A stretch of DNA of 36,644 bases from a virus: positions 15,150 through 51,793 of IMG/VR virus record IMGVR_UViG_3300030085_003125; one strand, written 5' to 3'. Both the position numbers and the translations under genes were made by a program. The notes under the pieces are model-generated. The model did not search any database, was not told the origin of the DNA, and saw only the letters and a list, made by a program, of their open reading frames with translations. Shown here one piece after another: positions 1 through 36,644 of the stretch (within the stretch, counting starts at the first letter, position 1; every line of letters starts with the position of its first letter).

Positions 1-174
1 CACTTGTGCATCAATTCCCACTTGATTAGCTGCCAACCCAATGCCGTCCCCTCTTTTGTTAAGTATCTGAAATAGTTCCGTTGCGATAGAAAGTCCTTCT
101 TCAACTGATACCTCTCGTAGTTTTTTATGTATTAATGGATTATCTTCTTTTGTACAATTTATTACTTTATTCAT
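1..174 (-). CDS. def: Peptide deformylase, N-terminal part (cut by window edge)
   Basis: Peptide deformylase removes the formyl group from the initiator methionine of new proteins; it is a cytoplasmic metalloenzyme. The first 58 codons are present, read from the ATG at 172-174 to base 1 with no stop. Residues 44-51 read GIGLAANQ, the family's motif I (G-x-G-L-A-A-x-Q), whose glutamine lies by the active site. Motifs EGCLS and HExDH would lie beyond the left edge and cannot be checked. Deformylase genes are frequent in marine T4-like phages, where they are thought to support translation of phage or photosystem proteins. The gene follows a promoter-like sequence and not an overlapping gene, so it may be transcribed separately from the upstream cluster. 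The family assignment is firm; activity is unknown because the catalytic half is missing from view. Confidence 0.88.
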   Translation of the reverse strand, partial: MNKVINCTKEDNPLIHKKLREVSVEEGLSIATELFQILNKRGDGIGLAANQVGIDAQV

Positions 175-180
175 AGTAAT

Positions 181-209
181 AATATACAAAGAAAAAAGGA
201 ACTTGTCAA
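181..209 (-). promoter_or_regulatory. Sigma70-like promoter upstream of peptide deformylase
   Basis: On the minus strand TTGACA (204-209) is followed by exactly 17 bases and then TATATT (181-186), a perfect -35 and a 5/6 -10 box. The -35 box overlaps the TGA stop of the preceding small gene. Transcription would start near the deformylase ATG at 174, so the message would be nearly leaderless, or the real start site may lie slightly upstream. No strong Shine-Dalgarno sequence sits before that ATG, which fits. The match could still be chance in AT-rich DNA. Confidence 0.55.
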
Positions 210-376
210 GGAATTAATTTAAGAATATGTCTTGGGATTGTAAATATACCACCTGTTTCTGTGTTAATTCTGACCAATCCATTACCAACTTTTTCTTCTA
301 TTACTACCTTTTCTCCTCGATGGAGAGCACCTTTGTCATTGTAAAAGTCTTTGATTAATATTGCTTTTTGTTTCAT
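206..376 (-). CDS. Small hypothetical protein, SH3-like/beta-barrel type
   Basis: A 56-residue protein starting MKQKAILIKDF. I use the ATG at 374-376, not an alternative start farther upstream, because it makes a classical ATGA overlap with the stop of the HNH-like gene and has GAGAGG about 8 bases upstream. The pattern of short hydrophobic strands separated by charged turns (ILIKDF, EKVVIEEKV, GLVRINTETGGIFTIP) suggests a small beta-barrel, like SH3 or KOW folds, but no motif fixes a function. Its stop codon overlaps the -35 box of the putative deformylase promoter. Function unknown. Confidence 0.6.
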   Translation of the reverse strand: MKQKAILIKDFYNDKGALHRGEKVVIEEKVGNGLVRINTETGGIFTIPRHILKLIP

Positions 377-879
377 TTGTAAAACCTCTCTGATGATGGC
401 ATATGTCCGTTGTGTGATAAATAACAATTTGGACACAATAACCTCAGATTTTCTAATTTGTTATTAGTTACATCTCCATCTTCATAATCTAAACGAAGAG
501 CAACTGATTCTTTTCCCATAACGATTTCATTGTACCCACAAGAACTACATTCTTCTTCAACCCACTTTTCTTTTATGAGTCGATTCTTAATGTACCCAGC
601 TCTCATACGATACTTCTTACTCCCATCAAGGATTTGGTCAAGTGACTTTATCCACTTACCATAACCTTTTTTGATACCGACACCAGATGGATTCAGATGT
701 TTTTCAAATAAACCATACGTTTTAGCATACTTACGATAGGTTAGGTAACTTACACCTAACCACCTAGCTGCAGCCATGTTTGATTTAGTTTGAGATTGAG
801 CATCTTCAATCATCTTTTTGGTAAGGACTAGTCGATGTCCTTTTATTCGTATTGGTTTTTGAAAATTACGACTTGACAT
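373..879 (-). CDS. HNH-like zinc protein with N-terminal helix-turn-helix, catalytic histidines replaced
   Basis: A 168-residue protein. Residues about 30-58 (AARWLGVSYLTYRKYAKTYG) look like a helix-turn-helix. Residues 111-152 form an HNH-type zinc region with CxxC at 111/114 and 149/152 and the typical DGDVTNNKLENLRLLCPNC stretch. In nuclease members the first position reads LDH and the last CPNCH; here they are D131-Y132 and CPNC-Y153, so the catalytic histidine and a metal-binding histidine appear to be tyrosines. Free-standing HNH proteins are common in T4-like phages, usually as homing endonucleases. This one is more likely a DNA-binding protein or a degenerate endonuclease, although H156 could substitute as a ligand. 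It overlaps both neighbours (14 bp and 4 bp), so it is embedded in the operon. Confidence 0.72.
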   Translation of the reverse strand: MSSRNFQKPIRIKGHRLVLTKKMIEDAQSQTKSNMAAARWLGVSYLTYRKYAKTYGLFEKHLNPSGVGIKKGYGKWIKSLDQILDGSKKYRMRAGYIKNRLIKEKWVEEECSSCGYNEIVMGKESVALRLDYEDGDVTNNKLENLRLLCPNCYLSHNGHMPSSERFYK

Positions 880-1087
880 AGATTTCGTCTCTGTCCACTA
901 ATTGAATTTCTTTTGATTCTACAATATCAAAAGCAACCCCATCTTTAACTTTACGAAATGCTTTAGCTTTACTATCTGGTTTAAGTCTGAATACCTCTCC
1001 GACATTCACGTCACCAAAATATTCTTTCTCCCAATCACTACCCACTTTTGGTGGATCGTATCGGTCTTTAGCGTGGTCGTTTGCCAT
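866..1087 (-). CDS. Hypothetical protein (73 aa)
   Basis: A small soluble protein, charged throughout, with the pattern DVNVGEVFRLK then AFDIVESKEIQLVDRDEIYV, which suggests a compact beta domain. It starts at an ATG at 1085-1087 that overlaps the previous stop as TAATG, so translation is probably coupled. It overlaps the HNH-like gene by 14 bp. There are no cysteines, no signal peptide and no membrane segment. I do not recognise a family. Its place among short phage genes between the glycan island and deformylase gives no firm hint. Confidence 0.6.
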   Translation of the reverse strand: MANDHAKDRYDPPKVGSDWEKEYFGDVNVGEVFRLKPDSKAKAFRKVKDGVAFDIVESKEIQLVDRDEIYVKS

Positions 1088-1296
1088 TATTCTTCTCCAG
1101 CTTCTAAATCTCTGATTATCTGTGAGATATATTCAAAGTTTTCTTGAACAGAATCAAAGGGTTTTACCTCTTTATAAGATACTTTAGCAGCTACAACTTT
1201 ATTGTACAAAGGTTTTTGTAACTTATCGTACATGTCATCAAGTGCAGCTCTAACTTTCCTTAACTCTACCAAGGCTTGATTACTTATTTTTGCCAT
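1087..1296 (-). CDS. Hypothetical protein (69 aa), alpha-helical
   Basis: A 69-residue protein that looks mostly helical: an amphipathic N-terminal stretch (residues 5-27, ALVELRKVRAALDDMYDKL), a short linker, then a second helix ending in EYISQIIRDLEAGEE. The ATG at 1294-1296 lies inside the end of the preceding gene (17 bp overlap), and its TAA overlaps the next ATG as TAATG. It could pair with the neighbouring helical protein of similar size. No family recognised. Confidence 0.58.
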   Translation of the reverse strand: MAKISNQALVELRKVRAALDDMYDKLQKPLYNKVVAAKVSYKEVKPFDSVQENFEYISQIIRDLEAGEE

Positions 1297-1513
1297 TTTT
1301 ATCTCCGAATTTAATTTCTATTTGGTCTTTGTCTTTTTCTTCAGTTGGTTTAGCAATCTTCTCTAACTCATCGTAATTTCTTAACACTTCGCTAATATTA
1401 TTACTCAAAGAAGTCAATTCATTAAATGCTAGACTTCTGATAAAAAATCTTTCTTCTTTATCTACTATGGTGGTCATCAAATTATTGATGTAAGAACCTA
1501 ATTTATTTTCCAT
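1280..1513 (-). CDS. Hypothetical protein (77 aa), alpha-helical
   Basis: A 77-residue protein with a long predicted helical region (residues 5-55) and a lysine- and glutamate-rich tail (KPTEEKDKDQIEIKFGDKNGKNK). The ATG at 1511-1513 is preceded by AAGAGG about 6 bases upstream, a good ribosome binding site. It is the first gene after the roughly 28-base gap that follows the glycan island, so it may mark a change of module. No family recognised. Confidence 0.58.
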   Translation of the reverse strand: MENKLGSYINNLMTTIVDKEERFFIRSLAFNELTSLSNNISEVLRNYDELEKIAKPTEEKDKDQIEIKFGDKNGKNK

Positions 1514-1541
1514 TATAACCTCTTATTACACTTATAAATAG

Positions 1542-2768
1542 TTAGTTAGTCTTACAAACGACTAAGTTTTTTTCGTATGTTTCAAGTGATTTGATGTAAA
1601 ACTTAAATATATCGTATTCCATCTCACCTATCTCTCCACTATCTTGTAGCATTTTTGATAAGTTAACTAACACTTGAAAGTTTTCATTGTTTAATTGTTC
1701 AGCGTTGAACTCCACACAGATATCATGTAACTCTGATATTTTATTAGTTCCATAGAGTTTTATTCTCTCATCCAAATCAAACTGAGTGTTTGGTTGTTCC
1801 TCTTTTCTATATTCACCAATGATATCTGAATCACTCAGGTCTAAATATATTTTATCACACCAAGGCTCTAACTCATACAACATCTGTTTACTACAACGAT
1901 AGACTACAAAAGCAACATCATATTTTGGTGGAATTATAGGATGTAAAACTTCATCATGTTGAACCATATGTCCCCACTTACGAATAAAGTTACGAGTTGA
2001 CCTAAGATTCTGAGCTAACCATTCCGATGATTCTCTACCCTTCATGAAGACTTGACCTGCTGGATTCCTCATAGCACCATCTTTGAATCTACTACCTCTA
2101 CAAGTCATATGGTACACAAACCCTTGCCAAGTCTGTTTTAATTCGTAACCAGCCAATTTAAATCTATTGAATATATCCGAGTCCTCTTTTGATTGTGGAG
2201 CGTACAACGGGTCATGTCCACCGATACTTACAAAGTCATCTTTATATATTGCCCAAGGTGCGAATATTCCATTTGTTGGTTCTTTTTCTGTCACCATACC
2301 ACTATTTAACCAATATATTAATCCTTGTTCATCAAACTCTTCTGGTTCAATTCCAAAGTCATGTATTATTTTTTCAGGTCCTTGAGGATGTAAAGGTGGT
2401 TCTATACGAGTCGCACTTACTACCTTACCTCGTTCTAAATGTTTTAGAACTTCCACATCCATACCAGGACAAGCATACATATCAGCGTGATATATCATTA
2501 CGATATCACTTGTCGCCATATCTACTAACGTATCATAAAGTATCGTGTGACCTAATCTTGTAGGACCTTCGTTACGATGTATCTTTACATTCTTATCCTT
2601 TTGAACAATCTCTTGCATCCATTCCCATGTACCATCATCAGAGAAATCATCAGCCCAACATATCTCGTGACGATATCCTAAGTTCTTTCTGATACTATCG
2701 TAAGACCATTTAAGATACTTTAGATTGTTTCTACTTGGTTGTATAAAACTTATTATTCTATCATCCAT
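1542..2768 (-). CDS. Family 2 glycosyltransferase with C-terminal extension
   Basis: A 408-residue protein whose first 270 residues match the GT-A/GT2 pattern: an N-terminal SFIQPSRNNLKYLKWSYDSI strand and helix, the acidic patch WADDFSDDGT, and a metal-binding stretch MIYHADMYACPG where the DxD motif is reduced to HAD. Later come GIFAPWAIYKDDFVSIGG and the SKEDSDIFNRFKLAGYE acceptor-side helix. It probably transfers a sugar from an NDP donor in the cytoplasm. The last 130 residues are an extra domain of unknown role. It resembles the GT at 4225-5118 (both have an HxxxRGSxF motif near the end of the catalytic domain), so the two are probably paralogues. The start at 2766-2768 overlaps the upstream stop as TAATG. 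Donor and acceptor cannot be read from sequence. Confidence 0.8.
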   Translation of the reverse strand: MDDRIISFIQPSRNNLKYLKWSYDSIRKNLGYRHEICWADDFSDDGTWEWMQEIVQKDKNVKIHRNEGPTRLGHTILYDTLVDMATSDIVMIYHADMYACPGMDVEVLKHLERGKVVSATRIEPPLHPQGPEKIIHDFGIEPEEFDEQGLIYWLNSGMVTEKEPTNGIFAPWAIYKDDFVSIGGHDPLYAPQSKEDSDIFNRFKLAGYELKQTWQGFVYHMTCRGSRFKDGAMRNPAGQVFMKGRESSEWLAQNLRSTRNFIRKWGHMVQHDEVLHPIIPPKYDVAFVVYRCSKQMLYELEPWCDKIYLDLSDSDIIGEYRKEEQPNTQFDLDERIKLYGTNKISELHDICVEFNAEQLNNENFQVLVNLSKMLQDSGEIGEMEYDIFKFYIKSLETYEKNLVVCKTN

Positions 2769-3430
2769 TATAAAACCTCATAATATCCACCAATACCAAA
2801 CGGTATCTTGGTGTTAATTGTTAAATGTTCACTTTCTATATACCTTGACTTAGGTATAACTCTAAAGTCAAAACTAACCCTAGTGATTGACGTTATGTTT
2901 TGTTTATTACCATGTGTTAATTTACTAGCACTCCACTCTATACAATCACCATAATCAGCCTTCATTTCCCGATAGTCACCTAAGTCTTCTTCTGTCTCTG
3001 CCCATATCGTATTAGTTCCATATGCTTTTGTTAATGGTACAAAGTAGTTTAACTCCTCTACTTTTTCAGCCCACTTTTCATCTCTGTAATGTTTATCTTT
3101 ATGAAACTCCCCAACAGATACATTATTTGGTAAGTGAACTCTGAAAGTTGGTATTTTTTGATAAACTATTTCTTCCCCAAATCTTGGTTTAATTATGTCG
3201 TGTAAAAAATCTGTATATGAATCGTCAAAACTTTTATCTTCCCTAATCATTTCATAGAAACACTTATGCCATATTGTAGATTGGTCATGTTCTCTGTCAA
3301 ACAATTCATAGTCTCGTTCAGAGTGTAAACTCGGTAAACCAAAATAGGGTAAAATACCACGATTAAAAAACCATTGTGATACTATATCTCTAAACAAATA
3401 ATTACTTGTATCATAGGTTATCCTATCCAC
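2768..3430 (-). CDS. Fe(II)/2-oxoglutarate-type oxygenase, StrG-like
   Basis: A 220-residue protein with a likely iron triad: H110-x-D112 in GEFHKDKHYRD and H173 in KLTHGNKQN, followed by R184 or R190 (SITRVSFDFRVIP) as candidate 2-oxoglutarate ligand. The layout resembles StrG-type proteins found in aminoglycoside and sugar clusters. Such enzymes hydroxylate or oxidise small substrates, here possibly a sugar or glycan. The start is GTG at 3428-3430, supported by GGAG seven bases upstream; the start lies within the end of the preceding GT gene (8 bp overlap). It is one of six proteins with this metal triad in the window. The substrate is unknown; the StrG comparison comes from general pattern, not an alignment. 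Confidence 0.7.
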   Translation of the reverse strand: MDRITYDTSNYLFRDIVSQWFFNRGILPYFGLPSLHSERDYELFDREHDQSTIWHKCFYEMIREDKSFDDSYTDFLHDIIKPRFGEEIVYQKIPTFRVHLPNNVSVGEFHKDKHYRDEKWAEKVEELNYFVPLTKAYGTNTIWAETEEDLGDYREMKADYGDCIEWSASKLTHGNKQNITSITRVSFDFRVIPKSRYIESEHLTINTKIPFGIGGYYEVL

Positions 3431-4232
3431 CCCTTAACTCCCTCTGCCTTTTCCATTCTGACACATCGTTGGATATCTTATTGTAGTTATCAAATACTTT
3501 AAAAGTAGATACACCTTTATAATGAAACACGAATGATGTCTTACATAACATTGAAAAATCATCGTTTGTAATTAAATTATCCCAATTAAATTGGTCTTCA
3601 TTTTTTGTCATGATTTTATCTGTCTTGAAAAGTTCGTCATCATTTTGCTCATAGATGGTTATATCACGATTCATCATGAAGAAAAACCCATTGAACATTT
3701 TCATTCTAACAGGATCGCATAGGTAAAGATTGTTAGAGTCTCTCATCTCCTCTTTTACCTTTAGTATTTCATCTTGAACACGTTGATAATCCTCTGGCTC
3801 ATCAACCTCAAGACCATGATAATAGTTATTAACATTTTGTGTAAGGTTGTGTCCAACACCATATTCAGTAGACATGGGTACTACCAAACTTGAATTCCAT
3901 TTTTTAAAGGTAGAAACCAACTCTCCGATAGCACCTTTTGGAATTAAGATATCATTATTAGCAAGTATAAAGTAGTCATAATCAGTACCGTAATCAGTAG
4001 TTCCTAAAAACTCACGATATCCTATATTCCAAGAATCAGTTAAACCCTTTGGTTCATCCTTTGTTATGACACGATGACCATACTCCTTACAAATATCAAC
4101 AGTATCATCTGTACTATAATCATCAACAACCAAAACATCTATGTTGTCGTCTAATTTCTTAAGTGATTCAAAACACAACTTAGTGTAATGTGATTGATTG
4201 TACGTTGTTATAACTAATAAAATTTTACTCAT
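3423..4232 (-). CDS. Family 2 glycosyltransferase
   Basis: A 269-residue protein starting MSKILLVITTYNQ, the classic GT2 opening. The VVDDYSTDDT patch (nucleotide binding) follows, and FILANNDILIP takes the place of the DxD metal motif, as in rhamnosyltransferase-like GT2 enzymes. The chosen ATG at 4230-4232 removes 14 poorly conserved residues of a longer frame and overlaps the previous stop by 8 bp (TATGAGTAA). It probably adds one sugar of a phage-directed glycan in the cytoplasm. It lies between a StrG-like oxygenase and another GT2. Specificity unknown. Confidence 0.82.
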   Translation of the reverse strand: MSKILLVITTYNQSHYTKLCFESLKKLDDNIDVLVVDDYSTDDTVDICKEYGHRVITKDEPKGLTDSWNIGYREFLGTTDYGTDYDYFILANNDILIPKGAIGELVSTFKKWNSSLVVPMSTEYGVGHNLTQNVNNYYHGLEVDEPEDYQRVQDEILKVKEEMRDSNNLYLCDPVRMKMFNGFFFMMNRDITIYEQNDDELFKTDKIMTKNEDQFNWDNLITNDDFSMLCKTSFVFHYKGVSTFKVFDNYNKISNDVSEWKRQRELRGG

Positions 4233-5118
4233 AGCTTTTCCACTCGATTCTTGTAGGTACATCTGTACCCTCAATTGGTACTACGAAAGTATCTTCATCT
4301 TCAATTGGTAATCTACCCCATTTATCCACCCATTTACGCATGTTAATTTCTTCTGCCTCTTGCTGTCTTTTTGATTTCATATGAAACTTATCTTTAGCCT
4401 CATCCCTAAAATGACTACCACGAGCAGAAAAATGCCATACAACAGATTGTGGTATCATTTTAAATTCGTATCCCTCTAACTGCATACGGATGAATAAATC
4501 TTTATCTTCCCACGAAGCTGGTCTAAACAAATCATCATTCCCACCTATCCATTTATAATCCTCGACTCTACAGAAGAACCCAGCACCACCACCTTTACGA
4601 ACTTCTAACTCACCATTCATTTGTGAAAACTCTGTAGCCCATTTATCAAATGAATTAGAATCAAAATCTTCAGCATATGCTCCAAATTCATCCGTATCTA
4701 CAAACACCGTGCCAGGTCTGTAATCAGGATCGTTGACAAATATTCTTGGTTGTATTCTAAAAGACGAAGCAATTAATTTCGTATCTCCGATATCATCATA
4801 CAACTTCAATAATTCCAAGTCTTGATTAGGAGCAATCCACATATCAGAATGAATAATATTCACGAACTCGGTCTTGACTTTATCGACACAAAAGTTCATA
4901 CCACCACCTATACCTTTCGGGTCATCGTTGTCGTCTACATAATATTCTAAATCATATTTTGTGTAATTAGAATCTAACCAATTGATAGTACCATCATTAC
5001 AATTTTCAGCGTGAACAATTATAGGCATGTCCTTGTGATAAGCATTTTGTCTTACCGACTTAATTGCTAGTTTTAAGTAATCTAAATTATTATTTGTAGA
5101 TATAGTGGTGGTTATCAT
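4225..5118 (-). CDS. Family 2 glycosyltransferase
   Basis: A 297-residue GT2-like protein. It begins MITTTISTNNNLDYLKLAIK; the acidic nucleotide-binding patch is NCNDGT, the metal site region NIIHSDMWIAPN (reduced DxD, HSD), and the acceptor-side part GAGFFCRVEDYKWIGG followed by WEDKDLFIRMQLEGYE. The ending WHFSARGSHFRD resembles the end of the catalytic domain of the GT at 1542-2768, which suggests duplication within the island. Start and stop overlap neighbours by 4 and 8 bp. Donor and acceptor unknown. Confidence 0.8.
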   Translation of the reverse strand: MITTTISTNNNLDYLKLAIKSVRQNAYHKDMPIIVHAENCNDGTINWLDSNYTKYDLEYYVDDNDDPKGIGGGMNFCVDKVKTEFVNIIHSDMWIAPNQDLELLKLYDDIGDTKLIASSFRIQPRIFVNDPDYRPGTVFVDTDEFGAYAEDFDSNSFDKWATEFSQMNGELEVRKGGGAGFFCRVEDYKWIGGNDDLFRPASWEDKDLFIRMQLEGYEFKMIPQSVVWHFSARGSHFRDEAKDKFHMKSKRQQEAEEINMRKWVDKWGRLPIEDEDTFVVPIEGTDVPTRIEWKSYE

Positions 5119-5687
5119 GTTAATTTTATTCTCGTATTTAAAGAATCTACCCCACTAAACGTATATCCAAGAGGTTCAAACTTTTCTTTCAAGATGTTCA
5201 TTCCATATTTGCCTCTTCTAAGGTGGTGATGTTCAAACATAATTTCTTTTATTGTATACTTGTCCGTATCAATTGACATCAAAATTTCACCATCCAATCC
5301 TTCGGTGTCAACAAACAAATAGTCTAAGGTTGTAACTGAGTATTTTTCGAACAACCCATTTATGGTCATAGCATCAACCTCAAAACTCTTTACAGGATCT
5401 GGTTGGTTAAATGAATTTGTATGTTCTTTAAAAATAGAGTTGAATGCCGTGTTCGGCCAATGATACCATATTGTGACCTTGTCTTCTTTTCTATCTTCAG
5501 GAACTATAGCAATAGTCTCCGTACTTATATTTTTTTCTTGTAACAATGAACCATAACACTCTTTAGCCAATGTCATCATTTCACTCATAGGTTCAACTAA
5601 CACACCAAATTCTATATCTTGGTCTTTCACAAAACGATAACAATGGTCGTGTGCATTAGATGTACCAATTTGTATAAAATTAATCAT
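5115..5687 (-). CDS. FkbM-family SAM-dependent methyltransferase
   Basis: A 190-residue protein starting MINFIQIGTSNAHD. The core motif LFVDTEGLDGEIL (residues 124-136) is the FkbM signature VDxEGxxxxIL. FkbM proteins O-methylate small molecules and sugars using S-adenosylmethionine, so this one may methylate a sugar of the glycan. I chose the ATG at 5685-5687 over a GTG four codons upstream because GGAG lies six bases before it; the start overlaps the upstream stop by 8 bp. The SAM-binding glycine loop is weak (IQIGTSNAHD), as often in this family. Methylated terminal sugars commonly cap surface polysaccharides. Confidence 0.78.
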   Translation of the reverse strand: MINFIQIGTSNAHDHCYRFVKDQDIEFGVLVEPMSEMMTLAKECYGSLLQEKNISTETIAIVPEDRKEDKVTIWYHWPNTAFNSIFKEHTNSFNQPDPVKSFEVDAMTINGLFEKYSVTTLDYLFVDTEGLDGEILMSIDTDKYTIKEIMFEHHHLRRGKYGMNILKEKFEPLGYTFSGVDSLNTRIKLT

Positions 5688-6714
5688 TTTCAACTCCACT
5701 TAAATTAGCAAAAAAATTATACCAATACATACAAAAATTATGAGCAGAATATATCTCCTTGTACGTCTCTCTTGACTTACCTATAATATACTCAATTTTA
5801 TCGTTATTGTCAAGCGTTTCCAAGACAACTTCGTTTAAATTTTTCCAATCATAATCAACAGGAATATACGTCTCATTTTCTATGTAATAATTTGGTGTGG
5901 TTACAACATTTTCCATAGTTGGTTTTAACATAGCAACACCCAAATCAAGTATCTCAAAATCTCTGTAACAAACTTCTCCCATACCAAATGGTGACAATGC
6001 CAGTTTAGATTTATATAATGTATTCATATACTCATCAAATGGTAATTTATCTTTCACAAAAGTATAGCCAGGATTATCACCTATGATATCCCACGCACCA
6101 CCTCTATGTTTTGTATAGTACATATCATTTCTAATTAGATGTTCTGTATTTTTCTTATGAAACCCTTGATATATAGCACACAAATCTATGGTTTTTTCTG
6201 TACACATTGGATGTTCTTTATAAACATCAGGTCTAAATCTATCACCTTGAAAGTAACCAAGATTGAAACCAGATAATTTTATTCTATCCCAAACATCTTT
6301 TGGTATGTCATAACCTTTGTCCAAATCAGAACCATCGCCAAAGAACCACTTGTTTAATACAGTCGGTTTTAAATAGTCCTCTCTATTTTTTAATAATTGA
6401 TTTTTAAATAAAAATTTAGCATCACTTTGTTCAAATACTTCGTATGAACCAATTAAAGATGTGGAGTCACTCCCATCAAATAAAAAATAATCACCACTAA
6501 TATCTTTACAACTCTCAAGACCATAGTCAATACTATCTTCTAAACTCAAACCTTTATTCAATATATTATGAGCACCAACAAACAGGTAATCATAATCATT
6601 AGAATCTGTTATTTCTATACTATAATCTCTTAACTGATTTTTAAGTGAATAAAAACCAAAGAAAGAAATTCTATTTTTACCAATAAATGGTTCTCTTATT
6701 TTTATTTTTATCAT
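5680..6714 (-). CDS. Exostosin-like / GT-B glycosyltransferase
   Basis: A 344-residue protein. The key region near residues 240-265 is KLALSPFGMGEVCYRDFEIL-DLGVAMLKP, with the SPxGxGxxxxRxxExxxxG pattern of exostosin/GT47-like and Glyco_trans_1_2 enzymes, where it binds the NDP-sugar. The N-terminal half is AT-rich, low in motifs and probably the acceptor domain (IREPFIGKNRISFF). It sits between the FkbM methyltransferase and GDP-mannose dehydratase with 4 and 8 bp overlaps. Likely cytoplasmic sugar transfer; donor unknown. Confidence 0.72.
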   Translation of the reverse strand: MIKIKIREPFIGKNRISFFGFYSLKNQLRDYSIEITDSNDYDYLFVGAHNILNKGLSLEDSIDYGLESCKDISGDYFLFDGSDSTSLIGSYEVFEQSDAKFLFKNQLLKNREDYLKPTVLNKWFFGDGSDLDKGYDIPKDVWDRIKLSGFNLGYFQGDRFRPDVYKEHPMCTEKTIDLCAIYQGFHKKNTEHLIRNDMYYTKHRGGAWDIIGDNPGYTFVKDKLPFDEYMNTLYKSKLALSPFGMGEVCYRDFEILDLGVAMLKPTMENVVTTPNYYIENETYIPVDYDWKNLNEVVLETLDNNDKIEYIIGKSRETYKEIYSAHNFCMYWYNFFANLSGVEND

Positions 6715-7670
6715 GACAATGAACCTATATCGTGGTCTACCATATTATGTATCATCTGTTCAAAAGATGTTTCTGGTTTCCATCCTAAAACATCACGAGC
6801 TTTAGATGAATCACCACATAGAACAGCAACTTCTGCTGGTCTCATGTACCTCTCGTCTTGTACAACATAGTTACTCCAATCATCTATACCAACTCGTTTA
6901 AAGGCAACATCTAAAAATTCTCCAATGGTATGTTCTATACCCGTAGCGATAACATAATCATCCGGTTCATCTTGTTGTAACATCATCCACATTGACTTAA
7001 CATAATCAGGTGAGTATCCCCAATCTCTTTTAGAATCTAAGTTACCTAACCTTATGTGGTCTTCATATCCTAAGTATACTTTAGCAACACCATCAGTAAT
7101 CTTACGAGTTACAAATTCTATACCTCGTCTTTCTGATTCGTGATTAAATAAAATACCACTAACATTAAACATATCATATGATTCCCTATAGTTCTTTGTA
7201 ATCCAATGACCATATAATTTAGCGACACCATAAGGTGAACGAGGATAGAAAGGTGTAGTTTCACTTGCTGGATTCTCTACCATACGACCAAACATTTCAG
7301 ATGTTGATGCTTGGTAAAACTTAATCTCTTTACCATATTCTCTTATAGCTTCCAACATTCTTAAAGCACCAAGACCTGTTACATCACCTGTTTGTTCTGG
7401 TGTATTCCAACTCTCACCAACAAATGATTGAGCAGCCAAATGGTATATCTCATCCGGATCACATTCTTTTATACACCTAAACAAAGAGTTTTGGTCTGTT
7501 AAATCACCATTTAAAAATGTTATTTTTCCCTCTAAGTGTGAGGTGTTTAATCGATTAGGATAAGAGGTTCGTCTCTCCATACCAAATACTTCATAATCTT
7601 TTGTTAGTAGGAAGTCGGCAAGATGACTACCATCCATTCCATTAATACCTGTAATTAATGCTTTCTTCAT
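6711..7670 (-). CDS. gmd: GDP-mannose 4,6-dehydratase
   Basis: Gmd converts GDP-D-mannose to GDP-4-keto-6-deoxy-D-mannose, the branch point to fucose, rhamnose, perosamine and colitose. The 319-residue protein shows the NADP-binding loop TGINGMDGSHLAD (7-19), the active-site stretch FYQASTSEMFG (118-128), the SDR pair Y147-x3-K151 within TPFYPRSPYGVAKLYGHW, and the Gmd hallmark LFNHESERRG followed by FVTRKIT. It is somewhat shorter than bacterial Gmd (about 370 residues) and the C-terminal part is compact. A GDP-heptose dehydratase (DmhA/WcbK type) is the main alternative because these share all motifs. ATGA overlaps on both sides link it to glycosyltransferase genes. Family call firm; exact substrate inferred. 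Confidence 0.9.
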   Translation of the reverse strand: MKKALITGINGMDGSHLADFLLTKDYEVFGMERRTSYPNRLNTSHLEGKITFLNGDLTDQNSLFRCIKECDPDEIYHLAAQSFVGESWNTPEQTGDVTGLGALRMLEAIREYGKEIKFYQASTSEMFGRMVENPASETTPFYPRSPYGVAKLYGHWITKNYRESYDMFNVSGILFNHESERRGIEFVTRKITDGVAKVYLGYEDHIRLGNLDSKRDWGYSPDYVKSMWMMLQQDEPDDYVIATGIEHTIGEFLDVAFKRVGIDDWSNYVVQDERYMRPAEVAVLCGDSSKARDVLGWKPETSFEQMIHNMVDHDIGSLS

Positions 7671-8671
7671 TTTGACTCCAATATTTTTTTCAAATCATCG
7701 TACTCTTTAAACTTACCTTTACCTGATATTAATTTATCTATGTTCTCTTTTGATAGTTTTAAAAACTCTTGAAAACTATCGTTCTTTTGATTGATAAATG
7801 AATATGGATTATCCTCGTCTTTTACATACACTCTCTTTTGTGGATGCCTTCTAGCATGGACATGTAAGATATTCTGACAAACAAATTGTAAATAGTCTTG
7901 TCCTAATAATTTATGAGACATGATTGATAACCCCTCATCATCATTATACAATAAACAAGATGGAATGTTGATACCAGACTTAATAAAATCTGACGATAAT
8001 ACCAAACAAGCACCACTCAGTTTAGGATGGGTAATGTATGAAAAATCAAAATCATCTGCCCTACCATTTATAGTATTCATCTTTTCTATTGACATCGGTG
8101 ACTTTGCTTGGTTAGGATTTAAATGTCCCTTATCATCATCAACAAATTCTATATCACGATAGTCCACATGAACTAACGGGTCCCAACTCGCATCCCACAT
8201 TTTTCTATCTGAAAAACTTAATAGGTATCTGTGAATATTTTGTTCGTCTGTATACTCTGCTAGTCTTTCTATTACTTGAAATGCCTCTCGTGGAAAAAAA
8301 CTATCTGTTTCACCCCACATCACATAATCCACTTTTTTACAATAGTTATAATTCAAATCTCTTCTGTAATCAGCATGGAAGTAAAATTCGTCACCATCCT
8401 TTATTTCTTGATTGACAATAAACCCCATAGATTCTAATGTAGCCACACCTTTTTTAAATTTAATTACCAACTCATGTTTCTTAATTTTATCGGTATCTAC
8501 CTTTTCAAAGTGTTGTAACATATTAAAACACAAATCAATAGTTACATTCTCTGTGTTTTCTACTGTCTCTAAAAGATTAACCATACCTTTTATAAAGTCA
8601 GCATACATTTCTATTTCGAACCACATCACATGAGTTCCAATTACATACTTTCTTTTTAATATATCACTCAT
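7667..8671 (-). CDS. GT-A-fold glycosyltransferase-like protein
   Basis: A 334-residue protein without a clear named family. Features of a GT-A enzyme are visible: EFYFHADYRRDLNY then DYVMWGETDSFFP (acidic DxD-like site), the mid-protein LSGACLVLSSDFI, then YNDDEGLSIMSHKLLG and HVHARRHPQ, which resemble the acceptor-side acidic helix and the final metal-binding histidine. It lies between gmd and a GT8-type gene with 4 and 8 bp overlaps, in keeping with sugar transfer. A nucleotide-sugar binding protein without activity cannot be excluded. Confidence 0.6.
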   Translation of the reverse strand: MSDILKRKYVIGTHVMWFEIEMYADFIKGMVNLLETVENTENVTIDLCFNMLQHFEKVDTDKIKKHELVIKFKKGVATLESMGFIVNQEIKDGDEFYFHADYRRDLNYNYCKKVDYVMWGETDSFFPREAFQVIERLAEYTDEQNIHRYLLSFSDRKMWDASWDPLVHVDYRDIEFVDDDKGHLNPNQAKSPMSIEKMNTINGRADDFDFSYITHPKLSGACLVLSSDFIKSGINIPSCLLYNDDEGLSIMSHKLLGQDYLQFVCQNILHVHARRHPQKRVYVKDEDNPYSFINQKNDSFQEFLKLSKENIDKLISGKGKFKEYDDLKKILESK

Positions 8672-9395
8672 AATTTTTCTTAACCTTTTCCCATAATTGT
8701 TTTATAAATCCATCTTGAAAATCTCTTGGTATACCATTGAAATGCCAAAACCAACCCATGTCCATAAAATAATAATTTTGTAGTATCTCTTTTCTAGCCA
8801 TGTGAACTAAATTAAACTTTTCTGACATGAAATGTATATCAGTATTATTGTAGGTATTAAAGTAGTTAAATGGCGTTTGGTCAAAACCCTTACGAACTTG
8901 TTTTTGAAAATCAAATATACTTTCAGAGTTATCAATATAAAATTGTTTAAATGATTGATATAAATCCTTGTGACTTTGGTCAAATAATTGTACGCCTGAA
9001 TTGAAATATCTTTCCCAATCTAAATCGATACCTTCAAATAATTGTTTATAAGCATTTATACTTTCCCAAACCCAACTTAAACCAGAATTATCTCTGACTA
9101 CATATAGTTTTTCCAACTCATTGTAATAATCAAATATATCAGGAGAATCCCAATGAACCATGACATCCGAATCTATGTAAAGATATCTATCATAGTCTGG
9201 TTTCAAATCAAAAATAAAGTATCTAAACCAATGTGGCGTACCCACATCGAATTGTGGTTTGTCAATCACATAAAAGTCTATGTCATATTTTTTACAATAA
9301 TGTAACCAACTCTGTTTTGTAACTTCATGAATTCCAGCATCGTCCACCTCTCGTTTTTCTTTGTTAACTGCCAGAGTGTATATTAATTTTTTCAT
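8664..9395 (-). CDS. Family 8-type glycosyltransferase
   Basis: A 243-residue protein with the GT8 pattern: RYLYIDSDVMV (DxD at D75/D77, binding Mn and the donor phosphates), NSGVQLFDQS, FDQTPFNYF and a final WHFNG that supplies the metal-binding histidine. GT8 enzymes are retaining transferases, such as LPS galactosyl- and glucosyltransferases (RfaJ/LgtC type). The ATG at 9393-9395 overlaps the preceding stop as ATGA. Likely adds a hexose to an LPS-like or virion glycan; donor unknown. Confidence 0.78.
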   Translation of the reverse strand: MKKLIYTLAVNKEKREVDDAGIHEVTKQSWLHYCKKYDIDFYVIDKPQFDVGTPHWFRYFIFDLKPDYDRYLYIDSDVMVHWDSPDIFDYYNELEKLYVVRDNSGLSWVWESINAYKQLFEGIDLDWERYFNSGVQLFDQSHKDLYQSFKQFYIDNSESIFDFQKQVRKGFDQTPFNYFNTYNNTDIHFMSEKFNLVHMARKEILQNYYFMDMGWFWHFNGIPRDFQDGFIKQLWEKVKKNYE

Positions 9396-10207
9396 TTTAC
9401 TTCCGGTCTACCTTGTCTATATTTATTCCAATTTTCATATTCTTTTACTAAATGGTCTAAATCACCTTGATTTCTTTTTCTTTGTAAATACCATTTCAAC
9501 CACTCTTCGTCTTTCATCCTTTCCTCACCAAATTCTTCAATCCATTTGTCCCTATGTTTTTCAGGATGAGGTTGACTATATCCAAATTCTTCTGTTGAAT
9601 CTTTTGAAAAACCTTGATTCTTTTTCCTCTGACCATGATAGAATCTTATATCAGCATCAGTATATGGCATACGAGTTCTGTTTTTTAGGTCTTGCATAAA
9701 GATATCACCTGATGACCAAGGCGAATAAGTCTTGAATACATCAGCATAACCTTTAGTCCACCCCCAAGTATCAGGTAAAGTCTTTTTCATGTTGTAACAT
9801 TTTAGTCCTATTACTGCTGGAATTTCCCACTTACCATTAAGTCCTTTTAAATCAGACAATTGTTGTTTGAGTCTGACATCCCATTCTGAATGTTGACAAA
9901 TTAAATCATCGGTCATAGCAAAAGCGATGTCTTCTGTTTTAGATATCTCTCTGTTTATTCTATCTGGCACGTTATTCCATCCACAAGGTCTGTCGTAAAT
10001 TATTTCAATACCACCACCTAAAAATTTTCCATTTTTTAAAACATTATTCCAAGCATCATATGTATTTTTAGTTTCCACATCATCATCATCAGCTAAGATA
10101 ACTACTCTTATATTCTCAGGATGTTTAGCTTTTAGAAGCCAAGATAATATTGTACCAATCATAAAGGATGGTCTTTTTCTAGTAGGTAAGAAAATGGTTG
10201 TCTTCAT
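9392..10207 (-). CDS. GT-A glycosyltransferase-like protein, paralogue of 11796-12596
   Basis: A 271-residue protein starting MKTTIFLPTRKRPSFM. The ATG at 10205-10207 is chosen because it makes an ATGA overlap with the PfkB kinase gene; a longer frame adds 14 residues lying inside that gene. Motifs: VVILADDDDVET (acidic patch), IAFAMTDDLICQHSEWD (DxD-like metal site), and DADIRFYHGQ with a C-terminal basic region HRDKWIEEFGEERMKD. The same architecture, including a DKW/DKYGEE-type tail, occurs in 11796-12596, so the two are paralogues flanking the kinase-cupin group. Probably a GT2-like transferase. Confidence 0.68.
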   Translation of the reverse strand: MKTTIFLPTRKRPSFMIGTILSWLLKAKHPENIRVVILADDDDVETKNTYDAWNNVLKNGKFLGGGIEIIYDRPCGWNNVPDRINREISKTEDIAFAMTDDLICQHSEWDVRLKQQLSDLKGLNGKWEIPAVIGLKCYNMKKTLPDTWGWTKGYADVFKTYSPWSSGDIFMQDLKNRTRMPYTDADIRFYHGQRKKNQGFSKDSTEEFGYSQPHPEKHRDKWIEEFGEERMKDEEWLKWYLQRKRNQGDLDHLVKEYENWNKYRQGRPEVK

Positions 10208-10959
10208 ACAGTAGAAACCCCATGTTTTTGTACCACAATTTTGGTACACTCTTGAGCAAAATCGATAGCCTTTTCAATGTCATTTGTTTTTAAATATTTT
10301 ACAACTAAACCAGCAATAAAAGTATCCCCAGCGCCTGAGATATCTTTTACAAGAACATCCTCTGTTGGATATATTCTACCTTGAAAAAGACAACCCTCGT
10401 TTCCTTTGGTGACGATAGTTTTATCCATTATGTCATTGTCTTTGAAAAACTTTTTATTTGACTCGTACTCCGATGAGTTTATTTTTAGGTAATCAACATC
10501 ATTTATCCAATCACCAAGTTCTTTTTTAGTGTCAACAAATACATTGATATTGTTTTTAGCAATATATTCTATATCATCTTCATGTAAAAAACCTTTACAA
10601 TAATCTGATATGATTATAGCACCTACCTCTACTTCTCCACCCAATCCTATTCTACACTTGTTACCCTTTGGTAATTCAACAGCAACTCTATCACAATAAT
10701 CATGTTCATCTACCCTTAAAACCAATTGTTTTGATTTTTCGTCCACATATCGTACTTTTTTAATACTATTAGGATTTGTTATGGTGTATATTGTACATCC
10801 TAAAGCCTCAACATTATTAGCCACATTCTTTGCCATCCCATCATTACTTAGTTCCCTATTTGGATTAAAGACAGGAACAGGTGCCTCTGGTGTCAATCTA
10901 TTGATGTAACCATACACAAAAATATCTTTACAACTATCTCCTATTATTAATACTTTCAT
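10204..10959 (-). CDS. PfkB-family sugar kinase, HldE/RfaE N-domain-like
   Basis: A 251-residue kinase. The N-terminal INRLTPEAPVPVF (19-31) is a hallmark of heptose-7-phosphate 1-kinases (HldE N-domain, RfaE1), followed by GMAKNVANN (41-49) where the family has GGAANVA. The catalytic DISGAGDTF (206-214) carries the anion hole and base D212. HldE kinase domains are about 310 residues; this one is about 60 shorter and lacks the nucleotidyltransferase domain. In the host, HldE phosphorylates D-glycero-D-manno-heptose 7-phosphate toward ADP-heptose for LPS core. The phage enzyme might boost heptose supply or act on a related sugar phosphate. It overlaps a cupin gene by 4 bp. Family firm, substrate inferred. 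Confidence 0.78.
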   Translation of the reverse strand: MKVLIIGDSCKDIFVYGYINRLTPEAPVPVFNPNRELSNDGMAKNVANNVEALGCTIYTITNPNSIKKVRYVDEKSKQLVLRVDEHDYCDRVAVELPKGNKCRIGLGGEVEVGAIIISDYCKGFLHEDDIEYIAKNNINVFVDTKKELGDWINDVDYLKINSSEYESNKKFFKDNDIMDKTIVTKGNEGCLFQGRIYPTEDVLVKDISGAGDTFIAGLVVKYLKTNDIEKAIDFAQECTKIVVQKHGVSTV

Positions 10960-11405
10960 TTTTTATCTCCTAATCCGTTATCCCTTTCAAACTCTTCTAC
11001 ACTCTTCCAAACTTCTGCTTGACTATCTCCTGGTAATACTCTATAGGAATCTGAATCCTCATGGTGAGTTGACACCTCAAATATTCTACCATCTGTTAGA
11101 GCTTCCAACTGATGTGGTTGACCAGGATATTGTCTGACCACCCAACCAGGTTCTAATGTCAAAGTGGTTGGTAATGCATTTTCAGTATCAATAAACGTGT
11201 ACCTAAACTGACCTTCTTCTACCCACCAAGTCTCATCTTTTTTCATGTGGTAGTGCATTGAAAATTTACAACCCTTGTTAAATACTAATATCTTTCCACA
11301 ATACAATTCATTGTTCTCTATGATTATTTCCTTACCCCAACCCTTTGGAATGTGACAAGCCTCTTCCATGTAGACTGGTGTTTTTATGTCCCCATGCTGT
11401 AACAT
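10956..11405 (-). CDS. Single-domain cupin, mannose-6-phosphate isomerase-like
   Basis: A 149-residue cupin with metal ligands H51 and H53 (SMHYHMKKDE), E58 and H98 (YPGQPHQLEA), in the order of cupin motifs 1 and 2. KGWGKE near residue 21 recalls the KPWG motif of type II phosphomannose isomerases. Possible roles are sugar isomerisation or epimerisation, or metal-dependent sugar binding. The ATG at 11403-11405 overlaps the previous stop as TAATG, so I use it and not a TTG two codons earlier. It is cotranscribed with the HldE-like kinase, which suggests they act on the same sugar phosphate. Confidence 0.75.
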   Translation of the reverse strand: MLQHGDIKTPVYMEEACHIPKGWGKEIIIENNELYCGKILVFNKGCKFSMHYHMKKDETWWVEEGQFRYTFIDTENALPTTLTLEPGWVVRQYPGQPHQLEALTDGRIFEVSTHHEDSDSYRVLPGDSQAEVWKSVEEFERDNGLGDKK

Positions 11406-11806
11406 TACCAACTAATCTCCCAATCCTTGAACTCGGCAGCAATACAATCTATCTTGTAGTCTTTTCTACCACCATCTTGTAATTGGTCTTGTATGATATT
11501 TTTAGCAGTATTTCTAATACCATTTAATCCATGAGTCAAACCAAGATTCCCATCACCTTCACCAGCTCTGTACTTGGTTTCGTTATGCCAGATATGTAGA
11601 TTCATTTGAGCCAATACTATAATAGCTCTTATCATTTCACCACTTGGTTTTTCCCAATTCATAACTTGATTTAAGTCATGAACTATGTCTTCAATTTCCT
11701 TAGCGTACTCTTCCTTATGTTCCGTAATGAAAACCTCTTTTAACTGAATGATAGAAAGTCTGTCTATCAACTCAGCCACAGTAGGTAAGTATTTTCTATT
11801 TGCCAT
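11405..11806 (-). CDS. Conserved hypothetical protein (133 aa)
   Basis: A 133-residue, mainly helical protein. It opens MANRKYLPTVAELIDRLSI, followed by QLKEVFITEHKEEYAKEIED; proteins with a similar LPTVxELIDRLxIxxLKE start occur, to my recollection, in sugar and LPS clusters of marine phages and bacteria, with no known function. The tail has RNTAKNIIQDQL and a final KDWEISW. There are no cysteines and no membrane segment. It sits between the cupin and a GT gene with overlaps of 1 and 11 bp. A small accessory or regulatory protein for the neighbouring enzymes is possible. Confidence 0.6.
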   Translation of the reverse strand: MANRKYLPTVAELIDRLSIIQLKEVFITEHKEEYAKEIEDIVHDLNQVMNWEKPSGEMIRAIIVLAQMNLHIWHNETKYRAGEGDGNLGLTHGLNGIRNTAKNIIQDQLQDGGRKDYKIDCIAAEFKDWEISW

Positions 11807-12596
11807 AATAATCCTTAAATTTTTTAACTATTGAATTATACTCATCACCTAATTCGTCATGATGGAATCTATATAATTCATTCTTATGTTTAGTAGACTC
11901 CACCCACTCTGAATCTTTTATTAGTTCTTCCCCATACTTATCCACCCACAGTTGTTTATCTTTTTCTACCGATGGTGGTTTCCTATGATTTTCTATATAG
12001 TCTTTTGGTAGGAATCCTAACTTTCTCTGTAAGTGCCATACATCTACTTTTGGTCTAATTATAGCAGCACCAGTATCTCTAGCCATATCCCTAACATACG
12101 AATCAGTACCAGGAGTTATTGTATATTTTCCTGCAATATCTAACCATTTTCTATTTAGACCATACATGTCAGGATGTTGTTTCTCATTGTTTTTTCCACA
12201 CATCCACACCAATATCGACCTATCCTTACCATCTTTATCATAAACTTTATTTACATCATTACTAATTATTCTATCCCAACCAGGAGTAGTCACATAATTG
12301 TCGTCACATATTATCAACAACACTTCACCCTTGTAATGTGGTAACATTTGATTATTTCTTTTATATAAATTAATATAACCCATAGGTGGCCAAGTTATCA
12401 AACTTGAACTAGCTCCAAAAAATGTAATAATATGTTGTATATCATTATAAGTCTTAATAGACTCTTTATCGTCATCATCTAAAGCAATAACAAAATCTAA
12501 GTCCTCTTTAATATCTGCAGTTGTCAACCAATTTATTATAGTAGCAGATAAATAATTTGGTCTACCTCGTGAAATTATACCTATGGACAATTTCAT
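11796..12596 (-). CDS. GT-A glycosyltransferase-like protein, paralogue of 9392-10207
   Basis: A 266-residue protein opening MKLSIGIISRGRPNYL, the start of a GT2-like fold. VIALDDDDKES is the acidic patch, LLIICDDNYVTTPGWD the DxD-like site, and the C-terminal part (VDVWHLQRKLGFLPKDYIE, then LWVDKYGEELIKDSEW) mirrors the paralogue at 9392-10207. It overlaps the RMD-like gene by 4 bp and the small hypothetical gene by 11 bp. Likely cytoplasmic sugar transfer, donor unknown. Confidence 0.68.
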   Translation of the reverse strand: MKLSIGIISRGRPNYLSATIINWLTTADIKEDLDFVIALDDDDKESIKTYNDIQHIITFFGASSSLITWPPMGYINLYKRNNQMLPHYKGEVLLIICDDNYVTTPGWDRIISNDVNKVYDKDGKDRSILVWMCGKNNEKQHPDMYGLNRKWLDIAGKYTITPGTDSYVRDMARDTGAAIIRPKVDVWHLQRKLGFLPKDYIENHRKPPSVEKDKQLWVDKYGEELIKDSEWVESTKHKNELYRFHHDELGDEYNSIVKKFKDYYGK

Positions 12597-13564
12597 ACTT
12601 TACTTCTCCAATATTTTAATAAGTCCTCACAAACATTAGTCAAGTTTTTCATTGGTGTCCACCCAAACTCATGTCTAAATTTAGAGGTATCTGGTATCTG
12701 TAATGTAATATCCGTAGGTCTAAGTCTAGCCTCATCTAATTTCTTTTTCAAATCTTTTTTAGTAGACATACTGATTAACTTATCTAAGGCATCACCAACA
12801 GTACAAGTTTGTTCACCACCTATGTTGTAAACCTCTCCAAACTTTTTACTATTAGAACACACCCAATAAGCACTTATCGCATCATCAACGTGAGCATAGG
12901 TTCTCGTTGAGTCTAAATTACCATGATATATGAATTGTTCTCCTTTGAGTTTTTCAGCCTTGGCAATCTGATAAGCAAATGATGACAGAGCAAACTGTTT
13001 ACCCCTACGAGCACCCTCATGACTAAACATACGAGTTATGATAATCTTCATGCCATGTGCCTTATGATAATACTGAGACATTAAATCATGTCCGACCTTT
13101 GATATCGAATATGGATTCGCAGCTCTGATAGGATTGGTTTCTTTGATTGGAACTTCATCCTCTTCTGGCATGCCATAAACCTCACTTGTTGATATACTGA
13201 CTATGACAGGATCGTAATCTGATTCCTTAATTGCCTCTAATAAATGTGTAGTTCCAAGTGTGTTTGTCTGTAACGTTATAACTGGCATCTTAAAACTAAC
13301 TTCGGGAAAACTCTGAGCAGCAAAATGAAATACCTTTTCAGGTTTAGAAACCTCTACTGCCCTTCGAATACTATGAGCATCAAGTAAATCACAATCAACA
13401 AACTCAAGTCTTTCATCATCGATGTGGTCAACATTTTTAGTGTCTTCCATCCATCGTTTTGTACAGTATACCTTTTGGTCTGGTCTTATGGCATATTTCA
13501 ATATGTAATCAATCATATGACTACCGACAAAACCTGTACCACCCGTTACTAAAATATTACGCAT
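12593..13564 (-). CDS. Extended SDR, Gmd/Rmd-like sugar nucleotide dehydratase or reductase
   Basis: A 323-residue extended SDR. TGGTGFVGSHMID (7-19) is the NAD(P) loop, ISTSEVYG (124-131) the active-site serine/threonine region, and Y152-x3-K156 (NPYSISK) the catalytic pair. RMFSHEGARRGKQF and LDSTRTYAHVDDA are typical of the Gmd/Rmd branch, as is ARLRPTDI near the C-terminus. Rmd reduces GDP-4-keto-6-deoxy-D-mannose, the Gmd product, to GDP-D-rhamnose, which would make sense with gmd in the same island; a second dehydratase is the alternative. It overlaps the Fcl-like gene by 8 bp. Confidence 0.82.
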   Translation of the reverse strand: MRNILVTGGTGFVGSHMIDYILKYAIRPDQKVYCTKRWMEDTKNVDHIDDERLEFVDCDLLDAHSIRRAVEVSKPEKVFHFAAQSFPEVSFKMPVITLQTNTLGTTHLLEAIKESDYDPVIVSISTSEVYGMPEEDEVPIKETNPIRAANPYSISKVGHDLMSQYYHKAHGMKIIITRMFSHEGARRGKQFALSSFAYQIAKAEKLKGEQFIYHGNLDSTRTYAHVDDAISAYWVCSNSKKFGEVYNIGGEQTCTVGDALDKLISMSTKKDLKKKLDEARLRPTDITLQIPDTSKFRHEFGWTPMKNLTNVCEDLLKYWRSKV

Positions 13565-14525
13565 TTATAACCTCTTCATAATGATTCAATGTTTTTTGTA
13601 TACCTTGTTCAATAGATATTTTAGGAGTCCAACCAAACAAGTTTTTAGCTCTACTAATGTCTAATGCTAACTTATTACCAAAACTTGGTTTGGTTTTATC
13701 ATACCTAATATACAAATCTTTTTTATAAATATCAACAACTTTTTTGACCAACTCAGATATTTCTATTCCACTACCAATACCCACGTTTATTAGCTCAAAT
13801 TGTGACTCTTGTTTCATAACCTTTTCCACACAACTAACTAAATCCTCCACATGAAGTAAATCTCTTTTTTCCTTACCCTCACCCCACACTACGATTTCCT
13901 CAATAGCATTTACTACTTTTACTATTGTCGCAGCAAAAACATGACTACGTTCTAAATCAAATTTATCATAAGTTCCATAAATGTTAGATTGTCTTAGAAC
14001 AGTAAATTTAGTTTTGCCTAAATCAGAATAAAATTTACACATCTTTTCGAGATAAAGTTTGGTGTTACCAGCTCCATAATATTTAGAGAATATATCAACG
14101 TTTTCATCCACATCAGTTTCTTTTAATAACTCATCACTTGATTGATACATTAGAGTGCAACTTGGAAAGATAAAATGACCAACCTCTTTTTCAAAAGCTT
14201 CTCTCATCAATAAAGAATTCATCACCGCATTATCAGTCACATGCACATATGGTTTACTAACTATGTCTTTAGCACCAGAAGTTACGGCAGCATATTGTAA
14301 GATAACGTCAATATCTGAAGTAACTATTCTTTGAACATCTTTTGAGTTTGTTAAATCACCTTGTACCCACTCGACATTACGATAAAGTTCAGTTATATTA
14401 GCGTTCTTATGCCACACAGCTTTAACCTCAAATTCCTCTTCAGAAAAGTGTCTAGCTCTTGTAAAATTATCTAATAAATTTCTACCTATAAAACCAGAAG
14501 AACCACATATTAATATCTTTTTCAT
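13557..14525 (-). CDS. GDP-fucose-synthase-like epimerase/reductase (Fcl/ColC type)
   Basis: A 322-residue extended SDR. CGSSGFIGRNLLD (7-19) binds NADP. S122 and C123 (FPSCTLMY) match the Ser and Cys of GDP-L-fucose synthase, and H195 in LERSHVFAAT matches its catalytic His. Fcl and ColC epimerise and reduce GDP-4-keto(di)deoxyhexoses to L-fucose or L-colitose. The usual Y-x3-K appears here as Y150-G-A-G-N-T-K156, i.e. Y-x5-K, a two-residue insertion relative to YGATK. With gmd and the ColD-like gene this is the best candidate for the final colitose step. The 4 bp overlap with the next gene ties it to an oxygenase. Confidence 0.76.
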   Translation of the reverse strand: MKKILICGSSGFIGRNLLDNFTRARHFSEEEFEVKAVWHKNANITELYRNVEWVQGDLTNSKDVQRIVTSDIDVILQYAAVTSGAKDIVSKPYVHVTDNAVMNSLLMREAFEKEVGHFIFPSCTLMYQSSDELLKETDVDENVDIFSKYYGAGNTKLYLEKMCKFYSDLGKTKFTVLRQSNIYGTYDKFDLERSHVFAATIVKVVNAIEEIVVWGEGKEKRDLLHVEDLVSCVEKVMKQESQFELINVGIGSGIEISELVKKVVDIYKKDLYIRYDKTKPSFGNKLALDISRAKNLFGWTPKISIEQGIQKTLNHYEEVINA

Positions 14526-15349
14526 CTTTCACTCCATATTTGGTCAATTGATTTTGAGTGATAACCAAACTTACCACCTGGTTTAAACTCAGCTTTCATT
14601 CTACCAAGACCAGTATAACCATCTTTAAATTCATCTACGGGATTAAGTCTAACATCCATAGAGACTCGTGTCGTATCATCTGAACTTCTATCAATAGCAG
14701 AATGAATCATTCTCGAATCAAACATGATAATTCTATTAGAGTCAGCTTCAGATGTAATACCCTCTCCAATAGAGTTGAATTCTTTACTTTGTGATTCAGC
14801 GTCTTGATAAAATTTTGACCTATCAAAATCATAACTTGAATACCAACCTTCACAATCCTTCAGATTATTACCAATAACGAAACCTGTCTGTTCGTTATTT
14901 GTAAATCCCCACCATAAATTAATTTCTTGTGGTGGATGTCCTAAATCCATATCTGTATGGTATTTGGATATTGTTTTTTGCCCTTTAAACCAAAACCTAA
15001 TTGTTGGTGTTTCTTGAAAGTAAAAATCACATTTTAAAACTTCATCTCTTATTTGTTTTAAAAACTTATGATAAAGTTCGAAATAAGTTTCATCTTCTAT
15101 CTCATAAAACATTTGTCCCAATTTACTAATACCATCATCAGGACCAGTTACTTGATATTCTAAATCAACATGATTATGTATTTGATTTAAATCAAAATCA
15201 TCTGTCTCGGTGATATTTTTTTCAACCAAGAATTTTTTAATAGCTCGATTAAAAGAACCTAACCAAGTTGACTCCAAATCATCAAGAAATAATTTATCTT
15301 GACCAAATAGCTTTTTTAACTTACCATCAAAATCGTAACAATTATTCAA
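14522..15349 (-). CDS. Fe(II)/2-oxoglutarate-type oxygenase
   Basis: A 275-residue protein with H131-x-D133 (SKYHTDMDLGHPP), EINLWWGFT, and H216 with R228 or R234 (MIHSAIDRSS, TTRVSMDVRLNP). This is the 2-His-1-carboxylate triad plus 2-oxoglutarate arginine of the double-stranded beta-helix oxygenases. It overlaps the Fcl-like reductase (4 bp) and the PhyH gene (8 bp), so it probably acts on a sugar nucleotide or sugar product. The start ATG lies inside the PhyH end. The substrate is unknown; an uncoupled or structural role cannot be excluded. Confidence 0.72.
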   Translation of the reverse strand: MNNCYDFDGKLKKLFGQDKLFLDDLESTWLGSFNRAIKKFLVEKNITETDDFDLNQIHNHVDLEYQVTGPDDGISKLGQMFYEIEDETYFELYHKFLKQIRDEVLKCDFYFQETPTIRFWFKGQKTISKYHTDMDLGHPPQEINLWWGFTNNEQTGFVIGNNLKDCEGWYSSYDFDRSKFYQDAESQSKEFNSIGEGITSEADSNRIIMFDSRMIHSAIDRSSDDTTRVSMDVRLNPVDEFKDGYTGLGRMKAEFKPGGKFGYHSKSIDQIWSER

Positions 15350-16112
15350 AATTAACCTCTATTCTTTTGGAGCTTCTACCGATTAAATATTTCTCACCTT
15401 TAGTTATGTAACAACATGTGAACCACGGCCTTGAATTGTTAGAATCGTTACCATATGAACCATGTATGGTGTTACCATGTAAAAATACAACTGAACTTGG
15501 TGGTGTATGTATGTCTATCCTTTTATCTTTAAACTCTTCTGGTATTTGACACTCTCTACCTGGATTTTCGTTTGGATTTTCTCTATAACTTTTTTTATCT
15601 GGTGCTGGTAATAATGGTAACTTATGTGTACCAGGATAAATATAAATACCACCATTCGTAGGTGATGATTCTCTTAAAAACCAATTTACAGTAATATACT
15701 GACCATTTTCGTTACTAAGATATCTGTTGTCTTGATGTGGTGCCCAAGCTTGAGATGCATAGGAACTATTTGCTTCCTTAAAAATCATCTGTGTACTGAG
15801 ACCAACCACATCTTTACCTTGTAGTGTTCTTAATATTTTGATTATAGTTTTGTTTTTTAACACCATTTTAGACAACTCTACTGTGTCTACTATCTCATCG
15901 ATTGTCAAATTAGATTTAGGTCTTTCGTCTAATTCATATAGTGTATCATACCTATCAGGATTTATTATAGCAGCAAAATCATTATTTGCATGTCTTCTTA
16001 TAGCAGATAAATACCTCTCTGTAAAATCCTCACTATATAATCCGTTAATTATCAGATATCCATTTTCGTTATAAAAGTCAATGTCTGATTGTTTTAATTT
16101 ATAATCTCTCAT
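15342..16112 (-). CDS. Phytanoyl-CoA dioxygenase (PhyH)-family oxygenase
   Basis: A 256-residue PhyH-like protein. The opening LKQSDIDFYNENGYLIING (6-24) is the PhyH N-terminus, WAPHQDNRY holds the iron pair H126-x-D128, IYIYPGTHK follows, and H217 with R228 (NTIHGSYGNDSNNSRPW) completes the Fe and 2-oxoglutarate sites. PhyH enzymes hydroxylate lipids and natural products, including sugars and amino acids. The neighbours are an oxygenase and an SDR that lacks its catalytic tyrosine. Substrate unknown; family assignment strong. Confidence 0.85.
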   Translation of the reverse strand: MRDYKLKQSDIDFYNENGYLIINGLYSEDFTERYLSAIRRHANNDFAAIINPDRYDTLYELDERPKSNLTIDEIVDTVELSKMVLKNKTIIKILRTLQGKDVVGLSTQMIFKEANSSYASQAWAPHQDNRYLSNENGQYITVNWFLRESSPTNGGIYIYPGTHKLPLLPAPDKKSYRENPNENPGRECQIPEEFKDKRIDIHTPPSSVVFLHGNTIHGSYGNDSNNSRPWFTCCYITKGEKYLIGRSSKRIEVNFE

Positions 16113-16810
16113 GGTCTAAACTCCTCTGGTCTTCCATCAATTATTAACTCATCCCAATCCTTACCTGTTTGATGTTCGTTATATATTTGTTTTGCAACAT
16201 CATATGGTTCAAGTCCAAAGGTATGTTCTTTTACAGTTTTAATCTGTGTTGGATAGACATTGATTAATTTAACGTTATAATCTTCTGCCTCAATTCTTAG
16301 ACTCTTTGTAAAACCTTTCAAACCCCATTTGGTGGCAGAATGAACGCTTCTGTACTTCTTTGGCTCTTTACCAACTACCGAATTAATGTTTATGATTGAA
16401 CCATGTCGTTGTTCTTTTAATAAAGGATAAATTTTTTGTGTTAGTCTAATTGGTGATATTAAGTTAGTCTCAATACTTTCATACACCTGCATTGGTTTCA
16501 TCCCATCTAAAGGTAACCCATAACAAGGTATAGCAGCGTTATTGACTAAAACATTTATAGAGTGTCTTCTACTGGCTCTATATAGTTCATCCAATACTAA
16601 CTCCGACCTTAAGTCGCCGACCACCATATCCACAACTTGTGAATTTATTTCGAACTTAGTATCATGTAACTTTTTTTCGTCTCTACCATGTAATATTATT
16701 TGATAACCATGAAAAGCAAATTCTTTTGCTATTGCCTTACCAAGACCTTTACTTGAGGCAGTTATCAGTACACATTTATTGGTATCTTGCGTCGCTCCCA
16801 AATGGTTCAC
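16109..16810 (-). CDS. Classical short-chain dehydrogenase/reductase, catalytic Tyr replaced by His
   Basis: A 233-residue classical SDR. ITASSKGLGKAIA (16-28) binds the cofactor, NNAA (90-93) is the structural motif, and S144 lies in ININSVVG. The catalytic pair is H157-S-A-T-K161, where the family has Y-S-A-T-K; the serine to histidine spacing is the normal 13, so the tyrosine itself is replaced. Activity may be lost or altered, or H157 may act as the acid. The start is GTG at 16808-16810 with AAGGA about seven bases upstream and a 35 bp overlap with the radical SAM gene. The substrate is presumably a sugar or keto intermediate made by neighbours. Confidence 0.82.
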   Translation of the reverse strand: MNHLGATQDTNKCVLITASSKGLGKAIAKEFAFHGYQIILHGRDEKKLHDTKFEINSQVVDMVVGDLRSELVLDELYRASRRHSINVLVNNAAIPCYGLPLDGMKPMQVYESIETNLISPIRLTQKIYPLLKEQRHGSIININSVVGKEPKKYRSVHSATKWGLKGFTKSLRIEAEDYNVKLINVYPTQIKTVKEHTFGLEPYDVAKQIYNEHQTGKDWDELIIDGRPEEFRP

Positions 16811-18827
16811 TTGTAATCCTTATAACTGGTAATTTTGATTTTTTCTTACGTTTTTCTTCTGTAACTAAACAATCGTATAGATATGCACCTTTTTTATTAG
16901 ACCACCATACAACTTTTTCACACCAATCTTCCCAAGAATCCCATGTATCACTTGTTCTGTCGATGTAATATGTGAAGTCACCTTTTTTTAATGAAGCTTT
17001 TCTACCTAACAATGTCTCAGTATAAACGTCTAATATATTTGAACTCAATTTAATTTCTATATCTTGAGTTTGATTAGGTAATTTTATTAAACTCTTGTTT
17101 AACAATATTGATTCAGATATGACTTTATCATAACTTCTTTTTCTAAATTTTGTTTTCTCTTTAAACACCTTGTATAATATATCTTTAGCATCTATGTAGA
17201 AATCATCTAATCTGTCTTCGGTCACAGCTTTAATAAAAGCTATCTCATCTGGCGGCCACCATATATTTAACCATCTCTCTGAACTCATGAACTCAGGACC
17301 ACCATTTTGCATCTCACGAGCATGTTTGTAAAACACACTAATTAAGTCCGAAAAAGCACCTGTTTTTGACTTTTCCTCTGTCGTAAAAGCCCTAAATAAA
17401 TCTGTGTAATCAATATCATAAACACTATTTGCAATAATAATTGGTATCTGAAATAATTTATTGAAGTGTAAGAAAGCGACCACATATCCAAACACACGAG
17501 TCTTTACCCACTCTTCACCTGGCATAGACTTTGTACCAACAATCATCTGTTGTGTTTCGTAAATATCATCTAACCATTCACCTAAAGCACCATGAATATT
17601 TATGATGTCGTTCTCTACAACTTTCATCTCATATTTTTCTAAGTATTCAGGATCTCCCATCTCAGTATTTGGTAATATACTTAAATTATTAAACTGAATT
17701 CTATTGTGTTGTCCCATCTTAACTAACTTACCAACACCCTCTGTAAAACTTTCATAGGTTTCTTCTGGTAAACCTAAGATAATATCTGAAAATGTTTTGA
17801 TACCATCTTTCATAAACTTTGCTTGTAAGTCATAAAATACACTAAGTTTAATATTAGACCTTTTTATTGCCTTCAAGGTTTTAGGATCGAGTGATTGAAA
17901 TGCGATTAGAGCACCTTTACTTAATCCTGTATCTGCTAGTAGTTTCTGAACTTGATAAGAAACCTCGTTAGAATTTTTAGTGTTCTGTACAGACAAGGCT
18001 TCTGGATAACCATACTCTTCTTTATTTTTCGCAAACTTTTCTACTATTGGTAAATCTCTATCTTTATACATACCAAAGTTAGCATCACAAGTAAAGATAA
18101 ACTCTATTTTGTTTTTACTGAACCAATCTATCTCCTCATATAATCTACCCTCTAAATCATACTTGGATACTTTCTTTTTAAACCCAACACCCCAATCACA
18201 AAAAGTACATGAGAAAGGACAACCTCTGTTTGTTTCCCATAATCCAATCCACCTTTCATCGGGATTATCTCTCACTAAACCATCAAAATATCCTTCGATA
18301 AATGGTGATGGAATCTCGTTCATATCCTTGATTCTTTCTGCCTGTGGTGTGGTGATTAGTTTATCTCCATCTCTGTAAATTAACGATTCTACTTCACCCC
18401 AATTTCCAGTTGGATACTTTTCTAAGAAATCGGTGAATACTCTCTCACCCTCTCCAATTGAAGCGATATCAAGATATGGATTATCTGCCATATACTTTTC
18501 AATATATTCAGGTCTTTCTGGTATATGACATCCACCAGCAATAGTTAAGATATTAGGATTAACCTCTTTTAGAGCCTTTGCTATCCTCATGGATATGTTA
18601 TTGTTCCAAACGTAAACACTAAACGCAACTATGTCACAATCTTTATATTGTTCAACTGCATCTTTTATTGGAACTCTTTTATATATTGGATTTAAGAAAT
18701 CATAATCGTTGAAGTTCTTACAATGAAACTCAGCATATGATACCAAAAATCCAAGAGACAAAGGTAGATAGTTTTGACCAGAAAAACTATTGTTTACTTG
18801 AATCATTCCTATCTTATATTTTTTCAT
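16776..18827 (-). CDS. B12-binding radical SAM enzyme, possible C-methyltransferase
   Basis: A 683-residue protein. Residues 1-140 resemble a cobalamin-binding domain (GMIQVNNSFSGQNYLPLSLG, then AGGCHIPERPEYIE and SIGEGERVF) without the DxHxxG motif, as in class B radical SAM methylases. NRGCPFSCTFCDWG gives C203-x3-C207-x2-C210, the [4Fe-4S] ligands that cleave SAM. The C-terminal 250 residues are unlike standard domains. This class methylates or rearranges unactivated carbons and often works on sugars or cell-wall precursors. It could C-methylate an NDP-sugar of the island. The overlaps of 35 and 14 bp place it firmly in the operon. Confidence 0.84.
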   Translation of the reverse strand: MKKYKIGMIQVNNSFSGQNYLPLSLGFLVSYAEFHCKNFNDYDFLNPIYKRVPIKDAVEQYKDCDIVAFSVYVWNNNISMRIAKALKEVNPNILTIAGGCHIPERPEYIEKYMADNPYLDIASIGEGERVFTDFLEKYPTGNWGEVESLIYRDGDKLITTPQAERIKDMNEIPSPFIEGYFDGLVRDNPDERWIGLWETNRGCPFSCTFCDWGVGFKKKVSKYDLEGRLYEEIDWFSKNKIEFIFTCDANFGMYKDRDLPIVEKFAKNKEEYGYPEALSVQNTKNSNEVSYQVQKLLADTGLSKGALIAFQSLDPKTLKAIKRSNIKLSVFYDLQAKFMKDGIKTFSDIILGLPEETYESFTEGVGKLVKMGQHNRIQFNNLSILPNTEMGDPEYLEKYEMKVVENDIINIHGALGEWLDDIYETQQMIVGTKSMPGEEWVKTRVFGYVVAFLHFNKLFQIPIIIANSVYDIDYTDLFRAFTTEEKSKTGAFSDLISVFYKHAREMQNGGPEFMSSERWLNIWWPPDEIAFIKAVTEDRLDDFYIDAKDILYKVFKEKTKFRKRSYDKVISESILLNKSLIKLPNQTQDIEIKLSSNILDVYTETLLGRKASLKKGDFTYYIDRTSDTWDSWEDWCEKVVWWSNKKGAYLYDCLVTEEKRKKKSKLPVIRITSEPFGSDARYQ

Positions 18828-19731
18828 TCCTATACCAATTTATGGTTTCTTTAATTCCCTCTTCTAATGAAACACTTGGTTCATATCCAAATGATTTTGC
18901 CAAACGAATATCCATAATTCTAACCTTATCACCAGATGGTTTTGTCGTGTCCCAAATTACTTCAGGTTTATCATCTACATTTTCTAAAATAACTTCAACC
19001 AATTCCTTAATTGAAAATCCACCACCACTACCTAAGTTTACAGGACTTGTAGCTCCTGGTGACTTTTCCATAACTAACATCATACCTTTTGCAATATCCC
19101 TACAATGTGTAAAGTCTCTGACATTTGAACCGTCTCCCCATAGTGTTATTTGTTTCTCACCACTAAGTATTTTCTTTATCAAAGATGGAACAACCATCGC
19201 ACCATCCGAATCAAAATCGTCATGTGGTCCGTATGTATTACCAGGTCTGACAATAGAGATACCATTCCACCCATATTCAATTTCATATGATTCCGCCTGT
19301 AATTCACCTATTCGTTTAGCCCATCCAGCAAATCTATCATTTGGTGATGGAAATGTTCTCCAAACATCCTCTTCTTTGAAGACTTCGTCTGGCTCATATA
19401 CAGCAACAGAACTCGTATATAAATATTTGTTAATACCACTTTCCCTTGCAGCTTCCATCAAATTTGTGTTAAATCTTAACATCGGAACTAAATGACTTGC
19501 TGGTCTTTCTTGCATAGCTTTTGGTGAACCCTTGATACATAACAGATTAAATACATAATCCATATCATAACAAGCATCTAAACATTTACCATAATCTGTC
19601 AAATCCATTTCAGGATCTAAATTTTTATCTACTACTTTTACACTAGCTCCTCTATGTTCTAACAACTTTACAAGTTGTTTACCTATCAAACCATTCCCAC
19701 CAGCTACTAATACGTTTTTACTTTTATACAT
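18814..19731 (-). CDS. NAD-dependent epimerase/dehydratase with unusual active site
   Basis: A 305-residue extended SDR. VAGGNGLIGKQLV (9-21) is the Rossmann loop and YLYTSSVAVYEP the active-site serine region. The catalytic site reads R-F134-A-G-W-A-K139-R, with phenylalanine or alanine where a tyrosine would stand four residues before the lysine. VRPGNTYGPHDDF and LWGDGSNVRDFTHCRD are typical of the Fcl/GalE superfamily. It may be a 4-keto-hexose reductase or epimerase or have lost one step of the reaction. It overlaps an oxygenase gene by 8 bp, a pairing also seen at 13557-15349. Confidence 0.72.
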   Translation of the reverse strand: MYKSKNVLVAGGNGLIGKQLVKLLEHRGASVKVVDKNLDPEMDLTDYGKCLDACYDMDYVFNLLCIKGSPKAMQERPASHLVPMLRFNTNLMEAARESGINKYLYTSSVAVYEPDEVFKEEDVWRTFPSPNDRFAGWAKRIGELQAESYEIEYGWNGISIVRPGNTYGPHDDFDSDGAMVVPSLIKKILSGEKQITLWGDGSNVRDFTHCRDIAKGMMLVMEKSPGATSPVNLGSGGGFSIKELVEVILENVDDKPEVIWDTTKPSGDKVRIMDIRLAKSFGYEPSVSLEEGIKETINWYRNEKI

Positions 19732-20416
19732 TTTTCCCCACTATTATGTTTGTTGCAATTACTATTCTGTCTTCTTCTCCAAAATAAGGTTGTGCATTAT
19801 GACTTAAATGTGCTGGAAAAAATAGACATCCACCATTATCCATAGGTGGTGACCATACAGCGTACTGATGTTCAAAAAAATTACCAAAGTCTATATACTG
19901 ATTATCAACTGGTTGACTAATAGTATTTTTACCACCATTATTTTCATTAACTCCATCAATTTTCAAGTAATATATTCCACCCCAAGATGTCATCGGATGT
20001 CTATGGTTACCATGCCAACTACCTTTACCATTTGCAATATGAACCCACGAATCTCTTAGATTAATATTTATATCTTTTTTTTCGAGACCATCCATCGTTT
20101 CGGATACTCCCTCTGGATAATAACTATTTTGAAAGTAGTCTAAAAAACAAAACAAAAATTGTTCTTTGATATATTGTTCTATTTTACCTATAGATTTATA
20201 ATTTTTAAGTCTTGACTTCTGAAAAAAATCAAACTCAGATTCATATAAATTAGTTTTTATACCATGAGCAACTTCTGTTCTATTTTTATTATCAGTATGA
20301 AACTGAAGACATTCTGTGATAGCATCATTTCTTATGTCATCGTAATCAGGATCTTTACTATACCAAATAGGTACTGCCCATTTATTCCAATATGAATAAT
20401 TAGATATGTTAGCCAT
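19724..20416 (-). CDS. 2OG-Fe(II) oxygenase, 2OG-FeII_Oxy_5-like
   Basis: A 230-residue protein matching the phage oxygenase pattern NxHxH...GxYYLK...FPxxLxH...Rixia. Metal ligands are H138/H140 (HGNHRHPMTSWGG), then FFPAHLSHNAQP with H206, and R217 (GEEDRIVIATNI) for 2-oxoglutarate. Members are widespread in cyanophage and pelagiphage genomes, where substrates are mostly unknown. This copy overlaps the SDR at 18814 and the E1 beta gene by 8 bp each, which suggests it acts in the same sugar pathway. Confidence 0.8.
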   Translation of the reverse strand: MANISNYSYWNKWAVPIWYSKDPDYDDIRNDAITECLQFHTDNKNRTEVAHGIKTNLYESEFDFFQKSRLKNYKSIGKIEQYIKEQFLFCFLDYFQNSYYPEGVSETMDGLEKKDININLRDSWVHIANGKGSWHGNHRHPMTSWGGIYYLKIDGVNENNGGKNTISQPVDNQYIDFGNFFEHQYAVWSPPMDNGGCLFFPAHLSHNAQPYFGEEDRIVIATNIIVGKNV

Positions 20417-21317
20417 TGACTAACTCTAAAACCTTATTAATAATTTTTTTAGGCGTAGGTGGTAAGTTATCTACATCCTTATGAAAACCAGCAGTTCTGT
20501 TTTCCAATCCCATTGTATATACTTTCTTATCAGATTCCAACATCATACGATGTGCAATACTACTGGCAACACCTTGTTCGTAATCATCATCCAATACGAT
20601 ACCACCAAACTTTGAACTATTTAATTGTCTTTTCCATATTTCTGTAAAAAGAAATGGTTTAATCCATAACTGATGAATTATACTAGCCTTTATCCCTTGT
20701 TTCTCTAATTCTTTTCTAGCTTCTTCGGCATCAAATCTTGTAATTGAAATTGGAAATAAAACAACATCAGGTTCATCATGAAATACATCTCCTAACTCTT
20801 CTGTATTATCATAACTTCTTCTATGTTCTGAGACATAATATACGTCATCCTCTTTCATAAAACTTTTATAAGCAAACTCATATTCCTTTGGTGTCATTGG
20901 TGATATTATCTTTGTACCTGGCATTCTTTGATATAATGAATGATGTGATGAACCAGCAACAGGACCCATACCACCTTCCATAGCAATACTTCTGATAAAT
21001 ATTGGGCAAGGTCTATCCCATACCTCTTTTGATTTTGAAGCATAATTCACTATCATGGGCGAATTGTACCATTGAAATCCTTGATATCTCACCACATAAA
21101 TCGGTCTAATACCTTGTAGTCCAGCACCAACAACGAACCCACCATTTGCTACATCAGCCGTAGTAACCTCTACCATCCCTTCATCTTCATACATCTCAGG
21201 TAAAGTTCCACCTACCCAACCAACTGCGGTAAGACATTGACCAAAACACAAACCATTTTTTTCGGTAAGGTGTTTTCTTGTTATCTCTTTTATTGTTTCT
21301 CTAACTGTCTTTGCCAT
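20409..21317 (-). CDS. ThDP-dependent 2-oxoacid dehydrogenase E1 beta-type subunit
   Basis: A 302-residue transketolase-like protein with the pyrimidine-binding and C-terminal domains of E1 beta: GGFVVGAGLQGIRPI (59-73), then SHHSLYQRMPGTKIISPMTP. In active PDH-type E1 beta the glutamate of the GE(E/D) motif binds the N1' of thiamine; here the equivalent reads FGQC, with Q27 in its place. That would weaken normal ThDP activation, unless another residue serves. The E1 alpha partner follows with a 28 bp overlap. No E2 or E3 gene is present, so a free carbon-carbon transfer rather than a PDH complex is likely. Product unknown. Confidence 0.75.
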   Translation of the reverse strand: MAKTVRETIKEITRKHLTEKNGLCFGQCLTAVGWVGGTLPEMYEDEGMVEVTTADVANGGFVVGAGLQGIRPIYVVRYQGFQWYNSPMIVNYASKSKEVWDRPCPIFIRSIAMEGGMGPVAGSSHHSLYQRMPGTKIISPMTPKEYEFAYKSFMKEDDVYYVSEHRRSYDNTEELGDVFHDEPDVVLFPISITRFDAEEARKELEKQGIKASIIHQLWIKPFLFTEIWKRQLNSSKFGGIVLDDDYEQGVASSIAHRMMLESDKKVYTMGLENRTAGFHKDVDNLPPTPKKIINKVLELVNG

Positions 21318-22132
21318 AATTCCGTTATCAATTTTTTATTTTGTTCGTGTATCTTTTTACCCTCGTCACCAAGTTGTCCCATCTCATGTTCATATCTATC
21401 AAAGACATCAACATCATCTATACCAGCTCCAGCATGCCAATACTTTCTTATCGTGTTTATGTTTAACAACATCGGTTTTTCAAAGACACCTAATTTAAGA
21501 TACATGGGTATTTCATATGGATTGTCTGGTAAATCATGAGCTTCCATACCAAAACCGCGAGCTACTTCATGCATATCCCAACTGCGTCTTACCGACTTTT
21601 CAGTAAGAATAGATAAGTTATTGTCTTCAACTACAAAAAGTATAGGTAGATTCTTCGTAACTGCCCACCCTATACTACTGAAGACATAATCTTCTTCCGC
21701 AGATGAATCACCCATGAACACAATCGTTGGTCTTTGAGATGCATAACAAGAACCTACAGCAATAGGAACTTGACTACCCATCAAACCATCATGTCCGTAA
21801 ATATTTTTCTCTTTACTATGTATTGAAGCAGAACCACCCATACCGTTAGCACACCCACTTTTTCTACCCAACAACTCATCAATCAATTGAACCACATCTC
21901 CACCAAAAGACAAATATGTAGCATGTCCTCTGTGTTGAATAAAAATATCTGGTTCCATATCAAGGAATGTTTCTTCCATATATTGAGCAATAGTAGCAGG
22001 TATAAACTCTTGACCAACTGAAAGATAAGTTGGATACTGAATAGTTTTATCTTGTAATTTATTAAATACTACCTCATCAAAGTTCCTACACAACGAGGCT
22101 TTTTTAAATATTTCTATTTTATCCATAATCAT
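21290..22132 (-). CDS. ThDP-dependent 2-oxoacid dehydrogenase E1 alpha-type subunit
   Basis: A 280-residue protein with the E1 alpha diphosphate-binding motif GDSS (141-144) to NN (171-172), i.e. GDx(27)NN, which binds ThDP and Mg. HRGHATYLSFGG and GMGGSASIH fit the family's conserved loops. Two ATGs (22130-22132 and 22124-22126) are possible; I report the first. Together with E1 beta it should form an alpha2beta2 ThDP enzyme. Such pairs make an acyl- or hydroxyalkyl-ThDP carbanion that could add a two- or three-carbon unit to a keto-sugar. Only about 340 residues would be expected for a full PDH E1 alpha, so this is a shortened version lacking part of the regulatory regions. Confidence 0.82.
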   Translation of the reverse strand: MIMDKIEIFKKASLCRNFDEVVFNKLQDKTIQYPTYLSVGQEFIPATIAQYMEETFLDMEPDIFIQHRGHATYLSFGGDVVQLIDELLGRKSGCANGMGGSASIHSKEKNIYGHDGLMGSQVPIAVGSCYASQRPTIVFMGDSSAEEDYVFSSIGWAVTKNLPILFVVEDNNLSILTEKSVRRSWDMHEVARGFGMEAHDLPDNPYEIPMYLKLGVFEKPMLLNINTIRKYWHAGAGIDDVDVFDRYEHEMGQLGDEGKKIHEQNKKLITELWQRQLEKQ

Positions 22133-22802
22133 AAATGTGATTTAAATTACGTCTTTTAATTGTCATTATTAAAGTGTTTGTTTGTATGTGTGGAAATAGT
22201 TTAATCAATCTTTTAACTATTGCACAGGTAACCACATCACCAGCTTGTGCGACCATATTACTTTCTCCATCTTCAATACCACCATCTAAAAATACTATGT
22301 TTTCATCATTATCTTTTCCGTTGAACTGACTCACGTCATTTATCGTCTCAACCTTTATATCACAATTACTAAACTCGTACTCTCTATCTCCATCTTCTAT
22401 CCAAAGACAATCATTTTGTTTCGGTGTCTCATGTGTACTATCTTCATATGGATTTCCCTCTCTACCGTATTTATCTTCGAGTCTAACCAAATCATGTTTG
22501 TCTACAGGAGTTTCTATCTCAAATACACAAGCACCATTTTTAGATGTGGCTTTTGTCGAATGAAATAAACCCTTTCTAATCATTGTTTTAGATACAGGTT
22601 TTAAATCAAACGAATCATTCAAAAAAGATATTTGAGCTTCACCATCCAATAATATCAGACCAGTTGTTTTGTTCGGATGACAATGCATAGATGTCTGTTG
22701 GTCATGTCCAATGTACAAAAACCATAGGGCTACTTTCTCGTTTTGATAGGCGAGATATTCATAACCCCACGGTTTTGAAACTACTGTTTTTTCATACGGC
22801 AT
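22119..22802 (-). CDS. Cupin, type II phosphomannose isomerase-like
   Basis: A 227-residue protein. SKPWGYEYLAYQNEK (9-23) is the KPWGxE start of mannose-6-phosphate isomerase type II cupins, with metal ligands H40 and H42 (MHCHPNKTTG) and H81 (KGLFHSTKA). The C-terminal 100 residues lack cupin motifs and may be a second domain. It could isomerise or epimerise a sugar phosphate or keto-sugar, or bind a sugar. It sits between the ThDP pair and a DJ-1-like gene with overlaps of 14 and 11 bp. Confidence 0.75.
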   Translation of the reverse strand: MPYEKTVVSKPWGYEYLAYQNEKVALWFLYIGHDQQTSMHCHPNKTTGLILLDGEAQISFLNDSFDLKPVSKTMIRKGLFHSTKATSKNGACVFEIETPVDKHDLVRLEDKYGREGNPYEDSTHETPKQNDCLWIEDGDREYEFSNCDIKVETINDVSQFNGKDNDENIVFLDGGIEDGESNMVAQAGDVVTCAIVKRLIKLFPHIQTNTLIMTIKRRNLNHIYDYG

Positions 22803-23331
22803 TGTTAATCTCTATAACCTTATTCATCCATTGTCCCATCCATTTATAATGTGGGCAACAAACAAGATTATCAGAAACTACATACTCTGCATCAACAAAA
22901 TTACCACCCGCATTAATCAAATCATCTTTGATACTATAATAACCAGAAACATCACGACCAGTAACTATCTCAGCAGATATTAACATCTGACCACCATGAC
23001 AGATTGAACCAATAGTTTTACCTAAGGCATCCCACTCTCTTATGAAATTTAAGGCTGATTCTTCTTGTCTTAGTTTTTCAAGGGATTTGACACCACCAGG
23101 AATAATCAACAAATCATAATCATGCATATAGTCTTCAAACTTTTCATCATCATCTAAATCAAATACTGACTTAGTACATTCATTATATGTTCCAAGTATA
23201 CCGTGAATCATACCTACTTTATTAGACATGATATCAACTTCATATCCACTTTCTTGTACCCTATAATAAGGATAGATAACTTCGTGGTCTTGATACTTTT
23301 CCCAAGTTAATATTAGTGCTTTTTTACTCAT
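22792..23331 (-). CDS. DJ-1/PfpI-family protein
   Basis: A 179-residue protein with a flavodoxin-like fold. DLLIIPGGV (73-81) and GSICHGGQMLI (108-118) contain the nucleophile C111 and adjacent H112 of the DJ-1/PfpI class. Members include glyoxalases, deglycases and chaperones; hydrolysis of isocyanides or sugar-derived aldehydes is also known. In a keto-sugar and ThDP cluster it may handle a reactive carbonyl intermediate or side product. ATG at 23329-23331, preceded by GGAG six bases upstream; one base separates it from the ColD-like stop. Confidence 0.8.
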   Translation of the reverse strand: MSKKALILTWEKYQDHEVIYPYYRVQESGYEVDIMSNKVGMIHGILGTYNECTKSVFDLDDDEKFEDYMHDYDLLIIPGGVKSLEKLRQEESALNFIREWDALGKTIGSICHGGQMLISAEIVTGRDVSGYYSIKDDLINAGGNFVDAEYVVSDNLVCCPHYKWMGQWMNKVIEINNAV

Positions 23332-23332
23332 T

Positions 23333-24496
23333 TTAAACTCCGTTAAGTTTATGTGTTAAACTTCCAATCTCATACAAAGATAATTCAGGATGATTACCAA
23401 TGTATAATCCAAAATCATGTATGTGGTCTACGTTTGACAAATCATGTGCTACAAAATCATACTTGTCTAAGTATGGTTGTCTTGCCTGATTACCACCACC
23501 CGCAGTTCCCACTCGATATTCGACTTTTTCTTCGTCTAATAATATACAACATTTTTTGAACAATTCCAAGTCTTTTTCTTTTAAAATTAATGGTAATGCA
23601 AAATTACTATTACCATTCTGTTCGTAATTAACAAAGAATTTCTTCTCGTCTAAATTATCCAACCAATAATTAAAATTCTCACTTCGTTTTTTACAATTAA
23701 AATCTAATCTTTTTATCTGTTCTAAACCCAATACAGCATTTATCTCTTGATTCCTAAAGTTATATCCAGGCACAGCAAAGGTAAACAACGGATTCAAATC
23801 AGGTCTACTTCTTTCGTATTGTTCTTGAACCTCACTTGACGCCTCTCTTGTCATTCCATGTGACCTAAATAATTTAGCGTAATCCCATAACCTATAATCG
23901 TTAGTACACACCATACCACCTTCGATAGTAGTTATGTGATGTCCAAAGTAAAAAGAGAAGTTAGATACGTCTCCGAATATACCAACCTTATCTCCTTTAT
24001 GAGTCGCACCATGAGCCTCACAACAATCCTCAATCAAAAACAAATCATTATCTCTACAGAAATGTACCATAGCATCTGTTATAGCATTAAATCCTAAAAC
24101 ATGAACTATTGATACTCCTACAGTCTTATCTGTAACAGCTTTTTTTATGTTATCAAGTGTAATTGACATATTATCCATACTTACGTCAACGAATACAGGA
24201 GTAAAACCTAAGTTAACAAGTGGTGAAACATCAGAAACCCAACCTAAAGGTGAAACAATAACTTCACCAACACCTTTCTGTTCTTTCATGATTGACGCCA
24301 TAATGTAATTAGCTGAAGCACCTGAATTAACATATGTACTATGTGCACAACCTATGTATTTAGACCACTCCATTTCAAATTCTTTACACTTCTCACCATT
24401 AGTAAATTTTTGGTTTGGTGTGTTAATAAAATCTGTCATAGCTTTTCTATCACCATCTGTGATACTATCGTTTATTAATTGCCAAGAAAATCCCAT
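23333..24496 (-). CDS. colD: ColD-like PLP-dependent 3-dehydratase (His replaces PLP lysine)
   Basis: A 387-residue DegT/DnrJ-fold protein starting MGFSWQL. The ATG at 24494-24496 has AGAGG six bases upstream; an upstream start adds nine residues and is rejected. The active-site motif reads SFYFGHHITTIEGG with H186 where aminotransferases have the Schiff-base lysine. That substitution defines the ColD/RfbH(E1) group, which removes the C3 hydroxyl of GDP- or CDP-4-keto-6-deoxyhexoses. D157 (IEDCCEAHG) should bind the PLP pyridine nitrogen. Length and the ending IGNHPELSLYEIG also fit ColD. With gmd it should convert GDP-4-keto-6-deoxymannose to the 3,6-dideoxy keto-sugar. Only the preference for GDP versus CDP sugar is uncertain. 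Confidence 0.86.
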   Translation of the reverse strand: MGFSWQLINDSITDGDRKAMTDFINTPNQKFTNGEKCKEFEMEWSKYIGCAHSTYVNSGASANYIMASIMKEQKGVGEVIVSPLGWVSDVSPLVNLGFTPVFVDVSMDNMSITLDNIKKAVTDKTVGVSIVHVLGFNAITDAMVHFCRDNDLFLIEDCCEAHGATHKGDKVGIFGDVSNFSFYFGHHITTIEGGMVCTNDYRLWDYAKLFRSHGMTREASSEVQEQYERSRPDLNPLFTFAVPGYNFRNQEINAVLGLEQIKRLDFNCKKRSENFNYWLDNLDEKKFFVNYEQNGNSNFALPLILKEKDLELFKKCCILLDEEKVEYRVGTAGGGNQARQPYLDKYDFVAHDLSNVDHIHDFGLYIGNHPELSLYEIGSLTHKLNGV

Positions 24497-24506
24497 GTTA
24501 TACCTC

Positions 24507-25139
24507 TTATCTAAACATTCCAATTAAAGTTTTTCTGTCCTCTTTTGCAAAAGGGTTAGTTGGTGTTATCCAATGTGACATATCCAAACCATGATTTATA
24601 ATAACTAACCTATTTGACTTTGGTAAAATAGTCATTATCTCATTATCTGGTGGTTTCAAATAGTGTAGTAATCCACCCCAATCATATTTCCAATTTGTCT
24701 TATTCATATAAACTATAAAACCGATTTTAACCCCCCAATCTGAACCATCTCTGTGAGCTCTAGCATAACTATCTCCATTTTTTTCATAAATATTAGCATG
24801 AGATTGTAATAAAGTAACTCTCCTCTGTAATATAAATTCTACTACTGGCGTAACATTTTCTTTGATAATTTTACTTACCTCTGGTAGTTTTGGAACTTCT
24901 TTGGATAACTTAAGATTACATTTATACATCTCATCTCTATCTGGCCAATGTATATCATTTTTATCAAAAGTTGAACCTGTCCATTTTTCATAATGAGGAC
25001 GCTCGTGATTATTAGTTTTGAAACTTTCATGATTCCAAAAGTTAGAAACTTTATCGAAAGTCTCTTGTTCTAAAAAATCATCGAAATAAACCATTCCATT
25101 GTTTTCAAAATCATATTTTATTTGTTCTTCGTTAGTCAT
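24507..25139 (-). CDS. Fe(II)/2-oxoglutarate-type oxygenase
   Basis: A 210-residue protein with H129-R-D131 (YARAHRDGSDWG) as metal pair, H183 or H189 (IINHGLDMSHWITP) as the third ligand, and R202 (FAKEDRKTLIGMF) as 2-oxoglutarate ligand. This matches prolyl-4-hydroxylase-like oxygenases. It lies directly upstream of the ColD-like gene, ten bases apart, and the RBS of that gene lies in this gap. A sugar-modifying hydroxylase is the simplest idea. Substrate unknown. Confidence 0.74.
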   Translation of the reverse strand: MTNEEQIKYDFENNGMVYFDDFLEQETFDKVSNFWNHESFKTNNHERPHYEKWTGSTFDKNDIHWPDRDEMYKCNLKLSKEVPKLPEVSKIIKENVTPVVEFILQRRVTLLQSHANIYEKNGDSYARAHRDGSDWGVKIGFIVYMNKTNWKYDWGGLLHYLKPPDNEIMTILPKSNRLVIINHGLDMSHWITPTNPFAKEDRKTLIGMFR

Positions 25140-25155
25140 GATATTTTCCCGTTAC

Positions 25156-26076
25156 TTATGATATTACATCATTTATATGTGCAGTTGGTATTTTGTCATA
25201 CTTATCATTTTTAAATTTCTCATAACACTCTTGTAGTGTCTCAGTTGCTTCGACTAAAGTTTCATTACCTACTTTTAGTACCTCTTCTTTTGGTCTATGT
25301 TTAACATCTTTTAAGTATACGTTTTTATCTAATAACTCAGTACATGCTAGTTTTATACTAAAATCTATGGACACTCTCAAACCACCATCTTCTTTTAATG
25401 TTCTATGTAAACATTGATGGTCAAAAATTGTCATACAACCGAAATTTAGTTTACCTAAATATTCGGGATAATCATATAAATTTGTTCCATCTTCATAGTT
25501 CGGTAACGTGTCATAAAATTCATCTCTCATACCTATTGGTTTCCAAAATTCTAACGAGGTTGTTTCGTCTCCAAGTAAAGCAGTAGTAACCATAGCGTCC
25601 CCATACTGACCAGACCAAGCATCAGAATGAAGTTTTACGGTAGCAGAATTTCTTTTATCCAAATCTGTTCTTCTACCATCGACTATCCTAACAGTACACA
25701 TATCATATGATTCTATTTGGTCTATAAGACCAGTCTCTACTATTGTCGAATTTACTATACTCTGTAATATGTTATACTCTTTTATATTTTCTTTCTTTGG
25801 ATAAAATGCTCCATTAGGTGTTCTGTTAGGTAATCCTAAAATATCATCCCTATAGTCTATCAAAAAATTAGTATTTCCCTTTTTAAATTTTTTATCGTAA
25901 AAAGAGTTTAATGTAGTTATGATATAATTTTCAAGAGCCATCTGTAAAGAACACTCTTGGTCACGATTTAAATTTATTTCCAATTGAATACCATTATCAG
26001 TTCCAAGGTCAAGACTTTTTCTAATATCCTCATAGATGTGAAACCTACGTTTATAAGTTTTACCCCATTGTCTCAC
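25156..26076 (-). CDS. Fe(II)/2-oxoglutarate-like oxygenase
   Basis: A 306-residue protein with H150-S-D152 (ATVKLHSDAWS), H224 (CLHRTLKEDGG) and R234 (LRVSIDFS) in the order of the 2-His-1-carboxylate oxygenases. The start is GTG at 26074-26076, supported by AGAGG and a TAGTG overlap with the previous stop. The N-terminal 140 residues and last 60 are unlike known domains, so the substrate cannot be guessed. It is adjacent to an RmlC-like epimerase and a second oxygenase. Confidence 0.7.
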   Translation of the reverse strand: MRQWGKTYKRRFHIYEDIRKSLDLGTDNGIQLEINLNRDQECSLQMALENYIITTLNSFYDKKFKKGNTNFLIDYRDDILGLPNRTPNGAFYPKKENIKEYNILQSIVNSTIVETGLIDQIESYDMCTVRIVDGRRTDLDKRNSATVKLHSDAWSGQYGDAMVTTALLGDETTSLEFWKPIGMRDEFYDTLPNYEDGTNLYDYPEYLGKLNFGCMTIFDHQCLHRTLKEDGGLRVSIDFSIKLACTELLDKNVYLKDVKHRPKEEVLKVGNETLVEATETLQECYEKFKNDKYDKIPTAHINDVIS

Positions 26077-26552
26077 TACTTATCCCTCTTAGATAGTATT
26101 GGATTATCTACAGGCCAATCAACCCCAATCATCGGGTCATCCCATTTGATTGTAAATTGTTCTTCAACGTCAGGATATTCACCCTCATAGCTCCACTTGT
26201 AATGAAATACACAACTATCGCTCATGACCAAATGTCCGTTACCAACACCAGGTGGAATCAAGACTTGTTTTCTAGTCTTATCATCTAAAATTAAAGACTC
26301 CCACATTATGTATGTATCGGAAGTTGGTCTGTTATCCACAAGCACAAAGTAAAGTGAACCTTGTAAACAAGTAACTAACTTCCAAGATTTAGTATCACCG
26401 TGTATTCCTCGTAACACACCATATCCTGAAGTGGATACCTTGTCATGATTGAATTCCATATCCCATTCTTCTTTTTTCCAAGTAGTCCAATAGTCACCTC
26501 TGTAATCAGTAAAGACATCTGGCTGAACTACTTTTACACCATTAATTAACAT
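26076..26552 (-). CDS. RmlC-like sugar epimerase (dTDP-4-dehydrorhamnose 3,5-epimerase family)
   Basis: A 158-residue RmlC-type cupin. GVLRGIHGD (45-53) carries the catalytic base H51 (family LRGLHxQ), VLIPPGVGNGHLV (97-109) is the conserved glycine-rich loop with H107, and HYKWSYEGEYP holds the tyrosine region (Y118/Y122). RmlC enzymes epimerise C3 and C5 of 4-keto-6-deoxy NDP-sugars. Canonical RmlC is about 180 residues; this is a short form. In C. jejuni capsule heptose synthesis, similar epimerases act on GDP-4-keto-heptoses, so a GDP-sugar substrate made by gmd is possible. ATG at 26550-26552; 11 bp overlap upstream. Confidence 0.84.
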   Translation of the reverse strand: MLINGVKVVQPDVFTDYRGDYWTTWKKEEWDMEFNHDKVSTSGYGVLRGIHGDTKSWKLVTCLQGSLYFVLVDNRPTSDTYIMWESLILDDKTRKQVLIPPGVGNGHLVMSDSCVFHYKWSYEGEYPDVEEQFTIKWDDPMIGVDWPVDNPILSKRDK

Positions 26553-27606
26553 TTAAAAACGTCTCCTCTAATATTTTTCTAACGGTATTAAAACCAAATA
26601 ACTCATTAACTTTATTGTAAGCGTATTCTATAGCTTCAAATCTTCTACGACCATCCTTTAAATAAACTTCGAATATATCCTCAAGTTTTTTAAGGTCACA
26701 ACCAGACGCATCAGGATACAATCTGTGATGTGAGTCATTCTCCCCACCAATGTTTATAGAACCAACCGCAGCAACTTGTCTACATTGTTGACCAGGATAC
26801 ATTTTCATAGGATCTACGTTAATATGAAATATATGTGGACTCCACAACTTTATAAAATCATGACTTGAAAGATAATCGAATGGTTGATTATCATGTATAG
26901 GTTTACTAAAAACCTCCAACTTGTATTTGTTTCCTAAATACTTAGCAAACTTTTCTGTATCGCCTCTACGTTCATGTTGATGTGGTGTGTAGTAAAATAT
27001 AGAATTAAGTTTCTCATTAGAATAATAATGGTCAAATACATAATCCACATTGGTAGGACCTGGAGTATATTTAATTTCTTTATTTAGATGTTTTTGTAAC
27101 TCAACAAAATATTCATCCTTAGCATATAGACCATCAGGAGTTGTTGGTACATTTACAAAATCACAATCGTTAAAAAATCTAATTCTATTTTCAGGTCTTT
27201 CTGGTCTAACTTGTCTTCTTGGTATATCAGAATAAACATCACCTGAGTTAAAAGATGGTGGTACTTCTTTTACTTGTCCTACAATTACAGCATTTGGAAA
27301 TTGTTTACGAATACTCTCAACCGAATATTTATCATAATGTTCATTCATCAATCCAACTCTCTCGTTAACATAAAAAACAAGATTTACATCAGGATCGTAT
27401 GGTGGAACACCATCGTACTCTTCTAAATTAAGGAAGTATGAACCTTCCCAAAGATGTGAATAAACTGGACCTTGTAAAAAACACTCAGGTGAAACTGAAT
27501 TTCTATATGAATAAGGTTCGTTTGTTTTAAACGACACAGCTTTTCCATCCTTTATATAAAAGGACTCAAGATACGCTGTAAAATCCCATACTTCTGCTAT
27601 TTTCAA
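26542..27606 (-). CDS. Probable GT-B glycosyltransferase
   Basis: A 354-residue protein. The N-terminal half opens MKIAEVWDFTAYLESFY; the C-terminal half resembles a GT-B donor domain: SIFYYTPHQHERRGDTEKFA, then SSHDFIKLWSPHIFHINVDP and CRQVAAVGSINIGG, with a strand order of the GT4-like fold. No E-x7-E motif is obvious. It lies between an epimerase and the RmlC-like gene with 4 and 11 bp overlaps, so it may transfer the sugar they make. Moderate confidence in family, none in substrate. Confidence 0.6.
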   Translation of the reverse strand: MKIAEVWDFTAYLESFYIKDGKAVSFKTNEPYSYRNSVSPECFLQGPVYSHLWEGSYFLNLEEYDGVPPYDPDVNLVFYVNERVGLMNEHYDKYSVESIRKQFPNAVIVGQVKEVPPSFNSGDVYSDIPRRQVRPERPENRIRFFNDCDFVNVPTTPDGLYAKDEYFVELQKHLNKEIKYTPGPTNVDYVFDHYYSNEKLNSIFYYTPHQHERRGDTEKFAKYLGNKYKLEVFSKPIHDNQPFDYLSSHDFIKLWSPHIFHINVDPMKMYPGQQCRQVAAVGSINIGGENDSHHRLYPDASGCDLKKLEDIFEVYLKDGRRRFEAIEYAYNKVNELFGFNTVRKILEETFLNVN

Positions 27607-28493
27607 CTGATAACTTCCTTTATATAATCACTTATATTTTTAGTAGGCGTCCAACCAAGATACTGATTCGCTTTTGTGTAATCACACAATGTGACATCAT
27701 ATTCACCAGGTCTTTTAGGAATATATTCAACATCTGTCTCACCAAACATTTCAGTTATTTCAATTATTGAATGATTAACACCTCTACCTAATTCAAATAT
27801 TTCTCCAGCATATCTCATATCAACAGCACCATGCATGGCTTCATGGCATTTTACAATCCCATCTACTATATCATCTATATGTGTAAAATCTCGTCTTTGT
27901 TCTCCATCACCTGTAACTGTAAGTGGTTTACCCTCACGATGTTGTTTTTCAAAAATACCTATAACAGTAGCGTAAGTTCCCTCTTCCAATTGATGTGGTC
28001 CGTATACATTGTAAAATCTACAGATAGATGTTGGTAAATCGTAAACATTAGAATACAATTTACATAATTGTTCACCCGCATATTTAGACCAAGCATAAGG
28101 ACTTCCCCAACGACCATGATGATATGAACTTGAACCAGCAAATACCACAGGAGTATTATCTCTTCTAGCCCACTCCAAAACATTTAATGTAGAATTAAAA
28201 TTATTGTTAATCGCAGTTGTTGGGTTTACTATTGATGGTTGTATCCTAGCAAGAGCTGCCATGTGAAATATAGTATCTACCCCATCTAAAATATTAAACA
28301 ATTCCTTATCAAATAAAGTAGGTTGGTCTAAATCTTCTAAGTTACAATTTATATACTTACAACCCTCTTGCTCATTTTCTTTATAACCTGTAGAATAGTT
28401 GTCTATAGATGCAACTTCATGTCCATCTTTTAATAACCTTTTTATTAAATTAGTACCGACAAATCCGGCACCACCTGTAACCAATATTCTCAT
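27603..28493 (-). CDS. NAD-dependent epimerase/dehydratase, GalE/WbpP-like
   Basis: A 296-residue extended SDR. TGGAGFVGTNLIK (6-18) binds NAD, IDNYSTG (30-36) is typical of GalE-type epimerases, S121-S123 (FAGSSSYH) provides the active-site serine and Y133-x3-K137 (SPYAWSK) the catalytic pair. RFYNVYGP and GDGEQRRDFTHIDD are GalE/WbpP motifs. It likely interconverts UDP-Glc/Gal or GlcNAc/GalNAc C4 epimers, or acts as a 4,6-dehydratase-type relative. Unlike three other SDRs here, its active site is intact. It abuts the GT2 gene with no gap and overlaps the next gene by 4 bp (ATGA). Confidence 0.84.
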   Translation of the reverse strand: MRILVTGGAGFVGTNLIKRLLKDGHEVASIDNYSTGYKENEQEGCKYINCNLEDLDQPTLFDKELFNILDGVDTIFHMAALARIQPSIVNPTTAINNNFNSTLNVLEWARRDNTPVVFAGSSSYHHGRWGSPYAWSKYAGEQLCKLYSNVYDLPTSICRFYNVYGPHQLEEGTYATVIGIFEKQHREGKPLTVTGDGEQRRDFTHIDDIVDGIVKCHEAMHGAVDMRYAGEIFELGRGVNHSIIEITEMFGETDVEYIPKRPGEYDVTLCDYTKANQYLGWTPTKNISDYIKEVIS

Positions 28494-29135
28494 TTAAATT
28501 CCTCTAAGTTTTGCAGTTATTTCTTCATTGTAAAACTTATTCTGTTCTACTTGTCTTTCTATTGTCTTTGGATGGATAATAGAATACTTTTGTTCTTGTG
28601 GTAAATGAGCATAACTTTGATAACCAACTAATTGTTCATGAACTGGTTTTTCCCAACGAATATTAGGTCTGTTACGAAAGATACGACCTTGCCAGTCAGG
28701 ATAATTTATCCATCCCCTTTCATTCATCGTGTATCCGTACATTCTACAATGTTGTTCTGTTATCCCTTCTACGGTATTTATTCTTGGAACAAGAATTAAA
28801 TCAACTTCATTACCATCAAGTATTTCGTGAATATCTTTCATAAACCAATGAGATATCATCTCGTCAGCATCTAAATTAAAACTGTAATCACCAGTACACA
28901 TACTCTTAAGGTAGTTTTTCTGACCAGCAAAGTCTTTCGCTAAATGTCTTGATTCTAACTTTATATCACAAGTAGATGAATAATAATCTAATATAGCTTT
29001 TGTTTTTTCATTATCAGAATAGTCGTCAAGAACCACAATCTCATCTTGAGGTTCTTTGTAACTTATCAGATTTTGTAGTAACTTTTCAAGAGTTTCATCT
29101 TCGTTATGACATAATATAGAATAACTAATTTTCAC
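28494..29135 (-). CDS. Family 2 glycosyltransferase, WaaE/KdtX-like
   Basis: A 213-residue protein of compact GT2 type: MKISYSILCHNEDETLEKLL, VVLDDYSDNEKT, FNLDADEMIS (the DxD motif), and a C-terminal half with WQGRIFRN and EKPVHEQLVG, as in LPS core glucosyltransferases of the WaaE/KdtX group. Those add glucose to the inner core heptose. ATG at 29133-29135 overlaps the previous gene by 4 bp. It marks the right border of the sugar island. Core LPS modification is plausible but unproven. Confidence 0.8.
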   Translation of the reverse strand: MKISYSILCHNEDETLEKLLQNLISYKEPQDEIVVLDDYSDNEKTKAILDYYSSTCDIKLESRHLAKDFAGQKNYLKSMCTGDYSFNLDADEMISHWFMKDIHEILDGNEVDLILVPRINTVEGITEQHCRMYGYTMNERGWINYPDWQGRIFRNRPNIRWEKPVHEQLVGYQSYAHLPQEQKYSIIHPKTIERQVEQNKFYNEEITAKLRGI

Positions 29136-29590
29136 CTTACGAACTCAAGATTTATTTGTGTGACTTTTAATGATGTTAATTTAGATAATTTATATGCCCT
29201 ATATGATTCTTTGAAAAATTTATCAGACAACACAACATCAGAATAAAATCTTTTGGTAGACATAGCAGACCTTTTCTTTGGATTAGAAATTTGAATACGA
29301 AAGTAATCTTCTGTTAAATTAATTAAGTTTTCTATTTCTTCTACCTTTGTCTTTTTGAAGTCAATAACCTGAAATAACTTTTTCATCTTAGTAGGATTAA
29401 GATAATTCATATTCAATCCTTCTATAGTTTTATTTTTACCACTTTCATGTAAAAAAAGAAGAATAGGTCTTGGATCCATAACACCTTGTTCCGCATAGTT
29501 AAATGTGACAATCATACCAGGTATTAATCTACGAGGTGGTATTGTTTGAAAGGATTTAATTATCCTTCTGTTGTTGTATCTTCTGGCCAA
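29132..29590 (-). CDS. Hypothetical phage protein (152 aa), beta-rich
   Basis: A 152-residue protein. Residues 23-75 (LIPGMIVTFNYAEQG, then RPILLFLHESG, then IEGLNMNYLNPTKMKKLF) look like a small beta-barrel of PemK or SH3 type. The basic N-terminus RRYNNRRIIKS suggests nucleic-acid contact. The start is TTG at 29588-29590, backed by GGAG seven bases upstream; it lies inside the preceding gene (35 bp overlap). Residue 26 is the first ATG and would remove the basic end. I do not recognise the family; no catalytic motif seen. Confidence 0.55.
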   Translation of the reverse strand: MARRYNNRRIIKSFQTIPPRRLIPGMIVTFNYAEQGVMDPRPILLFLHESGKNKTIEGLNMNYLNPTKMKKLFQVIDFKKTKVEEIENLINLTEDYFRIQISNPKKRSAMSTKRFYSDVVLSDKFFKESYRAYKLSKLTSLKVTQINLEFVR

Positions 29591-29957
29591 TTAATATCTC
29601 CAATTTTTCTACCATTTTATAAGCATCAGTAAATGTTGGAACTTTTACTTCTGTTTCAGGATCCTGATGAGCAAATACTCTCCATTTTAGTTCTTTCTCT
29701 TCTACCATTGGAACTACTTGATAATTTCCTGTTGTAAATACAGACGGTGCCCAATATCTATCTTTACCAGTCTCAACACACACATCTTTAAAATCATCAG
29801 GAAATGGTTTAATGTGAGTCTTCATATCGTTATTAGACGCGAATCCACATGCTAAACACTGCATATTCTGTTCAGCATCACCCAACAACATCAATGACTC
29901 TTCTACATCACTACAAGAATCTAATGGACACTTTACTTTTAACATGAAATCATCCAT
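29556..29957 (-). CDS. Hypothetical zinc-ribbon protein (133 aa)
   Basis: A 133-residue protein with C10, C15, C34 and C37 (KCPLDSC and MQCLACGFA), a likely zinc-binding ribbon near the N-terminus. The rest, with WAPSVFTTGNYQVVPM and a lysine-rich tail, has no known motif. The start at 29955-29957 overlaps the GT4 stop as TAATG, with AAGG about eight bases upstream. A zinc-ribbon protein could be a regulator of, or adaptor for, the following genes. Function unknown. Confidence 0.62.
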   Translation of the reverse strand: MDDFMLKVKCPLDSCSDVEESLMLLGDAEQNMQCLACGFASNNDMKTHIKPFPDDFKDVCVETGKDRYWAPSVFTTGNYQVVPMVEEKELKWRVFAHQDPETEVKVPTFTDAYKMVEKLEILIGQKIQQQKDN

Positions 29958-31315
29958 TATGTTGCCTTATTTAGTTTAGGTAGTTTTAATTTCTGTGGTT
30001 GTCCAGCACTTGCACCACCAACCTTCTTTAGTTTAGGTAGTTTCAAACCAACTTGTTGTGGTATACCTTTTATCAACTCATCCATGATTTTATTAAATTC
30101 AATTCCCATAGCTTTCAAAGAAAACTCTCTTCTGTTTTTCTTTCCCAAACGAACAGCTTTCTTTTGTATTAGTTTTCTCTTCTTATGAAAGGTTCTAATC
30201 TTTCTAACTACATCAGCTTCATTTACATCAAACCATTTAGATGGTTCTACGATAATTGGTGGCCATAGAGTAGATTTAGGTACTTCTTTTAAAAACCCAT
30301 CAATCAACATAGATTCTGAATCTGTTAAGAAGTCCATGTGACCACTCCACTTACTAGCAATTACAGGTAAGTCACAACAAGTAGCCTCTAACATCGGTCT
30401 TCCAAACCCCTCACCATGTGTACAAGTAATGAAAGCACCAATTTTTGGATGGTTGTAAAGTGTTGACATCTCTTCAATAGTAAAGTCACCATGTATTAAA
30501 TAAATATTAGGTAAGTCTACTCCCTTAAACATATCCTTTACTGATTGTATTTTCTTTTTAGTCTCATGTTTATCAAGAACACTAAAGTTAGCACCATTAG
30601 TTTTAAGGACAAGTGCTGGTGGATTAGGAATATTAGAAAAGGCTTTTAGAAAAGATTTTATTAAAACCCCAATGTTTTTTCTGTCCTCTCCGTAAGGTTG
30701 ATTACCCCATTGACCAACGTGTAGATAAGCAAAGTCTTCTTTGATAAGTTCACTTAGTTCATCGTATAGACCTCTCTCTAACTCGTGTTTTTGTTTTGGA
30801 CAATATACGTCTGTATCAACTCCCTCAAATAAAACCTTAATAGGTCTTTCATTTTTTACTTCACCAGCTTTTCTTTTCTCACCATTAGGTAAATCTTCCA
30901 TTTTATCATAGGTACATTTAGCAAACGTACTTGCTGTAAAACGAGATGGAACTATGTTAAAGTTCATTCGATTCATACCTTCTAAAAATTCAGCAGATAC
31001 TATGTCTGTTTCAACACCAGCAGTTATACCAACATTTATTTTAGCACCAGTAGCAAACTCATTTGGTATTCTGATATCGATTAATATATCTGGTTGACCT
31101 TGTATTTCTTGTTGAGATACAAAACTATCCAATAACTTTTTATGTCTTGGAACTTCTGGTCTAAGATGATTTCGTGGTGTATTTCCCCACTTAACGTCAA
31201 GGCATTTAACGTTTAAATCTTCTCTATCCATGATAGAATAAAATATTGAACGAGCGTGGTCACCATAACCACTACGAGTATTAAAAGGTGCAATCATTAA
31301 TACAAAACGTTTCAT
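29957..31315 (-). CDS. GT4-type glycosyltransferase with C-terminal KLPKLNK tags
   Basis: A 452-residue GT-B enzyme. The donor-binding motif THGEGFGRPMLEA (299-311) has E302-x7-E310, typical of GT4, preceded by NIYLIHGDFTIEEMS. It likely transfers hexose or heptose from an NDP-sugar to a lipid- or protein-linked acceptor. The extreme C-terminus carries two copies of a basic motif, KLPKLKK (425-431) and KLPKLNK (444-450), and the neighbouring GT4 begins with the same motif at residues 5-11. A 4 bp overlap links the two genes. The function of the tag is unknown (see findings). Confidence 0.82.
   Translation of the reverse strand: MKRFVLMIAPFNTRSGYGDHARSIFYSIMDREDLNVKCLDVKWGNTPRNHLRPEVPRHKKLLDSFVSQQEIQGQPDILIDIRIPNEFATGAKINVGITAGVETDIVSAEFLEGMNRMNFNIVPSRFTASTFAKCTYDKMEDLPNGEKRKAGEVKNERPIKVLFEGVDTDVYCPKQKHELERGLYDELSELIKEDFAYLHVGQWGNQPYGEDRKNIGVLIKSFLKAFSNIPNPPALVLKTNGANFSVLDKHETKKKIQSVKDMFKGVDLPNIYLIHGDFTIEEMSTLYNHPKIGAFITCTHGEGFGRPMLEATCCDLPVIASKWSGHMDFLTDSESMLIDGFLKEVPKSTLWPPIIVEPSKWFDVNEADVVRKIRTFHKKRKLIQKKAVRLGKKNRREFSLKAMGIEFNKIMDELIKGIPQQVGLKLPKLKKVGGASAGQPQKLKLPKLNKAT
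29970..29990 (-). repeat. KLPKLNK-coding repeat, copy 1
   Basis: Reads TTTAGTTTAGGTAG on the plus strand, encoding the C-terminal KLPKLNK of the GT4 gene at 29957-31315. The shared core TTTAGTTTAGGTA occurs in all three copies. Confidence 0.75.
30027..30043 (-). repeat. KLPKLNK-coding repeat, copy 2
   Basis: Same core TTTAGTTTAGGTA, encoding KLPKLKK at residues 425-431 of the same GT4, about 57 bases from copy 1. The linker between the two is GASAGQPQ-rich. Confidence 0.75.
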
Positions 31316-32727
31316 ACTGCCTCCATACTATATTTTGGTTTCGGTTTCCAACTTTCAAAAGCACCATTCATAGAATCAATAAAATTTTGTCCCATAACTT
31401 TTGATGTCATTTGATTTTCTTTACAGAACTCTGTTCCTAACGAACCGAGTCTCTTTCTCTCTTCTCTACCCAAGTCGTATATTTTTCTTAACTGAACGGA
31501 AGCGTCTTCTGGTTGACATCTGTCATCCCAAATATAAGGTGTAGCTGGTGAACCTTGTAAAGACCTATTTGTTGGAAAAACAGGAAATACCCACTCACCA
31601 TGTTCAGTATAAGTTCCTTCATGATTAGAACCTAACTCTACATAATCATCAGGTGTCAAGAACTCACCATCTTTTTTAAATCCACATTGGTCTTGTAATC
31701 CACCTGTAACATTTACTATAATTGGTGTTCCAACAGTAAGTGCCTCACAACTACCTAATCCAAATCCCTCATTACTAGCAAGATTAATGTAAACATCAGC
31801 AGAGTTAAATAATAAATTCATTTCAGAATCATTAAAAGGTCTACCATCTGTTTCGTAAGTAAAACGAATATCATAATCATCAGACATTAAATGTTTTTTT
31901 ACTCTTGGTAAATCAGTTCCGTTTTCGTCTATAGGAGAACAATGATAGATAAGAACACAATCTCTTCTTTGTTCAGGTGTTAAACCATCCATGAAGTATT
32001 TGTAAGCCAACATAACATCACCAGGTTGTTTTCTTCTAATGTTTCTATTACTATAAAGTATCTTAAATTTTTTATCAGAAATATGGTGTTTAGCTTCAAA
32101 ATCCAATAGTGAAGTATCATCATCTTCTACCTTATGAAATCTTCTATTTGATATACCATGTGGCACATAAGTTATCTGCCAGTCTTCATATTTTGGTAAT
32201 AATCTTTTATTGATACCATAAGTTTGTTTTGATATACCCATCAACAAATCACAACTCTTATAGAAGTTGGTATTATATTGTGGATCTGGCAAATCATCCC
32301 AAATGTTGTAATAAAATATTGGCATAGTTTGTCTAAGTTCTGCCTCCATGTTATAAAACCAAATCCAAAAACGAGGATCGGTGTAATGTAGAATAGCATC
32401 TGGTTGTTCTAACGCAATAACTTCCCTAAGTATATCTTCGTTACCATAACCATCTACTGGATATATTCGTAAGTAACCATCTTTTATACCAAAATCTTTG
32501 TCAAGACCTTTAGACATATCAATAACTTTACCCTTTTCAGGATGTTTTATAGCTCCACCAATCTGAACCCAATCGTATTCATTCAATGTCTCAAACACAA
32601 TATCTTTAGATACAGTAGCAACTCCACTATGCATCCGTAAGTCATCGGACATTAATAATATTTTTTTCTTCTTTTTTCTTGGTTTGGTAGATATTTTATT
32701 TAGTTTAGGTAACTTAATTTCAGCCAT
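31312..32727 (-). CDS. GT4-type glycosyltransferase with N-terminal KLPKLNK tag
   Basis: A 471-residue GT-B enzyme. The N-terminus MAEIKLPKLNKIS plus a lysine-rich PRKKKKK stretch precedes the Rossmann fold KILLMSDDLRMHSGV. The donor motif NEGFGLGSCEAL (319-330) has E320-x7-E328. YVPHGISNRRFH is a GT4-like donor-side loop. It is translationally coupled to the second GT4 (4 bp) and to a small conserved gene (8 bp). Likely part of the glycan machinery; the basic tag may tether the enzyme to a partner. Confidence 0.82.
   Translation of the reverse strand: MAEIKLPKLNKISTKPRKKKKKILLMSDDLRMHSGVATVSKDIVFETLNEYDWVQIGGAIKHPEKGKVIDMSKGLDKDFGIKDGYLRIYPVDGYGNEDILREVIALEQPDAILHYTDPRFWIWFYNMEAELRQTMPIFYYNIWDDLPDPQYNTNFYKSCDLLMGISKQTYGINKRLLPKYEDWQITYVPHGISNRRFHKVEDDDTSLLDFEAKHHISDKKFKILYSNRNIRRKQPGDVMLAYKYFMDGLTPEQRRDCVLIYHCSPIDENGTDLPRVKKHLMSDDYDIRFTYETDGRPFNDSEMNLLFNSADVYINLASNEGFGLGSCEALTVGTPIIVNVTGGLQDQCGFKKDGEFLTPDDYVELGSNHEGTYTEHGEWVFPVFPTNRSLQGSPATPYIWDDRCQPEDASVQLRKIYDLGREERKRLGSLGTEFCKENQMTSKVMGQNFIDSMNGAFESWKPKPKYSMEAV
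32699..32718 (-). repeat. KLPKLNK-coding repeat, copy 3
   Basis: Same core TTTAGTTTAGGTA, encoding KLPKLNK at the N-terminus (residues 5-11) of the neighbouring GT4 at 31312-32727, roughly 2.7 kb from the other two copies. Confidence 0.75.
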
Positions 32728-32956
32728 TTATAACCTCTTTGTCATCTACATATTGCATAAAGAAGTATTTGTCCAACACTTCTAACTTATCATCATACTC
32801 AGCAATAATTCCTAACTCTTTTTCTATCGTTTCCATAATGTCAGGATGTTCTGCGACTCCTGCAGGATTTTTCAAAAGATTCTCTACATTGATTCTATGT
32901 TTTTCAATGTGAGCTTTAAAGTGTAATCTACTAGCATCTAATATTTCTTTTCTCAT
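32720..32956 (-). CDS. Conserved hypothetical phage protein (78 aa)
   Basis: A 78-residue helical, acidic protein that starts MRKEILDASRLHFKAHIEKH and contains NPAGVAEHPDIMETIEKELG. To my recollection very similar short proteins occur in many marine T4-like phages with no assigned role. No membrane segment or catalytic motif. It overlaps the first GT4 gene by 8 bp, and its ATG meets the RHH gene's stop at the same base, so it joins the replication-side genes to the glycan genes in one transcript. Confidence 0.7.
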   Translation of the reverse strand: MRKEILDASRLHFKAHIEKHRINVENLLKNPAGVAEHPDIMETIEKELGIIAEYDDKLEVLDKYFFMQYVDDKEVING

Positions 32957-33159
32957 TAAAATTGACTCCCACTAGCATGAAGATGGTCATATGTTTCTAT
33001 TTGTTCTTGAATAGCATTATCATGTATATACTGGTGAATAGAACGATTGACTAACTTCTGTAAATTCATTGAAGAGTTGACAGTCTTAAATTTAAATTGT
33101 TCGTATAACGACTTAAGTATTTTTACCGATGTCAACTTTGTTAAAGTATCTGTTTTCAT
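32956..33159 (-). CDS. Ribbon-helix-helix-like DNA-binding protein
   Basis: A 67-residue protein. TLTKLTSVKILKSLYEQFK, then SSMNLQKLVNRSIHQYIHD, has the strand-helix-helix layout of MetJ/Arc-type ribbon-helix-helix proteins, which bind DNA as dimers. The ATG at 33157-33159 follows AAGGA about seven bases upstream, and the only sizeable gap (33160-33203) lies just before it, so it may regulate its own promoter and the glycan operon downstream. A fold guess from pattern; the DNA target is unknown. Confidence 0.6.
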   Translation of the reverse strand: MKTDTLTKLTSVKILKSLYEQFKFKTVNSSMNLQKLVNRSIHQYIHDNAIQEQIETYDHLHASGSQF

Positions 33160-33203
33160 AACCGTTTCCTTGTTGTTATAACTTGTATATATAAATATAT
33201 GTA
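33160..33203 (-). promoter_or_regulatory. AT-rich gap, possible promoter/operator upstream of the RHH gene
   Basis: The longest non-coding gap (44 bases) between the SLOG gene's stop and the RHH ATG. It is almost pure A/T with nested ATATATTTATATATA tracts. On the minus strand TTGATT and a TATACA element stand 16 bases apart, a loose sigma70-like match, and AAGGA precedes the ATG. As the only break between the replication module and the glycan genes, it is the best place for a promoter or RHH operator. No dyad terminator was seen. Confidence 0.35.
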
Positions 33204-33620
33204 TTAATCAATAACAAGGTATTTTTTTCCAAATTTTTTAGCATAATTTATGGTATTCATTGAACCCCTAGCATCATCTCCTCTTGGAATAAAAGCAACC
33301 ACATATTCTGAATGAATAGCAATTTGTTTGTTACGAGCGAAGAAATGTTTTACACTATATGGTTTCCCATAATTTCTTTCGTGAAGTGGACAATATAAAT
33401 TATGTGCTTTATGTGCTGGTGGATATTCTTCATATTGTAATCCAAGTTCTAAGGCATATTTTTTAGCGTAAAAATCAGCACCTTTTGTCGCACCACCACT
33501 TACGATGATAGTGTCTGAACCTTTCTCCGTTTTTAATTTATAAAGAAATTCTTTTATCTTTTTTCGGTTCTCGTATTGACGACTACCTACTATCCCTACT
33601 CTTAAAGGATTTTCCCCCAT
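33204..33620 (-). CDS. SLOG (YspA-like) Rossmann nucleotide-binding protein
   Basis: A 138-residue single-domain SLOG protein. VGIVGSRQY (8-16) is the nucleotide-binding loop, VSGGATKGADF (40-50) the second motif of the SLOG family, and the C-terminal part has HFFARNKQIA and RGDDARGSMN. SLOG domains bind nucleotide-derived ligands and appear in defence effectors (Thoeris ThsA, other NADases) and in the LOG cytokinin enzymes. A free-standing phage copy might bind or degrade such a ligand. It overlaps the PD-(D/E)XK nuclease gene by 19 bp. Confidence 0.76.
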   Translation of the reverse strand: MGENPLRVGIVGSRQYENRKKIKEFLYKLKTEKGSDTIIVSGGATKGADFYAKKYALELGLQYEEYPPAHKAHNLYCPLHERNYGKPYSVKHFFARNKQIAIHSEYVVAFIPRGDDARGSMNTINYAKKFGKKYLVID

Positions 33621-34465
33621 TCACAATGCTCCGTATTATAGAATTCACAAAATTTACAAATCTTACCTGGTTTAGCAACATAGTTTCTTTCTAATATATA
33701 ATTTCCTTTATTATCGAAAACTCCAGTCCTAAACTCTTCTAATTTATTCATCGTCTTATTAATACTCGGAACTCCATTTGCTGGTTCAAACTTCTGTAAC
33801 CTCGTTATTGGAAAATCAGGATTTTTTGCAATCTTACGTTTTAATATAAGAAACATCACATCAATCTTATCCAATGGCACATCAAACAATTCAGAATAAA
33901 ACTTTTTGTAAATCAATAACTGAGATTTCTTGTTAAAATCTTTTTTCTGATAATCTGTCCAACTACGAGTAGCAGTTTTAAGGTCAATAATAACAACTTT
34001 ACCAGATATTTTATTTCGTATAACAACATCCAAGTAACCCATCATATCCACACCTTCTTGAACTTTTTTTAGGATTGGAACTTCTATACCAACCAACTCC
34101 CAATTCTGTTTCATGAAGTATTTGTTACGATACTTTCTAAAATGATTTATTATAGCAATACCATCTTGATAAAACTCCATCATCTCTTCTTGTGTACAAG
34201 GTAAAACACCTTTACCTTCTTTTATCTTTGTAAACTCTGTAACCATCTCTTCTTTTAATCGAGACTCCATATTAAGTTTATCAGCAGCAACAATAGATTT
34301 ATTATACATTACCGATAGATATTCTTGTATTACGGTATGCATAGCAGTTCCAAAAAGAGTATGTATGTTACCAACGAAAGTTCCTAACTTATCTATATAA
34401 CGAAGTTTCCATTTAAGGTTACAATCGTTATAAGTGGTAAACTGACTATGTGATATGTGAGCCAT
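33602..34465 (-). CDS. PD-(D/E)XK nuclease, Cas4/RecB-like with Fe-S cysteines
   Basis: A 287-residue nuclease. H43 (FGTAMHTVIQ), D146 (GYLDVV), D161-L-K163 (VIIDLKTATR) and Q182-x3-Y186 make up the RecB/Cas4-like catalytic core. C15, C270, C273 and C281 have the one-plus-three spacing of Cas4 and AddB, which hold a [4Fe-4S] cluster. Possible roles are DNA end processing in replication-recombination or degradation of host DNA. ATG at 34463-34465 overlaps the ClpP stop as TAATG. No Cas1 or CRISPR repeats lie nearby. Confidence 0.84.
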   Translation of the reverse strand: MAHISHSQFTTYNDCNLKWKLRYIDKLGTFVGNIHTLFGTAMHTVIQEYLSVMYNKSIVAADKLNMESRLKEEMVTEFTKIKEGKGVLPCTQEEMMEFYQDGIAIINHFRKYRNKYFMKQNWELVGIEVPILKKVQEGVDMMGYLDVVIRNKISGKVVIIDLKTATRSWTDYQKKDFNKKSQLLIYKKFYSELFDVPLDKIDVMFLILKRKIAKNPDFPITRLQKFEPANGVPSINKTMNKLEEFRTGVFDNKGNYILERNYVAKPGKICKFCEFYNTEHCEWGKIL

Positions 34466-35061
34466 TATATAATCTCGTCAATCATTCCATATTCTAAACA
34501 AGTTTCAGCGTCCCACATTAAGTCGTGTTTTAAAATTTCATTAAGTTTTTTCATTGGTATCTTTGTGTACTCCTTGTAAATATTTTTAATACTTTTCATC
34601 ATCAAATCTAAGTTTTGCTTCTCATCTTCAAAGTTAGAATAAGTTCCCCAAAACGAAGTCGATAACTGATGAACTAGCATATAAGAATTTCTACTCATGT
34701 ACCTTTTTTTACCAACTACAGTTAAGAATGTAGCGGCACTAGCAGAAAAACCATCAACATAGGTTTCAACAGGAACTTTACATCTTAATATCGTATCCAT
34801 AGAAGCAATTCCACTAACAATAGTTCCACCACCTGAATTGATAAATACCTTTATCGATGGTGGTAATATACCAAGAGTTTTTGATAAAGTCAAGGCTTTA
34901 CTTTCTAACTCACCAATTTTTTTATTCAACTCAACACAGGCATTTCTATTTACGCCAGAATAAAAATAAATCTTATTATCTTGAACTGATATATGTTTTT
35001 CATTAACATCACCATTTATTTTTGGTGCTTGTTTCTGTTTTTCACCCCAATGTCTTTCCAT
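34465..35061 (-). CDS. clpP: ClpP-like serine protease
   Basis: A 198-residue ClpP-family protein. The triad is S108 (DGFSASAATF), H131 (MLVHQLS) and D180 (KHDLMWDAE). INSGGGTIVSGIASMDTI is the oligomer contact region. ClpP tetradecamers degrade proteins with an AAA+ unfoldase (ClpX or ClpA), usually in the cytoplasm. Phage ClpP-like genes may process the prohead or turn over host proteins, but here no ClpX is visible, so it may borrow the host ATPase. ATG at 35059-35061 overlaps the Nmad1 stop as TAATG. Confidence 0.88.
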   Translation of the reverse strand: MERHWGEKQKQAPKINGDVNEKHISVQDNKIYFYSGVNRNACVELNKKIGELESKALTLSKTLGILPPSIKVFINSGGGTIVSGIASMDTILRCKVPVETYVDGFSASAATFLTVVGKKRYMSRNSYMLVHQLSTSFWGTYSNFEDEKQNLDLMMKSIKNIYKEYTKIPMKKLNEILKHDLMWDAETCLEYGMIDEII

Positions 35062-35441
35062 TACTTACCCCATTTACCATTTTTAACGATTGTTGCCATA
35101 ATACCATAGTTAGATACATCTAAATAAGCATCTTCCATAGGTTCACCTTGTACTGCATTATCTCTACCACTCATTAGTAAAGTCTTAAGTCTTTGTATCT
35201 TGTCGTTCATACGAAACCAAAGACCTGTAAGTGATAGGTGTATTTCTTCCTCAGTTTGTAACATAGTACCAACTGAAATATTACCAGGACCATAATCATG
35301 TTGTTTCTTAAGGAACAACTCGTATTGTTGTCTCTGTAATCTTTTGAACTCTTTGGTCATAACTGGCCACTCTTTTTCCATTTGTTCTACAACTGGATGA
35401 GTGTCTTCCATGACTTCAAGTTCTCTTTCTTTTATATTCAT
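35061..35441 (-). CDS. DUF1599/Nmad1 protein (nucleotide modification-associated)
   Basis: A 126-residue protein starting MNIKERELEVMEDTHP. The ATG at 35439-35441 has GAGG seven bases upstream and lies just after the previous gene's stop; a longer frame starts inside that gene and is rejected. KKQHDYGPGNISVG, LWFRMNDKIQRL and EDAYLDVSNYGIMA are the DUF1599 (Nmad1) conserved stretches. The family is associated with phage nucleotide or base modification, but its reaction is not established. Adjacent to ClpP and a membrane protein. Confidence 0.8.
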   Translation of the reverse strand: MNIKERELEVMEDTHPVVEQMEKEWPVMTKEFKRLQRQQYELFLKKQHDYGPGNISVGTMLQTEEEIHLSLTGLWFRMNDKIQRLKTLLMSGRDNAVQGEPMEDAYLDVSNYGIMATIVKNGKWGK

Positions 35442-35449
35442 AATAACCT

Positions 35450-35794
35450 CTATTTTATAATTAAATGTGATAATTGTATAATAATAATAACAACTGATAA
35501 AATCAAGCAAATAATTGTTCTCGTATCTGGCAACTCATTCAAAACTAACCAAGTTAATATACCCATTGTTAAAGTAGCCATACCAAATCCTATAGGTCTA
35601 ACATACCAATAATTACCAAAGAATTCATAGTACCATTTAGTTCCATAAAAAAAACAAAAACTTATCGGTATACCACCGAGTACAACCCACCAAATACTTT
35701 TTGCCCATTCATACTTGAACTGACCTTGCATATGAAACCAAGCAATTACATGTCCTACTAATGATAAACAAATTGCCATCCATAACTTACTCAT
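35450..35794 (-). CDS. Small membrane protein, four predicted TM segments
   Basis: A 114-residue, very hydrophobic protein. Four membrane spans are visible near residues 5-22, 33-51, 64-85 and 93-113, with tryptophans at the interfaces. It resembles half of a small transporter (EamA/DMT-type) or a hypothetical phage inner-membrane protein. The ATG at 35792-35794 overlaps the gp62 stop as ATGA, and the Nmad1 gene starts nine bases after its stop. Possibly inserted in the host inner membrane during infection. Function unknown. Confidence 0.66.
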   Translation of the reverse strand: MSKLWMAICLSLVGHVIAWFHMQGQFKYEWAKSIWWVVLGGIPISFCFFYGTKWYYEFFGNYWYVRPIGFGMATLTMGILTWLVLNELPDTRTIICLILSVVIIIIQLSHLIIK

Positions 35795-36210
35795 TTCACA
35801 CCCATCTTTTTTATTTCCTTTTCTGTCTTACCATACTTTGTTAGTAAAGACTTTAACTCATCTGTCGTCATCAATTGATAGTATTCACCAGCTTGTATCT
35901 TACTAACCTCAAAGTATTCTTGAATAAAAGGTACAACTTTTTCGTTGACCTTTGTTTTCTTTCCACTAAGATATCTTAAAAAAGTTTTCTTATTTGGAAG
36001 TAAGGAACAATAGAACTTATAGACAGCAGAATGTGGCATTACCTCAATTGTCAATCTCTGAAAATGGTTAACAATAGGTAGATAATCATTATTCATACTT
36101 AAATAACGATTAACCATAAAGGGACTAAACTTTTTTTGTTCTTCTACCGAAAAACTATCCCAAGGTCTTTTCTTAGTGAATAGTTCGTCTATCCACTTAA
36201 ATAAGTTCAT
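35791..36210 (-). CDS. 62: T4-type clamp loader small subunit (gp62)
   Basis: A 139-residue protein starting MNLFKWIDELFTKKRPW. The ATG at 36208-36210 is chosen because GGGGAG lies four to five bases upstream; a GTG 14 codons before it lies deep inside the previous gene. The content (SPFMVNRYLSMNNDYLPIVN, LLPNKKTFLRYL, and a C-terminal KSLLTKYGKTEKEIKKM) matches gp62 of marine T4-like phages, which are smaller than T4 gp62 (187 residues). With gp44 it loads the sliding clamp gp45 on DNA. It sits after the gp44 end, as in T4. Confidence 0.84.
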   Translation of the reverse strand: MNLFKWIDELFTKKRPWDSFSVEEQKKFSPFMVNRYLSMNNDYLPIVNHFQRLTIEVMPHSAVYKFYCSLLPNKKTFLRYLSGKKTKVNEKVVPFIQEYFEVSKIQAGEYYQLMTTDELKSLLTKYGKTEKEIKKMGVK

Positions 36211-36439
36211 CCAACTCCCCACCCATAGGCAGTAACTCTCCACAGTTTCCACAATTGAAAACTTGAACAGGTGCGATAACTTCTTGACCTGTAGGTGAAA
36301 CTATTGCTGAAATTCTCTTTATTATGTATCCTTGTATGAAAATTGGATTCTCACACTTTTGACATTTCATTGTGTCCGCATCACTCAAATCAACTTTTAC
36401 TTGTTGTTTTGGTAATGGTTTCATTGGTTTTGTACTCAT
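36197..36439 (-). CDS. Zinc-ribbon protein between gp44 and gp62
   Basis: An 80-residue protein with C26-x2-C29 and C63-x2-C66, a zinc ribbon on a short beta domain (KRISAIVSPTGQEVIAPVQV). Similar proteins are, to my recollection, common in marine T4-like phages near the clamp loader genes. Overlap with gp62 is 14 bp and with gp44 is 4 bp, so the three are coupled. Role not known; it may be part of the replisome or a transcription factor. Confidence 0.75.
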   Translation of the reverse strand: MSTKPMKPLPKQQVKVDLSDADTMKCQKCENPIFIQGYIIKRISAIVSPTGQEVIAPVQVFNCGNCGELLPMGGELDELI

Positions 36440-36644
36440 TGTAGTCTCCTAAGTATGTTAGAGATGGTAGCCATAAAGTTTATTTCTTTATCTACGACCA
36501 ACACATCTTGATAAGAACCATTTGATATATCTATGATAATCTCTGGTAGTTTCTCCACAGAAATATTCTCTACCTCATCATATAGGAAACGATACAGCTC
36601 TGTGTAATCTGTAAAGTTACTATCAGCCACAAACTTACGAATAG
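36436..36644 (-). CDS. 44: T4-type clamp loader large subunit (gp44), C-terminal end, cut by window edge
   Basis: The frame is open to the right edge of the window (IRKFVADSNFTDYTELYR...), so the gene begins outside; a GTG at 36628-36630 is internal, not a start. The visible 68 residues match the helical C-terminal collar domain of gp44, with the YRFLYDEVENI helix and a final DKEINFMATISNILRRLQ. Upstream AAA+ Walker motifs are out of view. The order gp44, zinc ribbon, gp62 is the usual T4-like order and the main evidence for the phage type. Confidence 0.76.
   Translation of the reverse strand, partial: IRKFVADSNFTDYTELYRFLYDEVENISVEKLPEIIIDISNGSYQDVLVVDKEINFMATISNILRRLQ

Follow-up and report, generated by a model that had tools for sequence, protein, structure and literature searches.

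The 36,644-nucleotide stretch analysed here (the window) comes from a 56.6-kb IMG/VR virus record and encodes a protein of the DegT/aminotransferase fold with a histidine, H186, at the position of the Schiff-base lysine. This raises the question of which reaction the protein catalyses, on which sugar, and what becomes of the product. The initial annotation read it as a ColD-type 3-dehydratase acting on GDP-4-keto-6-deoxymannose. As judged by the genes found with it in about 150 viral and bacterial relatives, the phage enzyme probably works on an activated seven-carbon sugar instead and passes its product to a ThDP carbon-joining enzyme.

The phage and its sugar island

The source virus is a marine T4-like phage. 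Beyond the window, the record encodes a T4-type DNA polymerase, PhoH and ThyX. Microcystis phage Mel-JY01 has a polymerase 46% identical to the one in the record, compared with about 31-34% for Synechococcus phages, and a DNA-level search found no near-identical annotated phage. The end of the record holds the C-terminal part of a TonB-dependent receptor beta-barrel (PF00593; L013:4789-5655, positions 55788-56654 of the virus record), a fragment unusual for a T4-like phage that may stem from contamination or a chimera.

The window is mostly a one-strand sugar and glycan island with many glycosyltransferases (Table 1). Such islands are known from pelagimyophages, where they have been taken to modify the O-chain and thereby perhaps prevent co-infection (PMC7029224). 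The dehydratase ORF runs on the minus strand from its ATG start at 24496 to 23333, an in-frame TTG extension reaching 24523, and is followed by overlapping or abutting genes for a DJ-1 protein, a cupin, E1-alpha, E1-beta, a 2OG oxygenase, an Fcl-like SDR and a B12 radical SAM enzyme. Oxygenases of the 2OG-Fe(II) or PhyH kind are predicted at 2768-3430, 14522-16112, 19724-20416 and 24507-26076, some called by Pfam and some by relatedness or by eye. The names given here to the dehydratase, the SDRs and the HddA-like and HddC-like proteins denote the nearest family only, because none reached an NCBIfam equivalog cut-off.

Table 1. Features of the window; functions are predicted.
Feature	Position	Strand	Evidence
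ColD-like PLP/PMP 3-dehydratase, 387 aa	23333..24496	-	Pfam, PDB matches, AlphaFold2 model, tree
H186 codon, equivalent of ColD H188 (aminotransferase Lys position)	23939..23941 (read 23941-23939)	-	alignment with ColD H188N/H188K chains
DJ-1/PfpI family protein, next gene after the dehydratase; conserved with the E1 pair in relatives	22792..23331	-	
Cupin, weak mannose-6-P isomerase C-domain match; conserved with the E1 pair	22119..22802	-	
ThDP enzyme alpha subunit, PDH E1-alpha-like, GDS...EDNN motif	21290..22132	-	
ThDP enzyme beta subunit, PDH E1-beta-like; Asp55 at the catalytic Glu position (codon 21155-21153)	20409..21317	-	
2OG-Fe(II) oxygenase, within the same overlapping gene run	19724..20416	-	
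GDP-fucose-synthase-like SDR, candidate C4 or side-chain ketoreductase	18814..19731	-	
B12-binding radical SAM enzyme, 683 aa, same gene run	16776..18827	-	
RmlC-like cupin epimerase, candidate C3/C5 epimerase	26076..26552	-	
DmhA-like 4,6-dehydratase; best PDB match GDP-D-glycero-D-manno-heptose 4,6-dehydratase	12593..13564	-	
PfkB kinase like HldE domain I (D-glycero-beta-D-manno-heptose-7-P kinase)	10204..10959	-	
Cupin linked with the heptose module	10956..11411	-	
Conserved small protein of no family, linked with the module in 56 viral loci	11405..11806	-	
Canonical GDP-mannose 4,6-dehydratase (Gmd), separate hexose route in the same island	6711..7670	-	
Second GDP-fucose-synthase-like SDR	13557..14525	-	

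Active site and fold of the predicted dehydratase

The protein matches PF01041 in Pfam (E 4.9e-67) and contains SFYFGHHITTIEGG. The residue changed in the ColD mutant chains H188N and H188K of the PDB aligns exactly with the first histidine of the phage HH, so H186 is the equivalent of ColD H188, and alignment to solved structures placed no Schiff-base lysine there. Motif and histidine are thus as initially annotated, with the strand as the only addition. The alignment to ColD, RfbH and DegT aminotransferases and the structural model suggested at that time agree with the ColD likeness. By sequence, the best solved structures were ColD (2gms, E 1.7e-51) and then E1/RfbH (3bcx), with the lysine aminotransferases lower. 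The AlphaFold2 model (pLDDT 92.8) had ColD as its top Foldseek match (E 2.7e-33) and aligned with it in VIA-align at Z 49.1 and an rmsd of 2.2-2.4 over about 377 residues, compared with Z 47 for E1 and Z 45 and below for aminotransferases.

The presence of H186 at the lysine site is not due to chance, because the histidine is retained in all 156 related viral and bacterial loci examined, the bacterial half of this count being biased in that the scan pattern there could include HH. The cofactor-site residues S58, G59, D157, S181, N246 and R248 are intact and invariant. PHROGs labels the family aminotransferase (phrog_3139). A plain aminotransferase was ruled out, as the catalytic site has histidine and no lysine, and so was the E1/RfbH/SpnQ type, as the four-cysteine [2Fe-2S] motif is absent. 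Between RSHGMTRE and LFTFAVPGYN, where RfbH has CYCAPGC...CGKRF, the window dehydratase has no iron-sulphur cysteines and no counterpart of this segment, which is present in full in cyanophage S-H68 and in L173. The missing cysteines argue that the protein is very likely an iron-sulphur-free, ColD-like 3-dehydratase and not one of the E1 kind. The 2.6-kb contig L173 (OR851175.1), recorded as Salmonella phage S.Kent 1-2-1, carries a host-like rfbH gene and is probably host DNA.

In a quick tree with SH-aLRT support only, E. coli ColD is the sister of the whole dehydratase group, and RfbH/E1 and the lysine types lie apart; viral sequences make up most of the branch that holds the window protein, and the cyanophage ColD-like proteins form a different one. 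The window protein shares fold, length, histidine for the PLP lysine and lack of an iron-sulphur cluster with ColD (GDP-4-keto-6-deoxymannose 3-dehydratase; 2gms/3b8x), but it is only about 28% identical to it and belongs to a large, distinct clade of phage and bacterial dehydratases, whose partner 4,6-dehydratase is mostly DmhA-like instead of Gmd.

A 3-dehydratase in a phage is less exceptional than initially implied. Cyanophages S-CAM7, ACG-2014f and S-H68 already have ColD-like or E1-like genes, and the claim is not new in kind, because the public S-CAM7 record annotates a 3-dehydrase beside Gmd and GDP-fucose synthetase. Their cassettes differ from the window: S-CAM7 combines a true Gmd with Fcl-like and GT11 genes, the S-H68 enzyme is of the E1/RfbH type with the cysteine cluster, and no ThDP pair was seen in any of the three.

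Heptose or hexose as substrate

The 3-dehydratase assignment of the initial annotation stands, and with it a 3-deoxy-4-keto nucleotide sugar as the predicted product; GDP-4-keto-6-deoxymannose as the substrate is not favoured. The low identity to ColD, the position outside ColD in the tree and the DmhA-like and bacterial HddA-like partners of the clade all point elsewhere. The DmhA-like protein of the window has as its best solved match 7us5, the GDP-D-glycero-D-manno-heptose 4,6-dehydratase DmhA (E 1.2e-57), and groups with it by sequence; it is a predicted GDP-manno-heptose 4,6-dehydratase. Nearly all viral 4,6-dehydratases in the tree, this one (SDR12593) included, fall within a 77-row clade with DmhA (100/98), while the Gmd clade is limited to the second 4,6-dehydratase of the window, the cyanophage cassettes and a small number of others. 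The split from Gmd is well supported, but the position of individual long branches is uncertain.

The scans covered 88 viral loci, two of them annotated cyanophages, and 80 bacterial loci. An HldE-type heptose kinase is encoded in 49 of the 88 viral loci, often directly after the DmhA-like gene. An HddA-like kinase (a match to profile NF049969) was found in 56/80 bacterial loci and an HddC-like transferase (by best NCBIfam match) in 36/80, both below the equivalog cut-offs. Also common in these loci are RmlC-like cupins and Fcl-like SDRs, which correspond in type to the epimerases and reductases of Campylobacter jejuni heptose pathways (PMC7949155). Because the partner 4,6-dehydratases are DmhA-like and these heptose genes accompany them in bacteria and phages, a heptose appears the likelier substrate and a 3,6-dideoxy-heptose the likelier product.

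A series of C3-dehydratase, epimerase and reductase on GDP-heptose has been proven in C. jejuni HS:5 and HS:11 (PMC10440746). Like the window, these strains have a DmhA-group 4,6-dehydratase, a PLP-dependent C3-dehydratase and epimerase and C4-reductase candidates in one gene set. Their C3-dehydratase is 62-67% identical to ColD (PMC10440746), in contrast to about 28% for the phage protein, so that the phage clade would represent either an independent solution or an earlier split. The C. jejuni pathway lacks a ThDP enzyme, whereas the window has a ThDP pair but no recognised GDP-heptose supply: HddA, HddC, GmhA and GmhB were not recognised among the window ORFs scanned. GDP-heptose would therefore come from the host or from unrecognised genes, and with HddA, HddC and GmhA not found there, we claim no membership in a GDP-3,6-dideoxy-heptose pathway for the window alone. 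The distance of about 10 kb between the DmhA-like gene and the dehydratase, and the canonical Gmd in the island, likewise speak against the heptose reading. The statement that 3,6-dideoxy sugars are otherwise known from O-antigens also needs correction, as 3,6-dideoxy-heptoses occur in Campylobacter capsules (PMC10440746).

That the enzyme instead acts on GDP-4-keto-6-deoxymannose from the Gmd of the window, with an SDR completing GDP-colitose or a similar 3,6-dideoxyhexose, seems unlikely to us. In its favour, the island contains two GDP-fucose-synthase-like SDRs besides Gmd, no solved structure is nearer than ColD, and S-CAM7 and ACG-2014f have Gmd, Fcl-like, ColD-like and glycosyltransferase genes in a row. 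However, Gmd lies 16 kb from the dehydratase, the partner is DmhA-like in close relatives, and the cyanophage dehydratases form their separate branch without the ThDP pair.

Related ColD-like dehydratases are also encoded in the Pelagibacteraceae genomes L113, L161, L163 and L172. In L113 and L163, HddA-like and DmhA-like genes adjoin the dehydratase, and SAR11 cells may therefore make such heptoses themselves.

The adjacent ThDP enzyme pair

The most unusual part of the locus, missed by the initial annotation, is the adjacent pair of ThDP enzyme genes. By Pfam and NCBIfam, three architectures occur beside the dehydratase: the E1-alpha/E1-beta pair of the window; a split transketolase, as in locus L138 of beta proteobacterium KB13; and a short pair lacking the C-terminal domain, in which an E1-alpha-like protein (about 208 aa) is combined with a pyrimidine-domain protein (about 178 aa). 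HMM searches found a complete pair in 75 of the 88 viral and 37 of the 80 bacterial loci, whereas none of the 80 viral loci retrieved through lysine-type DegT genes had one. After clustering of the dehydratases at 70% identity, the pair accompanied 14/18 compared with 0/52 of the lysine type (p 1.6e-11). In the reverse fetch by ThDP genes, all readable DegT sites were histidine (64 near E1-beta, 48 near the short alpha) and none lysine, part of these sites coming from other His-type branches (HQ, HL, RfbH-like). Since the lysine-type control loci come from other virus kinds, a second control was run inside phage loci fetched by the HldE kinase alone; there, 25 of the 30 loci that have a His-type DegT also have the pair, compared with 6 of the 42 that lack one (p 5e-9). 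Both p-values are a guide only, as the loci are not independent by descent and the neighbours were counted in mosaic islands. The pair is absent from 13/88 viral and 43/80 bacterial loci, some of them cut by contig ends, and branching would therefore not be obligatory.

The window E1-alpha has the GDG...NN cofactor motif (as GDS...EDNN). Asp replaces the catalytic Glu in all phage E1-beta proteins aligned, whereas the bacterial E1-beta, the short beta and the split transketolase neighbours keep Glu; this change may slow or alter the enzyme.

Other His-type DegT branches (HHLSTIEGG, HQ and HL motifs) adjoin ThDP pairs as well (L204:10537-11691, L188, L281, L305, L236) and are likely further 3-dehydratase groups. 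A B12-binding radical SAM enzyme of about 507 aa lies next to or near the dehydratase in 33/67 bacterial and 16/88 viral loci (e.g., L143:11178-12701, L009:5131-6681, L011:6086-7606) and in none of the lysine-type DegT control loci; it perhaps serves C-methylation.

The split transketolase suggests another role for the pair, as enzymes of the transketolase type can make sedoheptulose 7-phosphate, a heptose precursor. The island would then yield an unbranched GDP-3,6-dideoxy-heptose as in C. jejuni HS:5, and the ThDP enzyme would serve otherwise, for example in the supply of sedoheptulose phosphate or another precursor. Clostridial loci with DmhA-like, ColD-like, Fcl-like and HddA-like genes and no ThDP pair are consistent with this. 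However, the other two architectures resemble PDH E1 and not transketolase, and within the heptose-kinase phage loci the pair tracks the 3-dehydratase and not the kinase, which makes this explanation rather improbable.

A proposed route to a branched heptose

ThDP enzymes join carbon to carbonyls, and the carbonyl common to all dehydratase/ThDP loci is the 4-keto group of the 3-deoxygenated sugar. Together with the precedents described below, this makes 3-deoxygenation followed by C4 branching the best reading. Glutamate would convert PLP to PMP on the dehydratase, and PMP would form a ketimine with the 4-keto group of an NDP-4-keto-6-deoxy sugar. H186 would take a proton from the cofactor, the C3 hydroxyl would depart, and hydrolysis would give an NDP-3,6-dideoxy-4-keto sugar. 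The substrate would more likely be GDP-6-deoxy-4-keto-heptose, formed by the DmhA-like enzyme, than GDP-4-keto-6-deoxymannose. The ThDP pair would add a branch at C4, the three architectures perhaps using different donors and attaching different branches, and the glycosyltransferases of the island would put the resulting 4-C-branched 3,6-dideoxy-heptose on a surface glycan. We consider the chances of this whole route, from 3-deoxygenation of a GDP-heptose to transfer, to be evenly balanced.

We infer C4 chain branching by the ThDP pair, as in yersiniose, by analogy. YerE branches C4 of CDP-3,6-dideoxy-4-keto-glucose, and E1-like pairs have been proposed to act likewise for avilamycin and paulomycin (PMC12247030, PMC4425429, PMC4753412), so that YerE, AviB1/AviB2 and Pau11/Pau12 are described or proposed enzymes for two-carbon branches at C4 (PMC4425429, PMC4753412). 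The phage is predicted to share with yersiniose synthesis a 3,6-dideoxy-4-keto sugar beside a ThDP carboligase. YerE, however, is a single-chain flavoprotein working on a CDP sugar, whereas the window has a two-subunit E1-like pair with GDP-type partners. AviB1/AviB2 and Pau11/Pau12 are, as in the window, E1-alpha/E1-beta-like pairs with deoxysugar genes, a likeness by gene type; they come from actinomycete antibiotic pathways, and the phage E1-beta differs in its Asp for the catalytic Glu. We know of no ColD-type enzyme in the avilamycin or paulomycin pathways. The nonheme iron enzyme AviO2 accompanies AviB1/B2 in avilamycin.

An inactive protein, or a sugar aminotransferase deprived of its lysine, is a highly improbable reading: the PHROGs name of the family and the ability of SpnQ to transaminate without its reductase (PMC8987622) would fit, but the histidine is conserved, the cofactor-site residues are intact, and the nearest structures are two known dehydratases.

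We found no open-licence paper that describes heptose genes and a ThDP pair together with a 3-dehydratase, whether in phages or in bacteria. What this analysis adds is the heptose assignment, the dehydratase clade and its link to three kinds of ThDP pair. We tentatively propose, at somewhat less than even confidence, that phages and diverse bacteria share an undescribed modular pathway to branched heptoses. In it, a divergent ColD-like dehydratase would form GDP-3,6-dideoxy-4-keto-heptose, and one of three interchangeable types of two-subunit ThDP enzyme would then attach a C4 branch, which would differ among the types; phages would carry the system for remodelling of host or virion surface glycans. 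If this holds, the dehydratases now listed as aminotransferases would form a new family of 3-dehydratases for GDP-heptose, and the two-subunit ThDP enzymes would be new ketone carboligases, an enzyme type sought for tertiary alcohol synthesis. Phages would then encode a pathway of several steps to a rare C-branched heptose, a kind of sugar for which very few enzymes are known. With a heptose dehydratase handing over to a ThDP enzyme, the phage may therefore build a rare branched surface sugar during infection and may in this way alter the receptor surface of its host.
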